Source: Thermoanaerobaculia bacterium
GTDB lineage: Bacteria > Acidobacteriota > Thermoanaerobaculia > Thermoanaerobaculales > Sulfomarinibacteraceae
Direction of reading: 5' to 3'
Assembly: GCA_027067575.1 (NCBI GenBank)
Contig: JAMOVQ010000036.1
Location: 1-56,538, forward strand
Length of the DNA stretch: 56,538 nucleotides
Positions 1 to 56,538 of the stretch are shown here, piece by piece. The notes under the pieces are model-generated. The model was not told where the DNA came from. It did no database searches and worked only from the letters and a program-made list of their open reading frames with translations. The first letter of the stretch is position 1; the number at the start of each line of letters is the position of its first letter. The position numbers and the translations under genes were made by a program.

Positions 1-25
1 TCCCCCCTCGAGCTCCACCGCTCGA

Positions 26-860
26 AAACACTGTCCCTTTCTCCTGATCCTCCGCCGAGTAGTCAACACTGTCCCTTTCTCGCATGGCGATCGTCCGTCT
101 CGGCCAGGGAAGGGTCCATGCGGGCTAAAGCCCGCGCTCCATCGGGCCACCCACCGATCGAATGAAAACACTGTCCCTGTCCCCTATTCCTCGACCGAAA
201 CGAAGTGCTCCCACCGAGTACCCCGCACACCCGCCCGCCCAGGAACGAGCGGAGCAACGTTCCGGCTCCCCAAGGACGCCCTCCGCGATCGCGACTGGGC
301 TTGGAGCAGCAGAGATCAACAGTGTCCCTTTTTCGTCCGACCACCCAGGGACGAGCGAAGCGATGTTCCGGCTGGCGATCCGGAGAACCTTTGGCCTTCA
401 CGATCGGGACTATCCTCCAACCCGACCGACCCGCTGGCCGAAATGAGACCGCCCCACCTGGTACCCCACTCACCCATCCTCCCAGGGACGAGCGAAGCGA
501 TGTTCCGGCTGGCGCTCCAGAGAACCCAGGGCCGTCACGATCGGGACTGTCCCCACAACGAAGCCCTCCGCCATCCAGCCGATCGAGCGCCCACGAGGAA
601 CGGGCCGGCGTGGGGGCGGGGGCGGCCCGGCGACGGAGGCGAGGGCAAGCCCCGTGGAGGCGTGCCCGGGCGGTCAGCGCAGGCATCTTGGCCCGGGAGG
701 GGGCGTGGGTGGGGGAAGGGTAAGCCGTCGAGTACGCCGTCCAGGTGCGTCGCCACGGGGTGCAGCCCGAGCCGCAGGAGCCGGGGCGCACACGCCCCCA
801 CGGCCCCGGGGAGCGCAGCGACCCGGGGGCGCCGCAAAAGCGGCGCCCGGCCTGCGACCG
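26..860 (+). repeat. Dispersed repeat block A: tandem units plus conserved tail
   Basis: Non-coding block. Unit cores of the type AGGGACGAGCGAAGCGATG begin at 241 (diverged), 347 and 484, a period of about 106-137 bp, and units carry a CACGATCGGGACTGTCC box. The tail at about 553-860 returns in the same orientation at 8280-8630 and 56254-56538. Short boxes AACA(C/G)TGTCCC lie at 27, 65, 167 and 318. The tail has perfect hairpins: 783-798 (6-bp stem, CACA loop), 804-828 (7-bp stem, loop GAGCGCAGCGA) and 827-848 (9-bp stem, AAAA loop). Reading frames through it show no recognisable protein. It may be a non-autonomous mobile element or a structured RNA; the class is not recognised. Confidence 0.75.
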
Positions 861-1244
861 CCACTCGCCGTAACGAGGAGGGGCCGCGCGGATCGTGCCC
901 CGGGGCCGTTCCCGCAAGGGCGCGAGGAGGAACTGACCTGGCGGTCGTGACGACGAAGCGACCGCGGCGGGGGCGGTCCCGGGGTGCGAGACTCGCGGCC
1001 CCGTTCATCCAAAGTCGATGACCCGAACGCCCTCCAACGAAGCCCAGGCGGCCGGCAGCGACGCCGAAGGCGGCGCCAGCGCGTCGCACGGGCGAACCGG
1101 GGGGAGCTCGCTCCCACCGGGACGCACGGGCGAGGCGCGCAGCCCGCGCGAAGCGCGGGGGCCGGCCGCCGGTTCACCGTACGATGAGCCAGCTCACTGC
1201 CGCCGGGACCAAGGATTCCCTCTTCCGGCCCTCGGACGCCGTGG
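861..1244. other. Hairpin-rich intergenic stretch
   Basis: No convincing gene. It continues block A as a chain of short stems, several with GAA loops: 941-965 (GCGGTCG/CGACCGC, 11-nt loop), CGCC-GAA-GGCG near 1060, GGGAG-CTCG-CTCCC near 1100, and 1143-1159 (CCCGCGC-GAA-GCGCGGG). It lies downstream of the minus-strand outer-membrane protein gene and could also receive its transcript end. No T-run follows any stem on the minus strand. Confidence 0.5.
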
Positions 1245-2426
1245 TCAGAACGACTCGCCGACGTAGAAGTAGATGCCGTCGGAGCCATTGCCCAGGGCGT
1301 AGTCGATGCCGATGTTGAGGCGGTTCTCCGGTGAGAGCATGAACCGGAAGCCAACGCCGGCGCTGGGGAGGAGATCCTTGATCCGGTAGTCGGAGAGCGC
1401 GGGAGCCACGGCCCCGGCACCGGCGAAGGCGACGACGCCCCACCGCCGTGCGAACCGCCAGCGGATCTCCGCTTGGCCGGAAAGCATCGTCTTGTCCCGG
1501 TACCGGCCTGCGACGTAGCCCCGGAGATCTGGAAACACACCGATCTTGCACAGGGCGTAGAACGGCGCGTCGCCGGGCACGGCGCACCCCGAGCCCCGGG
1601 CGGCGAGGATCAGCCGTTCGGGCTTCAGAGCCCAGTACCGGTTGTACTCGATGCGGAACGTGCTGAACGAGAAGTCGGAGCCAATGGCCTCGTCCGCCGT
1701 GGCCAGCGCGGCGTGAAAGAAGGCGCCGCAGTACGGGTTGAACTGGTTGTCCCGGCTGTCCCGCTCGGTGATCAGGCCGACGACCGCCACCGAGGATGTG
1801 ATGGGAATGCCCGGAATTTCCACGGGAAACTCGGGCGGCAGGAGACCGCCGAGGTCGAATACCGAGTCGAGCTTCGCGTACCCGTAGCCCAGGCCGAGGT
1901 ACCAGGCGCCCCCAACGCGGCGCATGACCTTGACGCCGCCGGCCCACCCCGACTGGTTGAGCCCGATGGAGCGGTCCTGGTCCCCGGCGCCGTTGCCGAT
2001 GCCGTAGTAGTCGACGTCCACGTCGAAGCTGGCCAGCCCGCCGAGGATCTTCCAGTCGTTGCCGTGGAAGTTCATGGAGGCCCCGACGGCCAGCGCCGTA
2101 TCACCCCCGTCGGCGTACATCCCGCCCGCGGCGATCACCGAGGAGTACGAGTCCGGATCGATGTGGAACAGGTACCCCGCCCCGAGGATCAGGCCGAGCC
2201 CGAGCGTCGGGTTCAGCATCGGGATCGGCGCGACGACGAAGTCCCCGCCTTGCTTCGCCTTCGCCACGGTCTCCACCTGCTCGCCCCCGCGCTCGACGGA
2301 CTCGACCTGGGCGAACGCGGAACCGGCGGACACGGCGAACAGGAGCAGCCCCCCCATGGCGAGGGCTCCGGCCCGGCCCGGCGGCCGGCCACCCCGTTTC
2401 CAGCGTGCGCGCCCGGTGATCGTCAT
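1245..2426 (-). CDS. BamA/TamA-family (surface antigen D15-like) outer-membrane protein
   Basis: 393 residues. The N-terminus has a basic stretch and a hydrophobic segment ending SAGSAFAQ, a plausible signal peptide with cleavage near residue 40. The rest is glycine-rich with alternating strands (for example GLGLILGAGYLF and WYLGLGYGYAKLDSVF), and the last residue is Phe (GESF), as in outer-membrane barrels. It resembles the C-terminal barrel of D15/BamA-type proteins without POTRA domains. The ATG at 2426 has GGGAG 5 nt upstream. It lies 34 bp downstream of the tricorn-like protease gene on the same strand, so the two are probably co-transcribed. Substrate or role is unknown; the barrel assignment is firm, the subfamily less so. 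Confidence 0.8.
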   Translation of the reverse strand: MTITGRARWKRGGRPPGRAGALAMGGLLLFAVSAGSAFAQVESVERGGEQVETVAKAKQGGDFVVAPIPMLNPTLGLGLILGAGYLFHIDPDSYSSVIAAGGMYADGGDTALAVGASMNFHGNDWKILGGLASFDVDVDYYGIGNGAGDQDRSIGLNQSGWAGGVKVMRRVGGAWYLGLGYGYAKLDSVFDLGGLLPPEFPVEIPGIPITSSVAVVGLITERDSRDNQFNPYCGAFFHAALATADEAIGSDFSFSTFRIEYNRYWALKPERLILAARGSGCAVPGDAPFYALCKIGVFPDLRGYVAGRYRDKTMLSGQAEIRWRFARRWGVVAFAGAGAVAPALSDYRIKDLLPSAGVGFRFMLSPENRLNIGIDYALGNGSDGIYFYVGESF

Positions 2427-2460
2427 ACGGCTCCCAGCATACCGGACCGCCCGGCGTGCA

Positions 2461-5400
2461 TCACGGCGCCGGCACGTCGTCGGCCGGTGCGGGGATCGGC
2501 GGGTGCGAGGGCCACGGCCGGGGATCCTCGCGGATCGCCTCCATGACGAGCTCGACCGCCTTCTCGAGCTGGTCGTCGTGGCCCGCCGCCATCCTGGCCG
2601 GGTCGAGCCACACCTCCACGTCGGGCTCGACCCCCTCGTTCTCCACGATCCACCGGCCGTCCGGCGTGTAGACCCGGTAGTCCGGCGCCGTCAGCTGGCC
2701 GCCGTCGATCAGGTCGATGAACATCGAGACTCCCACGAGGCCGCCCCATGTGCGGGTCCCGACGATGGGCCCCAGCCCGAGCTCCCGGAACTCCATCGGC
2801 AGCTCGTCGCCGCCGGATCCCGCATGACGGTCCGTGATCATGACGAGGTGGGCCCGGGTGACCATCCACGGCGTCACCTGGTCGTGGGAGTTGCGCCGGG
2901 TCCAGTACGACAGCGGCTTGCGGGCCAGGCGTTCGAGGAAGATGTACGGATCGAGCCCGCCGCCGTTGAACCGGCCGTCGATGACGAGCCCCTCCTTCTG
3001 CGTCTGACCGTAGAACTGCGCCGGGAACATGGTCGCCGAGCCCAGGTAGGTGTCCGGGAGGTGGATGTACCCCACCCTGCCGCCCGAGAGCCGTTCCACG
3101 GTCTCGCGGTTCTGTTCGACCCAGTCGAGGTAGCGGAACCGGGACTCGCTACCAGCCGGGACCACCCGTACGACGCGAGCTCCGTCCATGGTGGGCGTCC
3201 CGTTGACGGTCAGCTCGGCCTGGCGCCCCGCGAGCCCCTGGAACGCCGCGTAGACGTCCCTCTCCCCGGTCACGGGCACGCCGTTGACGGCCAGGAGGTA
3301 GTCGCCCTCCCGGACGTCCACGCCCGGACGGGCCAGCGGCGGAACCCGACCGCTCAGCCACGAGGGCGTCCGGAGGATCCGCGCGATCCGGTACCGGTTG
3401 GATGCCGGGTCGAGCTCCCAGTCGGCACCGAGCATCCCGACGGAGACCCGCTCGGGTGAGCGGCGCACGTCGCCACCGTAGACGTAGGTGTGCGACGTTC
3501 CCAGCTCGGCGATCATCTCACCGACCACGTAGGTCAGGTCCTGCGGACAGGAGGCGCCCTCGATCAGCGTGGCGTACCGGGCGCCGATCGCCTCCCAGTC
3601 CAGGCCGCGCATGGCGGGGTCGTAGAAGAAGTCCCGCTCCATCCGCCATGCCTCGCCGAACACCTGCCGCCACTCGGCGCGGGGATCGAGACGCGTCCGG
3701 AGCCCGGAGAGGTCCAGGGCATCTGCCTGCTTCGCCGGCTGGCCGACCCGGAGCACCGAGAGCCCGTCACGCTTCGCGAACGCGAGCCACGTCCCATCGG
3801 GGGCGAGGTCGTAGGCGCCGATCCCCTCGACGACCGTCTCGTCCTTCCGGCTCTCGAGGTCGAACCGGTGGAGGTCGAACGGCCCCGGCGTCCGGAACTC
3901 GAACCGGTTGAAGTCGCCCTCGTCGGCGTCGAGGTAGAGCAGGCCACCCTCCACCGCCGCCAGGTGCCGGTAGTTGCCGCGCGGCAGCGGGAACGGTTCC
4001 ACACGCTCGCCGATCCCGTCGAGGTCGATGGCGACGGCCTTCCCGGCGGTGCCGGTATCCCCGGACGTCTCGCCACCGTCCCCGTCACCGGTCTCGTCCC
4101 CGGCCGGCTCGTCGTCGCGCAGCGGGAACAGCGGCGGGGCGTCCTTCCGGAGTCTCAGGGCGTAGATCCCGGCGATCCGTTTGAACACCATCTCCCACTC
4201 GATGTCGCAAAACGTCGGGTCGAACCGGCGGTTGGAGACGAAGAAGAGGTACGCCCCGTCCCGGGAGAAGACGGGGTCGAAGTCGCTGAAGAGGCCATCG
4301 GTCACCTGGTGCGCCGTGCCCGTCCGGGTGTCGTACAGCCACAGGTGGAACACCATCTCGGGCCCCATCTTGGCGTAGGCCAGCCAGCGGCCGTCGGGCG
4401 ACCAGTCGAACTCCGAGATCTGCTTGGCGTCGAGGGAGACGTCCATCGACTGGTACTCGGCCTTGTCGACCCGCGTCTCCTCGCCCGTGGCTGCGTCCAC
4501 GACCCACAGGATGAGGTCCGAGTCGGTGTACGCCAGGCGCTTCCCGTCCGGGGACCAGTGCAGGGTGTGCCGGTAGCCGCTCTCGTGCCGGGTCAGGCGG
4601 CGGGCCGGCTCCCGCCCCAGCGCGTCGCGGACCCAGACCTCGTACTCGCCCGAGGCGTCGGAGAACCAGGCGAGCCTCGTGCCGTCGGGCGACCAGACGG
4701 CGCCCCGGTCCCGCGCCCCGGAGGAGCGGGTCAGGTTCCGGACCGGGCCGTGCTTCTTCGGCAGGGTGAACAGCTCCCCGCGGGCCACGACGGCGACACG
4801 GCCGCCGCCCGGCGCACAGGCGAACCCCGTCACGAAATCCGAGAGGTCGGCCATGTACGGCCGGGCGTCGCGGGGGTCGGGAGTCACCTCGATGGGGATC
4901 CGGTGCGAGGTCCCCGTGGCGGGATCGAGCAGCCAGATCTCCCCGGCGACCTCGTAGACGATCCTCGTGCCATCGGTGGAGGGCCGGTGGACGTCCCAGG
5001 TCGTGTGGTGCGTCAGCTGTTCGGGCTTGCCCCCGGCGGGATCCATCGCCCACAGGTCCAGGCGGCCGCCGCGGTCGGAGGCGAAGACGATCCGGTCCCC
5101 GACCCAGAGCGGGATCCGGTCGGTTCCGCGCCAGGTGGTCAGCCGGCGGTCCTTCGCCGTCTCCAGGTCGTACAGCCAGACGTCCTGCGCCATCCCGCCG
5201 TAGTACCCCTTCCATGTGCGGTTCTCCCTCGAGATCCGGTTGTAGGCGAGCCAGCGGCCGTCGGGCGAGATCGCCCCGCGGGCCGCTTCGTGCAGCGGGA
5301 GCACCTCGATCCCCGAGCCGTCGGGCCGGACCGTGAACAGGCGCAGGCGGCGCATGGCACCCTCGCGGTCCGAGCTGAACAGGATCCGGCCGTCCGGGGT

Positions 5401-5769
5401 CCACCCGACGACCTCGTCGAACCCGGGGTCGTACGTCAGACGCCGCACGTCCGAGCCGTCGGCGCGCATGACATAGACGTCGGGGTTGCCGTCGAACTCA
5501 CCCGTGAAGGCGATCATCGAGCCGTCGGGCGAGAACTTCGGGAACCGCTCCTCTCCCTCGTCCAGCGTCAGCCGCCGTGCCACGCCTCCCGACGCCGGCA
5601 CGGTCCAGACGTCCTCGGCATGCACGAAGACCACCGTGTCCCCGTGGATGTCCGGGAACCGCAGCAACGGGTGGGGCGTCCCGGAGGGTTCGGGTACGGA
5701 GGCCATCACACCGCCCCACGCTACGGCCATCACGACGACGATCGACGCGAACGAACGGAAGAATCTCAT
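2461..5769 (-). CDS. Tricorn-like S41 family protease
   Basis: 1102 residues, close to tricorn core protease length. After a signal-like hydrophobic stretch (ASIVVVMAVAWGGVMAS) come two runs of TolB/PD40-like propeller repeats (FSPDGSMIAF, WSPDGTRLAW, WSPDGKRLAY and others). Next are a PDZ-like region (REGDYLLAVNGVPV) and a C-terminal S41 fold with VIDGRFNGGGLD and HAGSGGDELP, whose Ser is the likely nucleophile. In this family the enzyme degrades peptides; the signal peptide suggests a periplasmic site. The ATG at 5769 is chosen because GGAGG precedes it by 6 nt and it opens the signal peptide; the frame stays open upstream to 6021 without a better start. A promoter-like pair lies at 5798-5826. 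Confidence 0.9.
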   Translation of the reverse strand: MRFFRSFASIVVVMAVAWGGVMASVPEPSGTPHPLLRFPDIHGDTVVFVHAEDVWTVPASGGVARRLTLDEGEERFPKFSPDGSMIAFTGEFDGNPDVYVMRADGSDVRRLTYDPGFDEVVGWTPDGRILFSSDREGAMRRLRLFTVRPDGSGIEVLPLHEAARGAISPDGRWLAYNRISRENRTWKGYYGGMAQDVWLYDLETAKDRRLTTWRGTDRIPLWVGDRIVFASDRGGRLDLWAMDPAGGKPEQLTHHTTWDVHRPSTDGTRIVYEVAGEIWLLDPATGTSHRIPIEVTPDPRDARPYMADLSDFVTGFACAPGGGRVAVVARGELFTLPKKHGPVRNLTRSSGARDRGAVWSPDGTRLAWFSDASGEYEVWVRDALGREPARRLTRHESGYRHTLHWSPDGKRLAYTDSDLILWVVDAATGEETRVDKAEYQSMDVSLDAKQISEFDWSPDGRWLAYAKMGPEMVFHLWLYDTRTGTAHQVTDGLFSDFDPVFSRDGAYLFFVSNRRFDPTFCDIEWEMVFKRIAGIYALRLRKDAPPLFPLRDDEPAGDETGDGDGGETSGDTGTAGKAVAIDLDGIGERVEPFPLPRGNYRHLAAVEGGLLYLDADEGDFNRFEFRTPGPFDLHRFDLESRKDETVVEGIGAYDLAPDGTWLAFAKRDGLSVLRVGQPAKQADALDLSGLRTRLDPRAEWRQVFGEAWRMERDFFYDPAMRGLDWEAIGARYATLIEGASCPQDLTYVVGEMIAELGTSHTYVYGGDVRRSPERVSVGMLGADWELDPASNRYRIARILRTPSWLSGRVPPLARPGVDVREGDYLLAVNGVPVTGERDVYAAFQGLAGRQAELTVNGTPTMDGARVVRVVPAGSESRFRYLDWVEQNRETVERLSGGRVGYIHLPDTYLGSATMFPAQFYGQTQKEGLVIDGRFNGGGLDPYIFLERLARKPLSYWTRRNSHDQVTPWMVTRAHLVMITDRHAGSGGDELPMEFRELGLGPIVGTRTWGGLVGVSMFIDLIDGGQLTAPDYRVYTPDGRWIVENEGVEPDVEVWLDPARMAAGHDDQLEKAVELVMEAIREDPRPWPSHPPIPAPADDVPAP

Positions 5770-5797
5770 CGCACACCTCCACAACGGTCCGACCGCC

Positions 5798-5826
5798 ACC
5801 CTACCGCCCCGTCCCCCCGGCATCAA
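5798..5826 (-). promoter_or_regulatory. Putative promoter of tricorn-like gene
   Basis: On the minus strand TTGATG (5821-5826) and TAGGGT (5798-5803) are separated by exactly 17 bp. The pair sits about 30 nt upstream of the chosen ATG. The -10 is a weak match, so this is a sequence-only suggestion. Confidence 0.35.
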
Positions 5827-5934
5827 GACCGCGCCGCGAACGGGGCCGCCATGCCGCACCCTCTTCGGACCGACCGGAGAGAGCAGGCTTCGGCTCGCAT
5901 CGCCCCGAATCGAATGAACCGGATGGAGGGGGAT

Positions 5935-6059
5935 GATGGTTCTCAAGAAAAAACAGCGTCCCATTTTCTTTTCGGTTGGCGCTCTAGGGAATCCCGCCTC
6001 TCCACGATCGAGGCGATCCATTTGGTACAGTCGAAGATAAACAGTGTCCCTTACTCCGG
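5935..6059 (+). repeat. Short copies of the AACAGTGTCCC box
   Basis: Two boxes, AAACAGCGTCCC at 5951 and AAACAGTGTCCC at 6039, match those in repeat blocks A, B and C. The stretch between is A/T-richer than its surroundings (AAGAAAAAACAG, CATTTTCTTTTC). The second box runs directly into the headless coding remnant at 6060, which suggests that an element end lies here. Confidence 0.55.
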
Positions 6060-6245
6060 TGCGGCACGGGGCAGTTCATGGAGTCCACCGCCCTGCTGGC
6101 CTCCGTCTCCACCGTGGACAACCGGACCGGCGACGCGGTCTTCTCCCTGGCGCAGACCTCGCGAACGGACTACTCCGAGCAGTGCGGCGAGACGCCGGAC
6201 GACGACTGCGATCCCATGAACAAGGGAATGGTCCTGTTCCGCTGA
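6060..6245 (+). pseudogene. C-terminal fragment of an unrecognised gene
   Basis: A frame ending at TGA 6243-6245 has almost uniform G/C third positions and reads like the end of a protein: QFMESTALLASVSTVDN, then a Cys/Asp-rich end (QCGETPDDDCD) and NKGMVLFR. No start with a ribosome-binding site opens it. The first ATG is at 6078 and would give only 55 residues, while the frame runs back into the repeat box at 6039-6052. Most likely a gene whose 5' part was removed when a repeat element arrived. The family is not recognised. Confidence 0.5.
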
Positions 6246-6329
6246 GCGTCCGGGAACCACCGGCGAACGCGGGAGCGGTCAGCCGCGGCGGCGGGCCGCT
6301 CGCCGCGTGCTGCCTCCTCCGCCGGGCCC

Positions 6330-7946
6330 TCACCGTCCGGCGCCGGCCGGCCCCGCGCCCCCCTCCCGGGCGCACGCCGCCGCGTCGGTTCCCGGCACCG
6401 GCCAGCGGGCCTCCATCGTCCGCCCCAGGCCGTCGGTCAGCCGCATCTCGAGCCGCCACGGCCGGCCGTCCCGGGTTCCGTCCCACGAACCCAGCGGGCC
6501 GCCCTCGACGTTCCCCGAGCCGGAGCCGAGCGGCACGGGCTCCACTAGGCCGCAGGCCGGCCGGCCCTCAAGCGTCCAGCGGATTCCCGAGACCGACGGA
6601 TCGATGGCGTACAGCGCCGCCCAGCCCTCGAGCGCCACCGTCTCCCCGGGGGCGGGGACCGTCGCCGGAACCGGCGTCAGCGCCGCGATGCCGAGCACGG
6701 CCCTCCCCGAGAGCGCCGTGACCACCCGTCCCTCGTCCACACCCCGGACGACGGTCTGGGCGAGCAGCAGGCGGGCCTCGTCGTAGGCGCCGATCCGGAC
6801 CACGAACCCCGGGACGTCCGGGGGTTCGATGGTGCAGCCGGTCAGTGTCACCGACGCGTCCCCGGTCGCCTGGAGGTCGCACGTCACCGTCGACCCCTCG
6901 ACCCGCATCGTGGAACGTTCGGAGGCCCCGAGGAACCCGCCGGTCCCGTCGATCGTGGACTCCAGCACACGGACCCGAGACCTCCCGAACGCGAGGATCT
7001 CCCCGACCACCGAACCCTCGAGCTCGATACGGGCGTCACCCTCCGGGTACAGGTTCCACGTGTCGATGCTCGCATTCTCGAGCCGGACGGTCCGGTCCGC
7101 GAGCGGCAGGAGGCCCGTCGTCTCCGGCCCCTGGTTGTGGAGGCCGGTGACCGTCAGGGACTCCGGCATGTGGAACCCCACCACGACCCAGTTGTCGGTC
7201 GGGATGTCCGCAAGTGTGAGCTCGCAGCCGGCCCGGACGAGCATCGGCCACAGCTTTACGCGGCACCGGTCCAGGGTGATGCTCTGGGCGATCCCGGAGC
7301 TGCCCTCCGGCGGAAACCGCCAGTGGTCGACGAACCCGGGCATGGGCGGCGTGTACCGCGCCACGCTGCCCTCGGGAAACTCCGGCCAGACCCACAGCTC
7401 CCCGCCCCCCCCGGAACGGGGGATGTCGCCGAGGACGAGCGTCGCCCGGTCCTGGACGATCACCTCGAAGAGCCCGTCCAGCCGGCGGGCCTCCATCACC
7501 GAGTCCCCCGTGGGAACGAGCTGGACGAAGCCGAAGTCGTCGTCCTCGAGCGTCACGCGGCCGTCCTCCCCGGCGAAGATCCCGTGCTGCACGCCGCTGG
7601 GCACCCGGTAGTCGCACCCGCGCACCGTCACCTCGCCGCCGCGCCAGGCGACGAGCGCGTACTGCCCGTGGTAGACGCTCATGAACCGGATCGCCGAACG
7701 CTCGAACACCACCCTCCCACCGTCCACCGCAACGACGTTCCCCGAGAACCGGACACCGGGCTCCCCGACGTCCACCACCGTCAGCACCCCCTCCCCCGCC
7801 ACCACCACGTCGCCGAGCTCCACAGGCTCCGTGACCGTCACCGGCGCCGTGACGACCCACGGCTCACCGGCGACCGCGACGCCTGACACCGCGAGGCACC
7901 ACGCCACTGCCCGGACGATACCGCGGACGTTCCTGTCGGGGATCAC
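6330..7946 (-). CDS. Secreted right-handed beta-helix-like protein
   Basis: About 538 residues from the GTG at 7946. The N-terminus (IVRAVAWCLAVSGVAVAGEPW) is a plausible signal peptide. The body is a series of short beta-strand repeats typical of right-handed beta-helix proteins: GRVVFERSAIRFM, GEVTVRGCDYRV, GRVTLEDDDFGF, CRVKLWPMLVRAG, TMRVEGSTVTC, DASVTLTGCTI. No catalytic motif of a pectate lyase or other enzyme was found, so function is unknown; such proteins often bind or cleave polysaccharide. Start choice is uncertain: GGAGG lies only 1 nt before the GTG, the next GTG is inside the signal region, and the frame extends upstream to 8117. It stands alone between two repeat-rich gaps. Confidence 0.65.
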   Translation of the reverse strand: MIPDRNVRGIVRAVAWCLAVSGVAVAGEPWVVTAPVTVTEPVELGDVVVAGEGVLTVVDVGEPGVRFSGNVVAVDGGRVVFERSAIRFMSVYHGQYALVAWRGGEVTVRGCDYRVPSGVQHGIFAGEDGRVTLEDDDFGFVQLVPTGDSVMEARRLDGLFEVIVQDRATLVLGDIPRSGGGGELWVWPEFPEGSVARYTPPMPGFVDHWRFPPEGSSGIAQSITLDRCRVKLWPMLVRAGCELTLADIPTDNWVVVGFHMPESLTVTGLHNQGPETTGLLPLADRTVRLENASIDTWNLYPEGDARIELEGSVVGEILAFGRSRVRVLESTIDGTGGFLGASERSTMRVEGSTVTCDLQATGDASVTLTGCTIEPPDVPGFVVRIGAYDEARLLLAQTVVRGVDEGRVVTALSGRAVLGIAALTPVPATVPAPGETVALEGWAALYAIDPSVSGIRWTLEGRPACGLVEPVPLGSGSGNVEGGPLGSWDGTRDGRPWRLEMRLTDGLGRTMEARWPVPGTDAAACAREGGAGPAGAGR

Positions 7947-8071
7947 GCCTCCAGCGTACCACGCCGGCCCCGGGGTACGCACCGCAGGGAGGGGCCGCCG
8001 GTTCGGCATCACGGGAACCATCCAGATGGTCCCGGACACAGATCCGCTCCGCCCCGGACCTTTCCGTCGGA

Positions 8072-8630
8072 CTTGTCGAGATAAACAGTGGCCCTTTCTC
8101 ACGGCTGGCGACCCCAAACCCCCGCCCCCTCACGATCGGGACTGTCCCCAACCCGACCGACCCGCTGGCCGAAACGAGACACCCCCGCCTGGTACCCCAC
8201 TCCCCCACCCGCCCAGGGACGAGCGAAGCGATGTTCCGGCTGGCGCTCCAGAGAACCAGGCCCGTCACGATCGGGACTGTCCCCACAACGAAGCCCTCCG
8301 CCATCCAGCGGTCGAGCGCCCCACGAGGAACGGGCCGGCGTGGGGGCGGGGGCGCTCCGGCGACGGAGGCGAGGGCAAGCCTCGGGACGGCCGCCGGGAC
8401 GCCGAACGCAGGCGGCTTGGCCCGACGGGGTGGGCGGGAAGGGGGAAGGGTAAGTCGCCGAACGGTACGGGGAGACCGGCGAACGGTCGTTGCCGAGGGG
8501 GTCGCAGGCCCGTCAGGGCCGGAGAGGGCGGGTGGACGGCTTACGACCGTCCGGTCTCCCAAACCGTCACCGACGCCGAAGGCGGCGAGTAGTACGGCGT
8601 ATCCGGCGAGCCGTCCCGGGGGGCAGCCCG
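8072..8630 (+). repeat. Dispersed repeat block B, carrying an insertion
   Basis: Second copy of the block A/C family. An AAACAGTGGCCC box opens it near 8083. A partial unit (TCACGATCGGGACTGTCC near 8130) follows, then a full unit core at 8215 and the shared tail from 8280. Unlike block C, the tail is interrupted: sequence up to 8460 and from 8591 is contiguous in block C. Homology fades near 8630, after which the rho leader begins. No protein-like frame. Confidence 0.75.
8461..8590. other. 130-bp hairpin insertion within repeat block B
   Basis: Relative to block C this segment is extra. It can fold into one large stem: GGAGACCGG (8471-8479) pairs with CCGGTCTCC (8551-8559), and ACGGTCGT (8483-8490) with ACGACCGT (8543-8550). 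An inner hairpin GGCCC-GTCA-GGGCC sits in the loop near 8508-8521. It is either an inserted element or a segment lost from the other copies. Confidence 0.5.
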
Positions 8631-8685
8631 ATCCTCGATCACCGCGCCGCGGACCGGCAGCGCAACGGGTTCCGGCGCGCCGATC

Positions 8686-8714
8686 TTGCAAAACCAGGCT
8701 CGAGCCGGTAAGGT
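8686..8714 (+). promoter_or_regulatory. Putative rho promoter
   Basis: TTGCAA (8686-8691), a 17-bp spacer and TAAGGT (8709-8714). This would give a leader of roughly 150 nt before rho and include the small ORF at 8759. Supported by spacing and hexamer match only. Confidence 0.4.
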
Positions 8715-8758
8715 GAGGATGGGCCGGGACGAAGGCGGGAGGGTTTCCCGACAACGAC

Positions 8759-8878
8759 GTGGACTTCCGGAACCGGTCCGCACCCATCGCTGAGCGGCGG
8801 CTCGATCTGCGGCTCGCGGCAATTCCGGGTCTGGGCGCCACGCCCCACCAGGCGCTCGTGGAGTGGAACGAGGTATGA
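8759..8878 (+). CDS. Possible 39-residue leader ORF coupled to rho
   Basis: A GTG at 8759 opens a frame ending in a TGA (8876-8878) that overlaps the rho ATG as ATGA. About 80% of its codons end in G or C, as in real genes here, and the product (MDFRNRSAPIAERRLDLRL, then AAIPGLGATPHQALVEWNEV) looks protein-like, with a helix-hairpin-helix flavour at IPGLG. There is no good ribosome-binding site: GGGAGG lies about 15 nt upstream. The frame is open back to 8717, so it could also be the tail of a lost gene. No family recognised. It could couple translation into rho and so tie Rho level to its own activity, which is speculation. Confidence 0.35.
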   Translation: MDFRNRSAPIAERRLDLRLAAIPGLGATPHQALVEWNEV

Positions 8879-10110
8879 CCGAAGGCGACAACAAGGCCAG
8901 GCAGCAGCAGAATCAGGGCCAGGAGCAGGCCGAGGGCCGGCGCTCCTCGTCGAAGCGGCGGAGGCGGCGGCGCAGCAAGCGCCGCTCGGGCGCCTCTCGG
9001 GGACCGCTTGCCCCCGTCGAGGGGTTCCTCCTCCGGAAGGAGCAAGGGGACGGTGTACTCGTCTCGCAGGCGAACAACTTCGTCCCCTTGAAGACCGATC
9101 CGCTGGTGCCCTCAGAGATGCTGGAGCGGCTCCACCTCGACTCGGGGCTGCACTTGACTGCCATGGCGCACACGGCGGGCCGCCCGCGCGTCGCCGAGAT
9201 CCAGACCATCGAGGGGATGTCCCCCGACGAGTACCGCGACAGGGCCGTCCCGTTCTCGGAGCTCGTCAGCATCGATCCGGAGGAGCGGTTCTCCCTGGAG
9301 ACCGATCCGAAGCTCCTCGAGCCCCGGGTGACGGAGCTGATCGCCCCGATCGGAAAGGGCCAGCGGTGCCTGATCGTGGCGCCGCCCAAGGCGGGCAAGA
9401 CGACCCTGCTCCAGCAGATCGCCAACGCCATCGCGGTCAACCATCCGGACGTGGACATCTCGGTGCTCCTGGTGGACGAGCGGCCGGAGGAGGTCACCCA
9501 CTGGAAGCGGAGCATCGCCCGGGGCGAGGTGTTCGCATCCTCGTCGGACCAGTCCATCGAGTCCCACATCCGGCTGACGGAGATGGTGCTCGAGCGATCC
9601 CGCCGGCTCGTGGAGCTGGGGAAGGACGTGGTGATCCTGATGGACTCCCTGACCCGGATGTCCCGGGCGTACAACAACGCCCAGAAGGGCTCCGGCCGGA
9701 TCCTCTCCGGCGGCATCGACGCCCGGACCATGGAGAAGCCGCGCCGGTTCTTCGGCTCGGCCCGTAACGTCGAGCACGGCGGGAGCCTGACCATCATCGC
9801 CACCTGCCTCGTGGACACGGGATCGCGGATGGACGAGGTGATCTTCCAGGAGTTCAAGGGCACGGGCAACATGGAGATCGTCCTCGACCGGAAGCTGTTC
9901 GAGAAGCGGGTCTTCCCGACGATCAACATCCCGCTGTCCGGCACGCGCAAGGAGGAGAAGCTGTACCCGCCCGAGCTCGTGGAGAAGCTGTACCTGATGC
10001 GGCGGGCCCTCTCGGCGCTCTCGCCGGTGGAGGCGATGCTCCTGCTGCTCCAGAAGCTCAAGGAGTTCCCGACCAACGAGCGGTTCCTCTCCTCGCTCAA
10101 CCTGCGGTGA
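8875..10110 (+). CDS. rho: Transcription termination factor Rho
   Basis: 411 residues. The hexameric RNA helicase releases transcripts from RNA polymerase. The ATPase core is textbook: Walker A APPKAGKTTLL (about 169-179), DERPEEVTHWKRS, Walker B VVILMDSLTRMSRAYN, then the Q-loop/R-loop region (GGIDARTMEKPRRFFGSARN). The N-terminus is unusual: a Gln/Arg/Lys-rich run (residues 9-45, including KRRRRRRSKRR) precedes a shortened and diverged RNA-binding OB region (about 47-115). Such basic extensions occur in Rho of many high-GC bacteria and probably add RNA contact. ATG 8875 is preferred (GGAG 11 nt upstream); a GTG at 8863 in frame would add four residues. mqnE follows after 31 bp. Confidence 0.97.
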   Translation: MTEGDNKARQQQNQGQEQAEGRRSSSKRRRRRRSKRRSGASRGPLAPVEGFLLRKEQGDGVLVSQANNFVPLKTDPLVPSEMLERLHLDSGLHLTAMAHTAGRPRVAEIQTIEGMSPDEYRDRAVPFSELVSIDPEERFSLETDPKLLEPRVTELIAPIGKGQRCLIVAPPKAGKTTLLQQIANAIAVNHPDVDISVLLVDERPEEVTHWKRSIARGEVFASSSDQSIESHIRLTEMVLERSRRLVELGKDVVILMDSLTRMSRAYNNAQKGSGRILSGGIDARTMEKPRRFFGSARNVEHGGSLTIIATCLVDTGSRMDEVIFQEFKGTGNMEIVLDRKLFEKRVFPTINIPLSGTRKEEKLYPPELVEKLYLMRRALSALSPVEAMLLLLQKLKEFPTNERFLSSLNLR

Positions 10111-10141
10111 GGCCGGCACCGGGACCGGGCGGCACGACGGC

Positions 10142-11323
10142 ATGGACCCTCTGAACCTGGTCACGGATCCCGCCCTTCGTCCCGTCGGGGAGACCGTGCT
10201 GGCGGGGCGGCGGCTCGGGCGCGACGAGGGGATCGTCCTCGCCACCACCACCGATCTGGTGGGTGTGGGAGCGCTGGCCAACCACGTCCGCGAGCGGTTC
10301 CACGGCGACCGGACGTACTACAACATCAACCGCCACCTCAACCCGACCAACGTCTGCGCGGCTACCTGCGCCCTGTGCGCCTTCGCCGTCCCCCTCTCAC
10401 GGCGCGGGGAGGGGTGGGAATGGTCCGTCGAGGAGGCGGTGGAGCGCGCGGCGCGCGACGTGGACGAGACCGTCTCGGAGCTCCACATCGTCGGCGGGCT
10501 CAACCCGTCCATGACGACGGCCTATTACGAGCGGCTGTTCCGGGAGCTCAAGGCCCGGTTCCCGTGGATCCAGCTCAAGGCGATGACCATGGTGGAGCTG
10601 GACTTCTTCGCCCGGGTCGACCGGATCCCGCTCGAGGAGGTGATCGCCAGGCTCCGGGACGCCGGCCTCGACAGCTGCCCGGGGGGCGGCGCGGAGATCT
10701 TCGCCGAGCGGGCGCGCCGGAAGATCTGCAACCACAAGACCGACGGGAACCGGTGGCTCGAGGTGGCACGGACTGTCCACGGGATGGGGATCCGGACCAA
10801 CTGCACCATGCTCTACGGTCACGTGGAGACGCCGGAGGAGCGCGTGGACCACCTCCTGGCGCTGCGCGGGCTCCAGGACGAGACCGGCGGGTTCCAGTGC
10901 TTCATCCCCCTGGCCTTCCACCCGGCCAACACGGCCTTCTCCCACCTCCCGCCGACGGGGGGCCGCCTCGACCTCCAGACCGTCGCCCTGGCCCGGCTGC
11001 TGCTCGACACCATCCCCCACGTCAAGGCGTACTGGATCATGGTGGGCGAGAAGATCGCCCAGGTCGCCCAGCACTTCGGCGCCGACGACCTGGACGGCAC
11101 GGTGGTGGACGAGCGGATCACCCGGGCCGCGGGCGGCACGGCGGGCCGCGGGATGCCGCGGTCGCGGCTCGAGGCGCTGATCCGCGAGGCCGGGCGCACC
11201 CCCGTCCTCCGGGATACCCTCTACCGGCCGCTCGGCGAGGAGGATCCGGGTGACGGGGCGACGGTCCCGGCGAGCCCCACCAGTGCGATCAGCCGCGGGG
11301 CGAGCACCGACCGCCGGCAGTAG
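10142..11323 (+). CDS. mqnE: Aminofutalosine synthase (radical SAM, menaquinone pathway)
   Basis: 393 residues. In the futalosine route to menaquinone it joins SAM and 3-(1-carboxyvinyloxy)benzoate to give aminofutalosine. The radical SAM cluster motif is C72-x3-C76-x2-C79 (CAATCALC) after NINRHLNPTN. Further family signs are GGLNPSM, SCPGGGAEIFAERARRKIC and NCTMLYGHVET; the last favours MqnE over its paralogue MqnC. No other mqn gene is visible in the window. The reading frame continues about 25 residues past the conserved end (LYRPLGEED) and overlaps the 3' end of the convergent cvpA gene by 103 bp. It follows rho on the same strand, and the ribosome-binding site is weak. Confidence 0.92.
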   Translation: MDPLNLVTDPALRPVGETVLAGRRLGRDEGIVLATTTDLVGVGALANHVRERFHGDRTYYNINRHLNPTNVCAATCALCAFAVPLSRRGEGWEWSVEEAVERAARDVDETVSELHIVGGLNPSMTTAYYERLFRELKARFPWIQLKAMTMVELDFFARVDRIPLEEVIARLRDAGLDSCPGGGAEIFAERARRKICNHKTDGNRWLEVARTVHGMGIRTNCTMLYGHVETPEERVDHLLALRGLQDETGGFQCFIPLAFHPANTAFSHLPPTGGRLDLQTVALARLLLDTIPHVKAYWIMVGEKIAQVAQHFGADDLDGTVVDERITRAAGGTAGRGMPRSRLEALIREAGRTPVLRDTLYRPLGEEDPGDGATVPASPTSAISRGASTDRRQ

Positions 11324-11712
11324 CCCGCCCACGCCGGGGAGAGCCCGGCAGCCGTCGCCAGGAGCACGCCCATCAGCAGCGCCGCCAGCAGCCCGGCCAG
11401 CGCCGCCCCCGCCAGCCGGTTCAGCCACCCGAGCTTCATGGCACGGAGGGTCCGTTCGATCCCCCATCCGGCGAGCACGGCGAGGAGCACACAGGCCACG
11501 AGAGGCAGCGCACGGGCCAGCACCACGGCCAGCCAGTCCATGGGGACGACACCGTGGAGCCGCCCCTCGAGGCCGGGCCCGACGGCGAGGGCAAGCCAGA
11601 CGCCCCCGATGAACCCGCCGACCCCGAAGACGATCCGGATCGCCCCCTTCCAGAAACCGCTGAGCGCCACGCCCAGCCAGAGGACGAGGATCACCCAGTC
11701 CAGCCCCGTCAT
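11221..11712 (-). CDS. CvpA family membrane protein
   Basis: 163 residues with about four hydrophobic segments (WVILVLWLGVALSGFW, IVFGVGGFIGGVWLALAV, LPLVACVLLAVLAGWG, AGLLAALLMGVLLATAAG). This layout and the opening TGLDWVILV fit the CvpA/colicin V production family of inner-membrane proteins; the biochemical role is poorly defined. Its ATG overlaps the stop of the upstream CBS gene as ATGA, so translation is probably coupled. The 3' end overlaps mqnE on the opposite strand by 103 bp, so the last 30 or so residues (low-complexity Ser/Pro/Gly) share sequence with MqnE's tail. Confidence 0.8.
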   Translation of the reverse strand: MTGLDWVILVLWLGVALSGFWKGAIRIVFGVGGFIGGVWLALAVGPGLEGRLHGVVPMDWLAVVLARALPLVACVLLAVLAGWGIERTLRAMKLGWLNRLAGAALAGLLAALLMGVLLATAAGLSPAWAGYCRRSVLAPRLIALVGLAGTVAPSPGSSSPSGR

Positions 11713-12131
11713 GGCAACAGCCGGACCGTCAAACGAAGGAAGTCCGCCTCCGTCACGAGTCCCAGGAGCGTGCCGTCCTCCTCGATGACGGGGAGGCAGC
11801 CGAACTTGTTCTTCAGCAGGACCCGGGCTGCCTCCGAGACCGGGACGTCCGGGCCGATGGTGACCACGTCCCGGTGCATCAGCTCCTTGACCGGGATCGT
11901 CGCGAAGACCCGGCGCTGCTCGTCCCGGTTCACCTCGGCGAAGATCGAGAACGACGCCGCCAGGAGGTCCCGGTGAGTCAGGAGTCCGACGAGTTTCCCG
12001 TCACGGAGCACTGGAAGGTGCCGGATCCGGCCCCGCGCCATGCACCGCTCGGCGTGGGCCAGCGTCTCGTCCTCCGTCAGCGTCACCAGGTCGGTGGACA
12101 TCAGTTCCCGGACCTTCATGTGGCGCGGCAT
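11709..12131 (-). CDS. Tandem CBS-domain protein
   Basis: 140 residues made of two CBS domains: about 8-60 (VRELMSTDLVTLTEDETL ... IRHLPVLRDGKLVGLLTHRD) and 80-138 (VKELMHRDVVTIGPDVPV ... CLPVIEEDGTLLGLVTEAD). Such pairs bind adenosine nucleotides and act as regulators; no effector domain is attached. The ATG at 12131 has a clear GGGAGGG site. It lies 59 bp after the C25 protease gene on the same strand and overlaps cvpA by ATGA. The regulated partner is unknown. Confidence 0.9.
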   Translation of the reverse strand: MPRHMKVRELMSTDLVTLTEDETLAHAERCMARGRIRHLPVLRDGKLVGLLTHRDLLAASFSIFAEVNRDEQRRVFATIPVKELMHRDVVTIGPDVPVSEAARVLLKNKFGCLPVIEEDGTLLGLVTEADFLRLTVRLLP

Positions 12132-12190
12132 CCGACCCTCCCGCGGAGAGTGTACCGCACTCTCCACGACCCGGCACCACCCTACCGTGC

Positions 12191-15100
12191 TCAGAAGAAT
12201 ACGCGAGCCAGGGCGTCGAGATCCGCCGTCGAGACGGTCCCGTTGCCGTCGACGTCGGCCGTTCCGCACGGATCGACGCCCCCATACCAGCCGGCGATCC
12301 ACGCGGCCAGGTCCGCGGCTTCCAGCGAGCAGGAGCAGTCGATGTCGCCCACCGTCGCCCCTCCCCCTGGAACGGTCACGGTCAGCACGCCGCTGCCCCC
12401 GGACTCGAACCCGGCCCCGTCCACGGCGGTGACACGGTAGGAGACGGTGGCCCCCGGAGGCGTCAGCGGGTCCTCCACCGGCACCGCCGTGACACCCTCG
12501 AGAACCGGTTCCCAGGCCGCCCCGCCGGCGGACCGGTACAGCGTGTAGCTCACCGCGTCCGGGCTCGGCGCCCAGGAGAGCCAGAGCCGCGAGCAGCGCT
12601 GGTCGGCGACCCACGGTGCGCCCGGCGCCTCGGGGTCGGGGACGGGAAGACGCATCCCGGGATCTCCGAGGAGCACGAGGCTCGCCGCCTCCACGTCGTG
12701 CCCCGCGCCAAGCAGCCGCACCACCGCCTCCTGCCAGGCGTCCCCCACGGCCGTCGATCGGGCGTCCATCCCGGTCAGCGTCTCCTGGATCCCTTCCAGC
12801 ATCTCGTCCGCGGCCCAGACCCAGGAGGAGGTGGAGTGCGCCATCACGGCGGCCGCGCCGCCCTCCTCGGCCCCGACCAGCGCCTCCCCAAGGGTCGGTT
12901 GCGCGGTGAAGTGGTCGAACGCCCCGACGTAACACGCCCCGGCGGCGAGGAGCGCGGTGTTCTCCGACAGGTTCGCCCCGGGCGACGCCAGGTCGGCCGT
13001 CTCGAGCGCCGTAGCGCTCCCTGTCGCCATCAACGCCCCGAAACCGCTGTGCCCGAGCCACTCGACCAGCACGCGGCCGGCGTTGATCGCGTCGACCATG
13101 TCGGAGATCCCGTTCGAATCGGCGTCGGCCGTGGCGCCGTTCCACGGCGCCCGGGCGAAATACAGCTTCTCCCGGTCGAAGGCGGCGGGGAGCGCGGCCT
13201 CGAGGTCGTCGAGCACCGGTTCGAGTGCCGGGGCATCGGTCGCCCCGGCCACGTACTCGAGCCTCGTCGTCCACGGGCCGGAACCGGGCGCCGTCCCCCC
13301 GACGGCAAGGATCCGGTCCACCATCCGCCGGAGGGATGCCGCGTCCCGTGCGGGGAGACGTCCGACGGTGACGTCCGGCATGGCGTCGCCGTCCGCGCAT
13401 CCGAACCACCCGTCGGAGGCCAGCACTCCGAGTCCGGTCGTGTCGCCGGGCACCACCTCCAGCCAGGTCGGCATCGGCTCGGCGGGGTTGTCCGCCGGCT
13501 CGAACACGTCGTTGTCCGGATCGGAGTCGTGACAGTTCTCCGCACAGGGCCGCCCCTGGTTCTTCGTGTCGAACGTCCCATCGCCGACGAGCAGGAACCG
13601 GGAGGGGGCCGCTCCGTCCCAGTTCGCCACAGCCCAGGCGACGAAGGAACGGATCGCCCACGGCGTGGGCACCCCGTGGGAGAACTCGTCGTACACCTCC
13701 TCCACGGGGACGACGGCGGTCCGAAGTCCGGACGCGCGGCGCACCGCTTCGAGGTCCGTCACGGCGGCCGTGGAGAGGAGCGCCCGTGGTCCGATGGCGA
13801 CCCAGTCCGCACCGCCAGCCGGCCCCGAGGCCCAGTCGTGGACCGTCGCCGGCCTGAAGTCTGCCGCGGTGACCCGGACCCAGCCCGTCTCGTCCGCGAC
13901 GAGGTACCGGGAGCCCTCCGATGCAGTGTCTTCGAGCTCCGCCGTCCCGGCGTTCCAGTCCCAGCCGGTCAGCCGGACCGGCGAACGGGGATCGGTCACG
14001 TCCCACGCCCGCACGTCGGCCGCCGAGGTCGCGCCGAGCCCCGTCACCCGGATCCGGAACACCCCCGCGCTCCCCGGCGTGACCGGACACGCTCCGTCCA
14101 CCGCGACGGGCTCCCTGGGGTAGGTCGCATCGATCCAGTCCACATACGCGATGTCCCAGGAGACGGCGGGGCAGCCGCCGACGCACCGGTCCGAAGGATC
14201 CGCCGCGGTGGCGTAGAGGATGCCGTCGCTGGCTTCGACGTCCGCGGTGTCCAGCGTGAACACGTCCTCGTGGACCGTGTCCCCGTCGAAGTCGAAGGAA
14301 GGATCGGTGATCTGGACGATCGTCTGGCCACTTCCGTCCCTGAGCTCGAACAGCTGCCGGTGCTGGGGGGAGAGCGCGGCCAGGGAGGCGGCGCCCAGGA
14401 GCCGGACGGACAGGGCGATCGGGGTCACGGAGGACCCGGCCAGCCCAGGCAGATCCAGGGGGAGCCGGTCCAGGACTTGCGGTGGGGTATAGAACTCGCT
14501 CCATGAGGCGGTTCGCCAGTGAAACACCTCGTCGTCCACCGAGGGGACGTGGGCCGAGAAGTACCGACAATCCGTCTCGTCCCGGAGCCGGACGGAGAAC
14601 GGATACTCGGCGAGGAGGGGCGCGCTGGCCGGCGTCACGTCCCGGACACCGATACGACGCGACGCGATCGACCCGTCACCAACGATGAACCAGAAGACCC
14701 GGTCGTCGGTCCAGTCGCCCTTCCGGTACTCCCCAGCCACGTTCTCTCCCGTCCGCGGCCGGACGAACAACTCGACCCACCGGCCGTCGGACACGTCGAT
14801 GGCCACCTGTTCGCCGTCCTCCCAGACCTGGATCCGGCTGGAATCGACCGCCCCGGCGTTCCACCCGAGCAGGGTGGTGAGCTCCGACCACTCCAGGTGC
14901 AGGATCCCCTCCCGGTCACGAACGGTCAGCGCAACCGGCGGAAACCCTGGATCGGCCCCACGGTACGGCGGGTCCGGCGGAACGAGCGTGCGGTTTCCCG
15001 TGGCCCCATCTGCGATCCTGCGAAGCGCCACGGAGATCCTGCTGAACACCGTCACCGTCCCGGTTTCCGGATCCCAGGCAAGCGGCTCGAGCCGGAGCCG

Positions 15101-15580
15101 TGCGAAGCACCGTTCCCCGCGGCAGACCGGTTTCAGGAGCCGCGCCACGGAATGTTCCGGGGCCGACCGCCACCGCAGAACCCGCTCCTCGCGCAGGAGC
15201 CGCCGCCACGCCTCCCAGGGTACCCCGGGAGGCGGAGGTGTGGCCGGATCCTCCCCGCCCGCCCCGAGATCGCCCACCAGGACGACCTCTTCCCCGGAGA
15301 CGGCGATCCCTTCGATCCGGAGGATCGTCCCCATCTCCAGGGGAAGCATGAGATCGGTCCGCGGGAGCGGTGGCGCCGAGAGACCCGGCCCGCAGGACCA
15401 ACCCCGAAGGCCGATATGCACCGAATCGGCAGAGACGGCCGCTGGATCGAGGCGGACCTCCACGGTCACCTCTCCGCCATCGTCGATCACCCGGACCCCG
15501 GGCGGTCCTGCGGTTGCGGCCACGGCCAGGAGCAGAGCCGGGAGAAGAACGGCCCGCCACACGCCATGGCCCTCCCTCAT
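12191..15580 (-). CDS. Gingipain-like C25 cysteine protease with C-terminal dockerin
   Basis: 1129 residues. Signal peptide (WRAVLLPALLLAVAATAG), then a long propeptide-like N-terminal region. The C25 catalytic part starts near 600 (WVAIGPRALLSTAAVTDLE, EVYDEFSHGVPTPWAIRSF, FLLVGDGTFDTKNQG). The catalytic His is in WLGHSGFG (about 845) and Cys in AAGACYVGAFD (about 883). An FN3-like domain (about 980-1070) is followed by a type I dockerin-like repeat pair (CSLEAADLAAW and DVDGNGTVSTADLDAL) at about 1075-1129. Most gingipains carry a type 9 secretion tail; here the end is a dockerin, which suggests cohesin docking outside the cell. ATG 15580 has GAGGGG 4 nt upstream. It starts 22 bp after the small peptide gene, so the two are probably co-expressed. 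Confidence 0.9.
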   Translation of the reverse strand: MREGHGVWRAVLLPALLLAVAATAGPPGVRVIDDGGEVTVEVRLDPAAVSADSVHIGLRGWSCGPGLSAPPLPRTDLMLPLEMGTILRIEGIAVSGEEVVLVGDLGAGGEDPATPPPPGVPWEAWRRLLREERVLRWRSAPEHSVARLLKPVCRGERCFARLRLEPLAWDPETGTVTVFSRISVALRRIADGATGNRTLVPPDPPYRGADPGFPPVALTVRDREGILHLEWSELTTLLGWNAGAVDSSRIQVWEDGEQVAIDVSDGRWVELFVRPRTGENVAGEYRKGDWTDDRVFWFIVGDGSIASRRIGVRDVTPASAPLLAEYPFSVRLRDETDCRYFSAHVPSVDDEVFHWRTASWSEFYTPPQVLDRLPLDLPGLAGSSVTPIALSVRLLGAASLAALSPQHRQLFELRDGSGQTIVQITDPSFDFDGDTVHEDVFTLDTADVEASDGILYATAADPSDRCVGGCPAVSWDIAYVDWIDATYPREPVAVDGACPVTPGSAGVFRIRVTGLGATSAADVRAWDVTDPRSPVRLTGWDWNAGTAELEDTASEGSRYLVADETGWVRVTAADFRPATVHDWASGPAGGADWVAIGPRALLSTAAVTDLEAVRRASGLRTAVVPVEEVYDEFSHGVPTPWAIRSFVAWAVANWDGAAPSRFLLVGDGTFDTKNQGRPCAENCHDSDPDNDVFEPADNPAEPMPTWLEVVPGDTTGLGVLASDGWFGCADGDAMPDVTVGRLPARDAASLRRMVDRILAVGGTAPGSGPWTTRLEYVAGATDAPALEPVLDDLEAALPAAFDREKLYFARAPWNGATADADSNGISDMVDAINAGRVLVEWLGHSGFGALMATGSATALETADLASPGANLSENTALLAAGACYVGAFDHFTAQPTLGEALVGAEEGGAAAVMAHSTSSWVWAADEMLEGIQETLTGMDARSTAVGDAWQEAVVRLLGAGHDVEAASLVLLGDPGMRLPVPDPEAPGAPWVADQRCSRLWLSWAPSPDAVSYTLYRSAGGAAWEPVLEGVTAVPVEDPLTPPGATVSYRVTAVDGAGFESGGSGVLTVTVPGGGATVGDIDCSCSLEAADLAAWIAGWYGGVDPCGTADVDGNGTVSTADLDALARVFF

Positions 15581-15602
15581 TGCGCGCCCCTCGCCTTGTG
15601 GT

Positions 15603-15779
15603 TCAGGAGCGCAGGAGGTTACAGGTCGGATCCCCCGTCCCCTTGCCTCCACCACTGGTATCACACGTTCCGGCAAGGGTCTCCACCTGTTCGGAGTGCA
15701 CGACCCGTGGCGCACTGTACGGGCGCTTCCCCCCTGGTGTCGCCCGCTCCTTCCCGTCCGGCTTCATCGACTCGACCAT
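15603..15779 (-). CDS. Small Cys-containing peptide, candidate radical-SAM-modified precursor
   Basis: 58 residues from the ATG at 15779, chosen because GGAGGGGG lies 5 nt upstream; in-frame ATGs at 15794 and 15830 would give 63 or 75 residues. The N-terminal part is charged and leader-like (GGKRPYSAPRVVHSEQVETL). The C-terminal part is Gly/Thr-rich with two Cys 14 residues apart (GTCDTSGGGKGTGDPTC) and ends NLLRS. There is no signal peptide. It sits between a radical SAM-SPASM gene (82 bp upstream) and the C25 protease (22 bp downstream), all in one direction. Size, layout and neighbours fit a ribosomally made, post-translationally modified peptide precursor. This is inference: the family was not searched and no modification is known. 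Confidence 0.6.
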   Translation of the reverse strand: MVESMKPDGKERATPGGKRPYSAPRVVHSEQVETLAGTCDTSGGGKGTGDPTCNLLRS

Positions 15780-15861
15780 CAAAGCCCCCTCCATCCCCTC
15801 GGCGGGATCTCCTCGGATCGAAACCGACATGGACCCCGGGGTTCAAAAAATCATAGCGGGC

Positions 15862-16899
15862 TCACCGTTCCCCTGCAAGTGGATCCAGCCCCCCGAGCGG
15901 GTGGATCTCCGGACGGTATTCCGCCACCGGATCACCCTCGAGGAGCCATGCCATGGCGGGGCAGAACCGGCAGGCGACCTCACCCGGCCCGATCCGGTCC
16001 GCCGCCTCCCGGATCGCCTTCCGGGCCCGACGGAGGACGGGACTGTCCGTCCAGATCCTTTCGAGCGGTTTCTCCCGGACGTTTCCTGCCGGCTGGCGCC
16101 ACTGAATGCACGGCAGCACGTTCCCCACCGGGTCGATGGCGAACCCCGTAGCGGCCGCGCCACACACACGGTCCACGGCGCCCGGCTCCGAGGGATCCAG
16201 CCCGTCCCCGGCACCGTCCCTTCTCTCCGCAACCCACCGGCGGTACCGCCGGTACCCCTCCGTGGTCACGGTCAGGGCAAGTGGAGCCCTGTCACCATCG
16301 TCCCGGGGAGTGACCTCGGTCGAAAACCTGATACCGATACCCACATCCCGGGCGAGAGACTCCATCGCGTCGAGCTGGTCCTCGTTCCACCGTGTCAGTG
16401 TCACGACGAAACGGAGCCGCAGCCCCTCCTCGCTTGCAGCGCGCGCGTTCTCGACGAGCCTTGCAAAGCTTCCCGGCACACGTGTCTGCCGGTCGTGCGT
16501 GGCCGCGTCCGCGCCATGGAGGGAGAGCTCCATGAGGAACGGATCTCCCTCGCGGGCAATCCGCCGCGCCACGTCCCGCGTCAACAGATCACCGCTGGTC
16601 TTGACACGCGTCGCGAACCCCAGCCGCCTCGCCTCGGAGAGGATCGTGAAGAACCCGGGGTGCATCAAAGGCTCCCCGCCGGACAGGGCGAGATGGAGGA
16701 CGCCCATCCCTGCGATCTGTTCCAGGACGTCCAGCCAGACCGCCGTCGGCAGGTGTTCACGGATCCGTTGCCGGTCGTTGTAGCAGTAGACGCAGCGAAG
16801 GTTGCACCGGTACGTCAGCTCCAGGAGCACCGACAGCGGCCAGTTCTCCCGGACTGCCCGGGCCATCAACGTCTCGAGGGCGCTTCTCTCCCCTTCCAC
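15862..16899 (-). CDS. Radical SAM/SPASM enzyme, candidate peptide maturase
   Basis: 345 residues. The radical SAM cluster is C32-x3-C36-x2-C39 (CNLRCVYC), followed by the GGEP motif (LALSGGEPLMHPGF). The C-terminus is a SPASM domain that binds further iron-sulfur clusters: CGAA, GNVLPCIQW, ACRFCPAMAW. This architecture (PqqE/AlbA-like) is typical of enzymes that cross-link or modify peptides or install thioether bonds. The gene for a 58-residue Cys-containing peptide follows after 82 bp. The GTG at 16899 is preceded by AGGGTGG. It is 31 bp downstream of the SUI1 gene. Substrate is inferred from context only; related enzymes also work in haem or quinone-cofactor biosynthesis. Confidence 0.85.
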   Translation of the reverse strand: MEGERSALETLMARAVRENWPLSVLLELTYRCNLRCVYCYNDRQRIREHLPTAVWLDVLEQIAGMGVLHLALSGGEPLMHPGFFTILSEARRLGFATRVKTSGDLLTRDVARRIAREGDPFLMELSLHGADAATHDRQTRVPGSFARLVENARAASEEGLRLRFVVTLTRWNEDQLDAMESLARDVGIGIRFSTEVTPRDDGDRAPLALTVTTEGYRRYRRWVAERRDGAGDGLDPSEPGAVDRVCGAAATGFAIDPVGNVLPCIQWRQPAGNVREKPLERIWTDSPVLRRARKAIREAADRIGPGEVACRFCPAMAWLLEGDPVAEYRPEIHPLGGLDPLAGER

Positions 16900-16930
16900 C
16901 GTGCCACCCTACAGCAGAACCGAAGGCGAT

Positions 16931-17281
16931 TCACCCCCGGACCACCCATCCCTTCTCCTCCAGGATCGTCCGGAGCCGCTCCCTGTGATCGCCCTGCAGC
17001 TCCACCGAACGTTCCCGGACGGTTCCGCCCGTCCCACACGCACGGCGAAGCTCACGCAGCAGACTGCCGAGGAAGTCGGGGTTGGAGGGAAGTCTCTCAA
17101 CCACCGTGACGGTCTTTCCGCGGCGTCCGGCCCGCTCGATCCGGAGATGGACGGTGAGACGGGCCGGAACCGCCTCGGGCTCGGGCGTGGAGCACCGGCA
17201 CTGGGCCTCGGGCCACCCGCATCGGGGACAGGTCCGCCCGTGGAGCGTCGAGTACACGCGCCCCGGTCGCCGCCCCCGCAC
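16931..17281 (-). CDS. SUI1/YciH (eIF1-like) family protein
   Basis: About 116 residues. Begins with a short Cys-rich stretch (RVYSTLHGRTCPRCGW, then QCRC), then the SUI1 fold (VHLRIERAGRRGKTVTVVE, LLRELRRACGTGGTVRERSVELQGDHRERLRTILEEKGW). In bacteria YciH-type proteins are thought to affect start-codon fidelity at the ribosome. A GTG at 17281 with GGAGG 5 nt upstream is used; another GTG at 17287 overlaps the upstream stop as GTGA. It is the second gene of the run DUF2185-SUI1-radical SAM-peptide-C25. Confidence 0.85.
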   Translation of the reverse strand: MRGRRPGRVYSTLHGRTCPRCGWPEAQCRCSTPEPEAVPARLTVHLRIERAGRRGKTVTVVERLPSNPDFLGSLLRELRRACGTGGTVRERSVELQGDHRERLRTILEEKGWVVRG

Positions 17282-17283
17282 CC

Positions 17284-17589
17284 TCACCTCCCCGGATCGA
17301 AGTCCCGGACCGGCCGGAACCCCTGCGCAGCCTCGTCCCACTCCCAGCAACTTCCGACCTCTGCTGCGAGGACCGTCTCCACGGCGGGGTCGAGCCGGAC
17401 GAGCTCGCCGAGCGGTATCTCGACGAAGTTCGAAGGTTCCTCCACGAACGCCTCGTCCTCGGCACCGGAGAAGACCCTCCACCCGCTGTCCCCCGGAGCG
17501 TCCGGTTCGTCCCGGTACAGCCAGCCCACGCCGAACTCCCCCCCGGCGACCTCGATCGAGACCACCGCCACCCTCGTCTCTCCATCCAC
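17284..17589 (-). CDS. DUF2185 / Imm33-like protein
   Basis: 101 residues. Shows the family core GGEFGVGWLYRDEPD, then DSGWRVFSGAEDEAF and an acidic C-terminal half that refers to PSNFVEIPLGEL. DUF2185 proteins (Imm33 group) are small cytosolic proteins, some found as immunity proteins beside toxins; no toxin gene is visible here, so a general role is more likely. GTG start at 17589 with GGAGGT 5 nt upstream. The stop overlaps or abuts the SUI1 start (GTGA), so the two are translated together. Confidence 0.7.
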   Translation of the reverse strand: MDGETRVAVVSIEVAGGEFGVGWLYRDEPDAPGDSGWRVFSGAEDEAFVEEPSNFVEIPLGELVRLDPAVETVLAAEVGSCWEWDEAAQGFRPVRDFDPGR

Positions 17590-17628
17590 GCTGCACCTCC
17601 ACCCGCAGTCTACCCCGGCCGACGAGAA

Positions 17629-17657
17629 GGCGCCCCGGCCATCGGGACCGGGGCGCC
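17629..17657 (-). terminator. Putative terminator after the M16 pair
   Basis: A 10-bp perfect stem (GGCGCCCCGG / CCGGGGCGCC) with a 9-nt loop lies 22 bp after the second M16 stop. On the minus strand it is followed by TTCTCGTC, a weak T-tract. It separates the M16 operon from the DUF2185 run. Confidence 0.6.
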
Positions 17658-17679
17658 AGGGTGTTTCCGGAGGATTCCG

Positions 17680-19155
17680 CTACTGCTCCGGCAGCGGCTC
17701 CAGGGTCAGGGGATCCCTCAGCGGGAGCCTGTGGATCGGCCCGAAGTCCGTCAGCTTCGCGTCGTACTTCGGGTGGCCCTTCATGATCTCGGCCAGGTTG
17801 CCCACCACGAGGATGATCATCCGGTCGGGGTGGATGTCGTTCCTCGCTGCCGCGAGAACCGAGTCGGCGTCCACCGCGCGGACATGCTCGCGCCATTTCA
17901 GGATGTAGTCGTGGTCACGGCCGAGCAACTCGTCCATGGCGAACACCGTGGCCGTGGCCTCGGCCGACTCGAACCGGCGCGGGTATGTCTCGATGAACGA
18001 GTTCTTGGCCGTGGTCAGCTCGGAGTCCGAGACCTTCTCCTTCCGGATCAGGTCGATCTGGTCGAGGGTGATCCTGAGCGCACCTGGCACCGTACGTGAC
18101 TTGGATTGAAACAGCGCCCTGAAGACGCCCGGATAGGTCACCGGGAAGCTGATGTACGAACCGGCGCTGTACGCCAGACCCTCGTCGGACCGGACCCGCT
18201 TGGTGATCCGGGACGTGAACCCGCCACCGCCCAGGATCTCGTTCATCACCCTGAGGGGAAACTCGTCTGCAAAGCCGAGACGGTAGCCCAGATGGCCGAC
18301 GGAGACCCGACCCTGGTTGACGTCGGGCTTGTCGACGACGTAGACGCCGGGCTCCGTAGCGGCGTGGGGCTGCGGGACCGGCGGAAGTTTTCCCTCCGCC
18401 TTTGGCAGCGTCCCCAGCGTGCGGTCGAGGAGCGCCTTCATGGCGGGCCTCTCGAAATCGCCGGAGACGGCCACCACGATGTTCCCGGCCCGAACCAGCC
18501 GGGCCACGAGCGCCTTGCAGTCATCGGACGAGATGGCCTCGATGGAGGCCTTCGTCGGCAGATGGTTGAGCCAGTAGCCGTCGCCATAGATCAGCCGGTT
18601 CCACTCGCGGGCCTCGATGCTCGCGGTGTGGTCGTTGCGCTCCTTCATGGCCTGGATCGTGTCATCCTTGGCCTTGACGAACCGGTCGTCCTGGAACCGC
18701 GGCCGGGTCAGGACGTCCATCAGGATTCCCATGGCCGTGCCCAGGTCCTTGGAGAGCACGTTGAGCCGGACCCTGCCCCTGACACTCCCCATGGAGGTGG
18801 ACAGGTCCGCGGCGAGGAAGTCGAGTTCCTCGTCGAGCTCCTGGGCGGTGCGATCGCCCGCTCCACCGGAACGCCAGGCATCGGCAGTCAAGGAGGCGAG
18901 CCCCTCCTTTCCGGCGGGGTCGAGGTACGCCCCGCCCCGGAACAACACGGTCACCGTAACCAGCGGCAGAGCGGTGTCCTGCCTCGCGTAGACGGGGATC
19001 CCGTTGGCCAGCTCGAACCGCATGGTTCCGGGATCGGGCGGCTGGAACGACAGGGGCGGAAACGTCAGCTGCTCGGGCCGGGGCGGAATCTCCCCCGCCA
19101 TCGCCGTCAGGCCGAGCGCCAGGACACAGAGCGTTGCGATGATGGTGCGGCGCAT
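17680..19155 (-). CDS. M16-family peptidase, non-catalytic partner
   Basis: 491 residues with a signal peptide (TIIATLCVLALGLTAMAG). Two M16 halves are visible. At the place of the zinc motif HxxEH it reads DPAGKEGLASLTADAW, so the metal ligands are missing. The second half has the substrate-cleft markers (GGGGFTSRITKRVRSDEGLAYSAGS). In this family an inactive subunit pairs with an active one to form the peptidase chamber. It starts 1 nt after the stop of the active M16 gene, which strongly supports such a heterodimer. Likely periplasmic. Confidence 0.92.
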   Translation of the reverse strand: MRRTIIATLCVLALGLTAMAGEIPPRPEQLTFPPLSFQPPDPGTMRFELANGIPVYARQDTALPLVTVTVLFRGGAYLDPAGKEGLASLTADAWRSGGAGDRTAQELDEELDFLAADLSTSMGSVRGRVRLNVLSKDLGTAMGILMDVLTRPRFQDDRFVKAKDDTIQAMKERNDHTASIEAREWNRLIYGDGYWLNHLPTKASIEAISSDDCKALVARLVRAGNIVVAVSGDFERPAMKALLDRTLGTLPKAEGKLPPVPQPHAATEPGVYVVDKPDVNQGRVSVGHLGYRLGFADEFPLRVMNEILGGGGFTSRITKRVRSDEGLAYSAGSYISFPVTYPGVFRALFQSKSRTVPGALRITLDQIDLIRKEKVSDSELTTAKNSFIETYPRRFESAEATATVFAMDELLGRDHDYILKWREHVRAVDADSVLAAARNDIHPDRMIILVVGNLAEIMKGHPKYDAKLTDFGPIHRLPLRDPLTLEPLPEQ

Positions 19156-19156
19156 C

Positions 19157-20935
19157 CTACTTCTCCTTCCCGCCGCCGGACTCGAGCGACTCGAGCCGCT
19201 CCTCGATCCGGCGGACGACGAGCTCGAGGGCGGCCTTCGCCTCCTCGGGGACCTGGCCCGAGGCCAGCCCCGCCTGGAGCTGCTGCAGTGCCTGCCCGAG
19301 CCGCTTGGGATCGGTCTCCTTCTCGATCTGGGCGAGCATCTGGCGGGCCATGGCCTTGGCCTGACCCGAGAGCTTGGCCAGCTCCGGATCCTCCTCCGTG
19401 GCCCCTTCCTTGCGGAAGTACCACATGGCATTGAGCCCCTCGGGGGTGAAGTACGTCTTCGCCACCCGCTGCACGTCCTCGGCCGTCACCGCCTGCATCC
19501 TCGCCGGCTCCTCGTTGATGAAGTGCCAGTCGCCCATGGCATCGTAGACCAGGAGCTGGAGCAGCAGGTAGAAGTTCGACTGCAGCTTCCGGAACGAGTC
19601 GGCCATCGCCTGGTTCTTGACCTTCTGGAGCTCGTGGGCGTCCACGGGCTCGGCCTTGAGCCGCTCGATCTCGGCCAGCAGCGCCTGCTCCACGACTCCG
19701 TGGGTCGCGTTGTCGGCAACCTCCGCGCCGATCTCGAAGTACCCCCCATACTTCATCGGGCGGCCGTAGGCGTACGGCTCGCCCGTGGCGATCTTATTCT
19801 CCTCGACCAGCGACTTGTACAACCTGCCGGTCCGGCCGGAGAGGATCCCGGCCATGACCTCGAGGGCGTAGACGTCCTTGTGGACGAACGGCACCGTGTG
19901 CCAGCGCAGCTCCACGGCCGGGTTCGTCTCTGCCTCGGCCCGCATCCGCTTCTCCTCGAGCTGCTCGATCTCCTCGGTGATGACCTCGGGCGGATCATGG
20001 GGCGCCCGGGGAATCCGGCCGAAGTACTGCTCGGCCAGCTTGCGTGCCTTCGTCGGATCCACGTCGCCGACGATCACCGCCGTGAGGTTGTTCGGGGCGT
20101 AGTAGGTGTGGAAGAACGCCTCGGCCTCGTCACGGCTGATCGACTCCACGTCGGAGGGCCATCCGATCACCGGATGGTGGTACGGCACCGAGGTCCAGAA
20201 CATGGAGTCGAACTGCTCCTCGAACTTGGCTACGGGATCGGACTCCACCCGCATCCGGCGTTCCTCCCGCACCACGTCACGCTCGGAGTAGAACTCCCGG
20301 AAGACATGGTTCCCCAACCGGTCGGACTCCATCCAAAACCACAGCTCGAGCTTGTTGGCCGGAACCGTGATGAAGTAGACCGTCATGTCCGTGTTGGTGA
20401 AGGCGTTGAGCCCGGAGCCGCCGTTCTCGGTGTAGATCTTGTCGAACTCGTCCTTGACGATCAGCTCGTGCTCGGCATCCTGGAGCTTCTTCATCTCGGC
20501 CTTGAGCTCCTTGAGACGTTGCGTCTCGTTGTCCGGAGAGTAGATGCTTCCCGTGATCTCCCCACGGCGCTTGGCCTCCCGGAGCTTCGAGTACTCCTTC
20601 TCCATCTCGGCCCGGACCGCGTCGAGCTGCTCGATGAGCTTCTTCTCCTTCGCCCAGTCCTTCGTGGCGATGTGGGTCGTCCCCTTGAACATCATGTGCT
20701 CGAACAGGTGGGCGATTCCGGTCACACCGTACGTCTCGTTGGCCGATCCGACGTGGGCGACCCAGCCGGCGGAGACCGTCGGCGAGTCGTGCCGCTCGAC
20801 GAGCAGGAAGTGCATCCCGTTGTCCAGGGTGAACTCCTGGACCGGGACCTTCGCCTCCTGGGCGCCCAGCGGTGCCGTCACGGCCGCCAGCAGAAGTACG
20901 GCCAGACACGTCCGCAAGATGGTTCGATGGCGCAT
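19157..20935 (-). CDS. M16-family zinc peptidase, catalytic subunit
   Basis: 592 residues. Signal peptide (TILRTCLAVLLLAAVTAPLGAQ), then FTLDNGMHFLLVERHDSP and the inverted zinc motif HLFEH (about 73-77) with the downstream Glu region. A charged coiled-coil-like insertion (about 90-160, rich in Lys/Glu) and a similar C-terminal tail (REERLESLES-like helices after 530) make it longer than usual. ATG 20935 is chosen over the ATG at 20944, because AAGGAGG lies 9 nt before the former and directly against the latter. It forms a two-gene operon with the inactive M16 partner. Confidence 0.94.
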   Translation of the reverse strand: MRHRTILRTCLAVLLLAAVTAPLGAQEAKVPVQEFTLDNGMHFLLVERHDSPTVSAGWVAHVGSANETYGVTGIAHLFEHMMFKGTTHIATKDWAKEKKLIEQLDAVRAEMEKEYSKLREAKRRGEITGSIYSPDNETQRLKELKAEMKKLQDAEHELIVKDEFDKIYTENGGSGLNAFTNTDMTVYFITVPANKLELWFWMESDRLGNHVFREFYSERDVVREERRMRVESDPVAKFEEQFDSMFWTSVPYHHPVIGWPSDVESISRDEAEAFFHTYYAPNNLTAVIVGDVDPTKARKLAEQYFGRIPRAPHDPPEVITEEIEQLEEKRMRAEAETNPAVELRWHTVPFVHKDVYALEVMAGILSGRTGRLYKSLVEENKIATGEPYAYGRPMKYGGYFEIGAEVADNATHGVVEQALLAEIERLKAEPVDAHELQKVKNQAMADSFRKLQSNFYLLLQLLVYDAMGDWHFINEEPARMQAVTAEDVQRVAKTYFTPEGLNAMWYFRKEGATEEDPELAKLSGQAKAMARQMLAQIEKETDPKRLGQALQQLQAGLASGQVPEEAKAALELVVRRIEERLESLESGGGKEK

Positions 20936-20986
20936 CGACTGCATCCTCCTTGGGTTGAAATGCCGGAGAGCTCCCCGGCCACGGTC

Positions 20987-20992
20987 AGTATA
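20987..20992 (-). promoter_or_regulatory. Putative -10 element of the M16 operon
   Basis: TATACT on the minus strand, about 50 nt upstream of the first M16 gene and 8 nt past the end of the hydrolase gene. No good -35 hexamer was seen at 16-19 bp, so support is limited. Confidence 0.35.
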
Positions 20993-20999
20993 CGGCGCA

Positions 21000-21812
21000 T
21001 CACGCACCGGGGTTTCTTCCAGAGGCCAGAAACGCCACGACACGGTCCAGGACCGCTTGGCCACCCTCCGCCAGGACGGAGTGGGCGGCGTCCTCCAGAG
21101 CGACGATCTCCGCTGCTGGCAGGTGATCCGCAACCGCCACTGTGTCCTCCACAGCGACGATCGGGTCCCGCCGCCCGGCCAGCAGCAGGCACGGCGCCGT
21201 CACGGCCCCGAGCTCCGGCACGAGGTTCCACCCCCGGAGCAGGTGCTCGAGCTGGCGCCGCGTCCCCGGGACGTCGTCGGGGGCCGGACCGTAGAGCCGG
21301 GCGGCTTCGTCGACGAAGGCGGGGGACCGCTCCGCGAACGGCGGGGCGAACGCCATGGCCATCAGCGCACGGCCGAACGCCGCCGGGGGCAGGTGCTCGA
21401 GCAGCGTCCGGAGGACCTCGAGGCTGCGCCGCCCGTGGGCGGAGAGCCGGGCCGCGCAGGAGGCGGCCGCCACCGCCGTGATCCGCTCCCTGAGCCGAGC
21501 CGCCACGGTGAGCGCGATCGTCCCGCCCATGCTGGCGCCGAGCACGGCCGTCTTCCGGATCGAGAGCACGTCGAGCACCGCCGCGAGATCCTCCACGGCG
21601 CGGTCCAGCGTGAACGGTGCGCCAGCGCGGGAAGCCCCGACGCCACGGTTGTCGAGGGCAACCACACGGAACCGCCGCGCGAGGATCGCCGGCAGCTCTC
21701 CCCATACAGCGTGGGTGGCGCCCAGGCCAGCGATCAGGACGAGGGCGGGCCCCCGGCCCCGGGTCGTGAACCCCACCGGACCGTTGGGACCGTTGACGGT
21801 CTGCACCTGCAT
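21000..21812 (-). CDS. Alpha/beta-fold hydrolase
   Basis: 270 residues. Oxyanion-hole region LVLIAGLGATHAVW, nucleophile elbow GASMGG, acid in LLAGRRDPIV and catalytic His in DAAHSV: a complete Ser-Asp-His triad. It resembles 3-oxoadipate enol-lactonase-like hydrolases, but the substrate cannot be told from sequence. No signal peptide, so cytosolic. ATG 21812 has GGGAGGA 6 nt upstream. It is divergent from coaX; a TAGAAT on the minus strand (21848-21853) may be its -10. Confidence 0.88.
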   Translation of the reverse strand: MQVQTVNGPNGPVGFTTRGRGPALVLIAGLGATHAVWGELPAILARRFRVVALDNRGVGASRAGAPFTLDRAVEDLAAVLDVLSIRKTAVLGASMGGTIALTVAARLRERITAVAAASCAARLSAHGRRSLEVLRTLLEHLPPAAFGRALMAMAFAPPFAERSPAFVDEAARLYGPAPDDVPGTRRQLEHLLRGWNLVPELGAVTAPCLLLAGRRDPIVAVEDTVAVADHLPAAEIVALEDAAHSVLAEGGQAVLDRVVAFLASGRNPGA

Positions 21813-21882
21813 GTGAAATCCTCCCAGGGACCGTGTCGAGGACCGGATTCTACCGCGAACGCGGGCCGAAGGGGGGCAACCC

Positions 21883-22668
21883 GTGACCGAGACCGTTCTT
21901 GCGCTGGATGTTGGCAACACCCACACCGTGGTGGGGTTGTTCGAGAACCGGAAGCTGGTCACCGACTGGCGGCTGGCAACTCACTCCGAGCGCACGGCAG
22001 ACGAGAACGGGTTGTGGCTGCGCCAGATGCTGGACTGGCACGGCGTATCCCCGGACGTGCTGGCCGGGGCGGCCGTTTCCTCTGTCGTACCGCCCCTGGA
22101 CCCGCTCCTTGCCGAGGGGATCCGCCGCTACCTCGGGCTCGAACCGTTCTTTGTGAGACCCGGAATCCGGACCGGGATGCCGCTCCGGGTCGAGGCGCCC
22201 CAGGAGCTGGGTGCCGACCGCCTCTGCGACGCGGTGGCGGCCTACGCCAAGTACGGCGGCCCCTGCCTCGTGCTGGACTTCGGCACCGCCGTCACCTGGG
22301 AGGTGGTCTCGGCGAAGGGTGAGTACCTTGGCGGCGCCATCGCCCCCGGCCCGGGCGTCACCGCGGACGCCCTTTCATCGAAGACGGCCAAGCTGCCACG
22401 GGTCGCCATGGAGCCCCCTCCGCGGACCATCGGCAAGGGGACGGTGGACAGCATCCAGATCGGGATCTTCTACGGCTACCTGGGCCTCGTGGAGGGGGTC
22501 ACCCGGAGGATCCTCGCAGAACTCGGCGGCGACGCGCCGGTCATCGCTACGGGCGGCTTCGCGCCGGTCATCGCCCGGCACTGCGCGTTGATCGGCCACG
22601 TGGAGCCGGACCTGACGCTGGAGGGCCTGCTCATGCTCTGGGAGCGGAACCGCGAGGACGGCCGCTGA
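21883..22668 (+). CDS. coaX: Type III pantothenate kinase
   Basis: 261 residues, usual for CoaX. It phosphorylates pantothenate in the first step of coenzyme A synthesis. ASKHA-type motifs: LALDVGNTHTVVGLF (phosphate 1), GADRLCDAVAAYAKYG, LDFGTAVTWEVV, GGAIAPGPGVTADAL, and IATGGFAPVIA (adenosine). The GTG start at 21883 has GGGGGG upstream. The stop overlaps the pgsA start as TGATG. Confidence 0.93.
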   Translation: MTETVLALDVGNTHTVVGLFENRKLVTDWRLATHSERTADENGLWLRQMLDWHGVSPDVLAGAAVSSVVPPLDPLLAEGIRRYLGLEPFFVRPGIRTGMPLRVEAPQELGADRLCDAVAAYAKYGGPCLVLDFGTAVTWEVVSAKGEYLGGAIAPGPGVTADALSSKTAKLPRVAMEPPPRTIGKGTVDSIQIGIFYGYLGLVEGVTRRILAELGGDAPVIATGGFAPVIARHCALIGHVEPDLTLEGLLMLWERNREDGR

Positions 22669-23291
22669 TGACCGGGAGCGAGAGCGGGGCGAAGGGCCGT
22701 CTCCGGACGAAGGTCCAAGAGAAGCTCCGTCCGCTGACGTTGCCGAACTTCATCACCCTGCTCCGTCTCGGGATGGTTCCGTTCTTCCTGCTCTCGGTCA
22801 ACCAGGGCGAGTACCTCGTGGCGCTCGCCGTGTTCGTCCTGGCCGGGCTGACCGACGCCATGGACGGCGCCGTGGCACGCTGGTTCGACCAGTGCTCCCG
22901 GTTCGGGACCTACCTCGATCCCATCGCGGACAAGATCCTCTTGGTCTCCGCCTACGTGGCGCTGACGGTCCCCCAGGGGCAGTCCGTGACCATCCCAGTG
23001 TGGCTGACCCTGCTCGCGCTGTCCCGGGATGCCCTGATCGTCCTGGTGGCGCTGATCCTGTTCCTCGTCGAGGACATCCGTACATTCCGACCGAGCAAGT
23101 GGGGCAAGGCGACAACGTTCATGCACGTGGTGACCGTCGCCGTGGTACTGTTCGCCAACGTCACACCGATCCCGGAATGGATCCCCAACGCCTGTTTCCT
23201 CGTCTCCCTCGTGCTCGTCGTGATCTCCGGCTTTACCTACGCCTACCGCGCGGTCCGGATGATCGAGGAGAACCGCGAGGCCGTCCGCTGA
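22668..23291 (+). CDS. pgsA: CDP-diacylglycerol-glycerol-3-phosphate 3-phosphatidyltransferase
   Basis: 207 residues, integral membrane enzyme that makes phosphatidylglycerophosphate. The CDP-alcohol transferase signature is present: DAMDGAVARWFDQCSRFGTY followed by LDPIADK (D-x2-DG-x2-AR ... G-x3-D-x3-D). Several hydrophobic helices (FFLLSVNQ, ALIVLVALILFLV, FLVSLVLVVISGF). The start overlaps the coaX stop. Its TGA lies inside a 13-bp direct repeat (23283-23295) that marks the left edge of the defence island, and its last 59 bp overlap the antisense 3' end of hsdR. The coding sequence itself seems intact. Confidence 0.94.
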   Translation: MTGSESGAKGRLRTKVQEKLRPLTLPNFITLLRLGMVPFFLLSVNQGEYLVALAVFVLAGLTDAMDGAVARWFDQCSRFGTYLDPIADKILLVSAYVALTVPQGQSVTIPVWLTLLALSRDALIVLVALILFLVEDIRTFRPSKWGKATTFMHVVTVAVVLFANVTPIPEWIPNACFLVSLVLVVISGFTYAYRAVRMIEENREAVR

Positions 23292-26277
23292 CATCCGTTG
23301 AGGTCAGATCAAACACCCTGTCCGTCAGCCAACGTCGGAAACCTTCGTTGTCCATGAACTGTTTGAAGAGCTCGGTATCGTCACGAAGCAGCGCAGTCAT
23401 GACCCGCTCCAACGCCCTGGCATGCTCGATCCGGGCGTTCTGACGATCGGAATTCTCGAGGGCATTCCTGTAGGCCTCATCGGCGGCAACACGTGCGGGA
23501 ATCTCCTCCGTAATCAACCGATGAACGCGATCGGCATCGCTCCAAGGAATATTCCCAAACTGCTCGTTGAACTCCTTGATGATGTTGGAGAGACGGTCGA
23601 GCTCCGGTTCTGGCTTGTGTCCTCCTCCGCTGACCGGAATTGGTCCGATCTCGGTCTCCTCGTCGGCCAATTGAATCGGCATGGCCGACCGTTTTTCCAC
23701 CCGGTAGCTGTCCATATCGATCGCTTCCAGGATACCCCGGGAAAGATCCTCCTCTCGGGGTGCAGGGAGCTTGGGCACGAGAAAGGTCAGAAAGATCGAG
23801 AGTTTCTCCCACTCGGCGTTCGTGTAGGGCAGCACCTGGGAGAGGAAACCGTAGGTCCGCAGAAATGCCTTGGCCTTGCCCTTGAAGTCCACTTGGCCAT
23901 TCTCATCGAGTTCCTGCTGGTACGTGGCCACGCAGGCATCCAGGATCGGATCAAGGCGGTCACGATCCGCCCCATCCAGGTAAAGCCGCACCAGCTTCTC
24001 CACCTGCTCCGGCGAGTAAATCTGCGCCCCATCCAGGTCGGCCTTGAGGTCGTGGAGCTTGTCCGGATCGGTCTCGTCGGCCAGGATCGTCGTGCGGTAG
24101 TAGGGCTCGAAGGCCTCGCGGATGGTGTCGGCATCGTTCTGGAAGTCAAGTACGAACACGTCGTGCTTCTTCGGGTGTGCACGGTTGAGCCGTGAAAGGG
24201 TCTGTACTGCCTTGACCCCAGAAAGCGGCTTGTCCACATACATCGTATGGAGGAGCGGCTCGTCGTAACCGGTCTGAAACTTGTCGGCACAGACGAGGAA
24301 ACGATACGGGTCCTCACGGATCCGGTCAGCGATCTGGTTCGACGGAAAACCGTTCAGCGAGGCCTCGGTCACCGTCTGTCCGCCGTACTCGTGCTCGCCC
24401 GAGAAAGCAACGATGGCACTGTAGGGACTCTTCCGCTCAGCGAGGTACTCGCGGATCGCATGGTAGTACTGGATGGCGCGATCGATTCCACCGGTCACCA
24501 CCATGGCACGTGCCTGACCACCGATCTTGTTCCTGGCGATCACCTGTTCGTGGAAGTGGTCCACCATGATCTCGGCCTTGAGCCGAATTGCGTGCTGATG
24601 CCCCTCCACGTAGCGGCGGAGCTTCTTTTTCGCCTTCCGCGTGTCGAACTCGGGGTCGTCCTCGATCTTCTTGACCAGCTTGTAGAAGCTCTCCACCGGC
24701 GTGAAGTTGCGCAGAACGTCGAGGATGAAACCCTCCTCGATCGCCTGTTTCATGGTGTAACTGTGGAATGGCCGGTGCCTGACGGTGCCGTCGGCTTGCG
24801 GCACCGGCTCGCCGAAGAGCTCCAGGGTCTTGTTCTTCGGCGTGGCCGTGAAGGCGAAGTAACTGGCGTTGGGCAGGAGCTTCTTGGCCTCGATCAGCCT
24901 GTTGATTCGATCCTCGAAGGTCTCCTCCTCGTCGCCGACGCCCGCGCCGGCCAGCGCCTGGTGCATCTTGGCCGTGGTCCGTCCGCCCTGGCTCGAGTGT
25001 GCCTCGTCGATGATGATGGCGAAGCGGCGGCCCCGGTGCTCGGTCCCGATCTCGTCGAGGATGAACGGAAACTTCTGCACCGTCGAGACAATGATCTTCT
25101 TCCCCTCGGCCAGGAAGCGGCGCAGGTCACCCGATCGTTCGGCGTGTCCCACCGTCGCGCCCACCTGGGCGAACTGCTTGATGGTGTCTCTGATCTGCCG
25201 ATCGAGGATGCGGCGATCGGTGACGACGATGATCGAGTCGAAGATCACTTCCTCCTCCCGCGTGAGCCCAATGAGCTGGTGGGCGAGCCACGCGATGGAG
25301 TTCGACTTGCCGCTGCCGGCGGAATGCTGGATGAGGTAGCGCCGTCCGGCACCGTATTCGCGCACATCGGCGAGGAGCTTGCGCACCACGTCGAGCTGGT
25401 GATACCGGGGCCAGATCTGCTTGCGGCGCTTCTTCCCGGTCTTCGGGTCCTTCTCCTCCACGATCTGGGCGAAGTTTTCGAGAATGTCGGTCAGGCTCTC
25501 ACGGGTGAGGATCTTCCTCCACAGGTAGTCGGTCTTCAGCCCGTCAGGGTTCGGCGGATTGCCTGCACCATCGTTCCATCCCTTGTTGAAAGGCAGGAAC
25601 CAGGAGGCCTTACCCTGCAAGTGAGTGCAGAACCGGACATCGTAGTCATCCACCGCAAAGTGAACGACACAACGACCGAACTCGAAGAGCTTCTCGCGAG
25701 GGTCACGGTCACGCCTGTACTGTTCGACCGCATCCTGCACCGTCTGCTTGGTCAGGCTGTTCTTCAGCTCGAAGGTCGCCACCGGCAGACCGTTGATGAA
25801 CAGGACCAGATCCAGGGCCCGGCGAGCCTCGTCCCGTGAGTAGCGGAGCTGGCGGGTCACACTGAAGCGGTTGGCGGCAAAGCGTTCGGATGCTGTGGGG
25901 TTGCCCGGAGAGGGCGTGCCATAGAAGAGGTCCAGGCGGTGTGGCCCGTGCTGGACGCCGTGGCGCAGCACATCGATGGTACCCCGCTTACTGATCTCTC
26001 TCTGGAGCCGTGCCAGGAACTTCCTCCGAACCGGCCCATCCTCGGAAAGCGCCAGCGCCTCGGCCACCTCGGGCTGTGTCTCTCGCAGGAACGCGGAAAG
26101 CTGGACAAGGTCCACACAGAACTCGCGGTCGTAGTCATCAGCATGGCCGCCGATCCACCCCGCTCCGTAGGCCGCCAGGCGGTCGTGGGCACCATCCGCC
26201 CCGGGATCACAGGCCCACCCGGTCAGCGCCACACAGATCAGCCGTTCGAGGCCACGTTCCGAAGTATCGGTGGTCAT
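23233..26277 (-). CDS. hsdR: Type I restriction enzyme, R (motor/nuclease) subunit
   Basis: 1014 residues. N-terminal nuclease (about 150-175): LDLVLFINGLPVATFELKN, the D...E-x-K site. Then a SF2 translocase with Walker A HSAGSGKSNSI (about 315), IIIDEAHSSQGG (about 420), FTATPKNKTLELFG, MVVTGGIDRAIQYY and QTLSRLNRAHPKKHDVFVLDF. It cuts DNA after ATP-driven translocation when recruited by HsdM/HsdS. ATG at 26277, with GGGGGAGG close upstream. It is separated from the other hsd genes by 333 bp carrying a repeat pair, so it may be controlled separately. The last 20 residues (from D995) are encoded by the island-edge repeat and antisense pgsA sequence and are Arg/Pro/Ser-rich, unlike the rest. 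Confidence 0.95.
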   Translation of the reverse strand: MTTDTSERGLERLICVALTGWACDPGADGAHDRLAAYGAGWIGGHADDYDREFCVDLVQLSAFLRETQPEVAEALALSEDGPVRRKFLARLQREISKRGTIDVLRHGVQHGPHRLDLFYGTPSPGNPTASERFAANRFSVTRQLRYSRDEARRALDLVLFINGLPVATFELKNSLTKQTVQDAVEQYRRDRDPREKLFEFGRCVVHFAVDDYDVRFCTHLQGKASWFLPFNKGWNDGAGNPPNPDGLKTDYLWRKILTRESLTDILENFAQIVEEKDPKTGKKRRKQIWPRYHQLDVVRKLLADVREYGAGRRYLIQHSAGSGKSNSIAWLAHQLIGLTREEEVIFDSIIVVTDRRILDRQIRDTIKQFAQVGATVGHAERSGDLRRFLAEGKKIIVSTVQKFPFILDEIGTEHRGRRFAIIIDEAHSSQGGRTTAKMHQALAGAGVGDEEETFEDRINRLIEAKKLLPNASYFAFTATPKNKTLELFGEPVPQADGTVRHRPFHSYTMKQAIEEGFILDVLRNFTPVESFYKLVKKIEDDPEFDTRKAKKKLRRYVEGHQHAIRLKAEIMVDHFHEQVIARNKIGGQARAMVVTGGIDRAIQYYHAIREYLAERKSPYSAIVAFSGEHEYGGQTVTEASLNGFPSNQIADRIREDPYRFLVCADKFQTGYDEPLLHTMYVDKPLSGVKAVQTLSRLNRAHPKKHDVFVLDFQNDADTIREAFEPYYRTTILADETDPDKLHDLKADLDGAQIYSPEQVEKLVRLYLDGADRDRLDPILDACVATYQQELDENGQVDFKGKAKAFLRTYGFLSQVLPYTNAEWEKLSIFLTFLVPKLPAPREEDLSRGILEAIDMDSYRVEKRSAMPIQLADEETEIGPIPVSGGGHKPEPELDRLSNIIKEFNEQFGNIPWSDADRVHRLITEEIPARVAADEAYRNALENSDRQNARIEHARALERVMTALLRDDTELFKQFMDNEGFRRWLTDRVFDLTSTDVSGRPRGSPRSSGPRGRRR
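23283..23295. repeat. Left 13-bp direct repeat flanking the island
   Basis: GTCCGCTGACATC, identical to 35643-35655. It includes the pgsA stop codon (CGC TGA) and, on the other strand, the codons where HsdR leaves its normal C-terminus. A likely integration or target duplication site. Confidence 0.6.
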
Positions 26278-26299
26278 CGCCTCCCCCTTCCGCCTCCTT

Positions 26300-26322
26300 C
26301 GATCAAGTACCCATCAATTACC
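26300..26322 (-). repeat. Direct repeat copy proximal to hsdR
   Basis: Minus strand reads GGTAATTGATGGGTACTTG and on to GATCG. It matches 26390-26412 at 18 of 23 positions. It lies 23-45 nt upstream of the hsdR ATG, where a repressor or activator could act. Confidence 0.4.
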
Positions 26323-26389
26323 ATGACAACCTCAAGAACCTCACAACACCAATGAGTTACAGGAGCACATCCACGAGGCCAGCCCTTCG

Positions 26390-26412
26390 GGATCACGTAT
26401 CCATCAAGTAAC
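26390..26412 (-). repeat. Direct repeat copy distal to hsdR
   Basis: Minus strand reads GTTACTTGATGGATACGTG and on to ATCC. Partner of 26300-26322, with centres 90 bp apart, about nine helical turns. Confidence 0.4.
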
Positions 26413-26610
26413 CCAGCAACCCTCTCAGACCCGCTCTTTCGGTCATTGCTTCTTCCTGCTCCTTTGTTAGGCCCTTTGTTAGAGAAGGATATTTCGCCCC
26501 AATCCAACAAAGGAGGAAATTGCCCCCCACGAAGGGAGTTACAGCTCATCCGGCAGTTGCAGCCCAAGATATTCAGGACTGTACTGGCCAGCATTCTTTG
26601 CTCTGTATGC

Positions 26611-28284
26611 TCAGGCATCGCCCGCGTCCTTGATGTACCACGCCGGTTGTGCACGAGTTCCCCGGTTCTCAATCTTCCCCGCCCGGCGGAGTTCCTGCAT
26701 CAGGTTATGGACCTTTCGGCGTTTCTGCTCCCCAGTCAGGCGATCCGGCAACTTCGGCAAGAGAAGCTGGTCCACATCCTTCCGATTCACCGGTTCATGC
26801 TCCCGAACCAGGGCAAGGATCAGGTCAAGGTAATACTGCTTGTCGAACCCCTTTTCACGGATGTGACGGCCGGCTTCGCCAGCCGCCTTCGCAACGATTC
26901 CGGCCACGATGAGGCGAGGATAACGCCCTTCGACCAAACCAGCCGCCTTCAGGCGGCGGTGGTCGTCGCGAGCGATTCGTTGCCCCTTCTGTACCCTGTC
27001 GAGGAGCATCACCTGCATGAGATCCAGGTCGGTTCGCTCCATCAGGAGACGCGTGTACCGTTCGTCCAGAATCCGGCCTGCAAGACTCACGCTCACCATG
27101 CCGGGTGTGCTCAGGTCGTAGTCCGGCAACGGAAACGAACGGCGCCGCTGCGTCTCGAACATCCGCTTGATGCCACCGCCCTGCGTGTCGATCAGGTTCA
27201 GCTCGACCATAGCGTCGGCCAGGAACGGGTTGCGGTAGATGGCCTGCGGTGCATCCTGCCGTATCACTATCTCAACATCTCCCGGCAGGAACTCTCCCAC
27301 GTTGGTCACGAGCACGCGATCGGGAAACTCCACGAGTGTGATGCGCGCATGCCGACGATAGTCCTGGTGTGCAATGGCGTTGTGGAGCGCCTCGCGAATC
27401 ACCCAGGGATCGTATTGTGTAATCTCCTGGGGAAAGAGCGTACCGCTCGGGAGTGCCCGCACCACGAGATTACGGATGCGCTGCATCACCCTGTCGCCCG
27501 CCAGCAGGAACGGTGGACCGATGTGCTCGTAATCGAGCTCCCGGTCCTCGGCATCCTTCAAGATCCACGAGATCTTCGCCACTGCAGGCGATAGCAGGGT
27601 CGCAGACTCGGGACGGCCGAGCAGGACGAGGGCGGTATGCGTGACTTCGCCCTGCCGGAGCACCCGCGCCTTGTTGAGAAAGGTCCGATCGTCCCAGGCG
27701 GCGACCTCCTTCGCCTGCGCCGGGTGCTTGACAATGAACTGGTTGCGCGCTGTGGCGATCGCCTCAGGATCGAGATCATCCAGTGAGGCCGCCGAACAAA
27801 CCTCGGCAGACCAGTCGCTTCCACGGGTCCAGATGGCGCGTTCCTTCTCGGGGTGGTTGTGTAGCATGGTCTTGCTCGAACCCACACGAATGTACGCTGT
27901 CCCATAGAACCTGACAGGCTCGCCGTTCGCCGGCCCGACCTCGAACAGCACGACACGGCCATCCGGATGACCGACCACGTGGGTTTCGATACCGGTGTTG
28001 GGTCGCAGACCTGCCGACAGCCACGGGAGCAGATCCTGGTTCCCCTTGCCCTTGACCCCAAACGGATCGAATCGGGTTCCGACCACATCGTGGCTCGCAT
28101 CGTCGATGCCGAAGATGAGATAACCGCGGGGCTGGCCCGCCAGGCAGGCGGAGTTGGCAAGGGCCGAGAGATATTCACCGATCTCCTGCGGGTTGTATCG
28201 CCTGCGCTTGAACTCGAACCACTCCGTCTCCACCGGCAGGGCACGCAGCCGGTCGATGAGCGCCACCAACGCCCGCTCCTTCAT
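26611..28284 (-). CDS. AlbA_2 (Schlafen-like) / HATPase_c_4 protein of the R-M operon
   Basis: 557 residues. The N-terminal AlbA_2 domain (about 15-140) has TEWFEFKRRRYNPQEIGEYL, NSACLAGQPRGYLIFGIDD and the GTAYIRVGSSK end. A RecG-like/HATPase_c_4 region follows (about 290-345: PWVIREALHNAIAHQDYRRH, VLVTNVGEFLPGD). A winged-helix end closes the protein (about 480-550: EPVNRKDVDQLLLPKLP ... RRAGKIENRG). Related proteins are common accessory genes of type I R-M loci, with proposed nucleic-acid binding and regulatory or nuclease roles; the function here is unknown. Its ATG overlaps the hsdS stop as ATGA. Confidence 0.85.
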   Translation of the reverse strand: MKERALVALIDRLRALPVETEWFEFKRRRYNPQEIGEYLSALANSACLAGQPRGYLIFGIDDASHDVVGTRFDPFGVKGKGNQDLLPWLSAGLRPNTGIETHVVGHPDGRVVLFEVGPANGEPVRFYGTAYIRVGSSKTMLHNHPEKERAIWTRGSDWSAEVCSAASLDDLDPEAIATARNQFIVKHPAQAKEVAAWDDRTFLNKARVLRQGEVTHTALVLLGRPESATLLSPAVAKISWILKDAEDRELDYEHIGPPFLLAGDRVMQRIRNLVVRALPSGTLFPQEITQYDPWVIREALHNAIAHQDYRRHARITLVEFPDRVLVTNVGEFLPGDVEIVIRQDAPQAIYRNPFLADAMVELNLIDTQGGGIKRMFETQRRRSFPLPDYDLSTPGMVSVSLAGRILDERYTRLLMERTDLDLMQVMLLDRVQKGQRIARDDHRRLKAAGLVEGRYPRLIVAGIVAKAAGEAGRHIREKGFDKQYYLDLILALVREHEPVNRKDVDQLLLPKLPDRLTGEQKRRKVHNLMQELRRAGKIENRGTRAQPAWYIKDAGDA

Positions 28285-29768
28285 GCCCTTGCCTCCTCGG
28301 AGTCGCGATTGGGGCCATCGGCCGGTTTCTCCGCAACGAGATCGTCTTCGATTCCATCCAGCGGCTCGGGTTCCTCGTCCTCCTCCGGCAACCGTGCCGC
28401 TACCTCGCGCACGTCAAGCTTGCCCGTGACCACATCAGAGATCAGGCGGGTGCGGAGCTCGTTGAGGAGGGTGATCTCCCGCTGGGTGGCGGTGATAGCG
28501 GTGTCTATCGTCCCAAGATTATCATCCAACCACGCAGCCACGGATTGTTGTTCGACCAGTGTGGGAAGTGGTATCCGCCAACTCCGCATCCTTTGTTGGG
28601 ATATCTTTGGCATTGTTCCGCTCGATCCCTGAGCGCTCTGCTCGATCTGGTTCCGACCAACCCGCGACAAGAGCAACTCCATTAGGAAGCGCGCATCGAT
28701 GAGTATATTTCGTAACCTCAGTCGATAAACTAAGTCGCACAGAATTGTACGGGGGCGCACACCTTCTGCGATGCAAACATCGCCAACGCGGTCAAGGGTG
28801 TTTGAACGTGTGATAAGCAGATCCCCGTTGGACAGTTCTATTCCGGGAGGTATCGAGGAACCAGTAGGAATCGGCTTGACAGCACCTGAATCGAATCGTC
28901 CGCGTCTTACGGCGGAAAGAGTGAGCACAACCCACTGAATTTCATCAATCTTACCTTCTGCGGCAACGGGACTCCAACCTTGGTCGATGCGGTCAATGCA
29001 CCGCGCCAATTGAACCACCTCCCAATGCTCCGGCACCTCGCCCAGCCACTCGACCCCCGAGTCCTTGTAGGCGGGGTAGGGCTTGCCGGTGCGGACATCG
29101 ATCCGGCCGGTGACGGCCTCGTGGATGAGCGCCTGCTTGTACTCCTCCAGCAGCTCGATCCGCCGCTTCCTGGCCCGGATGGAGCGCCGGATCCGCTGGT
29201 CCACGTAGTCGAGGAACCGGACGATGGCGACTTGCTCAGGAAGGGGGGGGAGGGGGAGCGCAAGGCGCTTCAGCTCCGACCCGTAGATGTGCGCCACCGT
29301 GAACCCTCGGCCCACGCACGCTTTCTGATGCCGTGAGGCAGGCGCATCCGCCACGAAACCAAGGAAGTGCGGGATCACCTCGATCGCAGGTCTAAGAACC
29401 AGAATGTCGCCGCCACAACAGGCGTCAGTCTCGATGAGATTTACGGCCGACCTGCCAATATCCTCTATCGTCTCGCCACTCGCGGCGAATAGCACATCGC
29501 CGTACCGAATCGGGGTGTATGCTGACGCTTGTTCCGGCGAAACGAAAGCTCCAGTCTTCCTGATGAAGAACTCGTATTTTGTGTAGAGGTCCCCGTAGCG
29601 AACACAAGGAATCCCGGACGAGACTTCGTCCTCCTTACTTCCTCCGTTTCCCTTGAAGATCTGACCGATGTGCCCGAGCGTAGTAACAGTCCAATGCGCC
29701 GGCACCTCCCCCAGCCACTCAACGCCGGAGTCCTTGTAGGCGGGGTAGGGTTTGAGGTCGGCGATCAT
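28281..29768 (-). CDS. hsdS: Type I restriction enzyme, S (specificity) subunit
   Basis: 495 residues in two similar halves. Each opens with nearly the same sequence (YPAYKDSGVEWLGEVP plus HW, about residues 8 and 229) followed by a target-recognition domain and a conserved helix (LPEQVAIVRFLDYVDQRIRR; LVEQQSVAAWLDDNLGTID). Each recognition domain reads one half of a bipartite DNA target; the target cannot be predicted here. The start overlaps the HerA stop and the end overlaps the AlbA_2 gene, both as ATGA. The internal DNA repeat (see repeats) gives a site for half-gene exchange. Confidence 0.95.
   Translation of the reverse strand: MIADLKPYPAYKDSGVEWLGEVPAHWTVTTLGHIGQIFKGNGGSKEDEVSSGIPCVRYGDLYTKYEFFIRKTGAFVSPEQASAYTPIRYGDVLFAASGETIEDIGRSAVNLIETDACCGGDILVLRPAIEVIPHFLGFVADAPASRHQKACVGRGFTVAHIYGSELKRLALPLPPLPEQVAIVRFLDYVDQRIRRSIRARKRRIELLEEYKQALIHEAVTGRIDVRTGKPYPAYKDSGVEWLGEVPEHWEVVQLARCIDRIDQGWSPVAAEGKIDEIQWVVLTLSAVRRGRFDSGAVKPIPTGSSIPPGIELSNGDLLITRSNTLDRVGDVCIAEGVRPRTILCDLVYRLRLRNILIDARFLMELLLSRVGRNQIEQSAQGSSGTMPKISQQRMRSWRIPLPTLVEQQSVAAWLDDNLGTIDTAITATQREITLLNELRTRLISDVVTGKLDVREVAARLPEEDEEPEPLDGIEDDLVAEKPADGPNRDSEEARA
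29032..29081 (-). repeat. hsdS internal repeat, second half
   Basis: 50 bp matching 29701-29750 at about 46 positions. It encodes the conserved opening of the second recognition half. Confidence 0.75.
29701..29750 (-). repeat. hsdS internal repeat, first half
   Basis: Partner of 29032-29081 at the 5' end of hsdS. Recombination between the two would delete one recognition domain in frame, and such repeats also allow domain swapping. Confidence 0.75.
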
Positions 29769-31855
29769 GCCTCCCCCTCGCTTCCACTCTCCGGCGCTTC
29801 CTGCCAGTGGTGGGCGACCCGTGCCCAGTCCACGTCCCTTGAGATCTTCTGTCCGTCTTCATCCTCACCGATCCACACACCCCAGAAATCTGGGTCGTCC
29901 GAGCGAGGCTGCTGCGACCTGGGGAGGTCGTTCATCCTGACGAGGACCGGAAGCTCTGATGCCCAGCCGAGCAGGATGGCAGTCTGCGAAGGTAAGGATG
30001 GGAGCTCCCGAAGCAGGCCTCTCAGGTTGTCCGGTACGAGGCGCCGGACAAGATCCTGATCCCGGTCGTTGCTGATCCGGTGGAGGAGAAAGGTGTTGCA
30101 TTGAGAAAGAACCGTGGGCGAAAGCTCCGACGGTCGTTGCGACGAGAGAACAAGGCCGAGTCCGAACTTCCTGCCTTCACGGGCAATGCGTTCGAACACC
30201 TGACAACAGATCGTCGCCGCGTCCTGGTTCTCCAGATCCTCCTTGTAGCGCTTGATGAACGTGTGCGCCTCTTCCATCACCAATACCGTTGGAAGCGTCA
30301 CTCCGTTGAGCTTGACGTAACGCTGAAGGGCCTCGAACGTCATACGGGCGATCACAGCCGTGACGACATGGACGACCTCGGTCGGCACCAGAGACAGATC
30401 GATCACCGACACGCAGCCGCTTTCAGCGTTGTTGCTTCCAATGTAGTCGGTGAGCCATTCATCCAGCGTGGTGTCGGACACACCGCCCAGGATCGGTTTC
30501 ATCCGGCTGTCAGTGAGCAGCGAACGAATCCTGACCAGCAACGTTTCAACGTATTCGGATACATTGAGCATCTCCGCAGCCGCCTCGACACTGCGAAGTA
30601 GCGATGCTCCCTCGAAAGGGCGCGGTGCGTCCACATCCGATGGAAGAATGTCGGCCTCGGCGCCCCCGAAGACAGAATATGCCTCGCTCGTCGTCGTCAG
30701 GAGATCCTGAACCTCCTGGCGAGTAAAGTCGTAATGTGGGTATTGCCCGCGGCGCGGAGCGCAAAGCTCCTCGAGCTTGTCGATGAGTGCTTGCAGCCTA
30801 GCCTGCTGGTCGCCAGCGAAAGAACTCAACTCATCTTCCAGCCCAATCTTCCACTTTTCCAATTTCTCGAAAAACGACTTCGGTTTCGGGAATGCCGCCC
30901 AAGGGCTGCCCGCGTTTTGCTCGATCCGAATAGTCGTCACGAGTGTGCGAAGGAACCGGCGCATCTCGTGGCTTGCATCTCCGGTGGGCGTTGTGTGGCC
31001 ATCGCGAACGAAACGGAGCGCGTGCATGAGAGTCGGCCGCTGCGTTTTCGCACTCGCCTGCGTGAAGGAGCACCACTCGGCGCTGTTCCAGAACCACAAC
31101 GGAACCTTGAGCGCCTTCTCGCCTTCGCCGGGGTTCACCTTGAAGATCCGTGCTTGGATTGTCGGATCGTTATTAGAGAAAGCCCGGGAGTACTCGCCGT
31201 TTGGGTCGAGCACAATAAACCGAGCGTTGGGCGTGCCGCCGCAGGTTTCCCTCGCCTGCTCCACACTCCACCGGATCAGTCCGGCAACCGAGCAGGACTT
31301 GCCACTGCCGGTATTGCCAAGAACAGCGAGATGACGCCCGAACAGCCGGTTCGGATCAACAAATACACGGGCATCGCCGGCAAGCGGACTCGTACCAATC
31401 TTGACCCGGCGCCCTTCGCCGGATTCGACGATCGAGCGGAGCTGCAGGTCTGTGGGCAGTACGACGGCGGCACCGACCGAGGGCAGCGCATCGGCGCCCC
31501 GGCGAAAGACGTAACCGTTTCCGTCACGAGCCGTTCGTAGGGTGCCCAATGGGTTGAGGCTGAGTCGGCGCAGCGGATACGGCAGATCCACCAGGCCGAA
31601 ATCCTGCATGCCCCGCCGCTTCGGAAATGGCGAGCGCTCGATCGTCATCCACTCGGTCTGGCCGACAAGAAAGCCATCGTCGACGGGGACGAGCAGGTAG
31701 CCGTTGACCCGGGGGAAGGGTCGAGGCCCGCCCGTATTCAGCGCGACAGAATCCGGCGCTGCGATATCGAGTCCCACCTTGACCTCGTCCGGCGAGACGA
31801 ATTCCACCGTGCCGATGCGCAGACTCTCCACCTGCTCGAAGGGAGTCTGGCTCAT
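29765..31855 (-). CDS. HerA-type hexameric ATPase (SIR2-HerA defence module)
   Basis: 696 residues. An N-terminal HAS-barrel-like part (to about 160) is followed by a DUF87/FtsK-HerA ATPase. Walker A is GNTGSGKS (180-187), followed by RFIVLDPNGEYSRAF. Walker B VLVMEEAHTF (about 528) and SSQRPSELSPTVLSQC with HRISNDRDQDLVRRLVP carry the family sensor/arginine-finger region. In SIR2-HerA (Nezha) phage defence, HerA assembles with a SIR2 NADase and controls it. Here it follows the SIR2 gene with an ATGA overlap, as expected, but precedes hsdS, also by ATGA. Confidence 0.93.
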   Translation of the reverse strand: MSQTPFEQVESLRIGTVEFVSPDEVKVGLDIAAPDSVALNTGGPRPFPRVNGYLLVPVDDGFLVGQTEWMTIERSPFPKRRGMQDFGLVDLPYPLRRLSLNPLGTLRTARDGNGYVFRRGADALPSVGAAVVLPTDLQLRSIVESGEGRRVKIGTSPLAGDARVFVDPNRLFGRHLAVLGNTGSGKSCSVAGLIRWSVEQARETCGGTPNARFIVLDPNGEYSRAFSNNDPTIQARIFKVNPGEGEKALKVPLWFWNSAEWCSFTQASAKTQRPTLMHALRFVRDGHTTPTGDASHEMRRFLRTLVTTIRIEQNAGSPWAAFPKPKSFFEKLEKWKIGLEDELSSFAGDQQARLQALIDKLEELCAPRRGQYPHYDFTRQEVQDLLTTTSEAYSVFGGAEADILPSDVDAPRPFEGASLLRSVEAAAEMLNVSEYVETLLVRIRSLLTDSRMKPILGGVSDTTLDEWLTDYIGSNNAESGCVSVIDLSLVPTEVVHVVTAVIARMTFEALQRYVKLNGVTLPTVLVMEEAHTFIKRYKEDLENQDAATICCQVFERIAREGRKFGLGLVLSSQRPSELSPTVLSQCNTFLLHRISNDRDQDLVRRLVPDNLRGLLRELPSLPSQTAILLGWASELPVLVRMNDLPRSQQPRSDDPDFWGVWIGEDEDGQKISRDVDWARVAHHWQEAPESGSEGEA

Positions 31856-33291
31856 GGTGTCGGCGTCCCCACTCCGGCGTCACTGCCGCCGGGCGTTTCT
31901 TCCTGGCCGTTACCAGCAGTCCACCTAGCCCTGAGCAGTTCCGCCATACGGAAGGTCGTCCGGTCGATTGCTGGCTTTGGAAGGTAGTGGTCTACCAGAC
32001 TCTTGAGGTTCCCGAGATGATCGCCCAACAGCAGCGTGATCTGCGCGTGTCGCCCAAGTGCATCGTACGTCCTCATGATCCGTCCGAGTGGGTCCCCATA
32101 CGAGATTACAACCAGGTGGGCCGACGGGATGGTCAGCATATCCTCGATGGCCCGGTTGATGTGCTCGTCGCCAAAGCTGTAGCCGTAGCAAACCACCGTG
32201 CTGTTCGGCCTGCAAATCGCTGCGGCAAAGTCACGAAACAATTCGACGTACGGATAGGCGGCGGTTTCCCGGTCCTTTGCTGCGTTCGGATAGATCATCA
32301 ATCGTCGGGCGCCCTCGGCATCAGCACCGGCGAGCTCAAGGAACGTCTTCGTGTCCGAAGCACCAAACGGGAGGCCAATCCGGCGAATCGCCCCCTCGCA
32401 GTCCACCCAGTCCACAGACCCGTGCAGTTTCGTGAAACGAGCAACACCTTCGAGATAGCGCGGCTCGCCGCGGATTCCCGGCGGGTTGTAATGAAGGTCA
32501 ACGTCGAGCCTCGACGAGCGAAACACCGGCGCCAACGTGCCCACGAATCGGTCGATCATCCGTAGCCCGGCAACATCGGCTCCCGCCTCGATGAAGCGAT
32601 CATAATTCGTCGTGAAGATGTGCAAACGCTCGCGCGTACCGGATCGGCTGGCGAAGCTCATCAGGAAGCTGACGAGATAGTTGAAAGCCAACTCGCGCTT
32701 GTCTGCCGGGGCCAAGAAAAGGTTTCTTTCTCCTTCGAGGATCGAATGTGCGAACGAGCGAAGGGCATTTTCCAAAGCCTTTCGCAGAGCTTTGACCTGC
32801 GAGTGCTCTTCGGCATCGTTCGGCTTGGTGGCAGCCATGATCTCCAAGCCACGGAGCAGCTCGTTGGCAGCGCGGATCTGGTCCTCGAAGTTTCCCCGGT
32901 CGCGCCCAGCGTGCTCGGCGATACGTTGCGCCTCCGCTGCGATCTCCTCGTTCAGCGTATCGAAAGTGATCGTGTCCATCCCCGGGAGTGAGTCCTCATT
33001 CGCAATTGCATGCACAGCATGAGTTAAGCCGGACCCGATCAGCGACGACAGATGTTCCGACTGAACGAGCGCCGTTAGCCATGGCTCAATCCTGGGACGC
33101 AGCTTCTCCGGTCCGAAGACCTCGTCAACTTTCGCCCAGGAACACGTCGAGTCCTCCGACAGCTTGAACGTTATGGTAGGTTCCTCGGATTGACCGTCAT
33201 CTTTCTTCAGGAAAACCGGAGACTGATCGTCGCGGGTTTTGAGGATTTGGCCTCCCGCGTTAAAAAACTCTTGAAGCTCCTCGGTGGTCAT
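31852..33291 (-). CDS. SIR2-family NADase (SIR2-HerA defence module)
   Basis: 479 residues. The SIR2 fold is divided: IGSGLTHAVH (Gly-rich NAD loop, about 85), FTTNYDRFIE (TTNYD at 227-231) and FTKLHGSVDW with the catalytic His at 290. CYGYSFGDEHINRAI follows near 390. Between the Gly-rich loop and TTNYD is a helical insertion (about 100-215). Defence SIR2 proteins of this kind usually deplete NAD+ on infection rather than deacetylate. The first 75 residues match no known domain to my eye. It overlaps hsdM upstream and herA downstream by 4 bp each. Confidence 0.9.
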   Translation of the reverse strand: MTTEELQEFFNAGGQILKTRDDQSPVFLKKDDGQSEEPTITFKLSEDSTCSWAKVDEVFGPEKLRPRIEPWLTALVQSEHLSSLIGSGLTHAVHAIANEDSLPGMDTITFDTLNEEIAAEAQRIAEHAGRDRGNFEDQIRAANELLRGLEIMAATKPNDAEEHSQVKALRKALENALRSFAHSILEGERNLFLAPADKRELAFNYLVSFLMSFASRSGTRERLHIFTTNYDRFIEAGADVAGLRMIDRFVGTLAPVFRSSRLDVDLHYNPPGIRGEPRYLEGVARFTKLHGSVDWVDCEGAIRRIGLPFGASDTKTFLELAGADAEGARRLMIYPNAAKDRETAAYPYVELFRDFAAAICRPNSTVVCYGYSFGDEHINRAIEDMLTIPSAHLVVISYGDPLGRIMRTYDALGRHAQITLLLGDHLGNLKSLVDHYLPKPAIDRTTFRMAELLRARWTAGNGQEETPGGSDAGVGTPTP

Positions 33292-35267
33292 GACTCACCT
33301 CCGCCGACAATCTCCCCAATCAGTCCCTCCATCTCCTTCTCCACCGCTAGGATGTCCGCACGGATCTCCTCCAGGCTCCGCATGGGCTTGGGCTTGTAGA
33401 AGTAGCGGGTGAAGCTGATCTCGTAGCCGATCTTGACCTTGTCCGGGTCGTACCAGGCGTCGGGGGCGTAGGGCAGGACCTCCCGCGTGAGGAAGGCGTC
33501 GATGCCGCCCTCTTCGAGGAGCGGTACCTGCTCGGTGTCCCGCAGCTCGGTGTCGGGCTCGTACTCGACGACGGCGGGCTTGCCGTTGATGGTCGTCGCG
33601 AACCGGCCGTGCAGGGGATCGGGCGCGGTGCCTTGCTTGTGGATCTTGCGGATCACCGGTGGCGCGTCCTCGGCACGCTCATGGGTCTCCTTGAGCTTCT
33701 TGATCTCGGCCGCCTTGTACGACCGTCCGGGGTCGATGCCCCTGAGACGCAGCGGACGCTCGACGGTCACCTTCCAGTAGCCGAATGCCTCGTTGGGGAA
33801 GATCTTGCTCTGCTCGGTCTCCTCGAAGGCAAGGAAAGTTTGGCAGATCCGCTCGATGTCCTCCTCCGAGAGCTCGCAGTTCTTCTTGCCGAGGTTCTTG
33901 CGCAGGGGTTTGAACCACTGCGTGGCGTCGATGAGCTGCACCTTGCCCCGCCGGTGCTCGGGCTTGCGGTTGGTGAGCACCCAGATGTAGGTGGCAATCC
34001 CGGTGTTGTAGAACATGTTGAGCGGCAGGGCGACGATGGCTTCGAGCCAGTCGTTCTCGATGATCCAGCGGCGGATGTTGCTCTCGCCCTGGCCGGCACC
34101 GCCGGTGAAGAGCGAGCTGCCGTTGTGGACCTCGGCGATCCGGCTTCCCAGCCTGGTGTTCCGCTTCATTTTGGAGAGCATGTTGGCCAGGAAGAGCATT
34201 TGTCCGTCGCTCGACCGGGTGACGAGCGACAGCTCCTCGCCCCTGTGTTGCACGATGAAGCGCGGGTCCTTGATACCCGACTTGCCGCCCATGCGCTCCA
34301 GGTCGCCCTTCCAGCTCTTGCCATACGGGGGGTTGGAGAGCATGAAATCAAATTCGTGGGCGGGAAAGGCGTCGTTCGAAAGGGTAGAAAACTCCGGGCC
34401 GCCGACGATGTTGTCCGCGTTGTGGCCCTCCCCTTTGAGCAACAGATCCGCCTTACAGATCGCGTAGGTCTCGGCGTTGATCTCCTGGCCGAAGAGATGG
34501 ACTGAGACCCTTTTCCCTCGCCGCCTGGCCAGATCCAGGAGGGTTTCCTCGGCGACCGTCAACATTCCGCCGGTTCCACAGGCGCCATCGTAGAGGAGGT
34601 ACGTTCCTGACTCGATCGTCCCGGCGATCGGTTCGAAGATCAACCTCGCCATGAGCTTCACGGCATCTCGAGGGGTCCAGTGTTCGCCCGCCTCCTCGTT
34701 GTTCTCCTCGTTGAAGCGACGGACAAGCTCCTCGAAGATCGTCCCCATCCCGTGGTTGTCCAACGCTGGGAGGCGAATCGAACCATCCTCGTCATAGACC
34801 GGTGTTGGCGCCAGATTGATCCTGGGATCGAGGAACTTCTCGATCAGGGTTCCGAGCGCATCGGCCTTGGAAAGACGTGGTACCTGGTGGAGAAACTCGA
34901 AGTTCTCGAGAATCACCTGAACGTTCGGAGAAAAGCCGTCCAGGTAGTCCCGAAAATCCGCCTTGAGCTGCTGGCGACTGGCCCGAGCGCGGAGATCGCG
35001 GAGCGTGAACTTCGACGTGTTGTAGAAGGCTTGACCTGCCGCTTTGCGCAGCGCCGCATCCTGCTGGATGATACCTGCGTCATCGAGAGAAGCCTTCATC
35101 TCCAGGACCTGTTTCTTTGTTGGTTCGAGGACCGCGTCAAGACGACGGATCACCGTCATCGGCAGGATGACATCGCGGTACTTCCCCCTGACGTAGAGGT
35201 CGCGAAGGACATCGTCCGCGATACCCCAAATGAAGTTCGTGATCCAGGTGACTTGAGATGTGTTCAT
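33288..35267 (-). CDS. hsdM: Type I restriction enzyme, M (N6-adenine methyltransferase) subunit
   Basis: 659 residues. N-terminal helical HsdM domain, then the methyltransferase: SAM-binding YDGACGTGGML (about 225) and catalytic NPPYGKSW (about 311). It modifies adenine in the target chosen by HsdS and protects host DNA. It is longer than the E. coli EcoKI subunit (about 529 residues), with a C-terminal extension (from about 480) typical of the larger HsdM group. ATG 35267 has GAGGGA 6 nt upstream; an earlier in-frame start at 35285 lacks one. It is the first gene of the operon, with a promoter-like pair at 35435-35463. Confidence 0.95.
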   Translation of the reverse strand: MNTSQVTWITNFIWGIADDVLRDLYVRGKYRDVILPMTVIRRLDAVLEPTKKQVLEMKASLDDAGIIQQDAALRKAAGQAFYNTSKFTLRDLRARASRQQLKADFRDYLDGFSPNVQVILENFEFLHQVPRLSKADALGTLIEKFLDPRINLAPTPVYDEDGSIRLPALDNHGMGTIFEELVRRFNEENNEEAGEHWTPRDAVKLMARLIFEPIAGTIESGTYLLYDGACGTGGMLTVAEETLLDLARRRGKRVSVHLFGQEINAETYAICKADLLLKGEGHNADNIVGGPEFSTLSNDAFPAHEFDFMLSNPPYGKSWKGDLERMGGKSGIKDPRFIVQHRGEELSLVTRSSDGQMLFLANMLSKMKRNTRLGSRIAEVHNGSSLFTGGAGQGESNIRRWIIENDWLEAIVALPLNMFYNTGIATYIWVLTNRKPEHRRGKVQLIDATQWFKPLRKNLGKKNCELSEEDIERICQTFLAFEETEQSKIFPNEAFGYWKVTVERPLRLRGIDPGRSYKAAEIKKLKETHERAEDAPPVIRKIHKQGTAPDPLHGRFATTINGKPAVVEYEPDTELRDTEQVPLLEEGGIDAFLTREVLPYAPDAWYDPDKVKIGYEISFTRYFYKPKPMRSLEEIRADILAVEKEMEGLIGEIVGGGES

Positions 35268-35434
35268 GTTGCGTCCCTCTTCCAAAGAAGTGACGTGCTC
35301 ATCCTTCCCTCGGCGGCACTGCCTTCCTCCCGCGTTGCCGGGACCTGTTGGGCTTGAAAGGACGACGACGGTATGAGGTCATGCCCTGCCCAGACGGGTC
35401 GACGATGGGAGAGGGCCGTGTGTCCATCGCGATC

Positions 35435-35463
35435 ATTGTAGGACCTTCTGCGTGGACAGTGAA
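35435..35463 (-). promoter_or_regulatory. Putative hsdM operon promoter
   Basis: Minus strand TTCACT (35458-35463), 17-bp spacer, TACAAT (35435-35440). It would give a leader of about 160 nt before hsdM and drive hsdM-SIR2-herA-hsdS-AlbA_2. Confidence 0.5.
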
Positions 35464-35642
35464 CCGCGGACCGGGGCCCGCTACGGTCCCGGCAGGGTCC
35501 AGCAGCCTGGGTCGTCGCTGGCGGGTACCGGTGGCGCGTGTTGCGTGCGGATTGGCCTTGCCCCAATCCGGTACGCAGGTCGGCTCGCTTCTATGGGACT
35601 TGCCCTGTGGAGAACCGCAGGGAACGGGAACGGACGGCTACT

Positions 35643-35655
35643 GTCCGCTGACATC
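35643..35655. repeat. Right 13-bp direct repeat flanking the island
   Basis: GTCCGCTGACATC, identical to 23283-23295 at the pgsA 3' end. The two copies are 12.36 kb apart and enclose only defence genes. Confidence 0.6.
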
Positions 35656-35788
35656 ATCGGGCGGTGGCGTTCGCTGACAACTGGCACTGGTGCCGCGGGT
35701 CGGATAGACTGACGGAAACAGGGGCCTCAGATCGCACATGGGTCGTGATCCTGGGCTGTTCACGAGGCAACCGCGTGGAGGAAAGGCG

Positions 35789-37747
35789 ATGGTCCGACCT
35801 TGCACATGCCGCTCTCTCGTTTCGGCCGTTCTGGCCCTGACGATACCCGCCGTGGCGCTCTGCGGGGACTGGCCACGGATCCCGGAGAGCGAGCGTACCC
35901 TGACGCAGATCGCAGATCACCCAAACGCTCCGGCTGTCGTGCTTTTCGAACGGGGATCCATCGTCTTCAGCCGGCGCTCGGTGTCCTCGTACCTCCAGGT
36001 GTACCGCAGGGTGAAGATCCTGCGAGAGAGCGGGGTGGGGTACGGCTCGATCTCGATCCCCTCGACGCCGTACTTCAGGGTGAAGGACGTCGAGGGACGG
36101 ACACACCTTCCGGACGGACGAACCGTCGATCTTCCGGAAGATGCCGTCTTCTCAAAGAGCTATTCGGGGTTCTACAGGCGGGAGGTGATCTCCGTCGCCA
36201 TGCCGCGGGTCACCGTGGGGTCCATCATCGAGTACCGGTACAAGGTGTTCTTCGACTCGATCGTTTATCCGGAACCGTGGTACTTCCAGTCCGAGATTCC
36301 CGTACTTCACAGCGAGATCGTGTACTACATCCCGAGTTCGTACCGGTTCAAGCCCTATGGCGGAACGCTCCTCCGGGGCCGGACGATCGAGAGCAGAATT
36401 GAGAAGAAGCCAAAAGGGCTGGCCGTGACATTCTTCATGGACAACCTCATCCCGATCCCGGACGAACCGCTCCGGTACCCGATGGAGGACCTCTCGAGCT
36501 GGGTCATCGTGCTTCCCGATCTGTTCGATTCCGGTGTCTTCTCGATGGTCTTGCTGGCCGACTGGGACTCCGCAGTCGACCGTATCCGCGGGAACAGCGA
36601 CTACGGGTACGTGTTCTTCCGGAGGCGAGCCGGCAAGGCCAAATCGAAGGCGAAGGAGCTCGCCGCGGGAGCGGACGATCCCGAGGGCCGGGCGCGCGCG
36701 ATCTACCGTTTCGTGCGCGACGAGCTCGTCACGGAAGCGGGCGGCGGTATCTCAGTGGGCAGACAGACGGGCAACGAGGTCTTCGAATCCGGCAGGGCGG
36801 ACTTCACCGAGAAGGCCCTTCTACTCCAGCTCATGCTCCGGAAGGCCAAGGTGCCGGCCTCGCTCGCCTGGGTCCGTCCGGTCTTCCTCGGACACGTCCG
36901 CCGGGAGGTCCCCAACCCCTACCAGTTCACCCGGAGCCTCGTCGTGGCGAAGCTGGGCGGGAAGGAGGTCTTCCTCTACCCGTGCGATCGCAGGTTGGCG
37001 TTCGGCGCCCTTCCTCCGTCGCTGGAGGGAGTCCCCTGCCTGGTTCTCGACAAGGGCAAGCCGAGATGGGCCACGACGCCGGTCACCCCAGCCGGGCAAT
37101 CCGCGACCGTCGCCAAGCTCCACATGCACATCGACGACAAGGGTCGGATCAGAGGAAACGGAACGCTGACGTTGACCGGGCACTCCGCCTGGTCTCGGCT
37201 TCGCTGGAGGGACACGAGGACCGAGAGGCTGACGAGGTGGACCGAATGGCTCGAGGATCACATGGGAGGGCTCTCGGCGGACGGCGTCGAGCTCGAGGAG
37301 GATGTGGAGGGCCGTTCGGTGACGGTGCGATGGACCATCGGGCCGGCCGACGAGGATGAGGCGTTCGACGAGATCGAACTGCCGGTCACCGTGCCGCTGA
37401 CCCGTTCGGACAACCCGTTCACCCTCCCGCCCTCGAAACGGTTGACCCCGGTCCTGTTGCAATATCCGTTCGCCCAGTCGGTCGAACTCCATGTCAGCTG
37501 GCCCGAGGGGTGGGCCGTCGATGTCGCGCCACGGTTCGTGAACTTTGCCAACGGTGCAGGACGGGTCTCCGGTACGGTCTGGACGGACCCGGAGAGGCGG
37601 ACCATCGAGATCGCGACGTCCCGGTTGATCCGGCGGAGGGACTATCCGAACGCCTCGGACTACGTGCAGGTACACGACCTGTACGAGAAGCTGACGGCCA
37701 ACGACGAGGAGGAGCTCGTCCTTGTCCGGGAGGAACCGGACCGGTGA
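35789..37747 (+). CDS. DUF3857 protein with degenerate transglutaminase-like domain
   Basis: 652 residues. Signal peptide (SLVSAVLALTIPAVALCG), a DUF3857 beta domain (YLQVYRRVKILRESGVGYGS; VTVGSIIEYRYKVFF), then a transglutaminase-like core near 300-400. At the nucleophile position it reads GRADFTEKALLLQLML (about 337), so the Cys of the usual GDCKDKA is missing and the domain is probably not catalytic. ATG 35789 has GGAGG 7 nt upstream. The next gene, a full-triad homologue, overlaps by GTGA. Together they look like a pseudo-enzyme/enzyme pair in the periplasm. Function is unknown. Confidence 0.85.
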   Translation: MVRPCTCRSLVSAVLALTIPAVALCGDWPRIPESERTLTQIADHPNAPAVVLFERGSIVFSRRSVSSYLQVYRRVKILRESGVGYGSISIPSTPYFRVKDVEGRTHLPDGRTVDLPEDAVFSKSYSGFYRREVISVAMPRVTVGSIIEYRYKVFFDSIVYPEPWYFQSEIPVLHSEIVYYIPSSYRFKPYGGTLLRGRTIESRIEKKPKGLAVTFFMDNLIPIPDEPLRYPMEDLSSWVIVLPDLFDSGVFSMVLLADWDSAVDRIRGNSDYGYVFFRRRAGKAKSKAKELAAGADDPEGRARAIYRFVRDELVTEAGGGISVGRQTGNEVFESGRADFTEKALLLQLMLRKAKVPASLAWVRPVFLGHVRREVPNPYQFTRSLVVAKLGGKEVFLYPCDRRLAFGALPPSLEGVPCLVLDKGKPRWATTPVTPAGQSATVAKLHMHIDDKGRIRGNGTLTLTGHSAWSRLRWRDTRTERLTRWTEWLEDHMGGLSADGVELEEDVEGRSVTVRWTIGPADEDEAFDEIELPVTVPLTRSDNPFTLPPSKRLTPVLLQYPFAQSVELHVSWPEGWAVDVAPRFVNFANGAGRVSGTVWTDPERRTIEIATSRLIRRRDYPNASDYVQVHDLYEKLTANDEEELVLVREEPDR

Positions 37748-39591
37748 GACGGCTCGCTACGGTGTTCGTGTTCCTGGCCGTTGTCCGGCCCGGCGCCGGA
37801 GCGACAATCGCGAGCCGGAAGGTCCACGTGGAGATCCAGGACGACGGGTACTGTGTCCAGGAGGTGCTCACGATTCGACTCGAGGAACCGGGAGACCTCG
37901 AATCGTGGAGCGAATACGTCATCACCATGGACCCGTCGACGGAGCTGCAACGGTGTACGGCCGAGGTGTGGAACGGGCAGGGCACGGTTGTGTCCCGGAT
38001 CCATCCCAGGGAGCTGAGGACGCTGGAGTCTCCGGGGACCTCGATGTACAGCACCAGCCGGATGGAGATCGTCCCGTTCCCGCCGCTGGAGGTGGGGCAG
38101 CGGCTCCACCTCGAGGTGACCACGTGCTCGACCCCACCCTACCCGGTGGCCGTGGTCCCCCTCCAGAAGGACACACCACAGGAGGAGCTGGCGATCGCCG
38201 TCGATCGGGCCCCGCGGCTTCGCTGGAAGGTCACGGGCGCTCCCGGACTGGTCACCATGACGCAGGAGGAAGGCACGCTCCTCTTCCGGGGAAGCGAGAT
38301 CCCCGCCTGGGATCCTCCGCGGCTTGCGCCGCCGTCGAGCCTGTCGCGGCCGGCGTTACGGCTGGCATGGGATGGGAGCGGGAGCTGGCAACGCGTCGGA
38401 ACGTGGTTCTCCGGCCTCGTCGCGTCCCTGCCTCCCCCGGGCCCGGGAATCGCCGCAAGGACGAGGGAGGTCTGCCGGGGCGCTCGTTCATCACGGGAGC
38501 GGGTCGCCGCGATCGCCTCGTTCGTCCGGCACGGTATCCGGTACGTCGCCGTGGAGATCGGCCACGGGGCGTGGAGGCCCTCACCGCCGGACGAGGTGCT
38601 CGAGCGGGGTTGGGGGGACTGCAAGGACAAGGCTGCCCTCCTTCGGGCGATGCTCGAATCCATCGGTCTCCGGGCGGAGATGGTGCTGATCCACGCGGGG
38701 AAGGCCGGCCGGTTCGACGAAACGTTTCCTTCGCCGTTCTGGTTCAACCACACGATCACGGCGGTGGATGCGGCGGCCGCCGGTGCGCGGGCCGGCGACC
38801 CGGTCGTGGACGGCCTGCTTCTCATCGACCCGACCGTTGTTCACGGGGGGATCGGGTGGCTCCCTCCGCCTCTCCAGGACCGGCCCGCGCTGTATGCAGC
38901 CGGAGAGGGAAGCCGGCTGATCGAAATCCCGCCCGCTCCGTCGAGCGAGACCCGCTCGATCACGGTGGAAGGCTCCGTGGACGGATCCGGCACGCTTGCC
39001 GGATCGATCCAGATCGAGATCCGCGGGGAGGATGCGGTGCCCTGGCTGGTGGCCTTGGACTCATCACCGCAGGCCCTGATCGAGAACAGGTTCGCACGCG
39101 AGCTCCGGTCGGAGCTGCGTGGTTTCTCCGTGAGGGGGCTGACCCTCCACGAGATCCCCGATGAGGTCCCCACCGTCGAGGTCCGTGCCCGGATCGAGCG
39201 CCGGGGCTTCGCCCGGACGCGTGGTGACACCCATGTGATGGGGGTTTCGAAACCTGGCCGGCTCCCGGCCAGGATGGAGGTCCCGACCGGCGGTGGACCC
39301 GTTGTCGTCGACTGTGGCCAGACGACCCACCGCTGGATCCTGCATCTGCCCGATGGGTGGTGTCTTCCTGCCGGACGGTCCGAGGGTGTCGAGAACGCCG
39401 TGGGGGCCGTCCGTGCCGCCGTGACGTGGCGGGAAGACGGCGCACTGGTGATCGAACGGACGGCCCGCCTCGACTCGGCGTGGATTCCGGAGGAGAGGGT
39501 TCCGGAGCTTCTCGACCTCGTCCGGAAAGGATCGCGGCTCTTCGCTCGCCGCCTCCGCGCCCGCTGCCAGAGCGCAGCGGCCGTGCACTGA
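37744..39591 (+). CDS. DUF3857/transglutaminase-like protein with intact triad
   Basis: 615 residues from a GTG overlapping the previous stop (GTGA). Short signal-like start (RRLATVFVFLAVVRPGAGA), a DUF3857 part, then a transglutaminase core. Cys293 is in GWGDCKDKAALLRAML, His336 in WFNHTITAV and Asp362 in LLIDPTV, in the proper order. Such domains cleave or cross-link peptides or polysaccharide-linked peptides outside the cytoplasm; the substrate is not known. It shares overall plan with its upstream neighbour, which lacks the Cys, so the pair probably arose by duplication. Confidence 0.88.
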   Translation: MRRLATVFVFLAVVRPGAGATIASRKVHVEIQDDGYCVQEVLTIRLEEPGDLESWSEYVITMDPSTELQRCTAEVWNGQGTVVSRIHPRELRTLESPGTSMYSTSRMEIVPFPPLEVGQRLHLEVTTCSTPPYPVAVVPLQKDTPQEELAIAVDRAPRLRWKVTGAPGLVTMTQEEGTLLFRGSEIPAWDPPRLAPPSSLSRPALRLAWDGSGSWQRVGTWFSGLVASLPPPGPGIAARTREVCRGARSSRERVAAIASFVRHGIRYVAVEIGHGAWRPSPPDEVLERGWGDCKDKAALLRAMLESIGLRAEMVLIHAGKAGRFDETFPSPFWFNHTITAVDAAAAGARAGDPVVDGLLLIDPTVVHGGIGWLPPPLQDRPALYAAGEGSRLIEIPPAPSSETRSITVEGSVDGSGTLAGSIQIEIRGEDAVPWLVALDSSPQALIENRFARELRSELRGFSVRGLTLHEIPDEVPTVEVRARIERRGFARTRGDTHVMGVSKPGRLPARMEVPTGGGPVVVDCGQTTHRWILHLPDGWCLPAGRSEGVENAVGAVRAAVTWREDGALVIERTARLDSAWIPEERVPELLDLVRKGSRLFARRLRARCQSAAAVH

Positions 39592-39894
39592 GCGATCCGG
39601 GTGACGTCGGCGTCTCTCGAGGCCGGGTTCTCCGCAGCCCCGAGGCCGGGACGGAGGCGCCGCTCGGCCCTCGATGACCTCGGGAGCACCGCATCGCCCA
39701 TCGTCGCCCCGGTGTCCGATCCCGCCCCCTCCTACGGTAAGTCGGCGGACTCCCTCTCCGAGAGCCCCTGGTCAGGCCACCCCGCCACGCCCGGCGGTGC
39801 CGAGTGCGGGGTAACCGACGGCGGTTGGAAACGCCTCCAGGCCCGGGACGGGCGGCACCAGGCGTCACGGCCTTCCGGGAAGACCACAACAGAG
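39592..39894. other. Convergent intergenic region, no gene seen
   Basis: No frame with protein-like composition and no promoter pair. It separates the plus-strand transglutaminase operon from the minus-strand small exported protein; only the terminator at 39895-39918 stands out beside it. Confidence 0.4.
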
Positions 39895-39918
39895 GAGGCC
39901 CCCGTTACCGGGGGCCTC
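39895..39918 (-). terminator. Terminator of the small exported protein gene
   Basis: Perfect 10-bp stem GAGGCCCCCG/CGGGGGCCTC with a 4-nt loop, 23 bp past the stop. On the minus strand it is followed by CTCTGTTGTGG, a weak T-tract. The same stem could stop plus-strand transcripts from 39591. Confidence 0.65.
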
Positions 39919-39941
39919 GTGATCGTTCGTTTGAGACGGGC

Positions 39942-40454
39942 TCAGGCGCGGCGGAGCAGGAAGACGCCGGCACCGGCCAAGAGGATTCCGAGCAGACCGA
40001 GCCCCACGGACCCCGCCGCCGGGATCCCGGCGCGGCTGACCGTATTGAATGTGCCCGAGGCTGTGGTGTTGTAGGTGATGGAACCCATCCAGTTGTAGTA
40101 GGCCTGCGCCCAGTAGGCGTAGACCCCGTCGGCCGGCAGCGTGAAGCTGAAAGTGTGCATGAAGTTGCCGGTGGCGGTACGGAGGACGGTCGCAGAGCTG
40201 TACACGCTGGTCGACGTGTTGTAGATGGAGGCGTACATCATCACTTGGTCGCCGTTCGCGGACGGGTAGTACGAAGAGAAACTCGTCCACGCCGTGCACT
40301 GGAAGTCCACCAGCACCGGCGGACCGTTGTCAGTCACCACCGGTCTGACGCTGAACGAGGTGAAGTCGTACACGAGCCGCTGCTGCGCCGCCGCAGGCGT
40401 TGCCCACGCCACGAGGACAGCAACCATGAGCACTCCAAGAACCAACCGCTGCAT
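39942..40454 (-). CDS. Small exported protein with C-terminal sorting-like tail
   Basis: 170 residues. Signal peptide (LVLGVLMVAVLVAWATPAAAQ), a beta-rich Tyr/Thr/Ser domain (VYDFTSFSVRPVVTDNG, VMMYASIYNTSTSVYSSA, YAYWAQAYYNW). It ends IPAAGSVGLGLLGILLAGAG and VFLLRRA: a Pro-Gly turn, one membrane segment and Arg-Arg. This is the layout of IPTL/PEP-CTERM-type sorting tails handled by exosortase-like enzymes; no exosortase gene is in the window. ATG 40454 has AAGGGGGA upstream, and the promoter is the best in the window. Single-gene unit with its own terminator. Possibly a surface protein made in quantity. Confidence 0.7.
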   Translation of the reverse strand: MQRLVLGVLMVAVLVAWATPAAAQQRLVYDFTSFSVRPVVTDNGPPVLVDFQCTAWTSFSSYYPSANGDQVMMYASIYNTSTSVYSSATVLRTATGNFMHTFSFTLPADGVYAYWAQAYYNWMGSITYNTTASGTFNTVSRAGIPAAGSVGLGLLGILLAGAGVFLLRRA

Positions 40455-40513
40455 TCGATCCCCCTTCCCCGGTTCCCGCACACCCGACACCGCCCCCGGG
40501 AGAACCTGCGGCT

Positions 40514-40543
40514 ATTCTAGAACCCGATTCACCGAATTGTCAA
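40514..40543 (-). promoter_or_regulatory. Strong promoter of the small exported protein
   Basis: Minus strand TTGACA (perfect -35, 40538-40543), 18-bp spacer, TAGAAT (40514-40519). Closest match to a sigma-70 consensus found in the window. Confidence 0.7.
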
Positions 40544-40737
40544 ACGTCCGCCCCGGCGAGAACTGAGGAAGACCTCCCGCGGCCGGCACCGTGCGACGGC
40601 GGGAGGGGCCGGCCGGGAAGGACTCCGGGATCTGGTACTCGGGATGCGGGCGTGGGACCGCGGGAGGGGACACCCGCCCTGGCGGCGTCCGGAGGCGGGG
40701 GGCGGTCACCGGGGGACCGGGGGACCCATACAAGACA

Positions 40738-40761
40738 CCGGGCCGCGTCGCCGCGGCCCGG
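40738..40761 (-). terminator. Terminator after tRNA-Leu
   Basis: Perfect 10-bp stem CCGGGCCGCG/CGCGGCCCGG with a 4-nt loop, 11 bp beyond the tRNA 3' end. On the minus strand it is followed by TGTCTTGT. Confidence 0.7.
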
Positions 40762-40772
40762 ATCGTTTGAGG

Positions 40773-40857
40773 TGGTGCCGAAGGCCGGACTCGAACCGGC
40801 ACGGGTCGCCCCACACGGCCCTCAACCGTGCGCGTCTACCAGTTCCGCCACTTCGGC
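40773..40857 (-). tRNA. tRNA-Leu, anticodon GAG
   Basis: 85 nt with an encoded CCA end. Acceptor stem GCCGAAG/CTTCGGC, D-arm starting TGGCGGAACTGGTAGACGC, anticodon stem CACGG/CCGTG around TTGAGGG (GAG, reads CUC/CUU), a long variable arm as in type II tRNAs, and T-arm GCCGGTTCGAGTCCGGC. It lies 45 bp after secG and has its own promoter-like pair. Confidence 0.97.
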
Positions 40858-40870
40858 ACGCGCAAGCTGC

Positions 40871-40899
40871 ATTCTACGAACCTTCCCCCGATCCCGCAA
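40871..40899 (-). promoter_or_regulatory. Putative tRNA-Leu promoter
   Basis: Minus strand TTGCGG (40894-40899), 17-bp spacer, TAGAAT (40871-40876), 13 nt before the tRNA 5' end. The same TTGCGG/17 bp pattern occurs at 47218. Confidence 0.6.
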
Positions 40900-40902
40900 G
40901 CC

Positions 40903-41367
40903 CTACTGGCCACCCGCCGGGGCGTCCGGCCCGGCCGGCTGCGGCGCGTCCGCAGGGGCCTGGGCGGGCTGCTCCGCAGCGGGGGCGGCCTCGCCGGTCT
41001 GCTCCGCGGCGGCGGGCGCTTCGGGCGCGGCCTTTTCCTCCTGCTGCGGCTCGGCCTTCTGCTCCGTGGCCGGCGCCTTCTCCTGGCTCTTCTCGGCGGC
41101 GGGCTTCGGCTTGACGTCCTCCATCACCGTGCCGCCGCGCTTGCCCTGCATGATCGCCAGGCTCAGGGAGAGCACGACGAACAGCACGAACGCGCCGGTG
41201 GTCAGCTTGTGCAGCAGCGTGGTGCCGGAGCGCGGCCCGAACGCCGTCTGGCTCCCGCCGCCGCCGAACGCGCCGGCGAGATCGGCACCCTTGCCCTGCT
41301 GGAGCAGGACCACCATGATCAGGAAGATGCAGACCAGAACGTACAGGATCGTCAGAAGAACAGTCAC
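40903..41367 (-). CDS. secG: Preprotein translocase subunit SecG
   Basis: About 154 residues. Two membrane helices flank the conserved loop (LLTILYVLVCIFLIMVVLLQ, QGKGADLAGAFGGGGSQTAFG, TGAFVLFVVLSLSLAIMQ), as in SecG of the SecYEG channel. An unusual Ala/Pro/Glu/Gln-rich tail of about 70 residues follows (EKAPATEQKAEPQQEEKAAP and more), making it twice the usual length. The GTG at 41367 with AAGGAG 5 nt upstream is preferred; a GTG at 41373 overlaps the tpiA stop as GTGA. Last gene of the gap-pgk-tpiA-secG operon. Confidence 0.93.
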   Translation of the reverse strand: MTVLLTILYVLVCIFLIMVVLLQQGKGADLAGAFGGGGSQTAFGPRSGTTLLHKLTTGAFVLFVVLSLSLAIMQGKRGGTVMEDVKPKPAAEKSQEKAPATEQKAEPQQEEKAAPEAPAAAEQTGEAAPAAEQPAQAPADAPQPAGPDAPAGGQ

Positions 41368-41369
41368 GG

Positions 41370-42128
41370 TCACTCCTTCGGCGGCGCAGACGCCGCAGCG
41401 CGGATGATAGCGGAAAACGAGGCTGCGTCAAGGCTGGCGCCGCCGACGAGCCCTCCGTCCACGTCGGGGGCGGCGAACAGCTCGGCCGCGTTGGCCGGCT
41501 TGACGCTTCCGCCGTACAGGATCCGGACGCCCTCCGCCGCGTCCCCGAACGCCCCCCGGAGCCGCTCGCGCAGGAAGGCGTGGGCCTCCTGGGCCTGCTC
41601 CGGCGTGGCGGTCCGGCCGGTGCCGATGGCCCACACGGGCTCGTAGGCCAGAACGAGCCGGCCGGGGTCGAGGGGACCGAGCACGGACGACTGGCGCTCG
41701 AGGACGGCGAACGTCTCGCCGGCCTCACGCTTGCCGAGTGTCTCGCCGACGCAGAAGATCACGGTGAGCCCCGCCGCCTGGGCCGCCGCCGCCCGGCGCG
41801 CCGCCGTCTCGTCGGTCTCGCCGAACATCGCCCGGCGCTCCGAGTGACCGACGATGGCCCACTCCACGCCGAGCTCCACGAGCATCGCCGGAGCGATCTC
41901 GCCGGTGAAGGCGCCCTGCTCCTCCCAGTGGACGTTCTGGGCGCCAAGCCCGATGGAGGAGCCCGCCAGCAGCATGGCCGCTGCGGGGATCGAGGTGTAC
42001 GGCGGGCAGATGACGGCCTGGACGCCGCCGGGCAGCGCCTCGTCGAGGATCGCCTCGCAGAACGAGGTTGTGGCGGCCACGCCGTGGTGCATCTTCCAGT
42101 TTCCCGCGACGATCGGTGTCCTGCTCAT
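41370..42128 (-). CDS. tpiA: Triosephosphate isomerase
   Basis: 252 residues. It interconverts dihydroxyacetone phosphate and glyceraldehyde 3-phosphate. Catalytic Lys in AGNWKMH, His in VGHSERR, Glu in AYEPVWAIGTG, and phosphate-loop residues in LYGGSVKPANA and VGGASLD are all present. ATG overlaps the pgk stop as ATGA. Confidence 0.98.
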   Translation of the reverse strand: MSRTPIVAGNWKMHHGVAATTSFCEAILDEALPGGVQAVICPPYTSIPAAAMLLAGSSIGLGAQNVHWEEQGAFTGEIAPAMLVELGVEWAIVGHSERRAMFGETDETAARRAAAAQAAGLTVIFCVGETLGKREAGETFAVLERQSSVLGPLDPGRLVLAYEPVWAIGTGRTATPEQAQEAHAFLRERLRGAFGDAAEGVRILYGGSVKPANAAELFAAPDVDGGLVGGASLDAASFSAIIRAAASAPPKE

Positions 42129-43324
42129 CGCCCCTCCTCCAGTGCCGCCAGCGCCGGCAGCGTCTCGCCCGAGACCAGGGCCAGGGAGGCGCCCCCGCCC
42201 GTGGAAACGTGGTCGATCCGGTCCGCCACGCCGGCCCGGTGGACCGCCATGACCGACTCCCCGCCGCCCACCACCGTGAACCCTGGGCACGCCGCCATGG
42301 CCTCGGCCACGGCCACGGTGCCCGCGGCGAACCGCTCCACCTCGAAGACGCCCATGGGGCCGTTCCAGAAGACGGTCCGGGCGCCGCCCAGCGCCTCGCG
42401 GAACCGCGCGATGGTGGCGGGCCCGATGTCCACCGCCATCAGGTCCGCCGGGACGGCGTCCGCCGGGACGATCTCCACGCGGCCGGGCGCGTCGATGGAG
42501 TCGGTCACCACGAGGTCCTCGGGGATCACGAGCGCCGTCCCGTGCTCCCGGGCCAGCGCCATCACCTCCCGGGCCGTCTCCACCATGTCCGGCTCCACCA
42601 GGGAGCGGCCCACCTCGTGGCCCTGGGCCAGCAGGAAGGTGTTGGCCATCCCGCCGCCGACGAGCACGGTCCGGGCGCGCTCCACCATGGTGCGGAGCGG
42701 ACCGGTCTTGGTGGAGACCTTGGCGCCGCCCACCACGGCCACGAACGGCTGCTCGGGGTCGTGGACGACGCGCCCCAGCGCCTCGAGCTCCGACGCCATC
42801 AGCCGGCCGGCGGCCCGGCGGCCGGGCTCGAACAGGCGCGGGACCGCCTCGACGGAGGCGTGGGCCCGGTGGGCCGTTCCGAAGGCGTCGTTGACGTAGT
42901 GGGAGAACGGGGCCGCGAGCTCCGACGCGAACGCCGGATCGTTGCCCTTCTCGCCCGGGTGGAAGCGCAGGTTCTCGAGCAGCACCACGCCGCCGTTGGG
43001 GGCCAGTGCCAGCGCCTCCGCCACGGGGCCGTCGACGCAGTCCTCCACGAACCGGACCGGGGCGCCGAGCAGGTCGGCCAGCACGCCGGCCACCGGCTCG
43101 AGGGAGAACCGGGGGTCCGGCGCGCCCTTGGCCTTGCCCAGGTGGGAGCAGGCGGCGATCACCACCTCCCGCTCCCGCAGCCACTCCAGGGTGGGGAGGG
43201 CGGCCTCGACGCGGGTGGCGTCGAGCACCCGCCCGTCCTTCACCGGCACGTTGAGGTCGAGCCGGACGAGCACCCGGGTCCCCGGCCCGAGATCGGTCAG
43301 GTCCTCGAGCCGCGGCAGGGTCAT
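42125..43324 (-). CDS. pgk: Phosphoglycerate kinase
   Basis: 399 residues, normal length. Transfers phosphate from 1,3-bisphosphoglycerate to ADP. Signatures: VLVRLDLNVPVKDG, CSHLGKAKG, LLENLRFHPGEKGND, VVGGAKVSTK, VFWNGPMGVFE and GGGESVMAV with STGGGASL near the end. ATG 43324 overlaps the gap stop as ATGA; a longer frame upstream is only antisense of gap. Confidence 0.98.
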   Translation of the reverse strand: MTLPRLEDLTDLGPGTRVLVRLDLNVPVKDGRVLDATRVEAALPTLEWLREREVVIAACSHLGKAKGAPDPRFSLEPVAGVLADLLGAPVRFVEDCVDGPVAEALALAPNGGVVLLENLRFHPGEKGNDPAFASELAAPFSHYVNDAFGTAHRAHASVEAVPRLFEPGRRAAGRLMASELEALGRVVHDPEQPFVAVVGGAKVSTKTGPLRTMVERARTVLVGGGMANTFLLAQGHEVGRSLVEPDMVETAREVMALAREHGTALVIPEDLVVTDSIDAPGRVEIVPADAVPADLMAVDIGPATIARFREALGGARTVFWNGPMGVFEVERFAAGTVAVAEAMAACPGFTVVGGGESVMAVHRAGVADRIDHVSTGGGASLALVSGETLPALAALEEGR

Positions 43325-44337
43325 CGTCCCTCCTGCCCCACCATGTACCGCAGGAGGTCGACGCACCGGCGGGAGTACCCGTTCTCGTTGTCGTACCAGC
43401 CCACGACACGGAAGAAGGTCGGCGCCACCTGGGCGATCAGGCTGAGGTCCACCACCACGGAGTGGTTCTCTCCGATGATGTCGGAGGAGACCAGCGGCTC
43501 GTCCGAGGCGGCCAGGATCCCGGCCAACGGCCCGGCGGCGGCGTCGCGGAACGCCTGCCGGATCGCGTCGGCCGAGGACTCGCGGGAGGCGACGAAGGTG
43601 ACGTCGCAGATCGAGGCGTCGGGCACGGGAACGCGGAGGGCGCCGCCGTTGAGCTTGCCCGCGAGGCGCGGGTAGACCAGTCCGATCGCCTTGGCCGCAC
43701 CGGTGGAGGTCGGGATGATGTTGATCGCCGCCGCCCGCGCCCGCCGCATGTCGGAGGGGTGCTGCACGTCGAGGATCCGCTGGTCGTTGGTGTAGGCGTG
43801 GGTTGTGGTCAGCCAGCCGTGCTCGATTCCCACGGTCTCGTCCAGCACCTTGACCATCGGGGCCAGGCAGTTGGTCGTGCAGGAGGCGTTGGAGACCACG
43901 AAGTGCTTCTCGGGATCGAACGTCTCGTGGTTGACGCCCATGACGAACGTCGCGTCCACGCCGCCCTTGCCGGGCGCCGTGATCACCACGCGGCGGGCGC
44001 CGGCCTCGAGATGGGCGCTTGCCTTCTCGCGGTTACGAAACAGGCCCGTCGCCTCGAAGACGTAGTCCACGCCGAGCTCCTTCCAGGGCAGCTCCGCGGG
44101 GTTCCGGATGGCCAGCACCTTGACCGCGTCACCGTCGATGACGAACCCATCGCCGGTCAGCTCGACCGTGCCCGGCCAGGTGCCGTGTACCGAGTCCCGC
44201 TTGAACAGGTACGCCAGCATGTCCGGCGAGGTCAGGTCGTTGACCGCCACCAGGTCGAACTCGGGGTGCGGCATCAGGTGCCGGGCGATGAGGCGGCCGA
44301 TCCGTCCGAAACCGTTGATTGCGACGCGAATGCTCAT
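43321..44337 (-). CDS. gap: Glyceraldehyde-3-phosphate dehydrogenase
   Basis: 338 residues. NAD-binding NGFGRIGRL at the start, catalytic Cys153 in SNASCTTNC, His in TTTHAYTNDQ, and the phosphate-site IPTSTGAAKAIG. First gene of gap-pgk-tpiA-secG, with all junctions overlapping by 4 bp or less. GGGAGG precedes the ATG; a TATACT lies at 44369. Confidence 0.98.
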   Translation of the reverse strand: MSIRVAINGFGRIGRLIARHLMPHPEFDLVAVNDLTSPDMLAYLFKRDSVHGTWPGTVELTGDGFVIDGDAVKVLAIRNPAELPWKELGVDYVFEATGLFRNREKASAHLEAGARRVVITAPGKGGVDATFVMGVNHETFDPEKHFVVSNASCTTNCLAPMVKVLDETVGIEHGWLTTTHAYTNDQRILDVQHPSDMRRARAAAINIIPTSTGAAKAIGLVYPRLAGKLNGGALRVPVPDASICDVTFVASRESSADAIRQAFRDAAAGPLAGILAASDEPLVSSDIIGENHSVVVDLSLIAQVAPTFFRVVGWYDNENGYSRRCVDLLRYMVGQEGR

Positions 44338-44368
44338 GGAATCCTCCCGTTCCTCGTCATGATGCCGC

Positions 44369-44374
44369 AGTATA
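44369..44374 (-). promoter_or_regulatory. Putative -10 of the gap operon
   Basis: TATACT on the minus strand, 32 nt before the gap ATG, between idh and gap. No clear -35. Confidence 0.4.
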
Positions 44375-44430
44375 CGCCAACCCCGGCCCGTGGCGGGGCC
44401 AGGGCGGTCCGGCCGTCGCCCCCGACGGGG

Positions 44431-45618
44431 TCAGCCGAGCTTCGCGATGATGGCGTCGGTCATCTCGGTGGTGGTGGCCGCACCCTGCTCGATGGCCCGC
44501 GGTCCGCCGCGGAGCTTGAGCATGTCGTAGGTGCGGACACGGCCCTCGGCGACCACCGCCGCGATGGCCTCGCGGATCCGGCGCGCCTTCGCCTCCTCGC
44601 CCAGCCAGTCGAGCATCATCGCCGCGGAGAGGATCATGGCGATCGGGTTGACGATGGGCGGGTCGAGCTCGGCGTACTTCGGAGCCGACCCGTGGGTGGG
44701 CTCGAACACGCCGACCTCCCGGCCGATGTTGGCCGAGGCCGCGAACCCCAGGCCGCCCACGAGCCCGGCGAACCCGTCGGAGATGATGTCCCCGAACATG
44801 TTCCCGGCCACGATGACGCCGTAGTCCTCGGGGTTCTTGGTCAGCCACATCATCTGGGCATCGATGTTGGTCTCCCAGAGGTCGATCTCCGGGTAGTCCG
44901 CCTTCACCGTGCGCCCTTCCTCCACCATCATCCCGGAGGTCTCGCGCAGGACGTTGGGCTTCTCGCAGATCGTCACGCTGGAGTAGCCGTGGCGCCTCGC
45001 GTAGGCGAACGCCTCTTCGCAGATCCGGCGGCACGCGGCCCGGGTGAAGATCCGGGTGGAGATCGCAAGGTCCTCGGGCGGAACCTCCGTGAACCGCCGG
45101 AACTTCGGGTGGGTCGCCAGCGCCTCCCGGACCTGGGCGGGCGGGTTCGTCCACTCCACGCCGGAGTACAGCCCCTCGGTGTTCTGGCGGAAGACGACGG
45201 CGTCCACCGGCGGCTCCTCGAGGCCGCCGTCGGCGCCCCGGCGCACGAAGTTGAGCGGGTTACCCGGGAACGCGGTGCACGGCCGGATGGAGATGTCGAG
45301 GTCGAACCGCTGCCGCAGCGCCACGATGGGCGAGAAGTAGACGAACCCCTTATCCCTGAGCTCGGGACGCAGCTCCTCGGCTGCCTTGTCTTTGGGCTTG
45401 GAGGTGATGGCGCCGAACAGCGCCACCTTGTGCTTCGCGATCAGCTCGACGGTTTTCTCGGGCAGCGGGTTGCCCTCTTCGACCCAGTGCTTCCAGCCGA
45501 TCCCGGCCTCCACGTACTCCGCCTCGAACCCCACGGCGTCGAGCACCCGGATCGCCTCGGGCAGCACGACGTTCCCGATTCCGTCTCCCGGCATGGTCAC
45601 AACGGTCCGCTTCGCCAT
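44431..45618 (-). CDS. Isocitrate/isopropylmalate dehydrogenase family protein
   Basis: 395 residues. Beta-decarboxylating dehydrogenase fold: VTMPGDGIGNVVLPEAIRVL, substrate Arg region DISIRPCTAFPGNPL, VFRQNTEGLYSGVEW, and the metal/NAD part NIDAQMMW, GNMFGDIISDGFAGLVGGLG, EPTHGSAPKYAE. It is longer than isopropylmalate dehydrogenase (about 360) and has no leu genes around, so an NAD- or NADP-linked isocitrate dehydrogenase is the better guess. ATG 45618 has GGAGG upstream. It lies between mpl (150 bp upstream) and gap. Confidence 0.85.
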   Translation of the reverse strand: MAKRTVVTMPGDGIGNVVLPEAIRVLDAVGFEAEYVEAGIGWKHWVEEGNPLPEKTVELIAKHKVALFGAITSKPKDKAAEELRPELRDKGFVYFSPIVALRQRFDLDISIRPCTAFPGNPLNFVRRGADGGLEEPPVDAVVFRQNTEGLYSGVEWTNPPAQVREALATHPKFRRFTEVPPEDLAISTRIFTRAACRRICEEAFAYARRHGYSSVTICEKPNVLRETSGMMVEEGRTVKADYPEIDLWETNIDAQMMWLTKNPEDYGVIVAGNMFGDIISDGFAGLVGGLGFAASANIGREVGVFEPTHGSAPKYAELDPPIVNPIAMILSAAMMLDWLGEEAKARRIREAIAAVVAEGRVRTYDMLKLRGGPRAIEQGAATTTEMTDAIIAKLG

Positions 45619-45768
45619 TTCGTCCTCCTCACGGTCGTCGCCCCCGGCCCACCGGCCGCGGCGCGCGGGAACCATACCCGAAAGGCGCGCCGCGCGGAAC
45701 CCCCCGGAGAAGACGGGGAGCGCCATGCCGGGCGGACCACGGGCGCGGCGGGAGAGACGCTTCGGTCC

Positions 45769-47190
45769 TTACCGGCCCATGTCGCCGATCCGCTCGAGGA
45801 GACGGCGATGGAACCCGCCAAAATCCCCCGAGGAGCACCCGATCATCACGTCACCGGGCTGAAGGACGGGTTGGAGCGCCGCAACCGGGTCCTCGCCGTC
45901 CTCCGGGATGACGGCGACGACGCCCGCCGCCTCGAGCTCCCGTCCCAGCCGCCCGCGATCGAGCCGCTCTTCCTCGGGGATCCGGTCGCGGTGGTGGACC
46001 GGCGCCACGAGGACCACGTCCGCTCCGGTCAGCGCCGCGGCGTACGCCTCCTGGAACAGCGACCGCCCCGCGGTCAGCGAGCGCGGCTCGAAGGCGATGA
46101 CGATCCGGCGGTCCGGCCAGCGCTGGCGGGCCGCCTCCACCGTCGCGCGGAGGGCGGTGGGGTGGTGGGCGAAGTCGTCCACCACGGTGATGCCCGCGGC
46201 CTCCCCGACGATCTCGAGGCGCCGGACGACGCCCGGAAACGCCGCCAGCGCGGCCGCCACCGCCTCCGGCCCGACCCCCGCCGCCAGGGCGGCCACGGCG
46301 GCCCGCGAGGCGTTGGCCAGGTTGTGGCGGCCGGGGAGCGGCAGGGAGAGGTCCAGCCGGTGCCTTTCCCACTCCAGGGACCAGAGGCTGCCCCCCTCCG
46401 AGAGGTCCATCGCACCGATGCGCGCATCGTTCTCCGCGCCCTCGCCCACCCGGACCACCGGCGCCGCGGCGTCGCGGCACGCCTCCAGCGCCCTCGGGCT
46501 CGCCCCGTCGACGACGATCAGCCCGTCCCCCGGAACCCGCGCCGTTCCGGCGCGGAAGGCGGCCACTACGGCATCCTCGTCGGCGTAGATGTCGCCGTGG
46601 TCGAACTCCACGGGGCCGAGCAGGAAGGTCCAGGGACGGTAGTGGACGAACTTGGGCGACCGGTCGAAGAACGCCGTGTTGTACTCGTCGCCCTCGATGA
46701 CCAGGTACGGTCCGCGGCCGTGACGGAATGAGCGCCGGGACCACGGGAGCAGCCCCCCGACGAACAGGGTCGGGTCGGTCCCGGCCCGTTCGAGGATCCA
46801 TCCGAGCATGGCGGTGGTGGTGGTCTTGCCGTGGGTCCCGGCGACCACCAGGCTGCGGCGCTCACCGAGAAGGTAACGGGCGACGGCCTCGGCCTGGGAG
46901 ACGTACGGCAGACCCCGTTCGAGGACCGCACGCACTTCCGGGTTGGTCCGGGGCACGGCGTTGCCGATGACGACCCGGTCGATCCCCTGCGGCATGGCGT
47001 CGGGATCCCACCCGAGGCGGACGGGGATCCCCAGCGCCTCGAGCAAGTCACTCATCGGCGGGTAGAGCTGGCTGTCTACCCCTTCCACGCGATGCCCCTC
47101 TGCCTGGAGCAGCCCCGCGAGGGTCGCCATCGCCGTGCCGCCGATCGGCAGGAAGTAGAGCCGCTCGGACCTCTGGAACGTGTCTTGCAT
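45769..47190 (-). CDS. mpl: UDP-N-acetylmuramate:L-Ala-gamma-D-Glu-meso-DAP ligase
   Basis: 473 residues. Recycles murein tripeptide by joining it to UDP-MurNAc. Mur-ligase motifs: IGGTAMATLAGLLQ (Rossmann start), VVAGTHGKTTTTAML (ATP), IEGDEYNTAFFDRSPKFVHY (the Mpl mark), LPGRHNLANA, VVDDFAHHPTALRATV, and IGCSSGDFGGFH at the end. Its presence indicates DAP-type peptidoglycan. Divergent from the DUF1573 gene. Confidence 0.95.
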   Translation of the reverse strand: MQDTFQRSERLYFLPIGGTAMATLAGLLQAEGHRVEGVDSQLYPPMSDLLEALGIPVRLGWDPDAMPQGIDRVVIGNAVPRTNPEVRAVLERGLPYVSQAEAVARYLLGERRSLVVAGTHGKTTTTAMLGWILERAGTDPTLFVGGLLPWSRRSFRHGRGPYLVIEGDEYNTAFFDRSPKFVHYRPWTFLLGPVEFDHGDIYADEDAVVAAFRAGTARVPGDGLIVVDGASPRALEACRDAAAPVVRVGEGAENDARIGAMDLSEGGSLWSLEWERHRLDLSLPLPGRHNLANASRAAVAALAAGVGPEAVAAALAAFPGVVRRLEIVGEAAGITVVDDFAHHPTALRATVEAARQRWPDRRIVIAFEPRSLTAGRSLFQEAYAAALTGADVVLVAPVHHRDRIPEEERLDRGRLGRELEAAGVVAVIPEDGEDPVAALQPVLQPGDVMIGCSSGDFGGFHRRLLERIGDMGR

Positions 47191-47217
47191 TGTTCATCCC
47201 CCGGTTCCGGGCCGAGC

Positions 47218-47246
47218 TTGCGGCGGGGCCCGGAGACCCCTAAGAT
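47218..47246 (+). promoter_or_regulatory. Putative promoter of the DUF1573-mtnA-tsaD-lepAB operon
   Basis: TTGCGG (47218-47223), 17-bp spacer, TAAGAT (47241-47246), 38 nt before the ATG at 47284. Confidence 0.55.
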
Positions 47247-47283
47247 TGTCGGCGCTCGCGCCGTGCGAGGCAAGGAGGCAAGG

Positions 47284-48312
47284 ATGACCAGGAGAGTGTG
47301 GTTCGTATCGTTGGTTGTGATCGCCCTGGCAGTCGCACCCATCTCGGCCCGGCAGGGCGATGTGAAGGCCCCGAAGATGTCCGTCCCGCAGCACGTCAAG
47401 GACTTCGGGATCGTCCCGCAGGGGAAGGTGCTCGAGGCCAACTTCCAGATCGTCAACGAGGGGACCGGCACGCTGGAGATCAAGGCCGTCCGCCCGACCT
47501 GTGGGTGTACCGTCGCGGAGTTCGACAGGAAGGTGGCGCCGGGCAAGGCTGGGGTGATCCACGCGAAGGTAGACACGTCCGAGTTCAGGGGACCCATCGC
47601 CAAGTCGATCCTCGTCATGACCAACGATCCTGACACGCCGACCACTCGGCTCGTGGTCAAGGCGGAGGTCCAGCCGTACATCGAGGTGCTCCCCAGACCG
47701 CTCGTCCGGTTCAGCGCGATTCGTGGCGAGAACGCTGTGCAGAAGCTGACCGTGGTCTCCGAGCGCAACGAGCCGTTCGAGGTGACGAAGGTCGAAACGA
47801 ACGTCCCGTACCTCAAGGCCTCGGTCCGGAAGCTCGGCAAGGACGAGCTCATCAAGGGCAAGTTCAAGGACCAGTATGAGGTCACCCTCACCCTGACCGG
47901 TGATGCACCGGTTGGCCCTGTCAGCGCCACCGCGGTCATCCACACGACTCACCCGAAGCAGCCGAAGCTCGAGGTCCGGGTGTTCGGCGTGGTCAGGGCG
48001 CTCCTCCACGTGACACCGACCCAGGTCCAGTTCGGCACGGTGGATCCGAAGGAGACACCCGGCCGGGGCATCCTCGTGCTCAATAACCGCAAGGAGACCG
48101 CCGTCCACATCAAGAATGTCACAATCGACGATCCGGCGTTCGAGGTGAAGGCGTTCACCAAGAAGGAAGGGAAGCGGTACGAGATCACCATCATCATGAA
48201 ACCGGATGCATCGGCTGGCCAGCACAAGGCCACGCTGACCATCACGACCGACGACCCGGACCATCCGGTGCTCAAGGTTCCGGTGGTGGCGAACGTCGCC
48301 TCTGGCAAGTGA
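47284..48312 (+). CDS. DUF1573 (ASH-like) repeat protein, exported
   Basis: 342 residues. Signal peptide (VWFVSLVVIALAVAPISA) followed by about three immunoglobulin-like ASH/DUF1573 domains. The first has the hallmark VRPTCGCTVAEFDRKVAPG; repeats of FGTV/FGIV starts and TNDPDTP/TDDPDHP ends mark domain borders (about 110, 215, 335). Two Cys sit in TCGC; role unknown, often envelope-associated. ATG with GGAGG 7 nt upstream. Two stable hairpins separate it from mtnA. Confidence 0.9.
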   Translation: MTRRVWFVSLVVIALAVAPISARQGDVKAPKMSVPQHVKDFGIVPQGKVLEANFQIVNEGTGTLEIKAVRPTCGCTVAEFDRKVAPGKAGVIHAKVDTSEFRGPIAKSILVMTNDPDTPTTRLVVKAEVQPYIEVLPRPLVRFSAIRGENAVQKLTVVSERNEPFEVTKVETNVPYLKASVRKLGKDELIKGKFKDQYEVTLTLTGDAPVGPVSATAVIHTTHPKQPKLEVRVFGVVRALLHVTPTQVQFGTVDPKETPGRGILVLNNRKETAVHIKNVTIDDPAFEVKAFTKKEGKRYEITIIMKPDASAGQHKATLTITTDDPDHPVLKVPVVANVASGK

Positions 48313-48318
48313 GACACG

Positions 48319-48344
48319 GGCCGGCGCGGTATCCCGCGCCGGCC
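48319..48344 (+). terminator. Hairpin 1 after the DUF1573 gene
   Basis: 11-bp stem GGCCGGCGCGG/CCGCGCCGGCC with a TATC loop. No T-run follows, so it may act as an RNA-stability or partial termination element rather than a classic terminator. Confidence 0.5.
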
Positions 48345-48360
48345 GTCGAAGGGCGGAACC

Positions 48361-48385
48361 GGGACCCGGAGGTGCTCCGGGTCCC
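48361..48385 (+). terminator. Hairpin 2 after the DUF1573 gene
   Basis: 10-bp stem GGGACCCGGA/TCCGGGTCCC with a 5-nt loop, 16 bp after hairpin 1 and 23 bp before mtnA. Again no T-run. The pair may uncouple expression of the abundant exported protein from mtnA. Confidence 0.5.
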
Positions 48386-48408
48386 GTCGTCGCCCGGGGG
48401 AGCGACCC

Positions 48409-49446
48409 ATGGACCGTTCCACATCGGTGCGCAGCCTCGACTGGGAGAACGGCGCGCTGCTCCTGCTCGACCAGCGGCAGCTGCCCGTGCGCACGGCGTG
48501 GGTGCGGTGCGAGACGCCGGATGCCGTGGCAACGGCCATCGCCGAGCTCGTGGTCCGGGGCGCGCCGGCGATCGGCGTTGCGGCCGCGTACGGCATGGCG
48601 CTCGCCGCGGCCCTCGACCCCTCGGAGGACGCCCTGCGCCGGGCAGCGGAGACCCTCGCCGGGGCCCGGCCCACGGCGGTCAACCTGAGCTGGGCCATCG
48701 GCCGGGTCCTCGCCCGGACGCTCGAGACCGATCCCACCGGGCGGGCGGCTGCGGCGCTCGACGCGGCCCGGGCGATCCACCGGGAGGACGAGACGGCGTG
48801 CGAGGCGATGGCCCGTCACGGGGCCGACCGGATCCCCGGCGAGGGGCCGGTGGAGGTCCTGACCCACTGCAACACCGGAGCCCTCGCCACGGCGGGGATC
48901 GGGACGGCCCTCGGCGTCGTCCGGGAGCTCGCGCGGCGTGGACGCCTGGCCCGTCTCTGGGCCTCGGAGGCCCGGCCGGTGCTCCAGGGAGCGCGGCTGA
49001 CGGCGTGGGAGGCGGTCCGCGACGGCCTGCCCGTCACCCTCGTCGCGGATGCCGCCGCGGCGACGGTGATGGCCACGCGCCCGCTGGCCGCCGTCCTCGT
49101 GGGCGCCGACCGGATCGCCGCGGACGGCGCGACGGCCAACAAGATCGGGACGTACACCCTGGCCGTGCTTGCACGGCGGCACGGAGTCCCGTTCTTCGTG
49201 GTGGCCCCGACCTCCACGGTGGACCTCACCCTCCCCGGCGGCGAAGCGATCCCGATCGAGGAGCGGGACGGCGACGAGGTCCGCAGGATCCGCGGCACCC
49301 TCGTGGCGCCGGAGGAGGCCGCGGTCTTCAACCCGGCGTTCGACGTCACGCCGCCGGAGCTGATCACGGCCATCGTCACCGAGACCGGGGTGGCCACCCC
49401 GCCGTTCCGAGACGCGCTCCACGCCCTCGTGGAGAGCGCACCGTGA
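48409..49446 (+). CDS. mtnA: S-methyl-5-thioribose-1-phosphate isomerase
   Basis: 345 residues. Methionine-salvage isomerase of the eIF2B-like fold. Family signs: [38 protein letters not shown] (catalytic Cys), [16 protein letters not shown], and [20 protein letters not shown] (catalytic Asp). GGGGGAG before the ATG. The stop overlaps tsaD as GTGA. No other mtn gene is visible here. Confidence 0.95.
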
Positions 49447-50501
49447 CCACCCCCCCGCTGACGCTGGGGATCGAGACCTCGTGCGACGAGACCGCCGTGG
49501 CGGTGCTCGACCCCGAGGGCAGGATCCTCATCAACGTGCTGGCGAGCCAGATCGCGGCCCACCGTCCCTACGGCGGCGTGGTCCCGGAGATCGCGTCGCG
49601 GGAGCACCTGGTGGCGCTGCCGCTGCTGGCCTCCCGCGCGCTGGAGACGGTTCCCGAGCCCGAGGCGGTGGCGGTGACGGCCCGGCCCGGGCTGGTGGGG
49701 TCGCTCCTCGTCGGTGTGCGGTTCGCCGCGGCGTTCGCCTGGGCCCGCGGGCTGCCGCTGGCCGCCGTGGACCACCTGGAGGGGCACCTCCTCTCACCGT
49801 TCCTCGACCTGGACGGGGGGCCGGCGGACCCGGTCCCCGACCCGGCCCTGGCGCTGGTGGCCTCCGGGGGCCACTCGAGCTGGTACCTCCTGTCGGGGGA
49901 GGCGTTCCGGCGGCTCGGGCGAACCCGGGACGACGCGGCGGGCGAGGTGTTCGACAAGGTCGCTCAGGCGCTTGGCCTGCCGTACCCCGGTGGGCCGGCG
50001 GTGGACCGGCTGGCCCGGACCGGCAACCCGGCTGCGGTGCCGATGCCCCGTCCCCGGCTCAAGGACTCGGAGACCGACTTCTCCTTCTCCGGCCTGAAGT
50101 CGGCGGCGATCCGGCTGATCCGGGAGCGCGGGCTCGCGGCGTCCGACGAGGCCTCGGCCCCGCAGGCGGTGCGCGACCTGCTGGCGGCGTTCGAGGCGGC
50201 GGTGGTCGAGCAGCTCCTGCGGCCGCTGCCGCTCCTCGTGGAGCGCCACCGGCCCGAGGCGATCGCGGTGGCTGGCGGGGTCGCCGCCAACACCCTCCTG
50301 CGGCGAGAGGTGGTACGGGCCGGGGAACGCCTCGGGGTCACCGTCCGCCTGGCGCCCCGGGCCCTGACCACGGACAACGCGGCCATGATCGCCCGAGCCG
50401 GTCAGATGGCCCTGCTGCGCGGGGAGACGGCGGATCCCCGGCGGGTCGACGCCTCGGGGCGCCAGGCGTGGCAGCCGCCGGGCATGAGGAGCACATCGTG
50501 A
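49443..50501 (+). CDS. tsaD: tRNA N6-threonylcarbamoyladenosine transferase TsaD
   Basis: 352 residues from a GTG overlapping mtnA. Transfers the threonylcarbamoyl group to A37 of ANN-decoding tRNAs. ASKHA motifs: [40 protein letters not shown] (metal His pair), [47 protein letters not shown]. Stop overlaps lepA as GTGA. Confidence 0.96.
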
Positions 50502-52300
50502 GCGGACGCAGGATCCGGAACTTTGCCATCGTGGCGCACATCGACCACGGGAAGTCCACCCTCGCCGACCGGATCCTGGAGCTGACCGGGGCGGTCACCG
50601 AGCGGGAGATGCGCGAGCAGCTGCTCGACGACATGGACCTCGAACGGGAGCGTGGGATCACGATCAAGGCCCACGCCGTGACGCTCCGGTGGACCGCGTC
50701 CGATGGCGAGGAGTACGTCCTGAACCTCATCGACACCCCAGGCCACGTGGACTTCAGCTACGAGGTGTCCCGGTCGCTCGCCGCCTGCGAGGGGGCGCTA
50801 CTCGTGGTGGACGCCTCCCAGGGCGTCGAGGCCCAGACGCTGGCCAACGCCTACCTGGCGCTGGAGAACGACCTCGAGATCGTCCCGGTGATCAACAAGA
50901 TCGACCTGCCCTCGGCGGACCCCGACCGCGTCGCCGAGCAGATCGAGCAGGTCGTCGGGCTGCCCGCCGAGGAGGCGCTCCCGGTCTCTGCCAAGACCGG
51001 CGAGGGGGTGGAGGCCGTCCTCCAGGCCCTGGTGGAGCGTGTGCCCGCCCCGGAGGCCGATGACACCCTGCCGCTGAGGGCGCTCCTGTTCGACGCCTGG
51101 TACGACCCGTACCGCGGAGTTTGCTGCCTCGTCCGCGTCCGCGAGGGAGCCGTGGAGGTCGGCGACCGGATTCGGCTGATGTCGAGCGGTGCAACCTTCG
51201 ACGTGGAGGAGCTCGGCCACTTCACGCCCTCGGCGGAGAAGTGCCGGCGCCTGGCGGCGGGCGAGGTCGGGTACCTGTTCGCCAACATCAAGGCGCTCCA
51301 CGAGACGCGGATCGGCGACACCATCACCCACGACCGCAGGCCGGCGGACGAGCCGCTGCCCGGGTTCGTCGAGGCCAAGCCCGTGGTGTTCGCCGGGCTG
51401 TACCCCGTGGACTCGGCCGACTACCAGGACCTGCGCGACGCCCTGGACAAGCTCCGGCTCAACGACGCCTCGTTCACTTACGAGCCCGACACCTCCCAGG
51501 CGCTGGGGTTCGGGTTCCGGTGCGGGTACCTCGGTCTCCTCCACATGGAGATCGTCCAGGCACGGCTCGAACGGGAGTTCGGGCTCGACCTGATCACCAC
51601 GGCGCCCGGTGTCCGGTACCGCGTCCGGACCACGACTGGCGAGACCGTCTGGGTGGACAACCCCAAGGACCTCCCCCCAGCCGGTTCGATCGACACCATC
51701 GAGGAACCGGTGATCCTGGCGACGATCATCACCAGGGACGACTCGGTGGGGCCGATCCTCAAGCTGTGCGAGGAGCGCCGGGGAGAGCAGAAACGCCTGG
51801 AGTACGTCGGCGCACAGCGGGTCCTGATCGAGTACCGGCTTCCCCTCGCCGAGGTGGTCCTGGACTTCTACGACCGGCTCAAGACCGTCTCCAGGGGGTA
51901 CGCCTCGTTCGATTATCAGCTCGAGGGGTACGAGGCGGCGGACCTCGTCAAGCTCGACGTCCTGGTCAACGGAGAGCCGATCGACGCGCTCTCGATCATC
52001 GTCCACCGGTCGAAGGCGTACCACCGCGGACAGGCGCTGGTCTCCCGGATGAAGGAAGTCATCCCGAGGCAGCTGTACGAGGTGGTCATCCAGGCGGCGA
52101 TCGGCCGGAAGGTGATCTCCCGCGCCGTGGTCAAGGCGCTTCGCAAGAACGTCTTGGCGAAGTGCTACGGTGGGGACGTGACGCGGAAGAAAAAGCTGCT
52201 CGAGAAGCAGAAGGAAGGCAAGAGGCGCCTCAAGAAGGTCGGGAGAGTCGAGGTCCCGCAGGAGGCGTTCCTCGCCGTGCTCAAGGTGGAGGGCTCATGA
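50498..52300 (+). CDS. lepA: Elongation factor 4 (LepA)
   Basis: 600 residues, standard. Ribosome back-translocase GTPase. G1 [10 protein letters not shown]2 region [13 protein letters not shown]3 DTPGHVDF, G4 NKIDL, G5 SAKTGEG; the C-terminal LepA domain contains [20 protein letters not shown] and [23 protein letters not shown] start at 50498 overlaps tsaD; GAGGAG lies 7 nt upstream. Stop overlaps lepB as ATGA. Confidence 0.98.
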
Positions 52301-52989
52301 GACGTTCCGCAGCCCGGGAGTACTACGAGGCGATCCTGGTGGCCGTGATCCTTGCCCTTTTCGCCAGGACGTTCGTCTTCGAGAACTTCAAGATCCCATC
52401 GGGATCGATGGAGGACAACCTCCTGATCGGCGACCACCTGGTGGTCAACAAGTTCATCTTTGCCCCCCACCTCGACACGCCGCTTCACCGGCTGCTACCG
52501 TACCGGGCGCCCAGACGGGGCGACGTCGTCGTGTTCAAGTACCCGGAGGACCCGCGCCGGGACTTTATCAAACGGTGCGTCGCCGTGGCCGGCGATATCG
52601 TCGAGATCCGGAACAAGCAGCTCTACCTCAACGGAGAACCCCAGGAGGAGCCGTACGTCGTCCACAAGGACCCGTTCGTCTGGCCCAACTCGCCGTCGGT
52701 GCGGCCGAGCCAGCGGCTGAGGGACAACTTCGGCCCGTTCATGGTCCCACCCGGCACGATCTTCTGTCTCGGAGACAACCGGGACAACTCGCTGGACTCG
52801 CGGTTCTGGGGGCCGGTTCCCCTGACCTACGTCAAGGGACGGGCCGTCCTCATCTACTGGTCGTTCGAGGCACCCCGGAACGACTGGCAGTGGCGCGGCC
52901 TGGGCCACCGGCTCAAGCAGCTTGCCGACGTCTTCGTCCACTTCTTCACCAAGACGCGCTGGGGCCGGACGTTCAAGCTGATCCGGTGA
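52297..52989 (+). CDS. lepB: Signal peptidase I
   Basis: 230 residues. One N-terminal membrane helix ([17 protein letters not shown]), catalytic Ser37 in [14 protein letters not shown], catalytic Lys92 in [14 protein letters not shown], and the family end [16 protein letters not shown]. Cleaves Sec/Tat signal peptides at the outer face of the inner membrane. Start overlaps lepA, the classic lepA-lepB order. Confidence 0.97.
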
Positions 52990-53019
52990 TCCTCGCTCCC
53001 CGGGGGCCGTCCGATGGGG

Positions 53020-53025
53020 TATACT
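53020..53025 (+). promoter_or_regulatory. Putative -10 before the DUF4845-like gene
   Basis: TATACT 42 nt before the ATG at 53067, in the 77-bp gap after lepB. No good -35 seen. Confidence 0.3.
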
Positions 53026-53066
53026 TGGCAGACTTGATCCCACCTCTTGGGACCGGGGAGGCGAAC

Positions 53067-53435
53067 ATGACCGGATGGTTCGGACAGCGGGGCGAGTCGA
53101 AGATCGGGTGTATCGTGGCGCTCGTGCTCTTTGCGGCCGCAGTTCTCGTGGCGGTGAAGACGGTGCCCGTCATGGTCAACGTCGGGGAGTTCCAGTCGGA
53201 GATCACGGCCCAGGCCGAGCGGGCCGGGCTGCCGCGCCACACCGACAAGTACATCCGCTCCCACCTTCTCGCGAAGGCCGAGGAGCTCCATCTGCCGGTG
53301 CTGCCAGAGGCGATCAAGATCACGCGCCGCAAGAACGACATCACGATCCACGTGGAGTACGACCTCGACCTGGACTACGGGTTCTACACCTACCACTGGC
53401 ACAAGGTCCACAACGTCGAGCGTCCGCTGTTCTGA
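53067..53435 (+). CDS. DUF4845-like small membrane protein
   Basis: 122 residues: one N-terminal membrane helix (GCIVALVLFAAAVLVAVKTVPV) and a small outside domain (RKNDITIHVEYDLDLDYGFY). Position after lepA-lepB matches DUF4845 genes of other bacteria; the domain match is by layout and look, not search. GGGGAGG precedes the ATG. It ends 6 bp from the convergent GlmU-like gene. Confidence 0.6.
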   Translation: MTGWFGQRGESKIGCIVALVLFAAAVLVAVKTVPVMVNVGEFQSEITAQAERAGLPRHTDKYIRSHLLAKAEELHLPVLPEAIKITRRKNDITIHVEYDLDLDYGFYTYHWHKVHNVERPLF

Positions 53436-53441
53436 GCGTTC

Positions 53442-54395
53442 TCAGGGGCGCCGCGCCAGAGGCGGCACGAGCTCGCCCGCGGCGATCGCCACGCCGTCGA
53501 GGACCGAGTGTGCGCCGATCCGCGCCCCGGGGCCCACGGTGGTCCCTCGCCGCAGGACGACCCCGGGCTCGAGTACGGCGTCCCGGCCCACGGTGCAGCC
53601 CGGCTCCACCCGGGTGGTGGCCGGGTCGATCACGGTCACACCCGACGCCATCAGCGCGTCCAGAACCCGCCGGTTGAGGACCGAGGCCACCAGCGCGAGG
53701 TCGGCCCGGTCGTTGACGCCGAGCATCTCGTCGGGGTCCTCGAGCTCCACGGCTGCCACGGTCTCCCCGTCCCGGCGCAGCAGGGCGATCAGGTCGGTCA
53801 GGTAGTACTCGCCCTGGGCGTTCTCCGGGACGAGCGCGCCGAGGCGCGCCTCGAGCCTCTCGGTCCGGAAGGCGTAGGTCCCTGCGTTGACCTCGGCCAC
53901 GGCGAGCTCCGCCGGACCCGCGTCCCGGGCCTCGACGATCCTGTCGAGGGAGCCGGCAGGCCCACGGATCACGCGCCCGTAGGCGCCGGGCTCCTCCAGC
54001 ACCGCCGTCAGCACCGCGGCCGACGCGCCTGCATCCACCGTCTCCACGAGCCGGGCGAGGGTGCCGGACCGGAGGAGCGGAACATCGCCGGACAGGACCA
54101 CAACGGCCCCAGCCCCCGGGGGCACGCCGCCGAGCGCCACCCGCAACGCGTCGCCGGTGCCGAGCTGGGGCTCCTGCACGACGGTGACGACGCCGGTCCC
54201 TTCGAGGTGTGCGGCCACGCGATCCCGCCCGTGTCCGAGGACGACCACCACGTCGCGGGGTTCCGCGATCTCGAGGGCCCGGTCGAGCACGTGGTCGATC
54301 AGCGGTCGTCCCGCGAGCTCGTGGAGGACCTTGGGGAGATCCGAGCGGAGCCTCGTCCCCTTCCCGGCGGCGAGCACGGCGACGGCCCACCTCAC
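53442..54395 (-). CDS. GlmU-like sugar-1-phosphate uridylyl/nucleotidyltransferase lacking the acetyltransferase half
   Basis: 317 residues. Pyrophosphorylase signature LAAGKGTRLRSDLPKVLHEL, QEPQLGTGDALRVAL, VLSGDVPLL, AEVNAGTYAF, EYYLTDLI and ELEDPDEMLGVNDRADLA are typical of GlmU. The left-handed beta-helix begins (PATTRVEPGCTVGRDAVLEPG) but ends after about three turns, where full GlmU (about 450 residues) continues with the acetyltransferase site. So it can probably make UDP-GlcNAc from GlcNAc-1-P but not acetylate GlcN-1-P. GTG start. It follows mglA by 52 bp. Confidence 0.88.
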   Translation of the reverse strand: MRWAVAVLAAGKGTRLRSDLPKVLHELAGRPLIDHVLDRALEIAEPRDVVVVLGHGRDRVAAHLEGTGVVTVVQEPQLGTGDALRVALGGVPPGAGAVVVLSGDVPLLRSGTLARLVETVDAGASAAVLTAVLEEPGAYGRVIRGPAGSLDRIVEARDAGPAELAVAEVNAGTYAFRTERLEARLGALVPENAQGEYYLTDLIALLRRDGETVAAVELEDPDEMLGVNDRADLALVASVLNRRVLDALMASGVTVIDPATTRVEPGCTVGRDAVLEPGVVLRRGTTVGPGARIGAHSVLDGVAIAAGELVPPLARRP

Positions 54396-54447
54396 CGCGG
54401 CGTGCTCCGGGTGCGTCGGGCCGTCGGGTCGGTCATGGGAGCTCCCG

Positions 54448-55032
54448 CTACCGGCGGCGCAGCTCGTACAGGACCTGCTTGGCGACGGCCTTCAGCGTCT
54501 CGAAGACGCCCATCCCCTCTATCGCCACGGCCTCGAACGTCGGCTCCCCCTTGATGTTGAGCTGGCGGTACATCTCATCGACCGGCACCGCCGTTGGGAG
54601 GTCCCGCTTGTTGAACTGGAGGACGTAGGGGATCGTCTTGAGGTCGAACCCGTTCTCCTTGAGGTTGACCTCGAGGTTGCGGAGGGACTCGATGTTCGCG
54701 TCCATCCGCGCCTCCTGGGAGTCTGCGACGAACACCACGCCGTCGACGCCCTTGAGGATGAGCTTCCGGCTGGCGTCGTAGAACACCTGACCGGGGACCG
54801 TGTACAGGTGGAACCGGGTCTTGAACCCGCGCACCGAACCCAGGTCGAGCGGCAGGAAGTCGAAAAACAGCGTCCGGTCGGTCTCGGTCGCCAGGGAGAT
54901 CAGCTTCCCCTTCTGCTGGGGGTTCGACTTCTCGTAGATGTACTGGAGGTTGGTCGTCTTCCCTCCGAGACCGGGACCGTAGTACACGATCTTGACGTTG
55001 ATCTCGCGGGCGGCGTAGTTGATGAAGCTCAT
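54448..55032 (-). CDS. mglA: MglA-type Ras-like GTPase
   Basis: 194 residues. Small GTPase that sets cell polarity and motility in gliding bacteria. P-loop [10 protein letters not shown] (19-28), the [18 protein letters not shown] switch 2 region, NKRDLP for base recognition, and LSKA-type helix features. ATG overlaps the mglB stop (ATGA). Regulator and target are unknown here. Confidence 0.96.
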
Positions 55033-55517
55033 TCGGAGAACAGTGCGTCGATGTCTTCGTCAGTGATCTCGGCGAACGGGGAGGCGATCTCCTCCGCACC
55101 CTGCTCACGGGCCTTGTCGATCATCTGGTTGAGAACGCGCTCGATCTCGGCCGCCGCCTTCCGAACCCTGAGGCGCACCAGACCGAGAGACGACCGCTCG
55201 TCGAAGATGACCACCAGGATCAACCGCTGTCCGACGATCGAGATGTGGATGTTGTCCTTCTTGCCCTCGTGGAACAGGATCGAGAACTCCTTCTCGCCGA
55301 TCAGCTTCGCCAGGCCGTCCGTCGCAGCGACGTTCCCGGCGGTCAGTGAGGCGAGGGATGTCGCGTCGACCTGCTCCATCTCGCCGGCCCCCGCGATCTG
55401 CTGCCCGTTCTTGTCCACGAGAAAAACGAGCTTCGCGCTCGCATCGACACGAAGGCGAGCCAGGATCTGGCTGATCCTCTGGAACTCATCCTCGTACATG
55501 ACCAAGCCGACTTCCAC
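55029..55517 (-). CDS. mglB: MglB-like roadblock/LC7 protein
   Basis: 162 residues. Roadblock fold (QISQ-type helix [58 protein letters not shown]) with an acidic tail ([12 protein letters not shown]). It acts as GTPase-activating partner of MglA in known systems. GTG 55517 has GGAGGAGG 7 nt upstream and is preferred to the ATG at 55499, which has none. It is first in mglB-mglA-glmU-like. Confidence 0.92.
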
Positions 55518-55542
55518 CGTCGCGCCTCCTCCCGTCGATCCC

Positions 55543-55571
55543 GTTCTAGCACACTGGATCGCGGCAGACAA
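55543..55571 (-). promoter_or_regulatory. Putative mglBA promoter
   Basis: Minus strand TTGTCT (55566-55571), 17-bp spacer, TAGAAC (55543-55548), about 26 nt before the GTG start. Confidence 0.4.
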
Positions 55572-55849
55572 GAGTACACCGGATCGTCCTGGATGGGAAA
55601 CCGCGGCAACCCCTCGTGGCCGTTGGCCTCCTGGGCCCTCGCCGAGACTGCTCCATCGGAACCAGCCACTGGCACGGACGAAGGCCATCGAGGCCGCCGG
55701 GATCGCCATCGCGCTGGCTGCGCACGTGAGGCCGTCGCGCCGGCCGGGGAGCCAGCGCAGGCCCCGCCAACGACCGCGGTACCGTCACAGGCACGCTCCT
55801 GGTAACGGCTCAGAGTCTCACCGAGTTGGAGCACACCCTGGCCACCCGT
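55572..55849. other. Intergenic stretch, no feature seen
   Basis: About 280 bp between the mglBA promoter and repeat block C. No frame looks like a protein on either strand, and no repeat of the dispersed family is recognised. It may hold remains of a lost gene. Confidence 0.35.
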
Positions 55850-56538
55850 GTCCGTCCACAACACTGTTCCCCGCTCCCGAGGCAGACAGCATCCCCTTCG
55901 CCCGGTCCCCAGGAGCGAGCAACGCGATGCCCCGGTACACGTTTCGGAGAACCCACACCCTTCACGATTCGGGGTCGCTCTTGCCGGCAGATCCCGGGGA
56001 CGGAAGGAGAGTGTTCCCAGCGAGCGCCCAACCCACACGCCCTCCCAGGGACGAGCGAAGCGATGTCCCGGCTGACGTTTCAGAGAACCACCGACCTTCA
56101 CGATCGGGACTGTCCTTTCAACGAGTCCAACCCACCGATCGAAACGAAGGACCTCCCACGGGGTGCCCCACTCACCCGCCCGCCCAGGGACGAGCGGAGC
56201 AATGTCCTGGCTGGCGCTCCTGAGAACCAGGCCCGTCACGATCGGGACTGTCCCCACAACGGAGCCCTCCACCATCCAGCGATCGAGCGCCCCACGAGGA
56301 ACGGGCCGGCGTGGGGGCGGGGGCGGTCCGGTGACGGAGGCGAGGGCAAGCCCCGGGACGGCCGTCGGGACGCCGAACGCAGGCGGCTTGGCCCGACCGG
56401 GCGGGTGGGTTGGGGGAAGGGTAAGTCGCCGAGTACGGCGTATCCGGCGAGCCGTCCCGGGGTGCAGCCCGAGCCGCAGGAGCCGGGGCGCACACGCCCC
56501 CACGGCCCCGGGGAGCGCAGCGACCCGGGGGAGCCGCG
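55850..56538 (+). repeat. Dispersed repeat block C (cut by the window end)
   Basis: Third copy of the family. Opens with AACACTGTTCCC (55863), then unit cores at 55911 (diverged), 56047 and 56186 (periods 136 and 139 bp) with CACGATCGGGACTGTCC boxes. The shared tail runs from 56254 to the window end. It has the same GGGGCG-CACA-CGCCCC and CCCCGGG/CCCGGGG hairpins as block A. It continues the sequence that block B has split by an insertion. Confidence 0.75.

Follow-up and report, generated by a model that had tools for sequence, protein, structure and literature searches.

Organization of the operon in the window

The DNA analysed here (the window) is a stretch of 56,538 nucleotides from a Thermoanaerobaculia bacterium. 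On its minus strand, hsdM, SIR2, HerA, hsdS and an AlbA_2/HATPase gene follow each other in this order (Table 1), and each of the four junctions (hsdM/SIR2, SIR2/HerA, HerA/hsdS and hsdS/AlbA_2) is a 4-bp ATGA overlap, exactly as a preliminary description of the sequence had reported. The interval given there, 28281-35267, does span hsdM to hsdS, but the AlbA_2 gene lies outside it, at 26611-28284. The same description counted five genes and overlooked an intact hsdR, located 334 bp beyond the AlbA_2 gene, which completes the operon.

Table 1. Genes and other features of the operon (positions in the window)
Feature	Position	Strand	Remarks
hsdM, type I N6-adenine methyltransferase subunit	33288..35267	-	659 aa; HsdM_N 1.1e-21, N6_Mtase 1.7e-52
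SIR2 NADase-type effector	31852..33291	-	479 aa; SIR2_2 domain
HerA-type hexameric ATPase	29765..31855	-	696 aa; DUF87 1.1e-21
hsdS specificity subunit	28281..29768	-	495 aa; two Methylase_S stretches = two target-recognition repeats
AlbA_2 (Schlafen-type) + HATPase_c_4 accessory protein	26611..28284	-	557 aa; SLFN_AlbA_2 8.1e-15, HATPase_c_4 7e-12; hsdS-hsdR joint
hsdR restriction/translocase subunit	23233..26277	-	1014 aa; HSDR_N 2.8e-21, SWI2_SNF2 9.8e-29, T1R_D3-like
ATGA joint hsdM/SIR2, left border of hsdM-hsdS cargo	33288..33291	-	matches the ATGA/GTGA hsdM-hsdS joint of empty-slot relatives
ATGA joint HerA/hsdS, right border of hsdM-hsdS cargo	29765..29768	-	hsdS start M-I-A-D-L-K, likewise in empty-slot relative L163
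G+C-poor stretch, ~60-64% G+C	22001..37000	.	spans the entire operon; surroundings 67-74% G+C

At the domain level the type I restriction-modification (R-M) system is complete: HsdM has an N6-adenine methyltransferase (MTase) domain with the catalytic NPPY (read as SNPPYGKSW), HsdS has two target-recognition domains, and HsdR combines a nuclease-type N domain with an SF2 translocase. At the gene level, an intact SIR2-HerA pair and an intact type I R-M system do share one operon, as had been proposed. For hsdM, TTG at 35285 is an alternative start, and hsdS contains an internal direct repeat of 64 nt (91% identical, 669 nt apart).

HerA is missing in 29 near relatives, and the whole operon, G+C-poor throughout, may have been acquired as a single unit. 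Internal promoters and terminators in the operon showed no excess over chance, no Rfam families were found at 22000-37000, and a short ORF in the gap between AlbA_2 and hsdR had no conserved relative in a DNA search.

Identity of the SIR2-HerA pair

The SIR2 protein matches the PADLOC SIR2 model PDLC04079 at 1.2e-157, and the SIR2 chain of E. coli Nezha (8j4u_A) at 2.7e-20, or 5.9e-30 by profile. HerA matches the PADLOC HerA model PDLC04098 (4e-254) and the solved chains 8wiv_A (1.9e-45) and 8j4u_M (1.2e-37). The pair is a SIR2 gene directly followed by a HerA gene, both homologous to solved Nezha chains. AlphaFold models of SIR2 and HerA were poor (mean pLDDT 62.6 and 56.8, respectively), and the top fold match of the low-confidence SIR2 model was again the E. 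coli Nezha SIR2.

The motifs claimed earlier were all found, namely GSG, TTNYD and LHGS in SIR2, and Walker A (GNTGSGKS) and Walker B (VLVMEEAH; E528/E529) in HerA. The SIR2 catalytic residues N229, D231 and H290 are retained in 88 of 88 relatives and the HerA Walker A lysine K186 in 87 of 87, so that the catalytic residues are intact across all SIR2-HerA copies, embedded or otherwise.

Recurrence of the hsdM-SIR2-HerA-hsdS order

The arrangement is not confined to this genome: in a genome search the order hsdM-SIR2-HerA-hsdS was found in 13 loci (the window and 12 others) from about 12 nominal phyla. The 4-bp overlap at HerA/hsdS is present in 12 of the 13 loci; the hsdM/SIR2 junction could be read in 12 loci and shows it in 10. 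Such a recurrent order, together with the preserved catalytic residues, points to selection.

SIR2-HerA carriers are interspersed in the hsdM tree with lineages that have other cargo or an empty joint; 8 changes are needed, at least three of them forced by starred branches. On the SIR2+HerA tree, 30 changes of context are required, at least four of them forced. A single origin of the arrangement was considered and is unsupported by either tree. Among the embedded loci, hsdM distances are correlated with those of SIR2 (Mantel r 0.75, p 0.0002), indicating some shared history; the value for HerA is only 0.34. A loose functional link may exist.

The hsdM-hsdS joint as an exchangeable slot

Within the same hsdM family, the joint between hsdM and hsdS is either empty, with hsdM directly overlapping hsdS, or filled with cargo. 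In the empty-slot relatives (L128, L148, L149, L152 and L163), hsdM and hsdS meet at ATGA or GTGA in the same place. The SIR2-HerA pair lies between core genes and on their strand, in an operon that has relatives with an empty site. Relatives of hsdM at 74-83% identity carry different cargo or none, and the cargo in relatives includes GmrSD, Fic (SoFic), the YhcG nuclease/PDC-S02, PRTase-CE, Abi_2, the RecD-like helicase PDC-S68 and HEPN. Elsewhere, the same slot holds a DUF262 (GmrSD-type) protein on a plasmid of Meiothermus, and on pSYSG of Synechocystis it holds a PIN-type pair. Where the cargo belongs to a recognised family, it is nearly always of defence or toxin type, with one clear exception, a transglycosylase in L130.

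Because other defence genes swap into this joint, SIR2-HerA is better regarded as an exchangeable plug-in back-up than as part of a fixed machine. The back-up role suggested earlier fits, since in R-M relatives this joint is occupied by further known effectors of abortive or type IV kind. Of 51 loci without SIR2-HerA, 20 have cargo at the hsdM-hsdS joint and 23 at the hsdS-hsdR joint. In the well-sampled chassis, SIR2-HerA occurs only at hsdM-hsdS and never at hsdS-hsdR, whereas other cargo is about equally frequent at both.

An AlbA_2 homologue directly follows hsdS in L138, L143 and L147. In L138 and L143 its place is the hsdS-hsdR joint of operons with GmrSD-type proteins instead of SIR2-HerA, and most SIR2-HerA hsd loci lack it. 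On this distribution, the proposal that AlbA_2 links R-M to SIR2-HerA is rejected.

SIR2-HerA in other operons

The same SIR2-HerA clade is also present in type III R-M, BREX type 1 and PglXI-type BREX operons, and alone. For example, close relatives of the pair come from type I (L049), type III (L051) and BREX (L055 and L065) loci, and from loci with no recognised system (L053 and L059). In three BREX loci PglX is split, and SIR2-HerA separates its methylase half from its target-recognition half, which reproduces the topology seen at hsdM-hsdS.

A same-strand N6-adenine MTase of a defence system lies within 6 kb in 34 of 49 well-flanked loci, an apparent preference for methylase operons over other defence genes; on the opposite strand one was seen only in L025. 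In 15 of the 49 no MTase was found within 6 kb (L039 has one at 6.3 kb), and an E. coli plasmid carries SIR2-HerA of the same clade with no MTase found nearby. Among a handful of plasmid loci of other SIR2-HerA clades, four are standalone, one lies within a DUF499/DUF1156 methylase locus and one has no annotated SIR2. A control with another HerA model, PDLC02185, gave no matches in the same phylum or in the control genomes. Only six SIR2 relatives were found in IMG/VR, which argues against viral spread as the main route.

Relation between the two defence modules

The sequences show the operon structure, the slot, its exchange and the portability of the pair. We consider it probable that the window holds a complete type I R-M operon in which SIR2-HerA occupies an exchangeable hsdM-hsdS slot as a portable module for abortive infection. 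Judging from the intact homologues, the first line would be M2S methylating host DNA and R2M2S cutting phage DNA that lacks the modification. SIR2 and HerA would form a 12:6 complex like that of Nezha and hydrolyse NAD+ once an infection evades restriction, for example by a modified or anti-restriction phage, and both cell and phage would be stopped. The modules would be linked mainly by shared transcription, ATGA translational coupling and joint inheritance, with no dedicated interface, and SIR2-HerA would act without contact with HsdM or HsdS. The correlated hsdM and SIR2 distances and the confinement of SIR2-HerA to the hsdM-hsdS joint weigh against this reading.

The preliminary description instead envisaged a dedicated machine of five proteins in fixed ratio with AlbA_2 as its link, which now appears very improbable. 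The ATGA joints at all four junctions agree with it. However, both halves are exchangeable: hsdM relatives carry other or no cargo and SIR2-HerA relatives occur in type III R-M, in BREX and alone, so a fixed five-protein machine is unsupported; AlbA_2 is lacking in most SIR2-HerA hsd loci and occurs in loci with GmrSD, and hsdR was omitted from the model. Equal product ratios are not implied either, because gene overlaps give translational coupling, while the stoichiometries of SIR2:HerA (12:6) and M:S (2:1) are fixed by assembly.

Closer control of the effector is possible although unlikely. As in PrrC, the Hsd complex or the methylation state that it maintains might hold SIR2-HerA inactive until anti-restriction or a failure of modification frees the NADase. 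PrrC in EcoprrI is the precedent, and Sir2 of type I R-M operons is named in a published coupling hypothesis (PMC3506569; PMC12707154). Moreover, the recognised partner systems are N6-adenine MTase systems, and the pair sits precisely at the border of the methylase and specificity parts, both in type I and in split-PglX BREX loci. However, the same clade accompanies the unrelated MTases HsdM, Mod, PglX and PglXI, it also occurs where no MTase was found within 6 kb (15 of 49 well-flanked loci, and the E. coli plasmid), and the hsdM lineage shows no specialisation for SIR2-HerA. A broader version seems doubtful: the boundary between methylase and target recognition (hsdM-hsdS, or mid-PglX in BREX) might serve N6-adenine modification systems generally as the place where guard effectors dock, and there the MTase would gate SIR2-HerA physically or by methylation and let it fire when modification or restriction is subverted. 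Rather improbable, too, is neutral hitch-hiking, in which a recombination hot spot at hsdS and tolerated in-frame ATGA insertions gather defence genes, the sole gain being that both defences are kept. The nearly equal use of the two joints flanking hsdS and the diverse, frequently swapped cargo are expected from it, but apart from the transglycosylase the recognised cargo is nearly all of defence or toxin type, the recurrent order speaks for selection, and the restriction of SIR2-HerA to hsdM-hsdS is left unexplained by pure hitch-hiking.

Comparison with known systems

The pair resembles Nezha in gene order, shared catalytic residues, and sequence and fold matches to the E. coli chains of 8j4u, 8su9 and 8sub. 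It differs in that the window proteins are longer (479 aa for SIR2 and 696 aa for HerA, compared with 415 and 610 aa for the 8j4u proteins), with about 20% identity over the SIR2 fold alignment, and are encoded between hsdM and hsdS, whereas Nezha is standalone. In V. cholerae, a standalone Nezha protects with the remainder of its island deleted (PMC11559045). The R-M part has complete M, S and R with every expected domain, and departs from an ordinary type I system (hsdMSR) in its SIR2-HerA at the hsdM-hsdS joint and AlbA_2 at the hsdS-hsdR joint. As in PrrC-EcoprrI, an abortive effector gene lies within an hsd operon; here the effector is another one, and its clade extends beyond any single R-M family to type III, BREX and standalone settings.

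The general idea of embedded or coupled defence is already published. In the RRDM island, DarTG2 lies between hsdS and hsdR, a site that is regarded there as a possible hot spot of defence systems (PMC12255303), and 'guilt-by-embedding' candidates come from a preprint of Payne et al. (2024), as cited in that paper. The window likewise has a second defence among the core genes of the first, but at hsdM-hsdS, with gapless ATGA joints and SIR2-HerA as cargo. Back-up effectors embedded in methylation-based operons were also surveyed for BREX (PMC12839542). That survey covers nucleases; 'Sir2' and 'sirtuin' are absent from its main text, and a split PglX enclosing SIR2-HerA was not found there. We found no description in the literature of the hsdM-hsdS slot for SIR2-HerA or of its portability.

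It is an old question whether the clustering of immunity and suicide genes is accidental or reflects cooperation, and these loci offer a countable case for it. An R-M chassis whose slot takes interchangeable effectors, and an effector pair that moves among four kinds of modification system, make clean tests feasible, with a constant chassis and varied cargo, or constant cargo and varied chassis. Annotation of R-M and BREX loci misses effectors inside them, and PglX can be split by such cargo.

The hsdM-SIR2-HerA-hsdS operon and its conservation

As the preliminary description claimed, hsdM, SIR2, HerA, hsdS and an AlbA_2/HATPase_c_4 gene run on the minus strand from 35267 downward, with ATGA as the four shared bases at each junction, and their products fall into the expected families (Pfam, PADLOC). 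The genes are as it described them, but its interval ends with hsdS and leaves out hsdR (see the table). SIR2 keeps its catalytic G, N, D and H, and HerA its Walker motifs; across 88 relatives these residues are invariant, Walker B nearly so. Sequence searches with the pair brought up both E. coli Nezha chains, SIR2 and HerA, along with further SIR2-HerA or HerA complexes, and the top-ranked structures for the low-confidence SIR2 model (pLDDT 62.6) are E. coli Nezha SIR2. At 479 and 696 aa, the window pair is part of a branch of long proteins.

The SIR2 alignment was scanned against 84,980 species genomes and the best 80 loci were taken. Among these, the order hsdM-SIR2-HerA-hsdS was seen in L017, L019, L020, L021, L022, L024, L026, L029, L030, L031 and L033 (L-numbers denote related loci in other genomes or IMG/VR contigs), and it is also found in IMG/VR contig L147 and the window; L018, L027 and L028 fit the same order but are interrupted by contig ends. 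At least one further gene shares the slot in L019, L021, L024 and L026. By record titles the carriers represent about 12 phyla, including Gemmatimonadota, Bipolaricaulota, Chloroflexota, Latescibacterota, Bacillota, Cyanobacteriota, Pseudomonadota, Nitrospirota and one euryarchaeon, though many are metagenome bins and single assignments may be wrong. Of the readable cases, 12 of 13 have the 4-bp HerA/hsdS overlap with ATG and 10 of 12 the 4-bp hsdM/SIR2 overlap. This spread and these joints indicate, at the level of sequence, that the arrangement is under selection or has been passed on repeatedly as one unit, and is no accident of the window genome. In two relatives (L012 and L044) the HerA frame is broken, representing decayed copies or assembly errors.

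Features of the window and of related loci (M-S, joint between hsdM and hsdS)
Feature	Locus	Coordinates	Strand	Remark
hsdR	window	26277-23233	-	intact; 334-bp gap before
132-aa open frame	window	26274-26672
tRNA-Leu (gag)	window	40773-40857
Broken HerA	L012	3009-5090
Broken HerA	L044	11323-13542
Split PglX + SIR2-HerA	L050	6498-15232
Split PglX + SIR2-HerA	L055	7938-15501
Split PglX + SIR2-HerA	L065
RecD-like PDC-S68 protein	L127			M-S cargo
SoFic	L133			M-S cargo
YhcG-type nuclease	L135, L140, L157			M-S cargo
GmrSD-type proteins	L136, L138, L143, L153			M-S cargo
PRTase-CE	L153, L172, L182			M-S cargo
Abi_2	L150			M-S cargo
HEPN	L190			M-S cargo, more distant hsdM
RhuM	L191			M-S cargo, more distant hsdM
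SIR2-HerA, type III R-M	L034, L045, L046			res-mod-SIR2-HerA-UvrD
SIR2-HerA, type III R-M	L051, L057, L060, L063			before or after mod-res
SIR2-HerA, BREX type 1	L047, L048, L050, L055, L058, L065, L068, L073, L077, L093
SIR2-HerA, PglXI-type BREX	L014, L043, L064, L070, L076, L091
SIR2-HerA	L032			near Hma-like methylase
SIR2-HerA, type I operons	L011, L040, L049, L080, L088			other positions

An exchangeable slot between hsdM and hsdS

The preliminary description suggested that SIR2-HerA and type I R-M may function together; an exclusive pairing is not borne out, either from the hsdM side or from the SIR2-HerA side. Close HsdM relatives, sampled in the window's phylum and IMG/VR, reveal by their gene order a slot at the hsdM-hsdS joint. 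In L148, L149, L152, L155 and others the slot holds nothing, and hsdM runs straight into hsdS through the same 4-bp overlap; other relatives carry different cargo there (see the table). SIR2-HerA carriers do not group together in the hsdM tree but are scattered among these other relatives, which requires 8 parsimony changes, at least 3 of them forced by well-supported branches. Annotated plasmids show the same: the order is hsdM-DUF262-hsdS in Meiothermus, and in Synechocystis pSYSG a DUF433/DUF5615 pair occupies this joint. Other cargo uses the hsdS-hsdR joint about as often; the window's AlbA_2 gene sits there, likewise in L138 and L143, where GmrSD-type proteins replace SIR2-HerA.

Defence or toxin cargo of many kinds is found at the hsdM-hsdS joint of this R-M family across L127-L143, L150-L182, L190, L191, L202 and L203. 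Unassigned cargo includes proteins of 228 aa (L130), 236 aa (L132) and 307 aa (L194), and a transglycosylase-domain protein is present in L130. In the window, the 132-aa frame spans the AlbA_2-hsdR gap, overlaps both genes, has an ATGA end with hsdR and is possibly a gene remnant; the search for its relatives elsewhere gave only a 32-nt match, in L143. Elsewhere in the window's genome lies another type I R-M locus (G000:C68, L146), with the hsdM-hsdS joint empty (4-bp overlap) and two genes between hsdS and hsdR.

SIR2-HerA in other settings

Members of this SIR2-HerA clade sit in several kinds of system (see the table). The SIR2+HerA tree needs 30 setting changes, and near relatives lie in type I (L049), type III (L051), BREX (L055, L065) or no recognised setting (L053, L059). 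The sample consists mainly of the best 80 matches, with loci added from the window's phylum, and does not amount to an unbiased census. Of the 49 loci flanked by 4 kb or more on each side, 34 carry a same-strand defence-system N6-MTase no more than 6 kb away, and a single one, L025, carries an opposite-strand one. One enterobacterial plasmid copy examined is standalone.

The BREX methylase PglX is divided into two genes, one on each side of SIR2-HerA, in L050, L055 and L065, the L065 split being read from homology matches only. Mapped onto the undivided PglX of L058, the two L050 genes span residues 6-602 and 609-1188 and those of L055 span 62-602 and 611-1187, giving a common split point at about residue 602-611. 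This coverage places the cargo between methylase half and recognition half, like the window cargo between hsdM and hsdS; the parallel may reflect a preference rooted in mechanism or a recombination site common to both. HEC-02A/B-type genes accompany SIR2-HerA between the halves in L050 and L065.

The res-mod-SIR2-HerA set with a UvrD-type helicase is a four-part arrangement repeated in three phyla (L034, L045, L046). On Raoultella planticola plasmid pRpKPC-2 (L212), a different SIR2-HerA clade lies between DUF499 and DUF1156 methylase genes, which is another embedding in a modification system.

Possible mechanism and earlier work

The most economical account would be that one transcription unit encodes two defences, each with its own trigger. 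Restriction by the type I system would act first and, if infection proceeds, the SIR2-HerA complex would deplete NAD+. In V. cholerae, standalone Nezha was protective with the rest of its island deleted, and the SIR2 active site and HerA were required (PMC11559045). With ATGA translational coupling and hsdS downstream, a polar mutation losing the cargo would also cost specificity. A guard mechanism as in PrrC is also conceivable. The promiscuity of SIR2-HerA disfavours a dedicated protein interface, while gating by DNA methylation would be compatible with it, because the recognised partner systems are N6-adenine MTase systems.

A link between Sir2 enzymes and type I R-M was already described by Makarova et al. 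2012 (PMC3506569), who also proposed toxin displacement at R-M loci without deciding whether such clusters reflect cooperation or chance. DarTG2 between hsdS and hsdR (PMC12255303) and BREX back-up nucleases (PMC12839542) are published, and embedding as a discovery principle is attributed to a preprint (Payne et al. 2024, as cited in PMC12255303). Our literature search found no paper combining hsdM, hsdS, SIR2 and HerA, and no description of SIR2-HerA in the hsdM-hsdS joint; thus, the general kind is known and the variant is new. It is of interest because the slot is exchangeable, because SIR2-HerA is portable and because BREX shows a parallel to the M-S position.

Acquisition

Over window positions 22001-37000, which take in the whole operon including SIR2-HerA, G+C drops from about 70% to about 60-64%, against 67-74% in the neighbourhood, as expected for one foreign block. 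HerA is absent from 29 near relatives. Most likely the operon arrived whole, as a single composite unit. The window's sole tRNA gene, tRNA-Leu (gag), lies about 5 kb past the operon, and no direct repeats marking it as an integration site were seen in the window. Among embedded loci, hsdM distances correlate with those of SIR2 (r 0.75) but only weakly with those of HerA (0.34), indicating that modules also recombine. SIR2-HerA is identical across genera in L064/L091 (Pseudomonas, Achromobacter) and L067/L069 (Kluyvera, Serratia), indicating recent transfer.
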